This document shows, piece by piece, positions 1-46,505 of a stretch of DNA of 46,505 nt. The stretch lies in NCBI GenBank assembly GCA_021268355.1, contig JAJETY010000007.1:1-46505 (forward strand), given 5' to 3'. This stretch comes from Candidatus Nitrosopumilus sp. GTDB lineage: Archaea; Thermoproteota; Nitrososphaeria; Nitrososphaerales; Nitrosopumilaceae. The number at the start of each line of letters is the position of its first letter. The first letter of the stretch is position 1. Position numbers and translations under genes: made by a program. The notes below the pieces were generated by a model. The model did not search any database and was not told where the DNA came from. It worked only from the letters and a program-made list of their open reading frames with translations.

Positions 1-75
1 AGTTGTTGTTTCTTGAGTTGTTGTTTCTTGAGTTGTTGTTTCTTGAGTTGTTGTTTCTTGAGTTGTTGTTTCTTT
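1..75. repeat. 15-bp tandem repeat, five units, coding for QETTT
   Basis: The unit agttgttgtttcttg is repeated exactly four times (1-60). A fifth copy (61-75) differs only in its last base, which turns Q into K on the coding (minus) strand. The array is truncated by the window edge, so the copy number is a minimum. Perfect identity of the units suggests recent slippage. Confidence 0.95.
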
Positions 76-768
76 GGCAGAGGTTATCTCCTTGGAATAT
101 TCAAAGAAATATTCCGTGTTGGTTTCAGCATAATGAGCTTTAATCGAATAGATTCCTTCAGCTTTAAAGTTAACTCCATCCTTTACTAGAAAACTAGTTG
201 AAAATTCCAAGTTGTTGTCTATGTTTCCAAAATAAAATCCTGCAGGAGTTCCATATGGATCATGGACACCAATTAGAACCGTAGGCGATTCCAGTATTGA
301 GACAGTTCCAAAAATTCTGATTGTATCTCCGTCTACATAATGGTCTTTTTCGGTCAAAAGAGATGTAATTTCAGGCACTAAAGTCTCTTCAGAAACAGTT
401 TCAGGTGGAGATACACTGTCTCCAATTACAAAAACATGTTTTTCAGATAATTGTCCATAATCAAATTTTACAAGATATTCACCAGGGATTTCATAAAATG
501 GGGATTCTAAGACGAGTGATTTTGAAAAACTACCATCTGATGAAAGATCCAAATTATTTGCAGATAGAATTTTTCCATCAGGATCAAAAATACTCATTGC
601 AATCACAGGCATTCCAAAATCAATTATCTGTCCAGAAATTACTAATGTTTCACCAGTTTGAAAATTGTCTTTGTTAAATGCCACATTAAATGAATCGGCA
701 AATACGCCAGACAATCCCAATGGAGCAAAAGTTGCTAACACTAGAGTTATCCCTAGTAGAAGTCGCAT
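1..768 (-). CDS. Secreted surface protein with QETTT repeat tail (partial, runs off left edge)
   Basis: The reading frame is open from an ATG at 768 to base 1 with no stop, giving 256 codons of a longer gene. The N-terminus MRLLLGITLVLATFAPLGLS, followed by a small-residue cleavage region, is a signal peptide. Two related beta-sandwich-like units of about 90 residues follow, each with the pattern 'tGetl.isG..., ..v.i.dP.G..., ...G.Y.ikf.Y'. The same unit occurs in the surface proteins at 9857-13437, 20451-21425 and 21481-24669. The sequence then enters KETTT and QETTT repeats, a Thr-rich stalk typical of a spacer before a membrane or wall anchor, which is not in the window. A TATA-like element at 784-800 lies about 26 bases before the ATG, which fits a leaderless transcript. 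The family is widespread in thaumarchaea; the function is unknown, probably cell-surface structure or adhesion. Confidence 0.8.
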   Translation of the reverse strand, partial: MRLLLGITLVLATFAPLGLSGVFADSFNVAFNKDNFQTGETLVISGQIIDFGMPVIAMSIFDPDGKILSANNLDLSSDGSFSKSLVLESPFYEIPGEYLVKFDYGQLSEKHVFVIGDSVSPPETVSEETLVPEITSLLTEKDHYVDGDTIRIFGTVSILESPTVLIGVHDPYGTPAGFYFGNIDNNLEFSTSFLVKDGVNFKAEGIYSIKAHYAETNTEYFFEYSKEITSAKETTTQETTTQETTTQETTTQETTT

Positions 769-783
769 CACAAGAAATAACAC

Positions 784-800
784 TCAGTTTTATATTTAAT
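784..800 (-). promoter_or_regulatory. TATA-box promoter of the QETTT surface protein
   Basis: Read on the minus strand the element is attaaatataaaac. Its centre is about 26 bases upstream of the ATG at 768, the spacing expected for a leaderless archaeal mRNA. Confidence 0.55.
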
Positions 801-823
801 AATCACTTATCATTGATACTTTT

Positions 824-2002
824 TCATTCTACTGAAATTGATCTTGACATTGAATTTGACAATGCCGTAGGATCTTTTAGTGAACTCCACACAAATGTTT
901 CAATCTCATACTCTCCAGAATTTTTTGGTATCCAAGATTGTGACACTTGAAGATTTTGTCCGGACGTCAATTGACCTTGTATCCAAGAAACAGACTCTAC
1001 ATAGTTTTGAGAATTTTTTACTTGAAACAAGTAGACGAACTTTTGATCAAAGTCTTGATTGTTTGACAAACTCCCGACAATCTGTACTTGTTGATTTGAA
1101 GAAACAGAATTCAAATAATTTCCAAAACTGTCAGAAATGTTAACGGCTGAATTATCTAATCTCATAGTCGAAGGAACTGCAGACTCCATTCTAGATTGAG
1201 CCTGAATTTCCAAATTATCAGATTCAGAATAGGGTTTTGGTAGGGTGTGGTCGTGGTATTTGGCAGATATTGTATCTCCAGGGATTGCATATAGTCTGTT
1301 TCCACTTGATGCAGAATTCTGTGTGAGAGATATAGTGGCAACAAAAGAGCCAGAGCTTTCAGTTGTCTCTATTGCATTTGCAGTAATTCCACCAACATCA
1401 GAGTCAGAATAAACTTCAATTGGTAGTTGATCAATTGCTTCAGGGTTCAGATTCATGTCAAGGTCAATTACTCTAACAACCACATAATCACCATTGTAAA
1501 AGACATCATCGACAAATTCCACATTTCCAATATTCCAAGAAACCGGAACTGATTCAGACAGAACTACTCCATCTGCAAACTCAAAAGATACCGTAACTGC
1601 AGAATCTCTTTGGACTTCCAGAAATCCATTTGTCGGACCATTGCCAATAGTTCTTGGAGTTGTATCATAATCCCCGTCACCATCTGCGTCGTGCAAAAAT
1701 CCTGTAAGAATTATTTCTCCAGTAAAAATTCCACTAGATACATCTGTTTCAGTAAGTCTGTATGGCTCTAGTGAGTGACTTCGTGTTGAGACTTTGATTG
1801 GATTTTCATTATCATCACCAATTGAATCAATCAAGTCTTTGTCAGTATTCCAGCTTGGAGCAATAATTTTGATTTGAATTTTGTCAGTCCATGAATAGAT
1901 TGGTCTGTCAAAAAATATCGGAGCATATGGTTTGTCATAATCAGGAATTTCTTGGGCTGTTGCAAATGGCAATATGAAAATTAAAAATAAAAAATCAAGC
2001 AA
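824..2002 (-). CDS. Secreted thaumarchaeal protein, function unknown
   Basis: The product has 392 residues. It opens with a short hydrophobic leader (MLDFLFLIFILPFATA, then QE), which reads as a signal peptide with an uncharged n-region. The start is TTG at 2002; a TATA-like stretch at 2020-2034 sits about 26 bases upstream and there is no better in-frame start. The mature part is beta-rich and acidic. It includes an Asp-rich loop DADGDGDYD near residue 104 that could bind calcium, and phrases such as 'ETTESSGSFVATI' and 'ETDVSSGIFTGEI', which resemble repeats in thaumarchaeal S-layer-like proteins (compare 21481-24669). No C-terminal membrane anchor is visible, so it is probably released or held non-covalently. 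It is a genuine gene of unknown function. Confidence 0.75.
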   Translation of the reverse strand: MLDFLFLIFILPFATAQEIPDYDKPYAPIFFDRPIYSWTDKIQIKIIAPSWNTDKDLIDSIGDDNENPIKVSTRSHSLEPYRLTETDVSSGIFTGEIILTGFLHDADGDGDYDTTPRTIGNGPTNGFLEVQRDSAVTVSFEFADGVVLSESVPVSWNIGNVEFVDDVFYNGDYVVVRVIDLDMNLNPEAIDQLPIEVYSDSDVGGITANAIETTESSGSFVATISLTQNSASSGNRLYAIPGDTISAKYHDHTLPKPYSESDNLEIQAQSRMESAVPSTMRLDNSAVNISDSFGNYLNSVSSNQQVQIVGSLSNNQDFDQKFVYLFQVKNSQNYVESVSWIQGQLTSGQNLQVSQSWIPKNSGEYEIETFVWSSLKDPTALSNSMSRSISVE

Positions 2003-2019
2003 TAGGTTAGATAATTATT

Positions 2020-2034
2020 GATTTAGATTTATGG
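2020..2034 (-). promoter_or_regulatory. TATA-like element before the secreted protein
   Basis: Read on the minus strand the stretch contains ataaatctaaat, centred about 26 bases upstream of the TTG at 2002. It supports that start codon and a leaderless mRNA separate from the RNA polymerase operon upstream. Confidence 0.4.
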
Positions 2035-2038
2035 CTTG

Positions 2039-2272
2039 TTAGTCTGACTCTTCATCAGGAAGAGAAATTGCCAAAATATTGTCACCGCGAAGCAAAACTT
2101 TGCCTATGGATGTAGGTTTTTCTTCAGTAATATCTTCAGCGTTTTCTAGAGTAAGATTCATGTGAATATCAAAGTCTTTTAGCACACCCTGAACAGTTTT
2201 GTTGTTTCTTAATCTAAGCAATACAACTTTGTCTTTGGAGTTTGCCATTAATGTTGAAATTTCATCTGCCAT
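2039..2272 (-). CDS. Sm-like (LSm/SmAP) RNA-binding protein
   Basis: This is a 77-residue single-domain Sm fold. The Sm1 segment covers roughly residues 14-48 (KVVLLRLRNNKTVQGVLKDF, then DIHMNLTLENAED). The Sm2 segment follows (GKVLLRGDNILAISLPDE), with the classic 'RGdnI' RNA-binding signature. Archaeal Sm proteins form heptameric rings that bind U-rich RNA and act in RNA processing. I chose the ATG at 2272 because the conserved family N-terminus starts there; an in-frame ATG at 2281 would add three residues. The gene follows rpoA by a few bases and is almost certainly co-transcribed with the RNA polymerase operon. No separate promoter is evident. Confidence 0.9.
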   Translation of the reverse strand: MADEISTLMANSKDKVVLLRLRNNKTVQGVLKDFDIHMNLTLENAEDITEEKPTSIGKVLLRGDNILAISLPDEESD

Positions 2273-2285
2273 AATTATCATCTAA

Positions 2286-5200
2286 CTATTTTTTCTTGCT
2301 TACTTGCATGTACAAGTCAACGGTACCACTTCCGATTGGAATGTTACTTCCAACAATTACGTTTTCAGTGATTCCTTTGAGTTGTTCAATTTCTCCACCA
2401 AGTGCAGCGTGTGCAATTGTTGGAACTGTAATCTCGAATGCTGCTCTTGCCAAGACACTGTCTTTGGTTCCAGCAATTCCATGTCTACCAATTTGTTGCA
2501 TGTATCCTCTTGAACACATCAAATCAGCTACTAACATGATGTATCTGTTATCAACTTCAAGTCCTTGGTCTTCTAGAGTACTGTTAAGTTCATTGATCAA
2601 TGAATTTCTTGCTGCTTCAATTCCAAGGGTTCCTGCAATTTCAAAGACGTTATTTGTTCTAACATTTCTCTTGTCAATTCCTTGAACTTCCAAAACTTTT
2701 GCGACATTGGAACCGGTTGTTTGGATAACCCATTCATCATCTTTTTGGACAAGTGTTACACGTTCAATCTCAGGTACACCCTTGACAGTTGTGTTAAGAA
2801 CTTTGTTTCTAATTGCAATTACGGTAGCAGTATCAGATTCATCAACTAGTTTCAGTGTGATTAGTTCACCAGTTGTCTCCATCTTGAATTTCTTGTTGGA
2901 AGATAGTGCGGCCTCTACTTCTGCAATAGAGCAGCCTCTCTCTCTGAGTCTATTTTCACTTAAAATTAGTTTAATTTGAGTAGAATAGTCAGTCTCACTG
3001 TCAGCAATCAAGGCACTTACTTTGGTTTGTAAGACATTTCTTGCGACTTCAATTGCTTTTTCTCTGGAAGTCTTTGATTCCTCATCAAGATAGATATCCA
3101 TAGTTGGGGTAACAGGTTTCTTTCTTGCATCTACAAGTTCAATTAATCTTGGAAGACCTAATGTTACGTTTCTCTCTTTGATACCTGCAAAGTGGAATGT
3201 TCTCAGGGTCATCTGAGTACCAGGTTCACCAATTGACTGTGCAGTGATAATTCCGACTGCTTGTCCTGGCTCTACTTTTGCTTTGTTGTATAGTAGCAAC
3301 CCCTTCTTACAAACTGTCTCAACACCTTCTTTACTTAATTCTGAATTTGCTAATGCATCAGTTACAAGAGAAGTTAATCTTGGATTGAATGTCTTTGTGT
3401 ATTTCTTTGTCAAAGTTTCAATCTCTTCTTTTGTTGCCTTTTTACCTGAATCAATAATTTTTTGAGATTCAATTAATCTACTTGGGTTAAATGCTTCACC
3501 GTGGTCACTCTTTTGTACATCAATTCCATCTTCACCATATAGGAATTGTACAATGTGTCCGTGAGGATCTCTTACTGTTCCATCATATTCTAGTCTAATG
3601 TGTTCTAATGCGTTAATCAATCTACGCTGCATGTAACCACTTTGTTGTGTTCTGACTGCAGTGTCTACGAGTCCTTCACGACCACCCATTGCGTGGAAGA
3701 AGAATTCTAGTGCAGAGAGTCCTTCTCTGTAATTGGATTTTACAAATCCGTGTGCATCAGGATTATCATCATGTTCTTGATAGTGAGTTAATGCTCTGTT
3801 GTTGTAACCGTCATGCAATCTGTTTCCTCTTCTTGACTGTTGTCCGAGGGCTCCAGCCATCTGACCTACGTTTAGTGATGAACCTCTTGCACCTGTTGTA
3901 GCCATAATTTTTCCTGCGTTATCTGCTGGAAGACAATCATTTGCAGTTGAACCTGCCTTATCTCTTGCTTTACCTAATTCATTAACGATGTATGCCTCTA
4001 AAGCCTCTTCAGGTCTCATACCTCTAGTGAGTTTGAGAGTTCCTTTCTTGTATTGATCAGTCAAGTCACTGACAACATCATAAGTTTCTTGAATATCATC
4101 AAGAATCTGTTGTTTGTCCTTGTCTGGGACGATTAGGTCGCCATATCCATAACTAAAGCCATAGTGAGTAATGAATTGTTTTACCATAATGAGAATAGAG
4201 TTGAGGAAGCTTTTTCCAACAGCGTTTCCATAGTCTTTTGCAATTCTGTGAAGTACACTTTCTGGTTCCTCAGCACCAATTGAAGATTTGTCAATTACAC
4301 CGCTGATTAGTTCGCCGTTTTTAATTACAACATCTTTTGCTTGTCCTTTTGTTCCCTTTGACCACTTTGAAGTAATGACATAGTTGAAGTCTTTTGGCAA
4401 GAACAGTGAGAAGAGTTGTTTTCCTGTGTATGCTGGACCATCTTTTGTTTTAGTTGCAGGTTTTGGTAATGCATCAGTATAACCACCAAGCATTGCAAGG
4501 TTTGAGAATTCTTGAATAGACAATACAGTATCATCTTTAGTTAGAAGGTATGCACCAGTTACAAAGTCTCTTAGTGCGCCAATGATTGGACCACCATATC
4601 TTGGAGAGATTAATTGATCTTGAACCCTCATTAAGAGAATTGCTTCTGCTCTAGCTTCCTCACTTTGAGGAACGTGTAAGTTCATTTCATCACCATCAAA
4701 GTCTGCGTTGTATGGTGGACAGACTGATGGATGCAATCTGAATGTCTTTCCTGGAAGTACACGGACATAGTGTGCCATGATGGACATCTGGTGAAGTGAT
4801 GGTTGTCTGTTAAACATAACAATGTCACCATCTGCAAGATGTCTTTCTACCAAGTAACCAATCTCAAGAGTCTCAGCAATTGTTGAACGGTCTTCTACAA
4901 AGTCTAATCTAATCTTCACACCGTCTGGTCTGACAATATAGTTAACACCTGGGAATTTTTCAGGTCCATTAATTACGAGTTTTCTCATTCTTTCAATATT
5001 CCATTCTGTAACAATTTCAGGAATAGTTAGTTTCATTGCAACTGCTTCAGGAACACCTACTTCGCTCAAGTCCAAGTTAGGATCAGGTGAAATTACAGTT
5101 CTGCTAGAAAAGTCAACTCTCTTTCCAGAAAGTGAACCTCTGAATCTTCCCTCTTTTCCTTTGAGTCTTTGAGTTAATGTTTTGAGAGGACGTCCAGAAC

Positions 5201-6077
5201 GATGATGAGCTTGTGGAATTCCAGAAACTTCATTATCAAAGTATGTGGTTGTGTGATATTGTAAAAGGTCTACCAAGTCTTGAACGATAAGAGGTGGGGT
5301 TCCTGCATCTTTACTTTCTTTTAATCTCTGATTAACTCTGATAATATCTACCATCTTGTGAGTCAAGTCATCTTCAGATCTAATTCCTGTTTCCAAGATG
5401 ATTGATGGTCTTACTGTTACTGGTGGTACAGGGAATGCCTGCAACACAAACCATTCAGGTCTAGCAGTTATTGGATCATAGGATAATAATTCTAAATCTT
5501 CATCAATGATTTGTGAGAATCTCTCTCTGATTGTAATTGGAAGTAATCTGTGTTCACCAATTTCTGTTTTTTCTACAAAGATTGTTGGTTTTGTAAAGAT
5601 TAGTTCGTATTGTGTTTTACCGCAATGAGGACATTCTTTTGCTTTCTTTGCTTTTTCAATGATTTGTTCTGGAATACGTTTTTGAGAGATTACAGTGTAT
5701 GCTGCATGTTTCTCTTTGATAGTTTTGAAGATGTTAAGATCTTCTTGTGGAACTTTTAGTCTTGCGCAAGAACGACATGTTGATTGTAAAAGTTTGTAAA
5801 TATTATCAATAAATGCAATATGCAATACAGGTTCTGCTAATTCCAAATGTCCAAAGTGTCCAGGACATCTTGCTGCAGTATTTCCACAAGTAAGACATTT
5901 TTGTCCAGGTTCCAGAGTTCCTAGTCTACCATCCATCAAACCTCCCTGAACTGGCAATCCATCTTCATCATAGGTTTCTGGTGCAGTGATTTCTGCAACA
6001 GAGTATTTTCTGATTTCAGTTGGAGACCAAACAGAGAATCTGATTCCGTCAATTGCTTTAACTGCTTGAATGGACAT
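2286..6077 (-). CDS. rpoA: DNA-directed RNA polymerase subunit A (unsplit A'+A'')
   Basis: This is the largest polymerase subunit as one 1263-residue chain. The N-terminal zinc site is C61-x2-C64-x6-C71-x2-H74, and a second CxxC pair lies near residue 149. The catalytic NADFDGD magnesium loop is at residues 457-463, so the three metal-binding aspartates are intact. The bridge-helix and trigger-loop region ('EPGTQMTLRTFHFAG') lies in the C-terminal third. In most Euryarchaeota and Crenarchaeota the gene is split into rpoA1 and rpoA2. Here the sequence runs through the usual split point (about residues 880-930) without a stop, the known thaumarchaeal state. The ATG at 6077 overlaps the rpoB stop by one base (TAATG), with GGAG about 12 bases upstream. 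Confidence 0.98.
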   Translation of the reverse strand: MSIQAVKAIDGIRFSVWSPTEIRKYSVAEITAPETYDEDGLPVQGGLMDGRLGTLEPGQKCLTCGNTAARCPGHFGHLELAEPVLHIAFIDNIYKLLQSTCRSCARLKVPQEDLNIFKTIKEKHAAYTVISQKRIPEQIIEKAKKAKECPHCGKTQYELIFTKPTIFVEKTEIGEHRLLPITIRERFSQIIDEDLELLSYDPITARPEWFVLQAFPVPPVTVRPSIILETGIRSEDDLTHKMVDIIRVNQRLKESKDAGTPPLIVQDLVDLLQYHTTTYFDNEVSGIPQAHHRSGRPLKTLTQRLKGKEGRFRGSLSGKRVDFSSRTVISPDPNLDLSEVGVPEAVAMKLTIPEIVTEWNIERMRKLVINGPEKFPGVNYIVRPDGVKIRLDFVEDRSTIAETLEIGYLVERHLADGDIVMFNRQPSLHQMSIMAHYVRVLPGKTFRLHPSVCPPYNADFDGDEMNLHVPQSEEARAEAILLMRVQDQLISPRYGGPIIGALRDFVTGAYLLTKDDTVLSIQEFSNLAMLGGYTDALPKPATKTKDGPAYTGKQLFSLFLPKDFNYVITSKWSKGTKGQAKDVVIKNGELISGVIDKSSIGAEEPESVLHRIAKDYGNAVGKSFLNSILIMVKQFITHYGFSYGYGDLIVPDKDKQQILDDIQETYDVVSDLTDQYKKGTLKLTRGMRPEEALEAYIVNELGKARDKAGSTANDCLPADNAGKIMATTGARGSSLNVGQMAGALGQQSRRGNRLHDGYNNRALTHYQEHDDNPDAHGFVKSNYREGLSALEFFFHAMGGREGLVDTAVRTQQSGYMQRRLINALEHIRLEYDGTVRDPHGHIVQFLYGEDGIDVQKSDHGEAFNPSRLIESQKIIDSGKKATKEEIETLTKKYTKTFNPRLTSLVTDALANSELSKEGVETVCKKGLLLYNKAKVEPGQAVGIITAQSIGEPGTQMTLRTFHFAGIKERNVTLGLPRLIELVDARKKPVTPTMDIYLDEESKTSREKAIEVARNVLQTKVSALIADSETDYSTQIKLILSENRLRERGCSIAEVEAALSSNKKFKMETTGELITLKLVDESDTATVIAIRNKVLNTTVKGVPEIERVTLVQKDDEWVIQTTGSNVAKVLEVQGIDKRNVRTNNVFEIAGTLGIEAARNSLINELNSTLEDQGLEVDNRYIMLVADLMCSRGYMQQIGRHGIAGTKDSVLARAAFEITVPTIAHAALGGEIEQLKGITENVIVGSNIPIGSGTVDLYMQVSKKK

Positions 6078-9000
6078 TATAGTTTCTCCTTGATTAACAA
6101 TCTTGGTGCGACGTTGAGGCTCTGCATCTCTTGTAAGAGCAGTTTGAATGCATATGCAACTGAAACTGATGAGACTTTGGCTTTATCGCCACAAACTCTG
6201 CAGACATATTTTCTTTGTTTAACATCATGATAAGCAACAAGACCACATCTTTCACATACAAAGATATCAGATTTGTCAGATTCATCTAGCAATCTGTCTT
6301 TAAGAATCATGGAAGCACCATAGGCAATCAAGCAGTCTCTCTCCATTTCACCGAATCTAAGACCACCACCTCTTGCTCTTCCTTCTGTAGGTTGTTTAGT
6401 TAACATCTGAACTTGACCACGGGCTCTTGCATGAATCTTGTCTGCAACCATGTGGTGTAGTTTTTGATAATAAACGACTCCAATGAAAACTTCAACTGGG
6501 AATGATTTTCCAGTTCTTCCATCATACATTATTTCTTTACCAGAATATTCAAATCCGTGTGCATCCATTACTTCTCTTACTTCATCCATCTTTTCTCCAA
6601 CAAATGCAGAACCGTCAAATCTTGCACCACGTAATGCTGCAGATTTTCCACAAATGGATTCCATCATCATTCCGACTGTCATTCTAGATGGGAATGCGTG
6701 TGGGTTAATCAAAACATCAGGTGACATTCCACTTGCAGTATATGGCAAGTCTTCTGCTTTAGCTAAAATTCCTAAAACTCCTTTCTGTCCATGTCTTGAT
6801 GCAAATTTGTCACCAATTTCTGGAATTCTCATATCTCTTGCTCTAATCTTGTACATCTTTCCACCTTCGTTAGATTGAGTCATAACTACAGTATCAACAA
6901 CACCAGTTTCTGATGGTCTTACACCAATTGATGTGTCTCTTCTGTAAGGACCAGATGATTCAAACTCTCTATATTCTTCCATAAATCTTGGAGGACTAGT
7001 TTTTCCAATCAAAATATCTCCACCTTTAACTGGGGATTCTGCTGCAACAACGCCATCCTCTTCTAGTAATCTGTATGCACGTTCTCCTTTGTATCCCCTA
7101 ATGTTATCTTCAGCATTTGGAATCTCAAAGGTATCACGCATTCCACCAGGATATTGTTTTGCTTCAGCATCATAAATTCTAAAGAAGAATGTTCTTCCTA
7201 AACCTCTGTCAACAGATGCCTTGCTAAGAACAATTGCATCTTCGATGTTGTAACCATCAAATGGCAATACAGCGACGACACAGTTTTGACCAGCAGGTCT
7301 GTCTTCTAATCCCAAAAGTTTCATTGCTTTTGTATTGACGATTGGGACTTGTGGATATAGCATAAAGTGTTGTCTGACATAGGTACTAGTGTTCATCATA
7401 GGAGTTGAGAATCCTAAACTCTGTTTTGCCATTGCAGATTCGTATGTATTTCTTGGAGACTGATTGTGTTCAGGATATGGAATGATTGAAGCACCTGCAC
7501 CAAGAATTGCTGGTGGGAAAACTTCAAGGTGAGTATGTTTCTTTGTATCCTTCTCATCAAGAGTTACATAGCAGTTCTCTTCTTCATTGGCATCAATCAT
7601 TTCTAAGACACCCATTCTCAAAAGATCAGTCCATGAGATGAGTTTCTTCGAAATTTTATCTAGTAAGTCAGTAGTGAGTAATGGTTTGCCATCTTTGATA
7701 ATGATTAATGGTCTGAGTACACGTCCTGCATTGCAGTTAACATATAGTCTTCTGGTAGAACCCTCGATTTCAGATTTATGAAATGATACACCAACGTGTG
7801 GATGAATCTTTGAGTTTCGTCTCAAGTCTCTTAATGATTCTGCTAGTTGTTCACCATCTTTGTAGTAACCAATCAGTCTTCCATCAACAAATATTCTTGC
7901 TCCATCTTTCTTCAAATCTTCTTTTGCATCAAAGAAATGAACAGTTCCAAGATCATAGAGTTTCTCTACAATTTCTTCAGAAGGAACGTTTACAGAGATA
8001 ATTCCAGATAGTGCGAGATTTTTTACAAGGCCACAGTTAGAGCCTTCAGGAGTTTCACTTGGACAGATTCTTCCAAAGTGTGTTGCATGCAAGTCTCTTG
8101 CCTCAAAGTTTGGCTGAGTTCTGCTAAGTGGGGATTGAATTCTTCTAAGATGACTGATTGTTGAGAGATAGTTTGTTCTATCAAGTAATTGAGTAACACC
8201 TACTCTACCTCTACCCCAGTTTCCTGTGGCAATGGCATTGTTTAGTTTATCAGAAATTATTCCCGGACGGATAGCAGCAGCAACAGCGTTGATTCCACGT
8301 TTTTGTCCAGAGCGCTCTAGTTGGTATTTCATGTCGCGGACAAGATTTCTAAATGCGGTTCTAAACAAGTCTGCCAACATTTGTCCTGCAAATTTGATGA
8401 CTTTGTTTCCGTAGTGATCTTTGTCATCTGGTTTAATCCAATCAAGTTTTAGTTCTAATAATTTACAAGCAGCTTCTCCAAGGAATTGTGCTTTTTCTTT
8501 TCTGTTTTCAGGGTGTTTTCCCAAGTGAGGCAATAGACCCCAATCAAGTAAAGTCTCAGCACGTTTAATTTGGAATTCCTCAAGCATTCCAGGTGCAATT
8601 CTTTTACTGATGTAAACGATGGCATCTTTTGCAGTTGGGACATCTCCTGCTTTCTCAAAAGAGCCTTCTAATTCATCTTGGAGTTCATCGACCAAAGAAA
8701 CTGCAGCTGCAATCTCTCTATCAGATTCCAATCCAAGTGCTCTCATCAAAGTAATTACTGGAATGTCAACGGGAGAACCAGGAATTCTGGCAACAATCAA
8801 TCCATCATTTTTCATTACAAGTTCTAGTTTTGCACGGTAACCAACAATTGAAGAATAGACTTTGGCTTTGTGAACAATATTTCCGCCAACAGTTTCTCTG
8901 TCAACGATGATTTTATTGTAGGATAAATCCTCTAGTCCAACAATGACTCTCTCTGAACCATTGATGATAAAGTAACCACCAGGGTCATTTGGATCTTCAC

Positions 9001-9424
9001 CATGTTCAACTAATTTTTGTGTAGAGAAATTATGTAAGATACATGCATTTGACTTTGCCATAACTGGAACATCTCCAATATGAACAAATCTGGATTCAAG
9101 AATTTTTCCATCTTCAACAACACTTGCCTCCATCATTACAGGGGCAGAATAAGAAACGTTTCTCAATCTTGCTTCTGCAGGTGTAATATGAGTAATGGAG
9201 CCATCAAGTTCCATCATTCTTGGTTGTTGCAGTTTAACTTTACCTAGTTGAATCTTGTAAGGATATTCTGCGTTTTCAATATCAATTTGACCGACTTCGT
9301 TGATAATACTTTGTAATCCTCTTTCTAAAAATTCATCAAATGAGTTTAGGTGTTGACGGGCAATACCTTCTCGCTTCAAGATATCTTGAATTACTGGCCA
9401 ACGTTTTGTTGAAGGATCTGCCAT
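6077..9424 (-). CDS. rpoB: DNA-directed RNA polymerase subunit B (unsplit)
   Basis: This is the second-largest polymerase subunit, 1115 residues, in one piece (some archaea split it into B' and B''). Recognisable blocks include the lobe/fork region ('RRIQSPLSRTQPNFEARDLH'), the 'ETPEGSNCGLVKNLAL' motif, the hybrid-binding segment ('GQNCVVAVLPFDGYNIEDA'), 'GDKFASRHGQKG' and a C-terminal zinc ribbon (C-x2-C ... C-x2-C, near residues 1055-1075). The ATG at 9424 directly follows the rpoH stop codon. It lies between rpoH and rpoA in the conserved archaeal order H-B-A. Confidence 0.98.
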   Translation of the reverse strand: MADPSTKRWPVIQDILKREGIARQHLNSFDEFLERGLQSIINEVGQIDIENAEYPYKIQLGKVKLQQPRMMELDGSITHITPAEARLRNVSYSAPVMMEASVVEDGKILESRFVHIGDVPVMAKSNACILHNFSTQKLVEHGEDPNDPGGYFIINGSERVIVGLEDLSYNKIIVDRETVGGNIVHKAKVYSSIVGYRAKLELVMKNDGLIVARIPGSPVDIPVITLMRALGLESDREIAAAVSLVDELQDELEGSFEKAGDVPTAKDAIVYISKRIAPGMLEEFQIKRAETLLDWGLLPHLGKHPENRKEKAQFLGEAACKLLELKLDWIKPDDKDHYGNKVIKFAGQMLADLFRTAFRNLVRDMKYQLERSGQKRGINAVAAAIRPGIISDKLNNAIATGNWGRGRVGVTQLLDRTNYLSTISHLRRIQSPLSRTQPNFEARDLHATHFGRICPSETPEGSNCGLVKNLALSGIISVNVPSEEIVEKLYDLGTVHFFDAKEDLKKDGARIFVDGRLIGYYKDGEQLAESLRDLRRNSKIHPHVGVSFHKSEIEGSTRRLYVNCNAGRVLRPLIIIKDGKPLLTTDLLDKISKKLISWTDLLRMGVLEMIDANEEENCYVTLDEKDTKKHTHLEVFPPAILGAGASIIPYPEHNQSPRNTYESAMAKQSLGFSTPMMNTSTYVRQHFMLYPQVPIVNTKAMKLLGLEDRPAGQNCVVAVLPFDGYNIEDAIVLSKASVDRGLGRTFFFRIYDAEAKQYPGGMRDTFEIPNAEDNIRGYKGERAYRLLEEDGVVAAESPVKGGDILIGKTSPPRFMEEYREFESSGPYRRDTSIGVRPSETGVVDTVVMTQSNEGGKMYKIRARDMRIPEIGDKFASRHGQKGVLGILAKAEDLPYTASGMSPDVLINPHAFPSRMTVGMMMESICGKSAALRGARFDGSAFVGEKMDEVREVMDAHGFEYSGKEIMYDGRTGKSFPVEVFIGVVYYQKLHHMVADKIHARARGQVQMLTKQPTEGRARGGGLRFGEMERDCLIAYGASMILKDRLLDESDKSDIFVCERCGLVAYHDVKQRKYVCRVCGDKAKVSSVSVAYAFKLLLQEMQSLNVAPRLLIKEKL

Positions 9425-9676
9425 CTAAACTTCCACCACGTATCTGTAATAGAGACTTTCACCTGCAGTTGGACTTTTTCTTGTGATCTTGATCATATCA
9501 CCAGGTTTTACACCGAGTCCCAAAATTGCAGGATCGTTAACAAAGATTAATGGTAATTCAGTTGGTTTACAATTGTATTTTTTTAAAACATCTTCAGCTT
9601 CTTGTTTTGAAATAATTTCATGTGTTGGAACATAGATGTGATCAGGTACAAGGATTTGGTTTTTCTTAGTTGCCAA
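9425..9676 (-). CDS. rpoH: DNA-directed RNA polymerase subunit H
   Basis: This 83-residue protein is the archaeal RpoH, equivalent to the C-terminal domain of eukaryotic Rpb5. The signature 'VPTHEIISKQEAEDVLKKY' and the C-terminal 'GDMIKITRKSPTAGESLYYR' are typical. It is the first gene of the polymerase operon. The start is TTG at 9676, supported by a perfect GGAGGT ribosome-binding site at 9684-9689 with 7 bases spacing; an ATG in between is followed at once by a stop. The TATA element at 9751-9764 implies a leader of about 50 bases, which fits the use of a Shine-Dalgarno here, in contrast to most genes in the window. Confidence 0.97.
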   Translation of the reverse strand: MATKKNQILVPDHIYVPTHEIISKQEAEDVLKKYNCKPTELPLIFVNDPAILGLGVKPGDMIKITRKSPTAGESLYYRYVVEV

Positions 9677-9683
9677 TTACATA

Positions 9684-9689
9684 ACCTCC
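9684..9689 (-). promoter_or_regulatory. Shine-Dalgarno site of rpoH
   Basis: GGAGGT on the minus strand, 7 bases before a TTG codon. It fixes the non-ATG start of rpoH. Confidence 0.8.
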
Positions 9690-9750
9690 ACGTCGAACAT
9701 AAGATGTAACAGTAATGAATGCACACAAACTGTCAAAACCTCACGTTCAG

Positions 9751-9764
9751 GTTAATATATATCT
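9751..9764 (-). promoter_or_regulatory. TATA box of the rpoH-rpoB-rpoA-lsm operon
   Basis: agatatatattaac on the minus strand is an archaeal TATA element. Transcription would start near 9735, leaving a leader of roughly 50-60 bases before rpoH. No other promoter is evident within the operon. Confidence 0.6.
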
Positions 9765-9824
9765 AATCTGAAATTCGTCAAGCAAATAGTGATTTTTCTA
9801 TTTTGTCAATTAATCTTTTCACAA

Positions 9825-9835
9825 CCTTAAATAGG
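9825..9835 (+). promoter_or_regulatory. TATA box of the first PEFG surface gene
   Basis: ccttaaatagg is centred 27 bases before the ATG at 9857. This supports that ATG and not the in-frame TTG further upstream, and implies a leaderless mRNA. Confidence 0.6.
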
Positions 9836-9856
9836 ATTAATTCAGGTGCAAAAACA

Positions 9857-10699
9857 ATGAAATCACAATTGATGGTGTTAGCATTATCAGCAATTCTAGT
9901 TGCAGGTATTGGTATGGCACCAGCATTTGGACAAATACAAAATTCGATTGTTGTTACTACAGATAAAACAGCCTATTCAGAGGGCCAAGTTGTTACAGTA
10001 ACAGGCGAAGTCAGAGATCTATATGCAGGAACTCCTGTAAGTCTCATTGTAAAAGCTCCTAATGGAAACATGGTCTCAATTGCACAACTTACAGTTGGAG
10101 CAGACAAGAAATTCAGCACTGAAATCACTGCTGGAGGTTCATTGATGAGAGCTCAGGGAACTTATACAATTACCGTTCAATATGGTAATGATAATAGATC
10201 TGCTACAACATCCTTTGAGTTTGGCGGATCTACACAAGTAGAGAAACCAACAGGTAGTATGACTTCTGAAGTAAGCGATACAACCGTTTCAGTCCAAGGT
10301 TCAGCTGATTTAATAGGATATGAGATCACAGGTGCAAAATTACTTGGAGTCATTCCTGATGTGGATGCAAATTCACTAATTATCTCAATTGATGCCATGG
10401 AAGATGGTTCAATCACTTTAACAATCCCTAGATCAGTATTAGATGCTACAATCAATGGTGCAGATGATGACTTTTTCGTCCTAGTTGACGGAGAAGAGGT
10501 AGACTTTGATGAAAAATCAACATCAACAGACAGAACACTCACCATAGCATTCCCAGCAGGGGCTGAAGAGATTGAAATAATCGGTACCTTTGTAGTCCCA
10601 GAGTTTGGTACAATTGCAGCTATGATTCTAGCAGTAGCAATTATCTCAATAATTGCAGTTTCTGCAAAATCAAGACTTAGCATTATGCCAAGAATCTAA
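9857..10699 (+). CDS. PEFG-CTERM surface protein, paralog 1
   Basis: The product has 280 residues from the ATG at 9857. It has a signal peptide (MKSQLMVLALSAILVAGIGM, then APAFGQ). An Ig/macroglobulin-like unit spans about residues 27-120 ('SEGQVVTVTGEV', 'YTITVQYG'). A second conserved unit ends in 'VLVDGEEVDFD ... EIEIIGTF'. The C-terminal signal is the motif VPEFGTIAAM, a hydrophobic helix and a basic tail (KSRLSIMPRI). This tripartite ending is the PEFG-type C-terminal signal known from thaumarchaea, thought to be processed by an archaeosortase-like enzyme for surface anchoring; no sortase gene is in the window. It is the first of four tandem paralogs. The exact function is unknown, probably cell envelope. 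Confidence 0.88.
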   Translation: MKSQLMVLALSAILVAGIGMAPAFGQIQNSIVVTTDKTAYSEGQVVTVTGEVRDLYAGTPVSLIVKAPNGNMVSIAQLTVGADKKFSTEITAGGSLMRAQGTYTITVQYGNDNRSATTSFEFGGSTQVEKPTGSMTSEVSDTTVSVQGSADLIGYEITGAKLLGVIPDVDANSLIISIDAMEDGSITLTIPRSVLDATINGADDDFFVLVDGEEVDFDEKSTSTDRTLTIAFPAGAEEIEIIGTFVVPEFGTIAAMILAVAIISIIAVSAKSRLSIMPRI

Positions 10700-10712
10700 A
10701 ATTTCATCTTTT
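10581..10712 (+). repeat. Near-identical 3'-end repeat, copy 1
   Basis: The DNA encoding the PEFG anchor, the stop codon and the start of the downstream spacer is nearly identical to copies at 11520-11646 and 12446-12580. Copies 1 and 3 differ at two silent positions over about 120 bases up to the stop codon. Confidence 0.85.
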
Positions 10713-10716
10713 TTCT

Positions 10717-10737
10717 CTTTTTAAATATACATAAATA
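10717..10737 (+). promoter_or_regulatory. T-rich terminator and TATA promoter between PEFG genes 1 and 2
   Basis: A T-rich run (about 10709-10722) probably terminates gene 1 and runs straight into the TATA element tttttaaatatac. The following acataaata is shared with the spacer at 11638-11657. The next gene starts 30-40 bases downstream, so a short leader is expected. Confidence 0.5.
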
Positions 10738-10762
10738 CCAAGGCTACTTGGGGAAAATTAGA

Positions 10763-11620
10763 ATGAATTTTAAACGTTCTACAACATCTATGGCAATAGC
10801 CCTTTTGGCAGTGTCATTAATTTCAGTGACCTCAATTCAACAAGATGCATTTGCTCAAACACAAGGAATGACCATTACTGCAATGGCAGACAGCGGTTCT
10901 AAAACAATTACCCTAACAGGTAAAACAGTTTCAGGATACACTGATGTTTCATTTACTGTAAAGTCTCCAAGTGGAAATAATGTAGTTGCTGTTGGTCAAA
11001 CAACACCAGATGCTGAAGGAATGTTTGGTGCAGAATTCAAAATTGGTCCAACATGGACTGAAGATGGATTCTATGAAATCAAAGCACAACAAGGCAACAC
11101 AGCATTGTATACAATGGTAGTTCTTGTTGAAGTAAATGATGGAATGGCAGAAAAAACTTCTGTAACTGAATCCAATTACTCTTCAGATGTGTTTGAACCA
11201 ATCAAACCAAATGTTACAAGAGATGCAGGAATTGAAATTAGTACCGCCGAAACCGAAATGGGATCCGATACAATTGTGGTTACTGGAAGTACAGATAGAG
11301 TAAGTGCAGACATCACATTAACCGTAACTGCTCCAAATGGAAATGTAGTATCAATTGATCAAGTATCACCAATGCTTAACGGAGAGTTTACAGCAACCAT
11401 CAAAACAGGTGGACCACTATGGACACAAGATGGTATTTACACTGTTACAGCACAACAATTTAACGATCCAAAATATACTGCTTCATCTGAAGTAGATATT
11501 CAAGACGGTATGGTAGTGCCAGAATTCGGTACAATTGCAGCTATGATTCTAGCAGTAGCAATTATCTCAATAATTGCAGTTTCTGCAAAATCAAGACTTA
11601 GCATTATACCAAGATACTAA
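10763..11620 (+). CDS. PEFG-CTERM surface protein, paralog 2
   Basis: The product has 285 residues from the ATG at 10763; an upstream in-frame TTG would place charged residues before the leader and is less likely. A signal peptide (RSTTSMAIALLAVSLISV, then the QDAFAQ cleavage region) is followed by two copies of the Ig-like unit (about residues 25-125 and 145-245). The second ends in 'WTQDGIYTVTAQQF'. The protein ends with the motif VPEFGTIAAM, a hydrophobic helix and KSRLSI. Unlike paralogs 1, 3 and 4 it lacks the 'LVDGEE' domain before the anchor and has a duplicated first domain, so domains have been shuffled around a fixed C-terminus. Predicted to be anchored on the cell surface. Confidence 0.85.
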   Translation: MNFKRSTTSMAIALLAVSLISVTSIQQDAFAQTQGMTITAMADSGSKTITLTGKTVSGYTDVSFTVKSPSGNNVVAVGQTTPDAEGMFGAEFKIGPTWTEDGFYEIKAQQGNTALYTMVVLVEVNDGMAEKTSVTESNYSSDVFEPIKPNVTRDAGIEISTAETEMGSDTIVVTGSTDRVSADITLTVTAPNGNVVSIDQVSPMLNGEFTATIKTGGPLWTQDGIYTVTAQQFNDPKYTASSEVDIQDGMVVPEFGTIAAMILAVAIISIIAVSAKSRLSIIPRY

Positions 11621-11646
11621 AATCACATCTTTTTTCATTTTTTAAA
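11520..11646 (+). repeat. Near-identical 3'-end repeat, copy 2
   Basis: This copy is identical to copy 1 over about 80 bases starting at the ggtacaattgcag block (11528 here, 10607 in copy 1). After the stop codon it matches copy 3 over a 27-base T-rich spacer. Confidence 0.85.
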
Positions 11647-11657
11647 TATACATAAAT
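11638..11657 (+). promoter_or_regulatory. TATA promoter of PEFG gene 3 after T-rich terminator
   Basis: The T-rich stretch 11628-11643 leads into tttaaatatacataaata, nearly the same sequence as upstream of gene 2. With transcription starting about 26 bases after the TATA centre, a leader of about 10 bases precedes the ATG at 11683. Confidence 0.5.
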
Positions 11658-11682
11658 AGAGACAGGTTCAATTCGCAACAAG

Positions 11683-12564
11683 ATGAACAACCGTACGTCG
11701 TTCGCGCTACTAGCCGTTTTGACTGCAGTCGGTACTTTAACCGTGTCATCAGCATATGCTCAATATCAAGAGGCATGTGTTGGATGTTCCATGGAAGATG
11801 CAAGAGCAACAGCAAATAACATGTTGCTTAATGATATTCCAATATCTGTTTGGACAGATAGAACAAGTTATGGACATAATGACATGATTATGGTAATGGG
11901 GCAAGTAGCAAATGTAGCATCTGGATTTCCAGTTACAATAACTGTTGTGAGTCCTCTAAACTCTATTGTCACAGTTGACCAAATCACTGTAGCAAATGAT
12001 GGTAGTTTTGAGACATCATTAAACACAGCAGGTGCAATGTGGAAATACGACGGTACCTACACCATTAAGGCAAACTATGGCAGTGCTGATAAAAAGAACA
12101 CTGTTAAAGTTCAATTAACTGGTGGAGTTGTACATACTCCAACCTATGAAACACCAACAACGTCCAAACAATGTGGTGCAAAGGAAATTACAGCAAGTGG
12201 TCAATGTGTACCATTTACTATTTTAGGTGGTAAAGTAACAAGTGCAACTCTCAATACAAATGATAACTCAATTGTTATCAACATCAGCGCAACTGATGAT
12301 GGAACATTAACAGTAACCCCATCAAAAACAGTCCAAGACGGTATCTTCATGGTATTAGTTGACGGTGAAGAATGGGATGATGTTGAGATTGTTGCAAACA
12401 AAGTAACAGTAATGTTCCCAGCAGGAACTGAACAAATTGAAATTATCGGTACCTTTGTAGTCCCAGAGTTTGGCACAATTGCAGCCATGATTCTAGCAGT
12501 AGCAATTATCTCAATAATTGCAGTTTCTGCAAAATCAAGACTTAGCATTATGCCAAGAATCTAA
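11683..12564 (+). CDS. PEFG-CTERM surface protein, paralog 3 (cysteine-containing)
   Basis: The product has 293 residues with an ATG start at 11683. The signal peptide is MNNRTSFALLAVLTAVGTLT, followed by VSSAYAQ. Just after cleavage lies a CVGC motif, and later two more cysteines (KQCGAKEITASGQCVPF); the other PEFG paralogs have none, so disulfides or metal binding are possible here. One Ig-like unit (ends 'YTIKANYG') and the 'LVDGEEWDD ... QIEIIGTF' domain precede the anchor VPEFGTIAAM. The last 120 bases are almost identical to paralog 1. It is transcribed from its own TATA element. Confidence 0.87.
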   Translation: MNNRTSFALLAVLTAVGTLTVSSAYAQYQEACVGCSMEDARATANNMLLNDIPISVWTDRTSYGHNDMIMVMGQVANVASGFPVTITVVSPLNSIVTVDQITVANDGSFETSLNTAGAMWKYDGTYTIKANYGSADKKNTVKVQLTGGVVHTPTYETPTTSKQCGAKEITASGQCVPFTILGGKVTSATLNTNDNSIVINISATDDGTLTVTPSKTVQDGIFMVLVDGEEWDDVEIVANKVTVMFPAGTEQIEIIGTFVVPEFGTIAAMILAVAIISIIAVSAKSRLSIMPRI

Positions 12565-12580
12565 AATCACATCTTTTTTC
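12446..12580 (+). repeat. Near-identical 3'-end repeat, copy 3
   Basis: Same block as copies 1 and 2: anchor coding region, stop codon and the first part of the T-rich spacer. The neighbouring upstream coding sequence is clearly diverged, so the identity is local. Confidence 0.85.
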
Positions 12581-12603
12581 ATTTTTTCATTTTTAATAGT
12601 AAA

Positions 12604-12614
12604 AGAAATATACA
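12604..12614 (+). promoter_or_regulatory. TATA box of PEFG gene 4
   Basis: agaaatatac lies about 26 bases before the GTG at 12634, following T-runs at 12571-12593. It supports a leaderless mRNA and the GTG start. Confidence 0.5.
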
Positions 12615-12633
12615 AACATGACCTTCAAAGTTT

Positions 12634-13437
12634 GTGAATTCTAGAATTTTTTACGGTATACTTTCTTTATTGATAATTTCTTCAGTTCCAGCTTTTGCCC
12701 AAGAGTCATTAATTTCAGTTCAGACAGATGACAAGAATTATGACGAAGGCGACACCATAGTAATATCTGGATTAGTCACAACAGTTGTAGGGCAAACACC
12801 AGTAACACTTCAATTATTCAGCGAAGGAAATCTAGTAGACATAGCACAAATCACAGTAGCACAAGATGGAACTTATTCTCACACAGTCATTGCAGAAGGT
12901 CCGCTTTGGAACAAAGCAGGCGATTATCTAGTTAGAGTTCTTTACGGAGAAGGGAACATAGCAGAATCTCAGTTCAGCTATACTCCAAAATCAGAAATTG
13001 TTGAAACCACGACTAATTTTGAAGTAGATGCAGGAGGCCAAGGAACTTTTGATGTAGAATATACAATCAAGGGAGGCACAGTCAAAAACATGATTGTGGA
13101 TCCGGACATTTTTGCATTAATAGTACAAATTGATTCAACTGATGAAGGAAAAATCGATTTAGATTTACCAAGAGAGTTCATTGGAGCTGAAAAACAAGAT
13201 GGAAAAGATGACACATTTATCATTTTGATTGATGGTGTTGAAGTACCATATCAAGAATCAGTTGTGCTTTCAGATTCAAGAGTAATCACAATTAACTTTG
13301 AACAAGGAGATTCAGATATTGAAATAATTGGCACATACATTGTTCCAGAATTTGGAACGATTGCAATGATGGTTCTATTAGTTGGAATTATGGCAACAGT
13401 AATCCTAACAAAAAATAGAATCCAAATTAAAATTTAA
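12634..13437 (+). CDS. PEFG-CTERM surface protein, paralog 4 (diverged)
   Basis: The product has 267 residues with a GTG start; the nearby ATG at 12618 is in another frame and hits a stop. A signal peptide (RIFYGILSLLIISSVPAFA, then QE) is followed by an Ig-like unit ('DEGDTIVISGLV', 'DYLVRVLYG'), the second conserved domain ('LIDGVEVPYQ', 'DIEIIGTY') and the motif VPEFGTIAMM, a hydrophobic helix and the tail KNRIQIKI. The domain plan equals paralogs 1 and 3, but the DNA of the anchor is not part of the near-identical repeat, so it escaped the homogenisation. Its stop lies 2 bases from the convergent cysteine desulfurase gene. Confidence 0.86.
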   Translation: MNSRIFYGILSLLIISSVPAFAQESLISVQTDDKNYDEGDTIVISGLVTTVVGQTPVTLQLFSEGNLVDIAQITVAQDGTYSHTVIAEGPLWNKAGDYLVRVLYGEGNIAESQFSYTPKSEIVETTTNFEVDAGGQGTFDVEYTIKGGTVKNMIVDPDIFALIVQIDSTDEGKIDLDLPREFIGAEKQDGKDDTFIILIDGVEVPYQESVVLSDSRVITINFEQGDSDIEIIGTYIVPEFGTIAMMVLLVGIMATVILTKNRIQIKI

Positions 13438-13439
13438 TT

Positions 13440-14600
13440 TTAAGAGAAAGAATATTTTTCCTTAAAGGGAGAAACGGCTCTCAACTCATCTATGACTTTT
13501 TTAAGAATTTCAACTGTCTGTTCAATTTCCTTTTGGTCATTAAACATTCCAGTTGTCAATCTTAGTGAACCTGTTATTTGCTCGTGGGAAAATCCCATTG
13601 CTTCCAAAACATGAGATGCCTTTTGAGTGTGAACGGAACATGCTGAACCAGTTGAAGCTGCAATTCCATATTCATCAAGCTTGATTATTAGATCTTCACC
13701 ATGCACACCGAGAAAAGTGAAATGTGCATTATTTGGCAAATGAAATTCGGGATGACCGTTAACAGTTACTTTAGAAATTTCATTTGACACTTTTTCAACC
13801 AAAAAGTCTCGGGTTTTTTTCATATGAGAAATATTCTCATTTAGATTATTTTTTGCGATATCGCATGCTTTTCCAAAACCAACGATATTTGCCACGTTTT
13901 CAGTCCCAGAACGCAAGCCATGTTCTTGTCCGCCACCCAAAATCATAGGATTAAGGTCAACGCCTTTTTTGATATACAATGCGCCAATGCCTTTTGGACC
14001 ATATAGTTTGTGAGAGGATATGGATAGGAAATCAACACCCAATCCATGAACGTCAATTGGCACTTTGCCCACAGCCTGTACGGCATCAGTATGAAAGAGA
14101 ATACCTCGGTCATGACAGAGTTTAGCGATTTCTGAAATAGGTTGGATTGTGCCAACTTCATTATTTCCAAACATGATTGAAACAATTCGGGTTTGATCAG
14201 ACAAGTGACTTTTAAGATCAGATATTCTAATCATTCCAAATTTATCAACTGGAAGATAAATGACCTCAAATCCTTCTTGGGATAATTTTTTACATGGTTC
14301 TAGAATTGCATCATGTTCAATGGAAGATGTAATAATTTTTCCAGAATTGTGTTTCGTAGCAATTCCTCTTAATGCAGTATTGTTTGACTCTGTACCTCCA
14401 GAGGTGATAAAAATTTCAGAAGGATCAGCGTTAATTAGAGATGCAATTTGCTTTCTTGCTTTTTCAATTGCTTTACGAGATAATCTACCGTATCTGTGAA
14501 TTGAAGATGGATTTCCGTATTGTTCTTTGAGGAATGGAATCATTGATTCTAATACATCACTGTGAATTTGGGTTGATGCAGCATTATCGAGATAAATCAA
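13440..14600 (-). CDS. iscS: Cysteine desulfurase (NifS/IscS family)
   Basis: This is a 386-residue PLP enzyme that converts cysteine to alanine and hands on a persulfide. The PLP lysine is K198 in SSHKLYGPKG, and the pocket includes the SGGTESNN loop and H96. The catalytic cysteine is C321 in STGSACSVHTQKASHVLEAMG, on a long mobile loop as in group I enzymes. The start is TTG at 14600; it overlaps the larE stop by 4 bases (TTGA). It is therefore the last gene of a larC-larE-iscS operon, which suggests that it supplies sulfur to LarE; a general role in Fe-S assembly or tRNA thiolation is also possible. Confidence 0.93.
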   Translation of the reverse strand: MIYLDNAASTQIHSDVLESMIPFLKEQYGNPSSIHRYGRLSRKAIEKARKQIASLINADPSEIFITSGGTESNNTALRGIATKHNSGKIITSSIEHDAILEPCKKLSQEGFEVIYLPVDKFGMIRISDLKSHLSDQTRIVSIMFGNNEVGTIQPISEIAKLCHDRGILFHTDAVQAVGKVPIDVHGLGVDFLSISSHKLYGPKGIGALYIKKGVDLNPMILGGGQEHGLRSGTENVANIVGFGKACDIAKNNLNENISHMKKTRDFLVEKVSNEISKVTVNGHPEFHLPNNAHFTFLGVHGEDLIIKLDEYGIAASTGSACSVHTQKASHVLEAMGFSHEQITGSLRLTTGMFNDQKEIEQTVEILKKVIDELRAVSPFKEKYSFS

Positions 14601-15394
14601 TCTGCAATCACGTTAATTTTTCCCGGTTTATAGCCTTCTGGATCAATTTCAACAGAAGTAAATCCAATCATCTTTAATTTTTCTGTGATTTTATCTAATA
14701 CAACATTATCAAATAGAGGAATGTCATTTTTTTCTACTTCGATTTTTGCAGCACCATTAAGATCACGAACTCTAACTTGTTTGATTTTTGTTATTTGTTT
14801 TACAACGGTTTCTCCAAATTCAATTCTGGCTAGTTTCTCAGCAGTGACTCTTTGACCCCATGGAATTCTAGAAGCTAAACATGAATTTGAAGGCCTGTCA
14901 TGCACAGACAAACCCACGGATTTTGCAATATCTCTAATTTGTGATTTTGAAATATTTGTTTCAACTAGTGGGCTTTTGATTCCATATTGACGTAATGCTT
15001 CAATTCCAGGCCTATAGTCACCTAAATCATCTAAATTTGTCCCATCGACAATTACATCAACAGTGTGTTCTTTTGCCAATTTTAACAAGTGGTCGCCTAA
15101 TTCAACCCTACAGTGAAAACATCGATTCGAGTCATTTTTTACAAATTCTTCATTTTCAAGTTCATCATAGTCTAAGAGAAGTTGCCTAATACCTATCTCA
15201 GAACATACTTGTTTTGCGGTTTGAAGTTCTTCCTCAGACAATGTTTTGTAATCAGCAGTTACTGCAATAGCAGAATCACCTAATTTTTGAAATGCGGCAT
15301 ATGCAACCAAAGCGCTATCGACACCGCCAGATAAAGCAATCATAACTTTGTTTTTATCAGCAAACCAATTTACTAGTTCATTTAATTTGGTCAT
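14597..15394 (-). CDS. larE: LarE-type sulfur insertase (three-cysteine, probably [4Fe-4S])
   Basis: The product has 265 residues and is an ATP-pyrophosphatase-fold enzyme that puts sulfur into the nickel-pincer nucleotide precursor. The PP-loop SGGVDS is at residues 22-27. Cysteines C92 and C95 (RCFHCR) and C172 (SNSCLASR) match in order and spacing the C108, C111 and C180 ligands reported for Thermotoga maritima LarE, which binds a [4Fe-4S] cluster. The sacrificial Lactobacillus plantarum enzyme has a single cysteine. The ATG at 15394 overlaps the larC stop (ATGA), and the cysteine desulfurase gene overlaps downstream. Assignment to the catalytic [4Fe-4S] class is inferred from the cysteine pattern. 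Confidence 0.92.
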   Translation of the reverse strand: MTKLNELVNWFADKNKVMIALSGGVDSALVAYAAFQKLGDSAIAVTADYKTLSEEELQTAKQVCSEIGIRQLLLDYDELENEEFVKNDSNRCFHCRVELGDHLLKLAKEHTVDVIVDGTNLDDLGDYRPGIEALRQYGIKSPLVETNISKSQIRDIAKSVGLSVHDRPSNSCLASRIPWGQRVTAEKLARIEFGETVVKQITKIKQVRVRDLNGAAKIEVEKNDIPLFDNVVLDKITEKLKMIGFTSVEIDPEGYKPGKINVIAD

Positions 15395-16614
15395 TTACTA
15401 TCCTGTTTTTCAATTTCTTTTCGAAGTAATGATTCTGTTTCTTTAAGGGATTTGTCTATTGTGTTTGAAATATCCTTAAGATCATCAAACTCTATTTTAA
15501 AATCAGTTTTTCCTTTGAATGTTGATTTTTTGTATCTAACATCAAAGGATTTTCCATCAAGTGACAATGAAATTTTTTCATTTGTTCTTGGCACAATAAA
15601 TCGATTTGATTCAGATATCCTGACTCCCAATGTACCCGTTTCAAGAACTAAAGTATCCACTATTGCATCAATAGTTTGATCATCACATATTACAGAAACC
15701 AAATTGGTAGGTCTGCCTTTTTTTGTGATTCCATGATAAATAGAAACGTCTCTTGCACCCTTTTGCATAATCTTTTCAATAAGATTTCCAAGAATCTCAC
15801 CAGAAATATCATCAACATTGGTTTCAAGAATTTTTACTGAATCATTTTCTAAATTATTTGCAGAACCTCTTACCAATTTCAAGACATTTGAAAAATTTTC
15901 AAAATCCTTTTGCCCCGCACCATAGCCAATAGAATTAATTTTCATTGGAGGGTAGTAATCCATGCAAGTATTTGTCAAATTTGCCAAAATGCATGCTCCA
16001 GTTGGAGTGGTCAACTCTTCCCCAGCATCATTTCCCTTTATTTTCAGATAAGAGTTTTTGAAAATCTCAAGGATTGCGCTTGCAGGATTAGACATTGTCC
16101 CATGCGAAAAAGTCACGCTGCCACCGCCAACAGACACAGGCATACAGATAATTTTTTCATCAAACAATCCCAAATCTTCCAGAGCAATTGTAATTCCAAC
16201 AATGTCAACAAGAGTATCAATACTTGATGCCTCATGAAAATGGACTGAATCCTCAGGAACCCCATGAATTTTGGATTCAGAGGTAATAAGCGAATTAATA
16301 CAAGATTCAGCAAATGCCCTAGCTTTTTCAGGAAGTTCTAATGATTGTGTGGAATCATTGATTGCCTTTTTTATTTCAGAACCTTTCTTTTCATGAGAAT
16401 GTTCATCAATTTCTAAAATTAGTTGAAGAGCTTCAATTCCTCTTTTTTTGGTTTTTTGGAAATCAATATTTTTGATTGTAGAATCTGAGAAAAATTTTTC
16501 AGATTTTTTGATTCCTTCAATTACTTTGTTCTTATCAGCTCCCAAATCAATCAGAGAAGATAGAAGCATGTCTCCAGATATTCCAGCAATTTGAGGATCA
16601 ATTACCAAAACCAT
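15391..16614 (-). CDS. larC: LarC, nickel insertion protein for the nickel-pincer cofactor
   Basis: The product has 407 residues of the LarC family, the CTP-dependent nickel insertase (cyclometallase) of the pathway. The N-terminus MVLVIDPQIAGISGDMLLSS, the segment VHFHEASSIDTLVDIVG and the core 'ELTTPTGACIL' are diagnostic. The C-terminal half ('ETNVDDISGEILG') carries the domain that L. plantarum makes by programmed frameshifting (larC1/larC2); here it is one continuous frame. It is the first gene of a larC-larE-iscS operon. The ATG at 16614 has a TATA-like element at 16636-16645 about 27 bases upstream on the same strand. Confidence 0.94.
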   Translation of the reverse strand: MVLVIDPQIAGISGDMLLSSLIDLGADKNKVIEGIKKSEKFFSDSTIKNIDFQKTKKRGIEALQLILEIDEHSHEKKGSEIKKAINDSTQSLELPEKARAFAESCINSLITSESKIHGVPEDSVHFHEASSIDTLVDIVGITIALEDLGLFDEKIICMPVSVGGGSVTFSHGTMSNPASAILEIFKNSYLKIKGNDAGEELTTPTGACILANLTNTCMDYYPPMKINSIGYGAGQKDFENFSNVLKLVRGSANNLENDSVKILETNVDDISGEILGNLIEKIMQKGARDVSIYHGITKKGRPTNLVSVICDDQTIDAIVDTLVLETGTLGVRISESNRFIVPRTNEKISLSLDGKSFDVRYKKSTFKGKTDFKIEFDDLKDISNTIDKSLKETESLLRKEIEKQDSK

Positions 16615-16635
16615 TGATTGAAAATTATCAAAAAT

Positions 16636-16645
16636 GCATATAAAT
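16636..16645 (-). promoter_or_regulatory. TATA box of the larC-larE-iscS operon
   Basis: atttatatgc on the minus strand, centred 27 bases from the larC ATG. The mdh promoter lies about 36 bases away in the other direction, so the two divergent units have neighbouring promoters. Confidence 0.5.
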
Positions 16646-16671
16646 TCGTCTGATCGGCTCGAGATTTCATT

Positions 16672-16683
16672 AGATTTAATTAT
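16672..16683 (+). promoter_or_regulatory. TATA-like element of mdh
   Basis: agatttaattat is centred about 28 bases before the ATG at 16705, fitting a leaderless mRNA for the mdh-larB pair. Confidence 0.45.
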
Positions 16684-16704
16684 TGAAAATTAACAGTGAT
16701 TTTC

Positions 16705-17619
16705 ATGATTACCATTATTGGCTCAGGTAAAGTAGGCGGAGATGCTGCACTATTTTCAGCATTAAAGAGATTGGATGATCAAATTTTGTTACTAGATGTT
16801 GCTGAAGGTCTCCCTCAGGGTGAAGCTATGGACATTAACCATATGCTTTCAGAACAAGGAATTGATGTAGAAGTGAAAGGTTCCAACAATTTTGAGGATA
16901 TGAAAGGTTCCAACATCGTAGTAGTAGTTGCAGGTTCTGGACGAAAACCAGGAATGACCCGTATGGATCTTTTGAAGATTAACGCATCAATTGTAAAAAG
17001 TGTAGTAGAAAATGTCAAAAAATATGCTGATGATTCTATGATCATCCCAGTAACAAATCCATTAGATCCAATGGCATACATTACCTACAAGGTTTCAGGA
17101 TTTGACAGAAGTAGAGTTTTCGGCATGGGTGGCATGCTCGATTTATCCAGATTTAGACAATTCATTCATGAAGCAACAGGACATTCACGTGACTCCATAA
17201 GAGCTCTTGTAATTGGAGAGCATGGTGAAAACATGTTACCACTCCCAAGATTTTCATCAGTATCTGGAATCCCACTATCATCATTTCTTCCAAAAGAGAA
17301 GTTGGATGAACTAGTTCAAAATACAAGACAAGTTGCAGCAAAAGTCATTGAACTAAAAGGTGCAACAGTACATGCTCCAGGAAATGCAATTTCAGCAATT
17401 GTTGAATCTGTCGTTAGAGATAGAAAACAAGTAATCCCTGTCGCAACATATCTTGACGGAGAATATGGTCATTCTGATGTCACTATCGGAGTTCCAGCAG
17501 TTATAGGAAAGAAAGGTGTAGAAAAAATTATAGAATTAGATCTAAATGATGAGGAAAAGCAAGTCTTTAACAAAGCAGTTGAGAGTGTTAAAAGTGCAAT
17601 TTCCGGTGTAGAAATCTAA
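16705..17619 (+). CDS. mdh: Malate dehydrogenase (LDH/MDH family, NAD-dependent)
   Basis: The product has 304 residues and interconverts malate and oxaloacetate. The Rossmann glycine motif GSGKVGG is at residues 6-12, and an aspartate (D31) at the end of beta-2 favours NAD over NADP. R80 in the GRKPGMTR loop is the malate-type specificity residue (lactate dehydrogenases carry Gln there). R86 and the catalytic H173 (GEHGEN) are present. The ATG at 16705 is preferred over the in-frame GTG at 16696 because the nucleotide-binding strand begins there. It sits between larC and larB, divergent from the first and 33 bases upstream of the second, so it is probably co-transcribed with larB. A T-run at 17621-17630 might partly terminate between them. 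Confidence 0.94.
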
Positions 17620-17652
17620 GCCTTTTTTTATCCATCAACCCTAAAACCACCA

Positions 17653-18429
17653 TTGGAAACTCATGAAATTTTAAAATCAGTCAAGGAGGGAAAGATTTCA
17701 ATTGGCGAGGCAAAAAAACTTCTATCACTTTATTCAATTGAAGAGATAGAAGGTATTGCAAAAATAGACATTAACAGAAGAAAGAGAAGAGGAATTCCAG
17801 AAATAATTTTTGCAGAGACCAAGGAATTAGATGAAATTAAAAAAATCATAAAAAAAACTTTGGAAAAATCAAATTCAGTTATTGTGTCAAGATTAAAGAA
17901 AACAGATTATCCAAAGATTCTGACTTTTGCAAAGAAATTAAAAGTTAAAGTCAAAGTGGGGAAAAAATCCTCCACACTATTATTATTCAAAGAACCCATC
18001 AAATTTCAGGGCGGAAAAGTCGGCATCTTAACTGCAGGCACTTCAGACATAGGAGTAGCAGAAGAGGCGAGATTGGTATGTGAGGCAATGAATTGTAAAT
18101 GCATTACAAGCTATGATGTAGGAGTTGCTGGAATTCAAAGAATATTTCCAATTTTAAAAGAAATGGTAAAGGAAGATGTAGATTGCATCATCGTTGCTGC
18201 AGGAATGGAAGGGGCACTAGCGACATTAGTTTCAACTCTGGTTGACATACCCATAATCGGAATTCCAACTTCAGTTGGATACGGATATGGGGAAAAAGGA
18301 ATAGCGGCTCTCGCTTCAATGCTTCAGAGTTGCTCATTAGGACTATCTGTTGTAAACATTGACAATGGTATTGCTGCAGGTGGAATTGCAGCAAATATTG
18401 CAAACAGAACAATAAGAAAAAAAGAATAA
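17653..18429 (+). CDS. larB: LarB, nicotinate dinucleotide carboxylase/hydrolase
   Basis: The product has 258 residues. LarB carboxylates C5 of the pyridinium ring of nicotinic acid adenine dinucleotide and cleaves the phosphoanhydride, the first step of nickel-pincer nucleotide synthesis. The C-terminal half is PurE-like: 'VGILTAGTSDIGVAEEARL', 'DVGVAGIQRI', 'AAGMEGALATLV', 'IIGIPTSVGYGYGEKG'. The N-terminal helical part is lysine-rich. No ATG is available in frame; the TTG at 17653 gives METHEILKSVKEGKISIGEA, the usual LarB N-terminus. With larC and larE this completes the cofactor pathway, although no larA-like client enzyme is in the window. Confidence 0.92.
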   Translation: METHEILKSVKEGKISIGEAKKLLSLYSIEEIEGIAKIDINRRKRRGIPEIIFAETKELDEIKKIIKKTLEKSNSVIVSRLKKTDYPKILTFAKKLKVKVKVGKKSSTLLLFKEPIKFQGGKVGILTAGTSDIGVAEEARLVCEAMNCKCITSYDVGVAGIQRIFPILKEMVKEDVDCIIVAAGMEGALATLVSTLVDIPIIGIPTSVGYGYGEKGIAALASMLQSCSLGLSVVNIDNGIAAGGIAANIANRTIRKKE

Positions 18430-18469
18430 GGAAAATTTACAATTTTTGAGGCAAAATAACCTCGTAAAT

Positions 18470-18479
18470 GATATATAAC
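18470..18479 (+). promoter_or_regulatory. TATA box of the radical SAM gene
   Basis: gatatataac is centred 27 bases before the TTG at 18502, which supports that non-ATG start and a leaderless mRNA. Confidence 0.6.
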
Positions 18480-18501
18480 ATAGTTTAACGAAATGTGTTA
18501 G

Positions 18502-20082
18502 TTGGCTGGCAAACGTGTTGTACTTACTGCTGATCGTAGTTTAATGACAAATTACAGAGGAAATTTTCTTTACGGATTTATTGCATGTGGACCATATGAG
18601 GTTCTCCCTGAATGGGTTTTTGATAAAGTATTTTGTCCTTCAGTTGAAACAGACCCTATTACTGGAGAGGCAAAGGTTGCACAAATTGGATTGAGACGAA
18701 TTGAGAGTTCCTTGATTCAAGGCGGCTACAATAGAAATGATGTTTTCATTGGACATCCAGATATGTTACACAAATCAATTGGTCCAGATACCAAAGTTGT
18801 TGGAATCAATGTAATGGATCCATTAGGAATGGCACCAGTAACCACAACAATGTCACCAGAAAAATTGTCATATGTCGCAATGAAATTTAAAAAAATGTGT
18901 GCAAGCATTATCCAACTCAAAAAGAAATATGACTTCAAAGTTGTAGTTGGAGGAAATGGCGCATGGGAATTAGCTAAATCTGACAGAATGAAAATTCACG
19001 GAATAGATACAGTAGTTGTTGGTGAGGCAGATGAGCTGGCAGTTGATTTGTTCCAAGATTTAGAAAAAAATGATGCACCAGAATTAATGCACTGTTTTGT
19101 TAGAAACCTTGAAAATATTCCAGTAATTGAAGGACCTACAATCAATTCCTTAATCGAAGCTATGAGAGGTTGCGGAAGAGGTTGTGACTTTTGTGATGTG
19201 AATAAAAGATCAAAGAAAGATCTTCCTATTGAAAGATTGCAACACGAGGCAAAAACCAATTTAGATTATGGATTTGATTCAATATGGTTACACTCTGATG
19301 AAATGTTACTTTATGGATGTGATAACAGAGACTTTGTTCCAAACAGAGATGCAATTACTGATTTGTGGAAGTCACTAAAAGGATTGGGTGCAAACTTTAT
19401 CGGAACTACACACATGACATTTTCTGCTGTTGCAGCAGATCCAACATTGATGGAACAGATTTCTCACATTAACGGTCAAGATAAATCAGGAAGATGGCTT
19501 GCCACTAACTTAGGAATTGAAACAGTTGCACCAGACATGGTAAAGAAACATCTTGGTGTTAAAACAAGACCATTTTCAACAGAAGAATGGGGAAGTGTAG
19601 TTAGAGAAGGTGCAAAAATTCTTAATGAAAACCATTGGTTCCCTGCTGCCACAATCATCATTGGTTGGCCAGATGAGACACCAGACGACATCCAATACAC
19701 AATCGATATGATGAGTGACTTTAGAGAGATGGACTTTAGAGGATTAGTAGCCCCATTATTGTATCAAGACTTTAGCGAAAAGAATTCAATGCACTTTGGA
19801 AACTTGAATGAAGCACAATTTACACTGTTTTGGAAATGTTGGGAGAATAATCTACGTGTTATCAACGACATTATTCCAATTATCCTAAGAAACAAAACCT
19901 ATGGTCCTCCAATGAAAGTCTTCATGTATGGAATTCTCAAAGCAGGTACTTGGGCAATAATGAGATATCTCAGAGGCCTCTGCAAAGATCTCTTCAATGG
20001 AAGAACTCCAGATGAGATAATTGACAAATATGCTAGAAGCAGATCAGTAACTGCTCCAAGAATTCAAACAAAGAAATTATAG
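18502..20082 (+). CDS. B12-binding-type radical SAM protein
   Basis: The product has 526 residues with a TTG start at 18502 (the ATG at 18493 meets a stop after one codon). The radical SAM cluster motif is C224-x3-C228-x2-C231 (RGCGRGCDFC). The N-terminal ~200 residues form a Rossmann-like region ('TKVVGINVMDPLG', 'VVVGGNGAWELA', 'IDTVVVGEADELAVDLFQDL') of the cobalamin-binding type, although the classical DxHxxG motif is not seen. The region after the cluster has the TIM-barrel features 'SIWLHSDEMLLYG' and 'WFPAATIIIGWPDETPDD'. The family is broadly archaeal. Its substrate is not evident: lipid tailoring (as in tetraether ring synthases), methyl transfer or RNA modification are all open. The gene stands alone and its 3' end overlaps the next gene by 6 bases. 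Confidence 0.85.
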   Translation: MAGKRVVLTADRSLMTNYRGNFLYGFIACGPYEVLPEWVFDKVFCPSVETDPITGEAKVAQIGLRRIESSLIQGGYNRNDVFIGHPDMLHKSIGPDTKVVGINVMDPLGMAPVTTTMSPEKLSYVAMKFKKMCASIIQLKKKYDFKVVVGGNGAWELAKSDRMKIHGIDTVVVGEADELAVDLFQDLEKNDAPELMHCFVRNLENIPVIEGPTINSLIEAMRGCGRGCDFCDVNKRSKKDLPIERLQHEAKTNLDYGFDSIWLHSDEMLLYGCDNRDFVPNRDAITDLWKSLKGLGANFIGTTHMTFSAVAADPTLMEQISHINGQDKSGRWLATNLGIETVAPDMVKKHLGVKTRPFSTEEWGSVVREGAKILNENHWFPAATIIIGWPDETPDDIQYTIDMMSDFREMDFRGLVAPLLYQDFSEKNSMHFGNLNEAQFTLFWKCWENNLRVINDIIPIILRNKTYGPPMKVFMYGILKAGTWAIMRYLRGLCKDLFNGRTPDEIIDKYARSRSVTAPRIQTKKL

Positions 20083-20400
20083 ATTTTCTATTGCAGCATC
20101 TGCAATTGTATTTCTTTTTGGTGTTAAAGAGACAAAGTAAACCTTATCAGCTCTTTCAATATTTTCTACTTTTTTGTATGATTTTGAGGAAACATCAAAT
20201 TCATAGATTCCAGATTCAAGTGAACCTTTGGCATACAACATGAGATATGTTTCGCCAGTGGAAGGACTAAGTGGAATAAACGACATAACATGATCCTTGT
20301 AAGAATTTATTGGAATTGTATTTTTCATTGGAGGTGCTGCGGATGCCAAATACATGAAGAAGTCTTCAATCGACTCGAATTCTTCATACTCTATATGCAT
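20077..20400 (-). CDS. Small conserved protein of unknown function
   Basis: The product has 107 residues, is cytoplasmic (no signal or membrane segment) and acidic at the N-terminus (MHIEYEEFESIEDFFMYLAS). The middle has an alternating pattern suggestive of a beta sheet ('YLMLYAKGSLESGIYEFDV', 'KVYFVSLTPKR'). I do not recognise the family. It ends inside the last 6 bases of the radical SAM gene on the other strand. The ATG at 20400 is the only good start. Confidence 0.65.
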   Translation of the reverse strand: MHIEYEEFESIEDFFMYLASAAPPMKNTIPINSYKDHVMSFIPLSPSTGETYLMLYAKGSLESGIYEFDVSSKSYKKVENIERADKVYFVSLTPKRNTIADAAIENL

Positions 20401-20450
20401 GAAAATAGATAATGTCTTTCAGTATAATAACCTAGAGAAAAACTAAAAGA

Positions 20451-21431
<981 letters not shown>

Positions 21432-21480
21432 TCATGGGTAGTCGGTATTTATGTATTAAATGAAAGAAAAATTGACCAGA

Positions 21481-24400
21481 TTATACTCGAATTATACCTT
21501 TTTTGACCAAGTATTGGATCGATTTTAAAAAGTCTCCTTCAGGTATTTTGTCATCAGCCCACCATCCTGCGGTATTTTTGATCCATTCAGGAACTTCTTT
21601 ATCTAGTAAACTTCGTTCAGAGGGTTCAATGGAAATAATTCCTGTTTCTATGAGATGTTCTATTCCGCCAATAAATTCACCATCAGAGATATCATCTGAA
21701 GACCACCATCGAGCATTGTTTTTGACCCAATCAGGGACATTTTGTGAGACTACATCAAATGAAAGCGTTCCAATGTTTTTTCCATCATATGAAAGAAATA
21801 CAAAATAGGTTCCAGGCAAAGTGTTTGCATGTACAGTAAACATTGAACGATAACCTCCACTACTACTTAGTGATGCGCCAAAATTTTGTTTTGTTCCATC
21901 TGGGCTAGTGAGTTGAATTGATAACGGAATGCCACGTTTATGATTTTCAACACTTCCTGTCAAAATAACTTCTTTTGAAGAACCAACTGTTGGAAGTACA
22001 ACTTTGTCATGACTTAATTTTGCAGGTGTGTCATAAGACACTGAATATTTTGAATCAAGCAAGCTGAAGATATTTGCATTTCCAGAGGCATCACGAGAGT
22101 CATAATATCTTACGTCAAGGCTTCCACCAGAAGTGTAGATTAGTTTTGAGCCAGTTTTATCGCAAATCTGAGAGGGCATTTTGAATACACCTGTAAAAAT
22201 TCCGGTACTACGACCTGTTTCAACAAGTGTAAATCCAGTCGATGCCAAACCACCATGTTCAATTCCATTAACAGTACATCGTTTGTAGCGAACATCTTTG
22301 AGTTTTATTTCCAATAAAATTTCTCCATTTTTTCCAACTGTATCGACATTGACTGAATTTGGATCATTGATCACTTGATAAATCTCAACAGTGTCACTTT
22401 TCAAATTTAGATCAGAGTCACTTAGAGTAATTGTAACAGGTTGTCCAAATCGGAATGTTGTAGAAGTTGTTGAGACTTTTCCTGAATGTGTTGCAACGTC
22501 TGATTTGGTTGAAGTGGTAGTTGTTACACCAACTGAGTCCAAGTCAGCATATGAAATTGAAACACCATCTTCGTCTATCAGTCTGTCAGTAATGATAATT
22601 TTTACTTCATCATCAATGGTTTGGATGGTCTGAATAAAATTGGGATCTAAAATGTTTAATTGATTTGTAACTGCATATTCAAAAGTTCCTTCAAAAACAG
22701 ATGAATTGTCTTGAGTCTCTTCTAATTCAAAACGATAAATGGAATTGTTTACACTTTGATTATTTTCCAATCCAAAAGAAAAGAAATCAAAGACTATGGG
22801 AAGTTTATTAGATTCGCTAGAAACTTTGACAGTGTCAGAATCATCAAAGTCAATTATAAGAAATACACTGCCAGTTTTCCTCTGGATATCTTCCACATCA
22901 ACATCATCAATTCTGATAAATCCTTGGGAGGATGATACATCTCCATTATCAGCAATTACTATCTGAGGAGCAGAGTCACGGTTTCCAAAAGCCAGTGCAA
23001 ATGTAGTACTACTAAAATCGGAAATTTCTAGTTCATTTTCAAATGATCTCAAATCATAGTTTATCCAGTTTGTTCCACTTGTGTTAGATTTTGACGAGTC
23101 GATTAAGGAAGCGGCTAAAGATGAAGCAGAAATGCCCAAATTAATTGAGATCATTTCATAGGACGCATTAGAGACATTAGAAGTATCAATTAGTAAAATA
23201 TCAGAATTTGAATCAGGTACTGAAGAATTAGAATCATCACCTCCAGTCAAAACGGGTGAAGATGAATGAAATTCAACACTGTGTGCATGTTCCAATGTGA
23301 CAGGATTTCCTATAGTGATTGTAGGAATGAGTGCTGAATCCCTAAAAACATCAAGGTGATCTTTGCTTCCGGTGTTAAGATTTTGATCAGAATCATTTAG
23401 CAATACGGTGTACTCTGTTCCAGGTCGTAGTGAATCACCAGTTCCAATTGTTAAAACAGGTTCTCCATCAAAAGATACAGAGGCAGTAGAGAATCCAGTT
23501 ATCACAGATATAGAATCTTGATTGTAAGTGATTTTACCTGTTTGTCCTCTAGGCGCATCATCCAATATACCGATTATTGATTGATCATTATTATCAGAAC
23601 TAGAGAATATTCCAGAATTTGGTTCTTGTTCTGTCAAAGTAACAATTTTAGAAAAAGTTTTTGAAACTCCATCAGAAACTGAAGAAGTGGGCTGATCACT
23701 ATTTGTTTTCAATTTCATTATGTTTCCAAGTGACAAAGACAGTTTTCCATTATCTTCAAATCCTAAATTAGATAGATATGGTGCTAAATCTACCAAGCCA
23801 GCATTTCCATTTGCGTCATTGTTTCCAGAATTATCAAATGCTTGATAGAAAGTTGCCATTGTTGAATCAACATTGAAAGTCCATGAATCTTCGTCAGTAG
23901 GATCCTGATTAAGTTGAATGTCATTTAGAGTTAGAAAAACTTCAGAGTTTTTCGGATACATTTCTCTATCAATGTCTACTGAAATATTTTCTATTTCATC
24001 ATATTCTAGAAATACTTGTTGTGATGCTCCACCAGGATTGTACTGTATTGTAACATCATCAAAGGAATAAAGTTGAATTAATGGCCATGCATCTACATCT
24101 AATCCAATTTGACCAACAGATATGTTGGAATTAGTGTTAATGGATTTTGCATTCCTAACTACATTATTTTGATTATTGGTACTTGTAGGACTGGATGTGC
24201 ATTCTGTAAAGGCAGAATTGCCATTTGTTGAACCAGTAACAGATGCGGGTCGAGGAATTGCAAATCCATCAGTTTCACTAAGAGAGATTCCAAAAATTGA
24301 AGAGGCAGTGTCCCTACTACAAAATTCTCCAAAGTCTAATCCCTTTCCAGCAAGACCCACCGTTGAATCAGCAATTTTTGCCTTGTCAACATTTGCAAAA

Positions 24401-24669
24401 TACGCATACCAATTTCCATCAGTGGCTTGAACCATTCTTAGGGTTTTGCCATTTAGGGTTACATCAGGTTCGCCCTTGCCTTCATCAGTATCAGAAATAT
24501 TTGAATCTCGTACAACTACCTCAATTACCATAGATCCTGCAAAGCGATTACCAAATTCTGAATTTTCGGCAGACACTGAAAGATTTGGATTAGAGGCATG
24601 AGCCTCGATTAGAGGAATTAGTGAAAATGACAAAAATACCAGAAGAAATACCCAGGTTTTATTCAACAT
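21481..24669 (-). CDS. Large secreted S-layer-like protein
   Basis: The product has 1062 residues. The signal peptide is KTWVFLLVFLSFSLIPLIEA, then HAS. The mature N-terminus 'NPNLSVSAENSEFGNRFAG' with 'IEVVVRDSNISDTDEGKGEP' and 'LRMVQATDGNWYAYFANVD' resembles thaumarchaeal S-layer proteins. Long beta-rich stretches carry repeated phrases such as 'ITLSDSDLNLKSDTVEI', 'LNDSDQNLNTGSKDHLDVF' and 'ETGRSTGIFTGVF', suggesting several related Ig-like repeats, Asp-rich and perhaps calcium-binding. One macroglobulin-like unit ('VILTGSVENHKRGIPLSI') precedes two C-terminal copies of a ~35-residue motif PxWxKNxAxWWxxxxIxxxxF (VPDWVKNNARWWSSDDI and VPEWIKNTAGWWADDKI), common in exported thaumarchaeal proteins. 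It could be a minor S-layer paralog. No transmembrane anchor is seen. Confidence 0.85.
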   Translation of the reverse strand: MLNKTWVFLLVFLSFSLIPLIEAHASNPNLSVSAENSEFGNRFAGSMVIEVVVRDSNISDTDEGKGEPDVTLNGKTLRMVQATDGNWYAYFANVDKAKIADSTVGLAGKGLDFGEFCSRDTASSIFGISLSETDGFAIPRPASVTGSTNGNSAFTECTSSPTSTNNQNNVVRNAKSINTNSNISVGQIGLDVDAWPLIQLYSFDDVTIQYNPGGASQQVFLEYDEIENISVDIDREMYPKNSEVFLTLNDIQLNQDPTDEDSWTFNVDSTMATFYQAFDNSGNNDANGNAGLVDLAPYLSNLGFEDNGKLSLSLGNIMKLKTNSDQPTSSVSDGVSKTFSKIVTLTEQEPNSGIFSSSDNNDQSIIGILDDAPRGQTGKITYNQDSISVITGFSTASVSFDGEPVLTIGTGDSLRPGTEYTVLLNDSDQNLNTGSKDHLDVFRDSALIPTITIGNPVTLEHAHSVEFHSSSPVLTGGDDSNSSVPDSNSDILLIDTSNVSNASYEMISINLGISASSLAASLIDSSKSNTSGTNWINYDLRSFENELEISDFSSTTFALAFGNRDSAPQIVIADNGDVSSSQGFIRIDDVDVEDIQRKTGSVFLIIDFDDSDTVKVSSESNKLPIVFDFFSFGLENNQSVNNSIYRFELEETQDNSSVFEGTFEYAVTNQLNILDPNFIQTIQTIDDEVKIIITDRLIDEDGVSISYADLDSVGVTTTTSTKSDVATHSGKVSTTSTTFRFGQPVTITLSDSDLNLKSDTVEIYQVINDPNSVNVDTVGKNGEILLEIKLKDVRYKRCTVNGIEHGGLASTGFTLVETGRSTGIFTGVFKMPSQICDKTGSKLIYTSGGSLDVRYYDSRDASGNANIFSLLDSKYSVSYDTPAKLSHDKVVLPTVGSSKEVILTGSVENHKRGIPLSIQLTSPDGTKQNFGASLSSSGGYRSMFTVHANTLPGTYFVFLSYDGKNIGTLSFDVVSQNVPDWVKNNARWWSSDDISDGEFIGGIEHLIETGIISIEPSERSLLDKEVPEWIKNTAGWWADDKIPEGDFLKSIQYLVKKGIIRV

Positions 24670-24761
24670 GAAAAATCCAGTATCTTTACAAATAACGTTA
24701 TCGTAGAAATTCTCCTTAGAAACTTGTAATATGTGATAAAAATTATTAGAAAATAAGGAAA

Positions 24762-26114
24762 ATGTTTGTGCAGAGAACCAAAGTATTACAGATTTCGCTA
24801 TTAGCTATTTTCTCAGCATTTTTAGTAGAATTAATTTTTGGTCTCATATCAAATAGTTTGGCACTTGTAACAGATAGTATTCATGCCCTATTGGACAGTG
24901 TTGTAACTCTGGTTTTACTGCTAGCTGCTAGAATGGCAATAAAACCACCAGATGAAGAACACACCTACGGTCATGGAAAAATAGAATCACTAGGCGGATT
25001 AATTGGAGGAATAGCAATTTTTCTGATTGCTTGTTTTTTCATTTACGAATCAATAAACAGAATACAAAGTCCTCCACCATCCGTATTACCAGGAATTTTT
25101 GCAATTATTGGTGGACTCTATACAATAGGAATCGATATTTTTAGAATAATTCTTTTGAGAAGTTCAATTCAAAAAATTGGAGGGGCAACTCTCAAAGCAG
25201 ATTTCTATCATGCATTTATGGATCTTGGTTCGACAGTTGTTGCAATAGTTGGAATTATTTTAGTTTCTTATGGATTGTATCAAGGAGACTTTGTTGCAGC
25301 ATTAATCTTAGGTGGATTACTTGCAATTCTCAGTGTAAAACTGGTTTACAAAACAGCTCTTGATTTAACAGATATTATTTCTCCAGATCTTGTCAAGAAT
25401 GTTAGAGACATAACACTGTCAACTCAAGGAGTTATTGATGCCAATCCCATTCTGATGAGACGCTCTGGAGATACAATTTTTGCAGATGTTACAATATCAT
25501 TAAGAGGAGATACCAGTTTTGACAAAGCTCATGAAATTAGCAGCAATGTAGAAAAAAATATCAAAAATAAAGTTCCCAACGCATCAATAACCATTCATTT
25601 TGAGCCTAATTGGGAGGATGTACCATTAGATGCAAAAATTCTAGATATTGCAAAGAGTGTAGAAGGGGTAAAAGGAGTCCACAATGTTAGTACTCACAAA
25701 ACCAAAGGTAAGACATTTTCTGATTTACACGTCATGGTAGACAGAGAGATTAATCTTTCATCAGCTCACAAAATATCTGAAATCATAGAAAAGAAAATTC
25801 AATCCAATATTCCAGAAATAGAACATGCGACAATTCATTTGGAACCTTTTGTAACAGTTCCAGAAAACTTCAATGTAGAGGATAAAGTCACAGAGGAGAA
25901 AATTAAGATAATTTTAGAAAAATATCCACAAATTAAAAAAATTGGAAGAATTGTTTCATTGAATTTTGAAAACATACTCAAAATAGATATTGATTGTTCA
26001 TTTGACAAAGAACTATCAATTGAAAAAGTTCATGATTTAACTTCAGAAATAGAACACATCATCAGATCTGAAATAACAAATGCAGTAATTACAATTCACC
26101 CAGAACCAAACTAG
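24762..26114 (+). CDS. Cation diffusion facilitator metal exporter with three C-terminal domains
   Basis: The product has 450 residues. Six transmembrane segments lie within residues 8-200. Metal-site motifs HxxxD occur in TM2 (SIHALLDS) and TM5 (FYHAFMDLG), the pattern of Zn/Co/Ni transporters. TYGHGKIES is the conserved loop after TM2. After the membrane part the usual single ferredoxin-like dimerisation domain is present three times (about residues 210-287, 290-365, 372-450), each with the plan 'sv.gV... .. D.hv.v... .. AH.is..ie..I......ItIH.EP'. Most family members have one copy. Its 3' end overlaps the ZIP importer gene by 4 bases (ctag, a stop on both strands). Predicted to export divalent metal from the cytoplasm. 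Confidence 0.9.
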   Translation: MFVQRTKVLQISLLAIFSAFLVELIFGLISNSLALVTDSIHALLDSVVTLVLLLAARMAIKPPDEEHTYGHGKIESLGGLIGGIAIFLIACFFIYESINRIQSPPPSVLPGIFAIIGGLYTIGIDIFRIILLRSSIQKIGGATLKADFYHAFMDLGSTVVAIVGIILVSYGLYQGDFVAALILGGLLAILSVKLVYKTALDLTDIISPDLVKNVRDITLSTQGVIDANPILMRRSGDTIFADVTISLRGDTSFDKAHEISSNVEKNIKNKVPNASITIHFEPNWEDVPLDAKILDIAKSVEGVKGVHNVSTHKTKGKTFSDLHVMVDREINLSSAHKISEIIEKKIQSNIPEIEHATIHLEPFVTVPENFNVEDKVTEEKIKIILEKYPQIKKIGRIVSLNFENILKIDIDCSFDKELSIEKVHDLTSEIEHIIRSEITNAVITIHPEPN

Positions 26115-27289
26115 ATCAAAATACTTGTCAAGTACATTACAAGCATTCCGACAGCAAATCCAGACACTACAGATGCGCTAGAGAGATTTTTGTCACCCTC
26201 ATCTCTTAACCATTTTATCAAAATTACAATTACTTGAAAAATGGCACCTGCCCCTATTGAAAGAAAAATGACAGAAGTAAAAGGAGAATAAACAAATCCG
26301 CCAATCCAAGCACCAAAAATTGCAGGCGAACCAGCAATCATTCCCATTGCAGCAAGCTTTCCTATCATCACTTTTTCCCTAGACATAGGAGCTGCAATTG
26401 CGATACCTTCAGTAGTGTTGTGGAGAGCAAATCCAACAATCAAAAATGTACTAAATGCAATAGAGCCCATACCTACAGCAGCCCCAATTGCCAGCCCCTC
26501 ACCAAAATTATGCAATCCAATGCTTATAGAAATCATGAGAGCTATGGCAACAGGTTTTGCAAGTTTTGAAGATTTTGCCCTTTGAACTAATTTTTCTCCA
26601 GAGTAGTACAACCCTAAGAAAGATAAAACAATGACAGTCGCTATAAGCAATATTCCATTAAAGCTTCCTGCCAAATTTTCATTTGAAACGTCAACTGCTT
26701 CTTCTATTGAATCAAAAGCTAAGAAAAGCAACAATCCAGCAGTTAATGCCAAAAAGAAATGGTATTTTGATTTACTAATTTTTTTGATAAAAGGTAACCA
26801 AAGGAGTCCAATCATCACAGGAATTATTCCAACGTATGTTCCGATAATTGCAAAAAATACAGCAAGATCTAAAGTAGGTTGTAATGCAGGAGCTGCAGAT
26901 TCAATCTCTTTTTCAAATCTAGTTCCATCACCAACAGTTATTCCAACAGTGTAGGGTTCTGCCTCATTCCATTCAAATGGAATCCTAACTAGAGCGGTTT
27001 CGTATCTTTCTAGATACCCATCAGGTTCAACAGCGGCAGGGTGAATTCTATCATTGACGTCAGCCACCACTATGTTAACTGGTATAGGACCAGTATTTCT
27101 TACAGTTGCATGAATTTCAGAATCAACAAAATCTACCTTTTCAATAGTGACTTCAGGTAACGGGATTCCCAGATCTATCAAATCCCCTCCAGGTCCAAAA
27201 ATGTATGCCATCATTATTATGACAAATACAAAAGGAATGATTCCACTGGCAATCATCTTTACTTTAGAGGAATTGTTACTAAGTTCCAT
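26111..27289 (-). CDS. ZIP-family metal importer with N-terminal extracytoplasmic domain
   Basis: The product has 392 residues. TM helix 1 (about residues 14-32) is followed by about 100 hydrophilic residues of beta character ('VTIEKVDFVDSEIHATVRNT', 'RYETALVRIPFEW', 'YTVGITVGDGTRFEKEI'). This looks like a CARDB/Ig-type domain outside the cell, which standard ZIPs lack. The ZIP core follows with the metal-binding helices GLHNFGEGLAIGAAVG and ALHNTTEGIAIAAPM. The gene start lies 11 bases inside the end of the multicopper oxidase gene, so the two are translationally coupled. The extra domain may contact the oxidase on the outer face. Substrate unproven; Zn, Fe or Cu. Confidence 0.9.
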   Translation of the reverse strand: MELSNNSSKVKMIASGIIPFVFVIIMMAYIFGPGGDLIDLGIPLPEVTIEKVDFVDSEIHATVRNTGPIPVNIVVADVNDRIHPAAVEPDGYLERYETALVRIPFEWNEAEPYTVGITVGDGTRFEKEIESAAPALQPTLDLAVFFAIIGTYVGIIPVMIGLLWLPFIKKISKSKYHFFLALTAGLLLFLAFDSIEEAVDVSNENLAGSFNGILLIATVIVLSFLGLYYSGEKLVQRAKSSKLAKPVAIALMISISIGLHNFGEGLAIGAAVGMGSIAFSTFLIVGFALHNTTEGIAIAAPMSREKVMIGKLAAMGMIAGSPAIFGAWIGGFVYSPFTSVIFLSIGAGAIFQVIVILIKWLRDEGDKNLSSASVVSGFAVGMLVMYLTSILI

Positions 27290-28331
27290 ATTCTATGTCC
27301 TGATTAATTTCCGGATTTTCTTTAACAAGGAAAATTCCAACCCATCCTTTTTCAGAAAATTCTACTTTGTGTGCGTGAAATAGATATTTTCCTGGATATT
27401 CATATTCAAATTCCATAATTCCGCGTTCGGTTTGAGACATAGTTATCATGTCAGTGTAAAACGAGGGAACAATATCAGTTCCTGTTGGATAATATTTGTA
27501 GAGATTTCCATGTAGGTGGAAATTGTTAATCGGATCAAATTCAACCATATTGACTACATAAACACGAATCAATTCATGAGTATTGATTTGAATTGGATGG
27601 TGTTGATAGTAGAAGGGAATGGTGTTTGCAGCGTAAAAATTATTCTCAGTGTCAAAATCAGTATCAAGACCATTTAGAACCATAACCATTTCATCAGCTG
27701 GTGCACGACCTTCTTTTGGATCTACAATGAATACACCATACAATCCATGAACTATGTGTTCTTCAAGTGGCATGACATGGCAGTGATATGGGTGAACCCC
27801 TACAGGACCAGCTTCAAATTCATAAACAAATTGTCCGCCATTGCCACCAACGGGTTCAAAAACACCATCCATTCCAGCAGGATGTATACCATGAAAATGC
27901 ATAGTGTGTTCTTTAGAGCCATTGTTAATGAAATGAATTCTTAGAAGATCCCCTTCGGTTGCTCTTATTGTCGGTCCAGGAACTGTTCCATTAAAAGTCC
28001 ATACATTGTAAAAGACACCTGGAGAAATTTCTTGAATTTTATCGTCTTCAGCAACTATAGTGTATTCTCTAATAGTTTGACCAGTTTCAGATACAGAAAC
28101 TCTTCCGTACTCAAAGTTTCGTAAAAATTCATCAGGATCAAAGTCAACTGTTGAAACAGTGTATAATGGATCTATTACTTCACCTGATGTTCTAACAACA
28201 GCACCTGAATGAGTAACAAAGGTTTTTTGTTCTGATTGTGCATCAGAGAAAGTTGGAAAAACTGCAACTAAAGAGACTCCAACAATTATTGAAACAAGTA
28301 AGATCATAGTATTTGAACGGGTGATTTTCAT
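27279..28331 (-). CDS. Two-domain multicopper oxidase (type 1 copper in domain 1)
   Basis: The product has 350 residues with a signal peptide/anchor at residues 8-31. Domain 1 carries H142, C184 and H192 as type 1 copper ligands; the axial position (NirK Met) is L197. The trinuclear cluster set is complete as four HxH pairs: H145/H147, H183/H185, H272/H274 and H319/H321. The His at 145, where nitrite reductase has a catalytic Asp, and the HLHG and HAH pairs in domain 2 argue for a laccase-like oxidase of the T1-in-domain-1 class and against NirK. It is the first gene of an operon with the ZIP importer, so oxidation of a metal ion before or after import is a plausible role. Leaderless: TATA at 28352-28365. 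Confidence 0.9.
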   Translation of the reverse strand: MKITRSNTMILLVSIIVGVSLVAVFPTFSDAQSEQKTFVTHSGAVVRTSGEVIDPLYTVSTVDFDPDEFLRNFEYGRVSVSETGQTIREYTIVAEDDKIQEISPGVFYNVWTFNGTVPGPTIRATEGDLLRIHFINNGSKEHTMHFHGIHPAGMDGVFEPVGGNGGQFVYEFEAGPVGVHPYHCHVMPLEEHIVHGLYGVFIVDPKEGRAPADEMVMVLNGLDTDFDTENNFYAANTIPFYYQHHPIQINTHELIRVYVVNMVEFDPINNFHLHGNLYKYYPTGTDIVPSFYTDMITMSQTERGIMEFEYEYPGKYLFHAHKVEFSEKGWVGIFLVKENPEINQDIEYGT

Positions 28332-28351
28332 AAGCCAAAAATCAAAAATTC

Positions 28352-28365
28352 TTTATTTAAATTTA
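28352..28365 (-). promoter_or_regulatory. TATA box of the multicopper oxidase-ZIP operon
   Basis: taaatttaaataaag-type element on the minus strand, centred 27 bases before the ATG at 28331. A TTAACCTAAGCTAA element abuts it upstream. Confidence 0.6.
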
Positions 28366-28441
28366 ACCTAAGCTAACTTTTTTAGACTAATCTAATTTTA
28401 TTAAACAGGGCTAAATTTAGAAAAAATTAGGTTTAAACTAA
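28363..28441. promoter_or_regulatory. Cluster of TTAG/CTAA operator-like elements between divergent genes
   Basis: Nine copies of TTAG or CTAA lie in about 80 bases. They include an inverted repeat TTAGA-n4-TCTAA (28382-28395), a perfect palindrome CTAAATTTAG (28411-28420) and a near-palindrome TTAGGTTTAAACTAA (28427-28441). The last overlaps the presumed TATA box of the gene at 28461; the first element, TTAACCTAAGCTAA (28363-28376), abuts the oxidase TATA. Such TTAG...CTAA palindromes are the style of sites bound by DtxR/IdeR/MntR metal-dependent repressors. This is an inference from sequence form only. Confidence 0.5.
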
Positions 28442-28460
28442 AGATAAAAAAATCAAAATC

Positions 28461-28964
28461 ATGGAAAAAGCAGGAATAATTTTAGTTCTATCAGGAGTGC
28501 TTATCGTTATTGGTTTAATTCTACTTGCAATGGGAAATCAGATCATTTTAGAGGGTGTTTATCAAGACAACGGGGCAATTAGCTCTAGTCAAAATCTAAT
28601 TATTTCAGGAGAATTCAATTCTGAAGAATCATCGGTGGGAGTTTTTGCAGTTCAGGCAATGGAATTCAAAGAAAATAAAATTTCAGCAAAAGTATTAGAT
28701 CCATTAGATAATCAAATTGCATCAAAAAATGTTGATGATGAAACTATTGAGGAAGAATTTGAGATTTTTGATACGGGCGTATACAAATTAATCATTCAAA
28801 GTGATTCAAATGAAGAGACTCAAGTGTTTGGAGCAATAGGACCACTTCCAGATGCAGGTAAGAAATCATTGAGTTTCATTTCATCATATGTTTTGATTAT
28901 TGGAATGGCGGGTTTGATAGGTTCCGGAATCTACAGAGTCAAAAGTAGAAAAAAATCAATTTAG
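28461..28964 (+). CDS. Small membrane protein with two TM helices
   Basis: The product has 167 residues. TM1 is near residues 5-27 (ILVLSGVLIVIGLILLAMG) and TM2 near residues 137-158. Between them lie about 105 residues of beta pattern ('QNLIISGEFNSEESSVGVFAV', 'EEEFEIFDTGVYKLIIQSDS') that would face the outside, similar in layout to emp24/p24-like lumenal domains. I do not recognise a named family. It is divergent from the multicopper oxidase operon and shares the operator-like region with it, so a role in metal or envelope physiology is possible. The last 9 bases overlap the convergent regulator gene. Confidence 0.75.
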   Translation: MEKAGIILVLSGVLIVIGLILLAMGNQIILEGVYQDNGAISSSQNLIISGEFNSEESSVGVFAVQAMEFKENKISAKVLDPLDNQIASKNVDDETIEEEFEIFDTGVYKLIIQSDSNEETQVFGAIGPLPDAGKKSLSFISSYVLIIGMAGLIGSGIYRVKSRKKSI

Positions 28965-29267
28965 ATAACCGTCTAGTTTTTCAAGACCGTTAATTGTTTC
29001 ATCAAAATTCTCACTACTTTCAACAATACTAGTTAGTTTCTCAGAATTGGCAGAAATCATTGATTTTTCTCCATTAGTTTTTTTGAGGATAAAGTCATGA
29101 TCAATTAGATAAGCCAATCTTTCTAGAACTTCTGTTTCAGTAATTGAGGCCTGTTCTGCCAAAAAAGTGCATGACTTGGTACCATCCTCCAATTCCGCCA
29201 AAATCGAGGAGGTTACAGGATCAAACATGCAATCAACTACTTTTTCTCGATCAAAAGTATCAGTCAT
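28956..29267 (-). CDS. Winged-helix (ArsR-like) transcriptional regulator
   Basis: The product has 103 residues. Residues 12-75 follow a winged HTH plan: 'DPVTSSILAELEDG' helix 1, 'CTFLAEQASITETEVLERLAYL' helix-turn-helix, and 'HDFILKKTNGEKSMISANSE' wing. Cysteines C13 and C33 are the only ones and could be a sensor. The acidic C-terminal tail may be for dimerisation. The ATG at 29267 has a TATA-like gttataac about 27 bases upstream. It lies next to the copper/zinc genes and could regulate them. TrmB-, ArsR- or MarR-like families cannot be separated by eye. Confidence 0.75.
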   Translation of the reverse strand: MTDTFDREKVVDCMFDPVTSSILAELEDGTKSCTFLAEQASITETEVLERLAYLIDHDFILKKTNGEKSMISANSEKLTSIVESSENFDETINGLEKLDGYLN

Positions 29268-29348
29268 TTCAACAAGAATTAGTTCAAAGGATGTTATAAC
29301 TTTTCAATTATCCAATAAGATAATTAAGAAAAAATCCGATTACACATT

Positions 29349-29501
29349 ATGCAAAAACTTTGTGGCAATGATCCATCAGGAAAAGGGACCCATTGCTTCT
29401 GTATCGATATTGATCCCCAAAGAGGCATCAAAAAATGCTGTCAATGCAATCAGTGGAATGTTCAAGGTAATGATTGGACAGAAGACGAGGATTTTAGATA
29501 G
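29349..29501 (+). CDS. Cysteine-rich 50-residue protein
   Basis: A short frame of 50 codons starts with ATG at 29349 and ends with TAG at 29501. The sequence has six cysteines and a histidine in a compact pattern: C5, H15, C16, C18, C30, C31, C33 (LCGNDPSGKGTHCFC ... KKCCQCNQW). That is CxC and CCxC, as expected of a zinc- or copper-binding knuckle or metallothionein-like peptide. Codon use (aga, gga, cca, tgt/tgc mix) fits its neighbours. A TATA-like gataattaag lies at 29319-29328, about 26 bases before the ATG. A longer overlapping frame on the same strand begins inside the opposite-strand regulator and looks spurious. The gene is divergent from the regulator. Function not known; metal buffering or chaperoning is an inference. 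Confidence 0.65.
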   Translation: MQKLCGNDPSGKGTHCFCIDIDPQRGIKKCCQCNQWNVQGNDWTEDEDFR

Positions 29502-29576
29502 ACTAAACCAAGAAACACGTGTAATTAGGCACAGAATGAGCAAAACCTGAAAATGAACCAAAAGTGGTGCCTAGCA

Positions 29577-29587
29577 TGGTTTTTATC
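29577..29587 (+). promoter_or_regulatory. TATA box of the S13-S4 unit
   Basis: ggtttttatcg lies about 30 bases before the TTG at 29613, fitting a leaderless start there. Confidence 0.45.
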
Positions 29588-29612
29588 GGGGTTTTCTTGA
29601 ATTTTGGAATAC

Positions 29613-30173
29613 TTGAGCACTCAAGAATACAGACACATTGTTAGGATTGTGGGTAACGATATCCCAGGAGAGAGAAAAGTTCTCGTAGGATTAACTCAGA
29701 TCAAGGGAATTGGATATAGTTTCGCTACAGCAATTTTAGACACATTAAAAATTGAAACAAACTCAAACATAGGTCACCTTACTGAGGAAAATGTTCAGGC
29801 AATTGAAAAACTAATTACAAATCCAATTGAATCAAGTTTTCCATCATGGTTCCTCAACAGAAGAAAAGATATTGAAACTGGAAACGATTTACATTTGTTA
29901 ACATCAGATATTCCATTTACATTTAGAAATGATATTGAAAGAGAAAGAATTACTGCAAGTTGGAGAGGTTATCGTCATCTTAGTGGTCTCAAAGTAAGAG
30001 GACAAAGAACTAGAACATCAGGTAGAAAAGGCGGAGCAGTCGGCGTTGCAAAAGGTGGAATGGCAGCTCCTGCAAAGAAATCATCATCTTCTGATGCCCC
30101 AGCAGCAGTAGCAGCTCCAACAGCCGCAGCTGCAAAAACCCCAGCTCCTGCAGCAGAGGAGAAAAAGGAATAG
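29613..30173 (+). CDS. rps13: Small-subunit ribosomal protein S13 (uS13) with long Ala/Pro tail
   Basis: The product has 186 residues. The core is archaeal uS13 ('[20 protein letters not shown]', '[20 protein letters not shown]'). I chose the TTG at 29613 because the family begins with 'Ms.eyRHIVRI'; an in-frame TTG at 29604 would add three residues. The last ~35 residues (from about 150) are low-complexity Ala/Pro/Ser/Glu ('[18 protein letters not shown]', '[10 protein letters not shown]'), an extension beyond the usual end. The next gene, rps4, follows after 9 bases. S13 binds the head of the 30S subunit near the P-site tRNA. Confidence 0.95.
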
Positions 30174-30182
30174 GTGTTTTGA

Positions 30183-30806
30183 ATGGGAGATCCAAAATAT
30201 CCACGTAGAGTTTGGAGAAAACCAAAAAGACCTCTTAATTATGAATTAAAAATGGAAGAGTTGAAAACTCTTGGAACATTTGGATTAAGAACAAAGAGAG
30301 AGTTATGGAAAGCACATACTGAACTATCACGTGTTAGACAACAAGCTAGATCTTTACTCTCTTTAAGACAAGAAGTCAGAGCAGAAAAAGAACCAGTTCT
30401 GATGAACTCTCTTGCAAGAATTGGTTTAGTAAGTAGAGATGCAACATTAGATGATGTACTTAACTTGACTGCGAATGATTTACTTGCAAGAAGATTGCAA
30501 ACTATTGTTACAAAGAAATTAGGATTCAAAACTCCATATCAAGCAAGACAAGCAGTAGTTCACGGTCACATTATGATTGGAGAAAGAAAAGTGGACATTC
30601 CATCATACACAGTTACAGTTGAGGAAGAAGACACTATTCATTTTGCACCAGAATCAAACATACCACAGGTTTTAGAGAAGACAAAAACTGAAAATCCTAC
30701 TGAAGCAGCAGAGGCTCCAGCAGAAGTAGCAGCAGAGGCTCCAGCAGAAGTAGCAGCAGAGGCTCCAGCAGAAGAAAAGAAAGATGAAAGTTCTTCAACA
30801 GAATGA
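30183..30806 (+). CDS. rps4: Small-subunit ribosomal protein S4 (uS4) with acidic AEAPAE repeat tail
   Basis: The product has 207 residues. The conserved body (MGDPKYPRRVWRKPKRPLNY; S4 RNA-binding domain 'LARRLQTIVTKKLGFKT', 'QARQAVVHGHIMIGERKVD') ends near residue 165. A tail of AEAPAEVA repeats (three copies) and an acidic KKDESSSTE end follow. The tail is encoded by a 24-bp tandem repeat at 30708-30775. S4 is a primary binder of 16S rRNA. In many archaea rps11, rpoD and rpl18e follow; here glmS follows, so the ribosomal cluster is interrupted. Confidence 0.96.
   Translation: MGDPKYPRRVWRKPKRPLNYELKMEELKTLGTFGLRTKRELWKAHTELSRVRQQARSLLSLRQEVRAEKEPVLMNSLARIGLVSRDATLDDVLNLTANDLLARRLQTIVTKKLGFKTPYQARQAVVHGHIMIGERKVDIPSYTVTVEEEDTIHFAPESNIPQVLEKTKTENPTEAAEAPAEVAAEAPAEVAAEAPAEEKKDESSSTE
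30708..30775. repeat. 24-bp tandem repeat in the S4 tail
   Basis: Units start at 30708, 30732 and 30756 (gcagaggctccagcagaag plus tagca); the third is incomplete. They encode AEAPAEVA. Confidence 0.9.
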
Positions 30807-30858
30807 TAGAATAATTAGGCTTATCAGTAAATAGCACCCAATATCAGGTAGAATAGAA

Positions 30859-32619
30859 ATGTGTTCAATTATCGGCTATTACGGAAAAGAATCCGCAGCT
30901 CCCATTATTGTAAAAGGACTAAAGAGAATGGAGTATAGAGGATACGACAGTGTTGGAGTAGCAACAGAATCAGAAAACGAGATTGAATTGAAAAAAGGTA
31001 CTGGGAAAGTACAAGAAGTAAATTCAAAAGTGCAGTTAGAGACATTACCAGGGAAAGTAGGGATAGGCCATACCAGATGGGCAACCCATGGAAAAGTTAC
31101 CGATGCAAATGCACATCCCCATCCAAGTAACTCCGGAAAAATTGCTATCGTACATAATGGAATTATAGAAAATTTTGAAGAATTAAAAAAACAATTAGAA
31201 AGTGAAGGATATGTTTTCAAAAGTGAAACAGACAGCGAGATAATTGCAAATCTAATCCAAAAAAATCATGAGCAAACAAATGACGTCAAAGAAACAATTC
31301 TAAAAACAGTTTCACAACTAAAAGGACATTACGCATTTGTTGTAATGTTTGAAGATGGGCAATTAGCTGCCGCGAGATTTCACGAACCACTAATCTTAGG
31401 AGTAGGAAAAGAGGATTACTTTTTGTCAAGTGATGTTTTAGGATTCATCGAATTCACAGATAATGCAATCTACATAGAAAATGGAACTTTTGTGATATTA
31501 GATAAAAACAAATTCAAAATTTTTGATTTTGATGGAGAGCATTCAGGATATGAAATTACAAAAGTTTCAAAAGAATTTGGTGACGCATACAAAGGAGATT
31601 ATGCACATTTTACACTAAAAGAAATCTACGAACAACCTGAAACAATTCTCAAAGCAGGAGAAAAAACCATTAGTGAAATTGATAGAGCGGCAGACTACCT
31701 CAGACATGCCAAAAACATCTACGTCACAGGTAGTGGATCAAGTTATAATTCAGCATTAATTGCCAAGCAAATTCTATCAAAATACGTAAAAATCAAGGCT
31801 GAACCAATAATGTCCAGCGAACTTCAGTTTGCCCCAAACACAATTGAGGAAAACTCTATTCTTATTGCAATCTCACAGAGTGGAGAAAGTGCAGATGTCT
31901 TAGACGCAGTGAAAATTGCAAAAAAAGCAAATTGCAAGATCATTTCCATTGTGAATCTTTTGACTTCTTCTTTGGCAAGGGAATCAGATGTCTTAATAGG
32001 TTTGAATTGCGGTCCAGAGATAGGAGTTGCCGCAACGAAAAGTTTCACATCACAACTTGTCATATTATACAAGATCGTACAAAAGTTAAGCAATAATGAC
32101 ATTACAATTGATTTTGAAAATTTTTCAAAATCAATTTCAAAAACATTGGACAATCCTAGTACCATTCAAAAAATAGCAAAAGAGTTGAAAGAGATTTCAG
32201 ACATTTACATTTTAGGTCGCGGAATAAATTATCCAATCGCAACAGAATCAGCACTAAAACTCAAAGAGTTGACATACATTCATGCAGAAGGAATTGCAGG
32301 TGGAGAATTAAAGCACGGACCCCTTGCTTTAATGGATTCCCAAGTGTTTGTAATAATTCTAAACCCAAATGATTCAACATATTCAGATACCTTGACTAGT
32401 GCAAGAGAGATTAAAGCTCGTGGCGCAAAAATTATCGGAGTTTCAGATGTAAAAAGTGATGTTTATGATTATTGGATTGAAATGCCAAAAATCAGTGAGG
32501 TGCTATACCCAATTTCAGAAATCATTCCAATTCAATTATTGTCATATTACGGAGCACTTGAAAGAGATGCAGATCCTGATTATCCACGAAATCTTGCAAA
32601 ATCAGTTACAGTCAAGTAA
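30859..32619 (+). CDS. glmS: Glutamine-fructose-6-phosphate aminotransferase
   Basis: The product has 586 residues and makes glucosamine-6-phosphate, the entry to amino-sugar and glycan synthesis. The N-terminal class II amidotransferase domain starts with the catalytic C2 (MCSIIGYYG). 'RGYDSVGVA', 'HTRWATHGKVT' and 'VHNGIIENF' follow. Two SIS sugar-isomerase domains cover about residues 270-430 ('YVTGSGSSYNSALIAKQILS', 'SQSGESADVLDA') and 440-586 ('SALKLKELTYIHAEGIAGGE', 'LKHGPLALMD'). The C-terminus ends in the usual '...NLAKSVTVK'. It overlaps the convergent cobT by 8 bases. A TATA-like agtaaatagc lies about 30 bases before the ATG. Confidence 0.97.
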   Translation: MCSIIGYYGKESAAPIIVKGLKRMEYRGYDSVGVATESENEIELKKGTGKVQEVNSKVQLETLPGKVGIGHTRWATHGKVTDANAHPHPSNSGKIAIVHNGIIENFEELKKQLESEGYVFKSETDSEIIANLIQKNHEQTNDVKETILKTVSQLKGHYAFVVMFEDGQLAAARFHEPLILGVGKEDYFLSSDVLGFIEFTDNAIYIENGTFVILDKNKFKIFDFDGEHSGYEITKVSKEFGDAYKGDYAHFTLKEIYEQPETILKAGEKTISEIDRAADYLRHAKNIYVTGSGSSYNSALIAKQILSKYVKIKAEPIMSSELQFAPNTIEENSILIAISQSGESADVLDAVKIAKKANCKIISIVNLLTSSLARESDVLIGLNCGPEIGVAATKSFTSQLVILYKIVQKLSNNDITIDFENFSKSISKTLDNPSTIQKIAKELKEISDIYILGRGINYPIATESALKLKELTYIHAEGIAGGELKHGPLALMDSQVFVIILNPNDSTYSDTLTSAREIKARGAKIIGVSDVKSDVYDYWIEMPKISEVLYPISEIIPIQLLSYYGALERDADPDYPRNLAKSVTVK

Positions 32620-33673
32620 ACAATCGCTGATATTCTTTTTCAACCAAATTCAAAAAAGTTTCAGAATTATTTCCAGTTTTAATCATTGAAGAGATAATAC
32701 TTCCTCCAGCCCCAACCCCTTCTTTTGCAAATCCCTCCGAGAATGCCTTCAGGCCTGAAAATTTGGAGTTTTTCATGCCTGGATCTACGGAAATTATAGG
32801 TATGTCTGCAATATCCTGAACAAGTTCACTGAAATTTGCGCTCTTATCATTTGTAATGTAAGAGGTAGTTCCAATTGCAGTGTTTTCCTCATTAAATCCA
32901 ATTTTTGAGGCAAATGCCAAAACTGCAGCCATTTGAGTTCCACCTGCCAACATTACTTTTGATACACTAGATGCAGAGCACAACATTCCTGCAACAAAAG
33001 GAATCATAGGATCTCCAATTTTTGCAACTATACTGTATGGGTGTTCTGAATCAATTCTTTCAAGTGCAGAAGATACAATTTGATTTTTCAATTCAACTGG
33101 ATTATCAGGAATACTGGAACTAACCTTTGCATCAAAATCTAATGCCTTTAGTAATGCCAAAGCAGTTGTTGTTCCACCAGGAATACATTCACCAATCATC
33201 AAACAATCAGTTAATGACGCCAAACTTCTACCAAGAATTTGACCGTATTCAACTGCACGAGAAACAATAGAATCACTCATTGCATCCTCAACAGAAATAT
33301 TTTTTCCAAAAGGCAAACCAGATTCAATAAAAGGTAATTGGGGAGTGATTTTGCTTCCGGCATTAATTGTTAAATGTGAAATACTTGCTGATTCTAGAGC
33401 CGTTTTTGTCAAGATTCCAGGAGTAGGTTTTCCATCAGGAGTCATAGGGATTTTATCAATAGTTTTACAGTAACCATAATGGAGATATTCAGCGTCTGCT
33501 GGGGGAGTGAATTGAATCGAGTCTTTATCAGCTCCTGCAAAAGTGATTCCAGGAATTTCAGATGTCTCAGTATAAGATATTACAAATGAAAAAAGGAATC
33601 TACCAGATTTTATGGAATCAACGAAATTTTGAGCAAGATCTAGATTGCCAGATAATTCAAAATCTTCCAACAA
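32612..33673 (-). CDS. cobT: Archaeal CobT (nicotinate nucleotide:lower-ligand phosphoribosyltransferase)
   Basis: The product has 353 residues of the archaeal CobT type (formerly UPF0284). It activates the lower base of cobalamin using nicotinate mononucleotide. Typical blocks are 'GECIPGGTTTALALLKALDF', 'AVEYGQILGRSLASLTDCLM', 'GTTSYITNDKSANF' and 'FAKEGVGAGGSIIS'. The TTG at 33673 lies just 4 bases after the preceding stop codon; a second TTG at 33670 is equally possible. It is the last gene of a three-gene unit with the hydrolase and the NAD(P)HX epimerase. Cobalamin synthesis is a known trait of ammonia-oxidising thaumarchaea. Confidence 0.92.
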   Translation of the reverse strand: MLEDFELSGNLDLAQNFVDSIKSGRFLFSFVISYTETSEIPGITFAGADKDSIQFTPPADAEYLHYGYCKTIDKIPMTPDGKPTPGILTKTALESASISHLTINAGSKITPQLPFIESGLPFGKNISVEDAMSDSIVSRAVEYGQILGRSLASLTDCLMIGECIPGGTTTALALLKALDFDAKVSSSIPDNPVELKNQIVSSALERIDSEHPYSIVAKIGDPMIPFVAGMLCSASSVSKVMLAGGTQMAAVLAFASKIGFNEENTAIGTTSYITNDKSANFSELVQDIADIPIISVDPGMKNSKFSGLKAFSEGFAKEGVGAGGSIISSMIKTGNNSETFLNLVEKEYQRLFT

Positions 33674-33677
33674 ATCA

Positions 33678-34286
33678 CTAACCCATCATATCAAGAAATT
33701 GTTGCTCTGTTCTTTTTTGCAGTATCATGTTTGTGATTTTTTCTTGTCCTAGTGTAGAGGTCTCTTTATGGCCATAATTGTGCCCAGAATATAGAACCAA
33801 ATTATCATCTAATGAGTAAAGGATGTCAAATAGGCTGTGATATAGCTCTTGAGCACTCCCACCAGGTAAATCAATTCGACCGCAATTTCCAACAAACAAA
33901 GTATCACCTGAGAAAATTTTTCCATCACCTATCAAGCAAATACTATCCTTTGAATGACCAGGGGTGTGAAGAACTTTTAATTTTGAATTTCCAAATTCGA
34001 TTACATCTCCATCTTTGACAGTGATATCATGTTTCAGTTCGGAATTTTCATGTTGAATTATAGGAGCCTTTGTAGATTTGGCCATCTCCTCATTTCCAAT
34101 AGTATGATCAAAATGATGATGAGTGTTTACAATGTATTTAATTTTCAAATCATTTTCTTTAATCAACATCTCCAGTTCTATGAGATCCCAAGATGGATCA
34201 ATGATGATGGATTCATTAGAATCTTCATCTACAACAATGTAAGAAAAATTCTGCATGTTTCCAACTTGAATTTGATGGACTATCAC
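33678..34286 (-). CDS. Metallo-beta-lactamase-fold hydrolase (glyoxalase II / ETHE1-like)
   Basis: The product has 202 residues. The binuclear metal motif THHHFDH is present at about residues 55-61, with 'HTPGHSKDSI', 'FSGDTLFVGNCGRIDLPGG' and 'LYSGHNYG', giving all expected metal ligands. The GRIDLPGG stretch resembles persulfide dioxygenases (ETHE1) and related hydroxyacylglutathione hydrolases. The start is GTG at 34286, overlapping the epimerase stop (GTGA) by 4 bases. Its true substrate cannot be read from the sequence; thioester or persulfide chemistry is likely. No rhodanese domain is attached. Confidence 0.85.
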   Translation of the reverse strand: MIVHQIQVGNMQNFSYIVVDEDSNESIIIDPSWDLIELEMLIKENDLKIKYIVNTHHHFDHTIGNEEMAKSTKAPIIQHENSELKHDITVKDGDVIEFGNSKLKVLHTPGHSKDSICLIGDGKIFSGDTLFVGNCGRIDLPGGSAQELYHSLFDILYSLDDNLVLYSGHNYGHKETSTLGQEKITNMILQKRTEQQFLDMMG

Positions 34287-34930
34287 AGTATTCCCACCTC
34301 AGCTTCTGGAGGAATTCCAATCTTTTCTGCAAAGAGTTCACCAGTCAAATCTTTTCTTTTTGGAATTCCTTGTTTCATTTTGTGAAATGTAACAGTCATG
34401 TCACATTTTGTGAAAATATTTGCAGTCTCACCGGTTTGAGGGTCTAGACCAGATGGAACATCAACAGCAAATTTGTAACAATCAGTTTGATTGATGTAAT
34501 TAATTGCTGATGCATAAGGTTCTCTTATTTCTCCTGAAATTCCAGTTCCTAGAATTCCATCAACAATGACATCAGGTTTAAAATCAAAATCAGTTGAACC
34601 TCCTGTCATTAGTTTTACAGAAGGCATTTTTTCTAAAATTGACCAATTCCAATTACTCTCTTCAGTTTTGATTTTTTCAGGGTTTCCAAGTAGCATAACG
34701 GTTACTTTAGCACCATAACCAGCCAGATGACGAGCCATAACTAATCCATCTCCACCGTTATTTCCCATTCCCACAAAAATCAAAATATTTTTTGATTCTA
34801 CATTTCCAAGTTTTTCAACTAGTCTTTTAACTGCAGCAGCACCTGCATTTTCCATCATGAATTTTTTTAAAAATCCCATATCATGACCTTTATTTTCAAT
34901 ATTGTACATTTGTTCAACGGTTATTTCCAT
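34283..34930 (-). CDS. nnrE: NAD(P)H-hydrate epimerase (YjeF N-terminal domain)
   Basis: The product has 215 residues and epimerises damaged NADHX/NADPHX. It carries the family motifs 'MENAGAAAVKRL', 'ILIFVGMGNNGGDGLVMARH', 'DVIVDGILGTGISGEIREPY' and 'FAVDVPSGLDPQTGE'. The C-terminal dehydratase domain often fused to it is absent here, so the partner must be encoded elsewhere. It is the first gene of the nnrE-hydrolase-cobT unit. Confidence 0.9.
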   Translation of the reverse strand: MEITVEQMYNIENKGHDMGFLKKFMMENAGAAAVKRLVEKLGNVESKNILIFVGMGNNGGDGLVMARHLAGYGAKVTVMLLGNPEKIKTEESNWNWSILEKMPSVKLMTGGSTDFDFKPDVIVDGILGTGISGEIREPYASAINYINQTDCYKFAVDVPSGLDPQTGETANIFTKCDMTVTFHKMKQGIPKRKDLTGELFAEKIGIPPEAEVGIL

Positions 34931-35003
34931 AATTTACATGAGAATCATATGTAAAATAAGAGTTTAGAAAACGGCTTTATCCTGGTTAATACCAATACTG
35001 CAC

Positions 35004-35618
35004 ATGACATTAAAAAATGTAAAACCATCATTGAATAAAATTTCAAAAACTTTGGGAGAAATTCAAGATTCAAGAGAATTTTTGTTAAAAAATACTAGAG
35101 AAATTATTGTACTATGTAGTAGATCAATAATCGCAATTCACAAAAACGATACAAAAACTGGAAAAAATAATCTAAAGGAAGCAGAATCATTATTAAAAAA
35201 ATACAAAAAAAAGGCAACTGGAGATCTTAGAAGATACCTCATAACACCTGAACAGGAATTTGTTGAAGCAGCATGTCTAATCGCCGTAGTTGAAAAAAAA
35301 GAAATCCCATCAGATAAAAAATTAGGAGTCATGCCAGAATCATATGTTTTAGGACTGTTAGATTGCATTGGAGAATTAAAAAGAATGGTTTTTGACAAGA
35401 TAAGAATTGGAGAAGTTGATGAAGCCAATAGAGTTTTTGAGATTATGGAGAACCTGTATCTTCAGCTTTACACATTCTCTATGTATGACAAAGTGGTAAA
35501 GGAAGCTAGAAGAAAAATCGACGTAAATAGAATTTTGGTTGATGATGTTAGATCTGCAATTACTGAAGAAAAAAGACGAACCGAATTAATCAAAACATTA
35601 CAAAAATTCGAAAAATAA
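35004..35618 (+). CDS. Translin/TRAX-family protein
   Basis: The product has 204 residues and is all-helical. Family features are 'REFLLKNTREIIVLCSRSII' near residues 25-45, 'LITPEQEFVEAACLIAVVE' with its acidic residues, and 'RIGEVDEANRVFEIMENLYL'. Translins are octameric nucleic-acid-binding proteins, and TRAX-type members are RNases using acidic residues; here E and D residues are present in 'PEQEFVEA', but activity is not certain. The ATG at 35004 has a TATA-like gctttatcc about 27 bases upstream (leaderless). A tRNA gene is convergent 15 bases downstream. Confidence 0.85.
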   Translation: MTLKNVKPSLNKISKTLGEIQDSREFLLKNTREIIVLCSRSIIAIHKNDTKTGKNNLKEAESLLKKYKKKATGDLRRYLITPEQEFVEAACLIAVVEKKEIPSDKKLGVMPESYVLGLLDCIGELKRMVFDKIRIGEVDEANRVFEIMENLYLQLYTFSMYDKVVKEARRKIDVNRILVDDVRSAITEEKRRTELIKTLQKFEK

Positions 35619-35633
35619 TTTTTAAAATTTGTA

Positions 35634-35718
35634 TGCGGGCGATGGGATTTGAACCCACGAACTCCTAAGAGACTAGCCCCTCAAGCTAGCGCCTTTGGCC
35701 AGGCTGGGCGACGCCCGC
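35634..35718 (-). tRNA. tRNA-Leu (anticodon GAG)
   Basis: Read on the minus strand, the acceptor stem is GCGGGCG paired with CGCCCGC, with discriminator A. The D arm is present. The anticodon stem CTAGC/GCTAG encloses the loop TTGAGGG, giving anticodon GAG. A long variable arm (about 13 bases with CTCTTAGGAG) marks the class II tRNA-Leu. The T arm is GTGGGTTCAAATCCCAT. CCA is not encoded. No intron. It decodes CUC and CUU. Confidence 0.95.
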
Positions 35719-35737
35719 AAAGAATTTTTCATGTATG

Positions 35738-35748
35738 GTTTTTATAAT
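35738..35748. promoter_or_regulatory. Symmetric TATA element shared by tRNA-Leu and the rpoN operon
   Basis: The sequence gtttttataat has its tttataa core at 35741-35747, centre near 35744. It lies 26-27 bases from the ATG of rpoN (35771) and 26 bases from the tRNA 5' end (35718). I find no second TATA candidate at the right distance for either gene. Confidence 0.55.
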
Positions 35749-35770
35749 CCTTGATTACTTTTTCGTTCGT

Positions 35771-36007
35771 ATGTTAATTCCTGTCAGATGTTTTACATGT
35801 GGAAATCTAATTGCTGACAAATATGATGATTATCAAAATAAAATCAAATCTGGAGAAGATCCAGAGAAAACTCTAGACTCAATTGGAATAGAGAGATATT
35901 GTTGCAGAAGGATGTTACTAACCACCTTAGAAACAATTCAGCAAGTAATTCCATTCTATGAAGCAATTCAGAGAAGAAAACAAGAAGTTCAATCTGAGTT
36001 AGAATAA
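35771..36007 (+). CDS. rpoN: DNA-directed RNA polymerase subunit N
   Basis: The product has 78 residues, the archaeal equivalent of Rpb10. MLIPVRCFTCGNLIADKY contains the first CxxC (CFTC) and RYCCRRM the vicinal cysteines that complete the zinc site. The ATG at 35771 is the family start; a longer in-frame extension to 35735 would add residues overlapping the promoter. It is the first gene of the rpoN-eno-rps2-mvk run; the rpl13, rps9 and rpoK genes often found near it in other archaea are absent here. Confidence 0.96.
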   Translation: MLIPVRCFTCGNLIADKYDDYQNKIKSGEDPEKTLDSIGIERYCCRRMLLTTLETIQQVIPFYEAIQRRKQEVQSELE

Positions 36008-36008
36008 C

Positions 36009-37247
36009 TTGGCCAAAATCACTTCAATTGAAGGACGTATTTTATTCAATAGTAGAGGTAGTAAAACAATCGAAGTAGATGTTGAATCAGATGGAAAGTT
36101 TGTAGGAAGAGTTTGTGCTCCATCAGGTGCAAGTGTTGGAAAATATGAAGCAGTAAGTTTTCGAAATGGAAAACCCGAAGAAAGCCTTCAAGTTTTAAAA
36201 CAAAATTCTCAAAAATTTATCGGTTTAGAATCATCTGATCTTAAAGTAATTCACGACACTCTGAAAAGTTTAGACAGTTCAATGAATTATTCAGATATTG
36301 GAGGAGCACTTGCTTTTGCAGTAACAATTGCATCCATGGAGTCAGCATCAAAAGCACTCAATCAACCATTATTCAAAACATTATCAAACGAATCATCATT
36401 CAAATTTCCATTTCCGTTAGGGAATATTTTAGGAGGAGGAGCTCATGCAGGACCAGGAACACCAGACATTCAAGAAATATTGATTTGTGCTACGGGTGCA
36501 AAAAGTATCGAAGACGCTATTGAAACAAACTTGGCAGTTCACAAAGAATTACGTAGTGTGTTGGAAAAAGAAGATCCAAATTTCACAAATGGAAGAGGAG
36601 ATGAAGGTGGATGGGCACCAAAATTAGAAAACCAAAAAGCATTAGAGGTTTCTGCAAAAGCTTGTGAGAATTTAGGATTCACTTTAGGAAAAGAAGTTTC
36701 TTTAGGAGTTGACTTTGCTTCATCTACACAATGGAATGAAGAAAAATCAAAGTATGTTTATGATAGAGCAGGATTTGAAAATACAACATCTGAACAAATT
36801 GATTTTGCAGCAGACATTATTGAAAAATTCAAATTAATTTATGCAGAGGATGCAGTTCATGAAGAGGCATTTGAGGACATGTCAGAATTAACAGCAAAAT
36901 TTCCAAATACCCTGATTACAGGAGATGATTTGACAGTCACAAATAAGGGAATTCTTTCAAAGGCGATCGACATGAAATCATGTAATGCAGCAATTTTGAA
37001 AGTCAATCAGGCTGGAAGTCTGTTTGACGCTCTAGAATTTGCAAATCTAGCAAATGAAAACAATATCAGATTAATCACATCACATAGATCAGGCGAGTCT
37101 ACAGATTCACAGATTTCACACATCGGTCTTGCTACAAAGTCAAAAATGCTCAAAGTTGGCGTCGTAGGAGGAGAAAGAGTGGCAAAATTAAATGAATTAT
37201 TACGCCTATCAGAGCATGATTTAATACGCGGTATGGCAGAAATTTAA
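36009..37247 (+). CDS. eno: Enolase
   Basis: The product has 412 residues and interconverts 2-phosphoglycerate and phosphoenolpyruvate. The motifs 'FNSRGSKTIEVDV', 'APSGASVGKYEAV', 'NGRGDEGGWAP' and 'AILKVNQAGSL' (with the catalytic lysine) are intact, as is 'ITSHRSGESTDS'. The start is TTG at 36009, one base after the rpoN stop; no ATG is in frame near it. This gene order (rpoN, eno, rps2, mvk) is conserved in archaea. Confidence 0.96.
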   Translation: MAKITSIEGRILFNSRGSKTIEVDVESDGKFVGRVCAPSGASVGKYEAVSFRNGKPEESLQVLKQNSQKFIGLESSDLKVIHDTLKSLDSSMNYSDIGGALAFAVTIASMESASKALNQPLFKTLSNESSFKFPFPLGNILGGGAHAGPGTPDIQEILICATGAKSIEDAIETNLAVHKELRSVLEKEDPNFTNGRGDEGGWAPKLENQKALEVSAKACENLGFTLGKEVSLGVDFASSTQWNEEKSKYVYDRAGFENTTSEQIDFAADIIEKFKLIYAEDAVHEEAFEDMSELTAKFPNTLITGDDLTVTNKGILSKAIDMKSCNAAILKVNQAGSLFDALEFANLANENNIRLITSHRSGESTDSQISHIGLATKSKMLKVGVVGGERVAKLNELLRLSEHDLIRGMAEI

Positions 37248-37254
37248 AATCGGT

Positions 37255-37878
37255 ATGAGCCAACAAGCAGAAGCAACAGACATCAAAAAGAAGATCCTCT
37301 CTACAGGAATTAGAGTAGGTACACAGGTAAAGACAAAATTCATGAAACCTTTCATCACTAAAGCCAGTCCTGAAGGACTCTACATGCTTGATTTGGATAT
37401 AACATTAGACAAAATCAAGACCGCAGCAAAATTCATCAACAGACTAGGCGTTGAGAATCTAATAGTTTGTTCTGCAAGACAGTATGCAGAGACACCAATT
37501 GAAAAGTTCTGCGACACTTTGGGTTCAAAGAAACTACTAGGAAGATTCATGCCAGGAACCTTGACAAATCCATCATTACCATACTACATTGAACCAAAAT
37601 TAGTTTTAATTTCAGATCCTCAAGTTGATGAACAAGCAATTACCGAAGCAACTAATGCAGGTATCCCAGTAATCGGAATTGCAAATACAGACAACATCAC
37701 ATCAAATCTTGATGTCATAATTCCTGCAAACAATAGAGGAAGAAAAGCACTAGCAACAGTTTACTGGTTATTGGTACGTCAAATTCTCATTGAAAAAGGA
37801 GAATTAAAAGAAGATGATCCAATGACCGTTGAAATTGATGATTTTGAAACAAAGATTACCGAAGAGGAAATCGAATAA
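37255..37878 (+). CDS. rps2: Small-subunit ribosomal protein S2 (uS2)
   Basis: The product has 207 residues. Archaeal uS2 hallmarks are 'GTQVKTKFMKPFI', 'LDITLDKIKTAAKFINR', 'GRFMPGTLTNPSLPYYIEPK', 'LVLISDPQVDEQAI' and 'NNRGRKALATVYWLL'. The ATG follows the eno stop by 7 bases. The acidic C-terminus is normal for the group. Part of the same operon as eno and rpoN. Confidence 0.96.
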   Translation: MSQQAEATDIKKKILSTGIRVGTQVKTKFMKPFITKASPEGLYMLDLDITLDKIKTAAKFINRLGVENLIVCSARQYAETPIEKFCDTLGSKKLLGRFMPGTLTNPSLPYYIEPKLVLISDPQVDEQAITEATNAGIPVIGIANTDNITSNLDVIIPANNRGRKALATVYWLLVRQILIEKGELKEDDPMTVEIDDFETKITEEEIE

Positions 37879-37904
37879 ATAAATCAAATTCTCAAAGTAT
37901 TTAC

Positions 37905-38846
37905 TTGATATCAAAAGCATCCGCTCCCGGAAAAGTTATTCTTTTTGGAGAACACTTTGTTGTTTACGGAGTAAAAGCAATTCTTTGTGCAATTAACAAA
38001 AGAATCACAGTGACTGCTGAAGAAATTTCTGAAAGAAAAATTTCAATCATCTCAAATATCGGGAAACTTGAATTAGAACCAAACGAACCAATTTCAGAAA
38101 TTACTTCTCCGCTAAAGCCATTTTACTATTTGGCAAACAAAATAATTCAAGATAAAAATTCAGGAATAAAGATACAAGTTGAATCAGAGATTCCATTAGG
38201 AGTAGGTTTAGGCTCATCTTCTGCATGTTGTGTGGCAGGAGCTGCTGCAATTTCAAAATTATTTGGAAACAATTCCAAAGAAGAAATTCTCAAACTAGCA
38301 ATAGAGGCAGAGAAAACAATTTTTCAAAATACCTCGGGTGCAGATTGTACTGTATGCACTTTTGGAGGATTGATGGAGTATGACAAGGAAAAGGGATTCT
38401 CAAAGATAGAATCTGAACCAAATTTCCATCTAGTTATTGCAAATTCAAATGTTGAGCATTCAACAGAGAAAGTAGTAGCTGAGGTAAGAAAATTCAAAGA
38501 AAGTAATGAAGAAGAATTTTCAAAATTATGCAGTGAGGAATCAGCTCTTGTTGAAAATGTCTTAAAATTACTAAAAGAAAACGACATCAAAGGACTGGGT
38601 GAAAAAGTGACCCAGAATCAAGAATTTCTTGAAACTATAGGAATTTCAAATGACAAATTGCGAGATATGGTTCAAATTGGAAAAGCATCATCATACGGTT
38701 CGAAAATTACAGGTGCAGGAGGAGGAGGATGTATTTTTGCTCTCACAGATGAATCAAATCTTGAGAACACCATCAAAGGATTCAAAGACAAAAATTTTGA
38801 ATGTTTTTCTGTGAAAATTGATTTCAAAGGACTGGATACTTTTTAA
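37905..38846 (+). CDS. mvk: Mevalonate kinase
   Basis: The product has 313 residues and is a GHMP kinase that phosphorylates mevalonate. The N-terminal 'KASAPGKVILFGEHFVVYG' and the phosphate-binding 'PLGVGLGSSSACCVAGAAA' are diagnostic. The C-terminal 'KITGAGGGGCIFAL' is the third GHMP motif. The start is TTG at 37905, giving the typical N-terminus. It is followed in order by isopentenyl phosphate kinase, IPP isomerase and GGPP synthase, so the later part of archaeal isoprenoid synthesis is encoded together. Confidence 0.95.
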   Translation: MISKASAPGKVILFGEHFVVYGVKAILCAINKRITVTAEEISERKISIISNIGKLELEPNEPISEITSPLKPFYYLANKIIQDKNSGIKIQVESEIPLGVGLGSSSACCVAGAAAISKLFGNNSKEEILKLAIEAEKTIFQNTSGADCTVCTFGGLMEYDKEKGFSKIESEPNFHLVIANSNVEHSTEKVVAEVRKFKESNEEEFSKLCSEESALVENVLKLLKENDIKGLGEKVTQNQEFLETIGISNDKLRDMVQIGKASSYGSKITGAGGGGCIFALTDESNLENTIKGFKDKNFECFSVKIDFKGLDTF

Positions 38847-38869
38847 TTATATGGATAATTTGGAACAAC

Positions 38870-39613
38870 ATGATTCTCATAAAATTAGGAGGTTCAATTA
38901 TCACTAACAAAGAAAAACCATTGTCAGCAAGAAAAAAAACAATTGACAATCTTGCAAAGAGTCTAAAAAAGATCCAAGAACCAATAATCATTGTTCATGG
39001 AGGAGGTTCTTACGGACATTATTGGTCTGTCAAATATGATATGCATACAAAAGAAAGGAAATACGATTTGAGGGGAGTGTCCATTGTAAAAAACTCAATG
39101 ATTGAGTTGAATAAGATAATTTTAGATTCATTTCTAAAAAATAAATTAAATCCATATTGTCTTCCTCCAACAGATTTCATGACGGGAAATAAGCCAATTA
39201 CAAAAAAAGTTAAAGAAATTGAAAAGATTTCAAAATCAGGTCTAATCCCAGTTACATTTGGAGATGCTTTATGGTACGGACAAAACAAAACATACATTCT
39301 ATCAGGAGATAAAATAATGACACATCTTGCAAAAATACTCAAGCCTAAACTTTGTATTTTTGCCTTAAATGAAGATGGTGTCTACTCTGATCTAAAATCT
39401 AAAAAACTAATTCGTGAATTAAAAGGGGAAAACCCAACAATCTCTGAAAATAAAATGGATGTGACTGGTGGAATGACCAGAAAAATTGAGGAAGCAACAA
39501 AGATTTCCAAGATGGGAATGAAAGTATTTTTTGTAAATGGAAATAAACCTGAAAGAATCGTGAAAGCGGTTAAAAATAGGAAATTTGAAGGAACATTGTT
39601 CAGAGGAAAATAA
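38870..39613 (+). CDS. ipk: Isopentenyl phosphate kinase
   Basis: The product has 247 residues of the amino acid kinase fold. The N-terminal MILIKLGGSIITNKEKP, the 'VHGGGSYGHYW' loop (the histidine is the conserved catalytic one) and the 'DVTGGMTRKIEEA' motif are typical of isopentenyl phosphate kinase, which makes IPP in the archaeal modified mevalonate pathway. The stop overlaps the next ATG by one base (TAATG). The phosphomevalonate decarboxylase or dehydratase step must be encoded elsewhere. Confidence 0.93.
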   Translation: MILIKLGGSIITNKEKPLSARKKTIDNLAKSLKKIQEPIIIVHGGGSYGHYWSVKYDMHTKERKYDLRGVSIVKNSMIELNKIILDSFLKNKLNPYCLPPTDFMTGNKPITKKVKEIEKISKSGLIPVTFGDALWYGQNKTYILSGDKIMTHLAKILKPKLCIFALNEDGVYSDLKSKKLIRELKGENPTISENKMDVTGGMTRKIEEATKISKMGMKVFFVNGNKPERIVKAVKNRKFEGTLFRGK

Positions 39614-40263
39614 TGACGGAAGAATTTGTTATACTAGTTGATGAAAACGACAATCCAATTGGAAAAGAAGAAAAAGTGAAATGTCATTTACCAAACGGGA
39701 AGCTTCACAGAGCATTCACTGCATTATTGTTTGATAAAAATGGAAGACTGGTTCTAACAAGAAGAGCAAAAGAGAAGATGTTATGGCCAGGAGATTGGGA
39801 CGGAACATTTGCAAGCCATCCAAGAGAATCTGAAACTTATGTTTCGTCAGGAGAAAGAAGAATGCCAGAAGAATTAGGGATTGAAGGAAAATTAGATTAC
39901 CTTCACAAATTTGAATATCACGTACCTTACAAGGATGTAGGTTCAGAGAACGAAGTCTGTGGAACTTTAATTGGGATTATTGATGAATCTACCGAATTAA
40001 AAGAAATTGAAGGAGAAATAGACGAAATAAAGTGGATTTCAGCAGCAGAGTTACTTTTGGAAATTAAAACAAATCCGCAGATTTATTGTCCATGGATGTT
40101 AATTGCCTTGGAATTATTAGACAAATCAGATAAATCCATGCTTGAAAAACACGCAAATGTGTTATCCACATGGATGACCAGTGATGTTCATGAAGGTTTG
40201 CAAAATGCAATTAAAACACATTTGCCACAAGAAAAATGGAGATTAGTAAATGGAAAAAACTAG
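39613..40263 (+). CDS. idi: Isopentenyl-diphosphate isomerase, type 1 (Nudix), catalytic Cys replaced
   Basis: The product has 216 residues and is related to the type 1 enzyme of bacteria and eukaryotes; many archaea use the unrelated flavin type 2. By alignment with E. coli Idi the metal ligands H25, H32, H69, E112 and E114 are kept (CHLPNGKLHRAF, ASHPRE, SENEVC). The residue matching catalytic Cys67 is alanine (A67 in WDGTFASHP). The C-terminal ~40 residues extend past the E. coli end. Its place between isopentenyl phosphate kinase and GGPP synthase makes IPP/DMAPP isomerisation very likely all the same. The ATG overlaps the previous stop, and the 3' end overlaps the next gene by 14 bases. 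Confidence 0.88.
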   Translation: MTEEFVILVDENDNPIGKEEKVKCHLPNGKLHRAFTALLFDKNGRLVLTRRAKEKMLWPGDWDGTFASHPRESETYVSSGERRMPEELGIEGKLDYLHKFEYHVPYKDVGSENEVCGTLIGIIDESTELKEIEGEIDEIKWISAAELLLEIKTNPQIYCPWMLIALELLDKSDKSMLEKHANVLSTWMTSDVHEGLQNAIKTHLPQEKWRLVNGKN

Positions 40264-41230
40264 GCAAATTGAAAAAAATGCAAAGACAGTAAACAAGTAT
40301 CTTAAATCTAAATTAAAAGGAAATCCAAAAAAGCTCTACGATGCAGCTGGTCATTTAATCATTAATGGTGGAAAAAGACTTAGACCATACATGGTAATTA
40401 GGAGTTGTCAAATTTTAGGTGGAAAGCCCTCCAATGCCATGGCTGCAGCTAGTGCAGTAGAAATGGTTCATAATTTCACTTTAGTTCACGATGACATCAT
40501 GGATAATGATGAAATGCGTCATGGTGTTCCAACAACACACAGAAAGTTTGGGATGCCAATTGCAATTCTTGCGGGAGATGTATTATTTTCTAAAGCTTTT
40601 CAAGTAATTTCAGATACAAAATTAGATCCAATAGCGACAACACAACTCATCTCAAGACTTGCAAAAGCTTGTGTGGATGTTTGTGAAGGACAGCTTCTTG
40701 ATGTCAAAATGGCAGAAGAAAAGAAAATTCCAACACAAGCAGAATACATCACAATGATTGGAAAAAAGACTGCAGCGTTGTTTGATGTATCATGTGCAAT
40801 GGGTGCAATATGTGCAACATCTAAAGACAAAGATATTTCAAATCTTTCTTCATTTGGAAGGAATCTTGGCATAGCATTTCAAATTACTGATGATTTGATT
40901 GGAGTCATGGGTGATCCAAAAATTACCAAAAAACCTGTAGGCAATGATCTTAGAGAAGGTAAAAAGTCACTTCCAATCCTTATGGCTATCAAACTTGCAA
41001 AAGGCAATGATAAAAAAATAATTTTAAAAGCATTTGGAAATTCCAAAGTTTCAAGAAATGACCTCAATAAGGCAGTTGAAGTAATACGTTCGCTTGGAAT
41101 AGAAGAAAATGTTAGAAAGCAGGCACTAAAATATGCTGAAAAAGCTGAAAAATCACTCTCAAAATACTCTGGTTCGGCAAAAAATGAACTTATTGCATTA
41201 TTAGATTTTGTAGTAAAGAGAAGTGTCTAA
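40250..41230 (+). CDS. Geranylgeranyl diphosphate synthase (polyprenyl synthase)
   Basis: The product has 326 residues. The first aspartate-rich motif DDIMD is at residues 81-85 with a Phe (F76) five residues before it, the archaeal GGPP-type chain-length marker. The second motif DDLIGVMGD is at residues 214-222. 'GGKRLRPYMVI' and 'LAGDVLFSKAF' are further family blocks. It builds C20 chains for archaeal ether lipids. The gene begins inside the idi reading frame (14-base overlap), indicating translational coupling. Product length C20 is inferred from the motif. Confidence 0.93.
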   Translation: MEKTRQIEKNAKTVNKYLKSKLKGNPKKLYDAAGHLIINGGKRLRPYMVIRSCQILGGKPSNAMAAASAVEMVHNFTLVHDDIMDNDEMRHGVPTTHRKFGMPIAILAGDVLFSKAFQVISDTKLDPIATTQLISRLAKACVDVCEGQLLDVKMAEEKKIPTQAEYITMIGKKTAALFDVSCAMGAICATSKDKDISNLSSFGRNLGIAFQITDDLIGVMGDPKITKKPVGNDLREGKKSLPILMAIKLAKGNDKKIILKAFGNSKVSRNDLNKAVEVIRSLGIEENVRKQALKYAEKAEKSLSKYSGSAKNELIALLDFVVKRSV

Positions 41231-41250
41231 ACATCATCAGGTAAATCAAA

Positions 41251-42960
41251 ATGGATGAAGAAATAAAAAAAGAAATTAGAAAAATGGCGCTCCAAAATGC
41301 GTTTGAGCACGGAGGTCAAACTCAAGATAAAATAATTTTAGGGAAAATTCTTGGAACAAAACCTGAATTTCGAACAAAAGTTAAAGAGATTTCAGTTGAG
41401 ATTTCAGACATAGTTGCATCTGTGAATCAACTTTCTGCAGAAGAACAACAAAATGAATTGGAAGAAAAATTTCCTGATGCATTAGCACCCAAAGAGAAAA
41501 TAGAAGAGAGAGAAGGATTACCAGAATTAAAAGATGCAGAGCAAGGAAAAGTAGTTACGCGATTTCCACCAGAACCAAATGGCTACCCACATATAGGACA
41601 CGCAAAGGCTGCAATAATTAATTCAGAATATGCAAAAATGTACGGTGGTAAATTCATTCTTAGAATGGATGATACAAATCCAGAAGCAGAACGGATGGAA
41701 TATCATGCTGCAATAAAAGTCGGTTTAGAATGGCTCGGAATAGAGTTTGATCAAGTAAAAAATACCTCAGACGACATGGAATTATTTTATGAAAAAGGAA
41801 TTGAATTAATCAATTCAGGTAAAGCATACATTTGTACCTGTAAGAGAGAAGACATTAGTAAAAATCGTAGAGAACGCAAAGCTTGCAAATGCAGTATGGA
41901 AAATATTGAAAAAAATAATAAAAATTGGGAAAAGATGCAAGAAAAATTCAAGCCAGGAGAAGCAATAGTCAGATTCAGAGGAGATATGAAAGCAGACAAT
42001 GCAGTGATGAGAGACCCTGTATTGTTACGAATTATTGATGAGAAACATTACACTGTAGGTGACAAATATAGAATTTGGCCTAGTTATGATTTTGCAGTAG
42101 CTATTGAGGATAGTGTAGACGGAGTAACGCATGCTTTTCGTTCAAAAGAATTTGAATTGAGAAAAGAGCTAATTGACGCCATTTTAGATGCATTAGGCAT
42201 GAGAAAACCTCAACAAGGCTTCTTTTCGAGACTTGAATTCAAAGGAATGCCCATTTCAAAGAGAATAATCAAACCCTTGATTGAAGAGGGAAAAGTTTCA
42301 TGGTATGATGATCCAAGACTCCCCACTCTAGAGGCACTCAGGAGAAGAGGCATCAAACCGGAAGCTATTAGAAAATTCATCATGTCATTAGGAATGACAA
42401 AAGCAAACACACTAGCACCATTTGACGCTCTTGAAGCATTCAATAGAAAATTTGTAGATGGAAACAGCATGAGATTGTTTATGGTCAAAGATCCAAGAAA
42501 ATTAAAAATAAAAAATTTATCAATATCAGAAGTTGAAATTCCCAACCACCCAATCAACGATATGGGAAAAAGAAAAATCCAAGTCACTGAAGATGTTTAC
42601 ATTTCTGGAGAAGATGTTGAATTAATCAAAGAGCAATCAACAATTCGACTTTTAGGATTAGGTAATGTAAAAATTACAAAAATCAATGGCGAAGTTGAAG
42701 GAGAATTTGAGGGAGAGGGAGATTCTTCCAACATATTGAAAATTCAATGGGTACCTCAAAAAACAGCTCACGAAATCAAAATGGTCATTCCAAAGACATT
42801 ATTCAATGATGAAGAGTTTAATGAAGAAAGCTTAGAAGAATTAGACGTTTATACAGAACCTCAATATTTACAATTAAAAGAAGGAGAAGAAATTCAATTT
42901 GTTAGATTTGGATATTGTAGAAAAGATTCACAAAATCAAGCAATTTTTACTCACAAGTGA
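41251..42960 (+). CDS. gltX: Glutamyl-tRNA synthetase (archaeal type)
   Basis: The product has 569 residues. The class I signature HIGH is at residues 114-117 (GYPHIGHAKA), and the KMSKS-like motif appears as MPISKRII. The N-terminal ~100-residue helical domain is typical of archaeal GluRS. A CTC...CKC segment near residues 190-215 may bind zinc. The C-terminal beta-barrel anticodon domains are complete. It charges tRNA-Glu, and in archaea also tRNA-Gln before amidation. It is followed at once by the FAH-family gene. Confidence 0.95.
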   Translation: MDEEIKKEIRKMALQNAFEHGGQTQDKIILGKILGTKPEFRTKVKEISVEISDIVASVNQLSAEEQQNELEEKFPDALAPKEKIEEREGLPELKDAEQGKVVTRFPPEPNGYPHIGHAKAAIINSEYAKMYGGKFILRMDDTNPEAERMEYHAAIKVGLEWLGIEFDQVKNTSDDMELFYEKGIELINSGKAYICTCKREDISKNRRERKACKCSMENIEKNNKNWEKMQEKFKPGEAIVRFRGDMKADNAVMRDPVLLRIIDEKHYTVGDKYRIWPSYDFAVAIEDSVDGVTHAFRSKEFELRKELIDAILDALGMRKPQQGFFSRLEFKGMPISKRIIKPLIEEGKVSWYDDPRLPTLEALRRRGIKPEAIRKFIMSLGMTKANTLAPFDALEAFNRKFVDGNSMRLFMVKDPRKLKIKNLSISEVEIPNHPINDMGKRKIQVTEDVYISGEDVELIKEQSTIRLLGLGNVKITKINGEVEGEFEGEGDSSNILKIQWVPQKTAHEIKMVIPKTLFNDEEFNEESLEELDVYTEPQYLQLKEGEEIQFVRFGYCRKDSQNQAIFTHK

Positions 42961-42965
42961 TTGAT

Positions 42966-43835
42966 ATGAAAATAGCACGATTGGTACATGAGAATAAAGA
43001 AACTTACGGATTTATCAAAGGAGACAAAGTAGCAACAAAAGATGAGATTACATATCTTACAGGAGTCCCTATCCCATACAATGTCAAAGATTTTCTTTTT
43101 GATGGATGGTTTGATGAAGTCAAAAATAAAATTCAAGACTTGCCTTACGAAGAGGAACTATCAAAATTCAAATTATTAGCACCCATTCCAGATCCAAATA
43201 AAATAATTTGTTTGGCTTTTAACTACATAGATCATGCAAAAGAACAAGGATTAACAGCTCCAGAAGATCCCGCATTAGTAATCAAGCCCAGAACTGCTCT
43301 TAACGGAAATAATTCCCCCATAGAATGCCCAGACTTTGTGACACAACTTGATTACGAGGTTGAATTAGCCATGATAATTGGAAAAGATTGTAAAAATGTC
43401 AGCGTTGAAGAGGCAAAAAATGTAATCTTCGGATACATGGTATTCAATGATGTATCAGCCAGAGATATTCAGTTTAAAGACAAACAGTTTACCAGAGGAA
43501 AGGGTTTTGACTCATTTGCACCATGCGGACCATGGATTACAACTGCAGATGAGATTAAAGATCCGCAAAATCTGAAATTGACTACCAAAATTAATGGAGA
43601 GATAAGACAAAACTCGTCAACTAACAACATGTTTATCAAAATTCCTCAAATCATATCCAAAGTTTCCAAAGTCATGACATTAGAAAAAGGAGACATAATT
43701 TCAACAGGAACTCCTGCAGGAGTAATGCTAAACAAACCTAATGCAGTATTCCTTAAAGACGGAGATAAAGTTGAAATGGAGATTGAAGGTTTAGGTACCT
43801 TGAATAACACAATAAAAGTTGTAAAATCACCCTAG
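42966..43835 (+). CDS. Fumarylacetoacetate hydrolase (FAH)-family protein
   Basis: The product has 289 residues. Metal-binding glutamates sit in 'LDYEVELAMIIGKD'; 'GYMVFNDVSARDIQ', 'KGFDSFAPCGPWI' and 'LEKGDIISTGTPAGV' are family blocks. Members act on 2-hydroxyhepta-2,4-dienedioate-type compounds, acylpyruvates or oxaloacetate (decarboxylase/tautomerase), so the substrate is open. I chose the ATG at 42966, which begins the conserved 'MKIARLV'; a GTG at 42957 overlaps the gltX stop (GTGA). The 3' end overlaps the convergent gene by 9 bases. Confidence 0.88.
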   Translation: MKIARLVHENKETYGFIKGDKVATKDEITYLTGVPIPYNVKDFLFDGWFDEVKNKIQDLPYEEELSKFKLLAPIPDPNKIICLAFNYIDHAKEQGLTAPEDPALVIKPRTALNGNNSPIECPDFVTQLDYEVELAMIIGKDCKNVSVEEAKNVIFGYMVFNDVSARDIQFKDKQFTRGKGFDSFAPCGPWITTADEIKDPQNLKLTTKINGEIRQNSSTNNMFIKIPQIISKVSKVMTLEKGDIISTGTPAGVMLNKPNAVFLKDGDKVEMEIEGLGTLNNTIKVVKSP

Positions 43836-44603
43836 ATTTTTTCTCAATAAATGAAAAGAAAGTTTTTTCTCTAGTGATTCAAAATCAAACAATTTCTCTT
43901 TAGTTAAAATTTGTATTCTGTTGTGATTATTTTCAATAGCATAATTTTGTAAAAACAAAATAATTTGTAATGTTGCATCATCAGATTCTGAAAACAATGT
44001 AACAATTAGAGTATTATCAAAGTGTTCAGAATTAGAAATGATTGCTGTAGAAATTTTTCCATTAATTTGTGATTGAATAATTTTATTTTCCTGAATTAAT
44101 TGAGATTTTACTGCATCATCAAATGGAAGCCACCTCCATGATTTCACATAATGTGTGGCACTGTTTTCATCAAAGGATCTTGAAAACTCCACATTGAAAT
44201 TTGAGTTTTTTTTAGGCTCCAAAGCGTAAAAATTCCAGGTTTGGAATAATTCGTATTTGAGAGATTTTGCTAGGGATAGAGAAATTGAATTTTCAACATC
44301 AACTAACATAAATGAAAATACTGCTCCTTTTGACTTTCCTACCAATTCAACATGAGTGACTAGATCATATGCAATCTTTTGTTTTCTATGATTAGGATCA
44401 ACTCGAATTCCCTCAATCCAAATTTGATCTTTTGAAAAAAACGAATGAATGATACCGACAGGTAGTTCTTTTTCAAAAACAAAAAACAGATCTTCATTTA
44501 ACCAAAAATCCCAAACGTGTTCGACATAATCACCCCAGGAAAAAGTATTTTGACAGAATTTCAAAACATGAAGTTTGTCAGAGGGTTCTGCGTTTCTAAT
44601 CAT
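43827..44603 (-). CDS. GNAT-family N-acetyltransferase
   Basis: The product has 258 residues. The N-terminal half has the GNAT plan: 'MIRNAEPSDKLHVLKFCQNT', 'GIIHSFFSKDQIWIEGIRVD' and the acetyl-CoA loop 'DPNHRKQKIAYDLVTHVEL' (a form of Q/RxxGxG/A). The C-terminal ~120 residues form a second, more divergent lobe ('TIISNSEHFDNTLIVTLFSE', 'ILTKEKLFDFESLEKKL'), possibly a second GNAT-like fold. The substrate is unknown. The ATG is at 44603. Confidence 0.8.
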   Translation of the reverse strand: MIRNAEPSDKLHVLKFCQNTFSWGDYVEHVWDFWLNEDLFFVFEKELPVGIIHSFFSKDQIWIEGIRVDPNHRKQKIAYDLVTHVELVGKSKGAVFSFMLVDVENSISLSLAKSLKYELFQTWNFYALEPKKNSNFNVEFSRSFDENSATHYVKSWRWLPFDDAVKSQLIQENKIIQSQINGKISTAIISNSEHFDNTLIVTLFSESDDATLQIILFLQNYAIENNHNRIQILTKEKLFDFESLEKKLSFHLLRKNLG

Positions 44604-44644
44604 ATATACGAAAAAATATTAAGTATCACCAGATAAAAACTTCC

Positions 44645-44953
44645 ATGGGAAAAATTATCGCAGGAAAAACATCAGATATCCCTCCTGGAAAAATGATCAA
44701 GGTCTCTATTGACGGAAGAGAAATTCTAGTTGCAAATATTGATGGAGAATATTGTGCAACTGATGATTCATGTACTCATTCTGGATCTAGTCTTTCTGAG
44801 GGAAAATTAGATGGATGTGTCATCACTTGTGGATGGCATGCTGCAGAATTTGACTGTAAAACAGGAAAAATGTTGAAATTCCCAGTTAAAATTAGAGATT
44901 TGACATCATACAAGGTAACAGTAGAGTCTGATAGCGTATTTGTAGAGATGTAA
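44645..44953 (+). CDS. Rieske-type [2Fe-2S] ferredoxin
   Basis: The product has 102 residues. The cluster ligands are C43-x-H45 and C62-x2-H65 (CTH ... CGWH), with an extra C58. The fold and length match small soluble Rieske ferredoxins that pass electrons to oxygenases or other redox enzymes. No signal peptide, so cytoplasmic. The partner enzyme is not in the window. Confidence 0.93.
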   Translation: MGKIIAGKTSDIPPGKMIKVSIDGREILVANIDGEYCATDDSCTHSGSSLSEGKLDGCVITCGWHAAEFDCKTGKMLKFPVKIRDLTSYKVTVESDSVFVEM

Positions 44954-44990
44954 CTATATACTTCTAATTTTTAAGAAAAGGTGGAAAAAA

Positions 44991-45260
44991 ATGGCAGATG
45001 ATAAACAGAATAAAGAATCAATGAAAGAAGCAATTGACACACTTAATCAGATCATAGCTAGTAATTCAACTCCAAAAACAATCAAAAAGTCAATTACAGA
45101 TTTGATTACTGATTTGAATAATGAAGAATATTCATTGTCTGTTAGAGCTGCAAATACAATCAGTTTGCTAGATGATGTAACGCAAGATCCTAACATGCCT
45201 TCATATGTCAGAACTCAGTTATGGCAAGCTGTTTCAAAGTTAGAAAGCATAAGAGAATAA
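44991..45260 (+). CDS. UPF0147 family protein
   Basis: The product has 89 residues and is helical. 'STPKTIKKSITDLITDLNNE' and 'PNMPSYVRTQLWQAVSKLES' are hallmarks of the archaeal UPF0147 family. The function of the family is unknown. An SD-like aaggtgg is about 7 bases before the ATG. Confidence 0.9.
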   Translation: MADDKQNKESMKEAIDTLNQIIASNSTPKTIKKSITDLITDLNNEEYSLSVRAANTISLLDDVTQDPNMPSYVRTQLWQAVSKLESIRE

Positions 45261-45285
45261 ATTCTTGTTTTTGAGATAATATTCA

Positions 45286-46047
45286 TTGAATATTGATGAG
45301 TATCTAGAGACTTTACCTGAAAATTTACTGAGTGGAGAAGATGTACAACTACCCGAAAGATCTCTTAGAGAAATTTTCAAATTTGCAGAACTGAAAAAAG
45401 ATGATATTTTTTATCATCTGGGATGTGGAGATGAAAAAGGAATTGAAATTGCAGTTAAGGAGTTTCAAGTCAAAAAGGCTGTTGGAATAGACAATAATTC
45501 TGAAAAAATTGAAATTGCCAAGAAAAATCTTAAAGAAAAACAAATTGATGCAGAATTCAGATGCCAAGATGTTTTAAATTCTGAAATATCTGATGCGACT
45601 GTAATTTTGTTTTGGTTTTCAGATGAAGAAATTACAAATCAAATGTTGAAAAAATTTGAAAGTCTAAACCAAGAAACAAAAATTATTACCGTATGGGGAC
45701 CTTTACCAGACTGTCTTCCAGACAAAGTAGATTTTCCATACATAATCAATAAAGTCCCATTCAAAAAAGCAAAAACAATGCAAGAGCAATTACTAGCAAT
45801 TTTTGGTGTGAAATGTGTTGATTTTGTAACTGCGTGGGAATTTGCAGAAAGATACACAAAGTCAATTGGATCGCCTGAAATCAAAAATGATCGTTTTCTA
45901 ACCATTATCCAGACCTTAGTAATATGGATAAACGCAAAAAAATTAGGAGTTGCTTGTGGGAAGGAGATCCCAGAATCCATTCAGACATATATCAAACTGA
46001 TGAAAATGAATTTTGACATAGATTTTGAACCCATGTTAAAAGAATAA
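45286..46047 (+). CDS. SAM-dependent methyltransferase-like protein with C-terminal extension
   Basis: The product has 253 residues. The Rossmann motif I is 'IFYHLGCGDEKGIEIAV', followed by the acidic end of strand 2 'AVGIDNNSEKIEIAKKNLKE' and 'FRCQDVL'. The fragment resembles archaeal Dot1-like protein lysine methyltransferases (aKMT). The C-terminal ~100 residues ('ERYTKSIGSPEIKNDRF', 'YIKLMKMNFDIDFEPML') are not part of that fold and are unknown to me. The start is TTG at 45286; the ATG at 45296 is out of frame. Substrate unknown. Confidence 0.75.
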   Translation: MNIDEYLETLPENLLSGEDVQLPERSLREIFKFAELKKDDIFYHLGCGDEKGIEIAVKEFQVKKAVGIDNNSEKIEIAKKNLKEKQIDAEFRCQDVLNSEISDATVILFWFSDEEITNQMLKKFESLNQETKIITVWGPLPDCLPDKVDFPYIINKVPFKKAKTMQEQLLAIFGVKCVDFVTAWEFAERYTKSIGSPEIKNDRFLTIIQTLVIWINAKKLGVACGKEIPESIQTYIKLMKMNFDIDFEPMLKE

Positions 46048-46087
46048 TCCATGCAATCCTTTTATTTTGTTTTAACATAAACAAATC

Positions 46088-46435
46088 ATGGAAGGACGGA
46101 TGCATATCAACGTCTCAGCAGTAGATTATGACAAAACTAGCAAAGCACTAACCAGACAATTATCTCTTTTAGAGGAAATGGTTCACGGTGAGGAAGACTT
46201 TGTGATGACAGATTCAGAATTTGCATTTGGATGGCATTTCTTTGTGTTAAGTGTGAATAAATCACTTGTACAGAAATTGGTAGATATGATGGGTCCTGAC
46301 TTTGAGAAATTGAAGGGTAAAGGAACTGAAAAAAAGTTTCTTACTTGGCTAACCAACAATTTGGAGAGCAAATCACCAAGATTCAAGCTCGCAATAAAAG
46401 AAGAAATGGAATCTAGTAAATTCGGAATTTTTTAA
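46088..46435 (+). CDS. Small conserved protein of unknown function
   Basis: The product has 115 residues and is soluble. 'MHINVSAVDYDKTSKALTRQ' may be the real start (M5 at 46100 is an alternative). The C-terminal half is helical and charged ('DFEKLKGKGTEKKFLTWLTN', 'KFGIF' at the end). I do not recognise the family. A TATA-like ttttaacat stands about 20-25 bases before the ATG. Confidence 0.65.
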   Translation: MEGRMHINVSAVDYDKTSKALTRQLSLLEEMVHGEEDFVMTDSEFAFGWHFFVLSVNKSLVQKLVDMMGPDFEKLKGKGTEKKFLTWLTNNLESKSPRFKLAIKEEMESSKFGIF

Positions 46436-46484
46436 AAAATATTATTTTTAGTGAATTGGAATTTTCAAAAATATACATTACAAA

Positions 46485-46505
46485 ATGAAAGGAGGGCCCT
46501 CGAGG
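46485..46505 (+). CDS. Possible gene start at the right edge (seven codons)
   Basis: ATG at 46485 opens a frame MKGGPSR that continues past the edge. Too short to judge. The last 12 bases (gggccctcgagg) are far richer in GC than the rest; they could be coding or a non-native junction. Confidence 0.2.

Follow-up and report, generated by a model that had tools for sequence, protein, structure and literature searches.

Described nickel-pincer nucleotide systems

To our knowledge, a single enzyme family, LarA, uses the nickel-pincer nucleotide (NPN). In L. plantarum and T. maritima, larBCE provide NPN for LarA or gluconate epimerase, and the Candidatus Nitrosopumilus locus analyzed here has the three enzymes and their key residues in common with these systems; it differs from them in lacking LarA, in carrying a desulfurase gene within the operon, and in having mdh between larC and larB. 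The T. maritima LarE is of the [4Fe-4S] kind, as predicted for the present LarE, and has the same cysteines (Cys92/95/172), whereas its desulfurases are encoded far from larE, unlike in the present operon (PMC9283937, in excerpt).

The occurrence of larBCE without larA, e.g. in cyanobacteria, is in general already published and not new; an excerpt of PMC11796402 puts it at ~15% of the analyzed genomes and suggests non-LarA NPN proteins. Hfx. volcanii may have an enzyme with the cofactor, with biogenesis perhaps via larBCE, according to part of the text of PMC8305020. In an excerpt of PMC7194410, larC and larB are among the genes most frequent in logic relationships of a KEGG ortholog table, and Thaumarchaeota appear merely as an OTU. 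A limited search of the open-licence literature yielded no publication on larBCE without larA in a Nitrosopumilaceae-type lineage. CpmA, the circadian phase modifier of Synechococcus, is presumably a LarB homolog. It belongs to a purine-biosynthesis superfamily, as stated in an excerpt of PMC5520375.

Organization of the locus

The window, i.e. the whole stretch of 46,505 nucleotides that was analyzed, encodes the lar genes on both strands (Table 1). The first-pass annotation had described larC, larE, and the cysteine desulfurase gene as one operon with 4-base overlaps, and the open reading frames agree with this: the two overlaps read TTGA and ATGA, the former joining the TTG start of the desulfurase gene to the larE stop. 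It had also called larB and mdh divergent; both are divergent from larC, but they share one strand. The listed mdh frame begins with a GTG at 16696, and its probable start is the ATG at 16705, the commonest among relatives in the same family. The encoded protein scores 386 bits against NF004863 (cut-off 283).

Table 1. Features of the lar locus (positions in the window)
Feature	Position	Strand	Remarks
Cysteine desulfurase, nifS/iscS-type	13440..14600	-	386 aa, TTG start; NF002806 over cut-off, TIGR03402 below
larE, predicted [4Fe-4S]-type sulfur insertase	14597..15394	-	265 aa; PP-loop SGGVDS 22-27, CxxC 92/95, Cys172
larC, nickel-insertion cyclometallase	15391..16614	-	407 aa; LarC1 and LarC2 fused in a single frame
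Putative divergent promoter region, larC/mdh gap	16615..16704	.	90 bases; TATA-like AT-rich stretch 16634-16645
mdh, NAD-type malate dehydrogenase	16705..17619	+	304 aa; NF004863; probable start, as in most f1 relatives
larB, NaAD carboxylase/hydrolase	17653..18429	+	258 aa; Cys227
Radical-SAM protein, weak B12-binding-type similarity	18502..20082	+	conserved f1 neighbour; outside the claimed pathway

Biosynthetic enzymes

All three biosynthetic steps are encoded, as had been claimed from the sequence at first reading. LarB reaches 247.5 bits with NF033503 (curated NCBIfam cut-off 175), LarE 264.8 bits with TIGR00268 (cut-off 150), and LarC 162.9 bits with TIGR00299 (cut-off 90) and 107 with the LarC2 model NF052512 (cut-off 50); LarC also matches 12bi across query residues 9–392 (E 5e-42). 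The first-pass annotation had called for active-site residues to be checked by alignment, and these are retained relative to the characterized homologs: the key residues align to the solved proteins and are conserved in 30 homologs of LarB, 41 of LarC, and 31 of LarE. LarB Cys227, present in 30/30 homologs, aligns to Cys221 of L. plantarum LarB, which we take to be the covalent-catalysis cysteine. In LarE, S22, G23, G24, D26, and S27 and the cysteines C92/C95/C172 are kept in 31/31 homologs, corresponding to the PP-loop SGGxDS and the CxxC-C cluster ligands as defined in the excerpted PMC9283937. The AlphaFold model of LarE (pLDDT 92.9) has 8cnz, the M. maripaludis mmLarE-[4Fe-4S], as its top fold match (TM 0.87/0.90), and with the three cysteines this identifies LarE as the [4Fe-4S] type, with a predicted cluster. 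The dN/dS ratios for larB, larC, larE, and nifS are 0.04–0.09 in comparison with a same-genus relative (L051) and 0.04–0.17 wherever computable; the locus is under purifying selection, and its conservation is more than chance.

Distribution in related archaea

We scored larE at loci, and larB and larC genome by genome. Family f1 corresponds to the Nitrosopumilaceae, as LarC is 89–91% identical to named records, and f47 is inferred to be the Nitrososphaeraceae; both families oxidize ammonia. The order nifS-larE-larC/mdh-larB is found in 10/10 f1 loci (window included), one of them without nifS, and in all ten larC and mdh are divergent and mdh adjoins larB. Both larB and larC are present in 20/20 f1 and 20/20 f47 genomes, as well as in all 28 f1 genomes of the phylum sample. 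Across 111 genomes, 79 have both genes, 28 have neither, and two each have a single one, and the two genes are thus retained or lost jointly. The LarC sequences of f1, f47, f41, and f42 group together with a support of 100/100, as expected under vertical descent. Ammonia-oxidizing archaea are very abundant in the ocean and in soil. The sampled f1 genomes have sizes of only 1.2–1.8 Mb, and since such small genomes (28/28) retain larB and larC with no recognizable user, something important may have been overlooked in these archaea.

A cysteine desulfurase as putative sulfur donor

The desulfurase scores above the cut-off of NF002806 (326.3 versus 304 bits) and below that of the NifS equivalog TIGR03402 (505.8 versus 530.75). 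Lys198, His96, and Cys321 are present in 26/26 homologs; we take Lys198 to be the PLP lysine and Cys321 the catalytic cysteine, and likewise assume a functional role for His96. For the LarE of T. maritima, an outside desulfurase permits catalytic turnover in vitro (PMC9283937). NifS is proposed to donate sulfur to LarE here, and the pairing of the two genes gives genomic support to the model, derived in vitro, that LarE is reloaded by a desulfurase.

That the operon has its own cysteine desulfurase had been noted before, and two observations suggest that it is a dedicated one. First, nifS adjoins larE in 24 of the 26 loci of f1, f47, f41, and f42, with the 4-base overlap in 12 of these 24 pairs and in 9/9 of those from f1, and it is present in the retrieved DNA of 29/50 named larE loci. 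Second, the genome encodes a separate SufS, over its cut-off and distinct from the operon NifS, which therefore looks dedicated. Both observations speak against NifS being a general sulfur donor, e.g. for tRNA thiolation or Fe-S assembly, with an incidental position in the operon. Such a role would fit the loci that keep larE alone: the NifS copy is absent from the f1 genome G108, nifS is not adjacent to larE at the f47 locus L100, and five named thaumarchaeal loci with ample flanking DNA (L125, L126, L127, L140, and L174, four of them from Nitrosopelagicus) have larE and no nifS. NifS is thus not strictly required. Beyond the four families, larE is mostly found without nifS, which accompanies it in none of three larE-holding loci from other phyla and in one of two from other orders. 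Weighing both sides, we consider a general donor rather unlikely and favor NifS as the partner of LarE.

Search for canonical LarA and DUF362 proteins

No larA-like gene had been seen in the window, and this still stands: none is among the listed open reading frames of positions 9000–23000, and a search of the complete genome, including the window, gave no match to the Lar_N domain (PF09861). The source genome consists of 73 contigs with a completeness of 98%, which would allow for a canonical larA merely missing from the assembly. Against this, Lar_N has no match in any of the 28 f1 genomes of the phylum sample or the 40 f1 and f47 genomes of the order sample (20 each), many of which are single-contig; an assembly gap was therefore rejected and is extremely improbable.

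DUF362 is in the same Pfam clan as DUF2088/Lar_N, as given in an excerpt of PMC11770544. It has no match in the source genome or in the same 40 genomes and was thus ruled out as the client in f1 and f47. In other lineages DUF362 proteins are possible clients, e.g. in f52, where 7/7 genomes have LarC and DUF362 and are without Lar_N, although in f43 DUF362 is also found in 4/5 LarC-free genomes. The control genomes of S. elongatus, C. glutamicum, M. jannaschii, and H. volcanii matched LarC and not Lar_N. Two of them, S. elongatus and H. volcanii, resemble f1 and f47 in having LarC without Lar_N, but contain DUF362, which the sampled f1 and f47 genomes lack.

A divergent LarA-fold protein

The first-pass annotation had left open whether a LarA homolog lies elsewhere or a different enzyme is the client, and had proposed a full-genome search for LarA-fold proteins and an analysis of co-occurrence with candidate clients. 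The former returned no canonical LarA and one divergent LarA-fold protein, LarX (360 aa, G000:C55:12563-13645), which is encoded elsewhere in the genome, so that a complete lack of LarA-fold proteins would be a false conclusion. LarX was found with the sensitive profile A2, which, among 22 genomes, matched 16/16 from f1/f41/f47, 4/4 from f9 (two f9 genomes supplied the profile), and 0/2 from f40. At the sequence level, LarX is identified as a genuine LarA homolog by profile matches with 6d6z, the malate racemase Mar2 (E 8.6e-13), and with 2yjg, a lactate racemase (7.7e-6), by the hhalign result with LarA (98.8%, E 5.6e-17), and by the match to the NCBIfam LarAH6 malate racemase model (2.7e-13, at 49 bits versus a cut-off of 500). 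The homology lies in the C-terminal half, for which the Mar2/LarAH6 malate racemase group contains the closest known relatives, and is weak in the N-terminal half; Pfam LarA_C scores 19.7 versus 25 bits. Compared to Mar2/LarAH6, LarX of the source genome is shorter by ~60 aa, and H108, H174, K184, and H200 are missing from it.

We aligned 61 LarX-type rows with nine LarA sequences and read 16 of the former. All four of these residues (L. plantarum numbering) are lost in LarX of the source genome, including H108 and H174, the two catalytic histidines of LarA. Lys184 and His200 are presumably the NPN-tethering residue and the nickel ligand of LarA. The position of H174 is Asp in most rows and His in 4/4 f9 rows and 1/10 f47 rows. 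The co-occurrence analysis, which gave no Lar_N or DUF362 in the 40 f1 and f47 genomes, placed LarX in all 40, yet also in lineages without larC: the family is present in 77/81 larC-positive and 26/30 larC-negative genomes (103 in total, excluding the larC-positive G249, which matches only through its canonical LarA). For a comparison by column, 61 of 62 places were aligned (L227 of G251 had no ORF match and was dropped), and 39 larC-positive rows were compared with 16 larC-negative rows of the order, four f9, one f18, and one f39 row being set aside. Column D16, in the N-terminal part, is acidic in 12/13 larC-positive families (f46 is mixed) versus 1/4 larC-negative families of the order (Fisher p 0.022, with no correction for kinship or for the inspection of 24 columns).

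LarX could be the client if its mode of NPN binding were non-canonical, perhaps serving hydride transfer in one direction instead of racemization. Its genuine LarA homology, its presence in every f1 and f47 genome, the D16 contrast, and the residual histidines would fit such a role, as would the location of mdh between larC and larB, given that malate racemase is the closest LarA group. However, the residue losses, the near-equal frequency of the family in larB/larC-free lineages, the other 23 of the 24 columns conserved in larC-positive rows, which are largely kept in larC-negative rows too, and neighbor genes with no lar link (pyrE-like, RimI-like, and ABCE1-like, named from sequence starts only) make this improbable. 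LarX is thus a weak candidate, and for the same reasons a different client appears the better bet.

Proposed pathway

Judged from the named homologs, LarB would carboxylate and hydrolyze NaAD to P2CMN, into which LarE, with a [4Fe-4S] cluster on Cys92/Cys95/Cys172, would insert two sulfurs delivered by NifS from cysteine. LarE could then turn over without sacrificing its own cysteine, because NifS supplies the sulfur. CTP-dependent nickel insertion by LarC would complete NPN, which would serve another enzyme, distinct from both canonical LarA and DUF362 proteins. On balance, we regard this production of NPN by LarB, NifS-fed LarE, and LarC for such a client as the probable role of the operon.

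The Lar proteins might instead make a related but different product, e.g. a thiolated pyridinium nucleotide used nickel-free or attached elsewhere. The lack of a known client in the Lar_N and DUF362 searches and the membership of LarE in the PP-loop superfamily, which has many thiolation substrates, are compatible with this, but all three steps, including nickel insertion, keep the residues of the characterized homologs, and larB and larC are co-retained and co-lost; a different product is therefore quite improbable. With NPN as the expected product, some other enzyme probably uses it in these archaea, because the pathway is intact and conserved and no recognizable LarA exists in the genome or in the sampled relatives. 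We suggest, tentatively, that in f1 and f47, two dominant families of ammonia oxidizers, this enzyme has a fold new to NPN and that the co-transcribed NifS is the physiological sulfur donor of LarE. If true, NPN would be a hydride carrier beyond 2-hydroxyacid racemases; the question of what else uses NPN is now tied to a named lineage.

Neighboring genes

No clear client was found among the neighbor genes of the lar loci of f1 and other families. The mdh product was rejected, as it resembles an ordinary NAD malate dehydrogenase and its gene is also near larC in other lineages. The radical-SAM gene is within the fetched stretch of 10/10 f1 loci, in six directly beside larB, and in 0/31 other loci, and was rejected since it is a lar neighbor in f1 only. 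A set of ETF-beta/ETF-alpha and FAD-oxidoreductase genes, absent from all f1 loci and likewise rejected, lies between mdh and larB in 3/4 f41 loci; in the f45 locus it is flanked by larB and mdh (Pfam annotation of this locus and of one from f41).

Gene content and conservation of the lar block

The first-pass annotation had described a complete LarB/LarC/LarE pathway, and this was borne out: its reading frames, strands and overlaps were correct, and all three proteins exceed the curated NCBIfam cut-offs for their names, LarC with both halves in one frame. NCBIfam also places the desulfurase in the IscS/NifS subfamily and identifies the gene beside the operon that accompanies larB as malate dehydrogenase (mdh). 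LarC residues 9–392 of 407 match the solved nickel-insertion protein 12bi, and LarE matches 8cnz (E 3.9e-32), given as mmLarE-[4Fe-4S] by a fold search with the LarE model (pLDDT 92.9). Alignment of homologs extracted from fetched loci confirmed that the key residues of LarB and LarE are kept. LarB Cys227, whose aligned counterpart in L. plantarum LarB is Cys221, is invariant in 30/30 homologs, LarE Cys92, Cys95 and Cys172 in 31/31, and NifS Lys198 and Cys321 in 26/26; the cluster cysteines of T. maritima LarE share the LarE numbering (PMC9283937). Pairwise dN/dS against two relatives was 0.04–0.17 for larB, larC, larE and nifS, while a third comparison gave 0.10 for larB and was saturated for the other three. 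We conclude that the lar pathway is real, intact and strongly conserved, with a linked sulfur donor and without a recognised client.

By analogy with the named homologs, LarB would convert NaAD to P2CMN, LarE would convert P2CMN to P2TMN with sulfur supplied by NifS, and LarC would convert P2TMN to the nickel-pincer nucleotide (NPN). Because mdh recurs between larC and larB (10/10 loci of the window's family, Nitrosopumilaceae) and the mdh–larB interval of f41 loci holds genes for ETF-beta, ETF-alpha and an FAD-dependent oxidoreductase, with a similar set in f45 (L101:10663-17341, L109:3487-9412), there is a hint that the client might act in hydroxyacid or organic-acid redox chemistry.

Members of the BLAST cluster to which the window's secreted/surface-type proteins belong occur near the lar block in 10/10 Nitrosopumilaceae loci. 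The radical-SAM gene adjoins larB in six of these ten and is absent from 31 loci of other families.

Features around the lar block and the LarA-fold protein LarX
Feature	Coordinates	Remarks
Four paralogous secreted/surface-type proteins	window 9803-13437	precede lar block; VPEFGTIA-type C-terminal tail
Radical-SAM protein	window 18502-20082	weak B12-binding-type matches (TIGR04013, 58 bits vs cut-off 251)
Related secreted/surface-type protein	window 20451-21425	after lar block
Short-period repeats (12/18/24 bases)	window 20907-21029	inside secreted-protein gene; code Pro-Glu/Pro-Thr repeats
LarX	G000:C55:12563-13645 = L194:8564-9646	LarA-fold family, order-wide

Linkage of the cysteine desulfurase to larE

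Seven matches to Aminotran_5 (E ≤ 1e-3) are present in the genome, the strongest being a SufS (TIGR01979, 604.5 vs 475.1 bits); the window desulfurase is a second, NifS/IscS-type enzyme. It adjoins larE in 9/10 Nitrosopumilaceae, 9/10 f47 (probably Nitrososphaeraceae), 4/4 f41 and 2/2 f42 loci; in 12 of the 24 adjacent pairs the genes overlap by 4 bases. Outside these families the adjacency is rare: two of four other loci of the order carry larE, one with adjacent nifS, and of the 11 loci taken from elsewhere in the phylum three carry larE, none with adjacent nifS. Among named loci with larE, nifS was found in 29/50, most titled as thaumarchaeal records, and two of the 21 without it end with larE. 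The description of the desulfurase as the pathway's own is fair, since larE and nifS are linked in four families, yet the enzyme is not obligatory, as larE is kept without nifS in G108 and in Nitrosopelagicus loci; SufS is still present in G108.

Distribution across the phylum and order

In the phylum sample (n = 181 genomes), 73 genomes have LarC, 79 have LarB over cut-off and 53 have LarA (Pfam Lar_N) over cut-off; Nitrosopumilaceae had LarC and LarB in 28/28 and Lar_N in 0/28. Thirty-one of the 53 Lar_N genomes, many of the assemblies being fragmented, have no LarC, i.e. LarA homologs without their cofactor pathway. In the order sample (n = 111), LarC and LarB over cut-off were each found in 81 genomes (79 with both), Lar_N in 18 and DUF362, of the same Pfam clan, in 20. 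All 40 Nitrosopumilaceae and f47 genomes encode LarB and LarC, and none has Lar_N or DUF362; the seven f41 genomes (LarC in six, LarB in seven) likewise have neither, and f49 has LarC or LarB in 0/19. Of the 81 LarC genomes, 67 are without Lar_N and 57 without both domains. In a midpoint-rooted tree of 41 LarC proteins, Nitrosopumilaceae, f47, f41 and f42 form one group (support 100/100), as common-ancestor inheritance predicts; each family is whole except f41, which is unresolved. The larB-mdh | larC-larE-nifS arrangement recurs in named Nitrosopumilus, Nitrosarchaeum and Nitrosocosmicus records. In those of Nitrosopelagicus, larC-larE occurs but nifS is missing, and mdh and larB are present where the contig reaches.

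The situation of larBCE without larA is already known in general, and in open-licence papers we found nothing published on it in ammonia-oxidizing archaea. Published sources report it in about 15% of genomes, many of them cyanobacterial, with other NPN-binding proteins already suggested (PMC11796402, mBio 2024), a possible enzyme with the cofactor in Hfx. volcanii, larBCE perhaps serving its biogenesis (PMC8305020, halophile review), and a share of 29.5% for archaeal species with LarA homologs (PMC11770544, JBC 2024). A further paper ranks larC first and larB seventh in frequency in logic relationships of a KEGG ortholog table, hinting that their distribution follows other genes combinatorially (PMC7194410).

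Search for a client

The genome itself has no match to Lar_N or DUF362. Twenty weak or divergent Lar_N matches of other families were read: those of f4 look, by eye from sequence, like DUF362-ferredoxin proteins, and four (f9, f18, f39) are degenerate LarA-like proteins of 402–412 aa. In lineages other than this one, a role of DUF362 proteins as NPN clients is possible.

Among control genomes, S. elongatus, C. glutamicum, M. jannaschii and H. volcanii matched LarC and not Lar_N, and only S. elongatus and H. volcanii matched DUF362; the other two, with a match to neither domain, therefore pose the same client puzzle. In f52, LarC and DUF362 co-occur in 7/7 genomes, none with Lar_N, and in G161 (f40), also without Lar_N, a DUF362 protein lies directly 3' of larB-larC (L060:8402-11699).

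A genome-wide search for LarA-fold proteins, proposed in the first-pass annotation, found one, LarX (E 2.7e-18), with a profile built from the four degenerate proteins. The profile detects one gene in each of 16/16 tested Nitrosopumilaceae, f41 and f47 genomes and none in two f40 genomes. LarX matches Mar2 (8.6e-13) and lactate racemase (7.7e-6) in profile searches, LarA by hhalign (probability 98.8%) and the NCBIfam LarAH6 malate racemase at 2.7e-13, with a score of a tenth of the model's cut-off; these comparisons establish genuine homology to LarA for its C-terminal half. A wider profile matches 104/111 genomes of the order (103 of them outside a canonical LarA frame), spanning 43/43 genera. 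We know of no name for this family.

That LarX is the NPN client appears unlikely to us because residues are lost, the family extends to LarC-less genomes, its neighbourhood is unlinked and its one residue signal fails correction. In the own protein other residues occupy both catalytic His, the tethering Lys and the nickel-ligand His positions; at the second catalytic His, LarX rows have mostly Asp, His being kept in 4/4 f9 and 1/10 f47 rows. The family also occurs in 26/30 genomes of the order without LarC, with nearly the same conserved residues. Position 16, the only column differing by LarC status, is acidic in 12/13 LarC-positive versus 1/4 LarC-negative families, a difference that is lost once the 24 inspected columns are corrected for. 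The genes around LarX show no connection with the lar genes.

The family, present in 103/111 genomes, mostly lacks the NPN-binding residues. A pyrE-like gene adjoins LarX in 15/16 Nitrosopumilaceae, f41 and f47 loci and lies one ORF away in the remaining locus.
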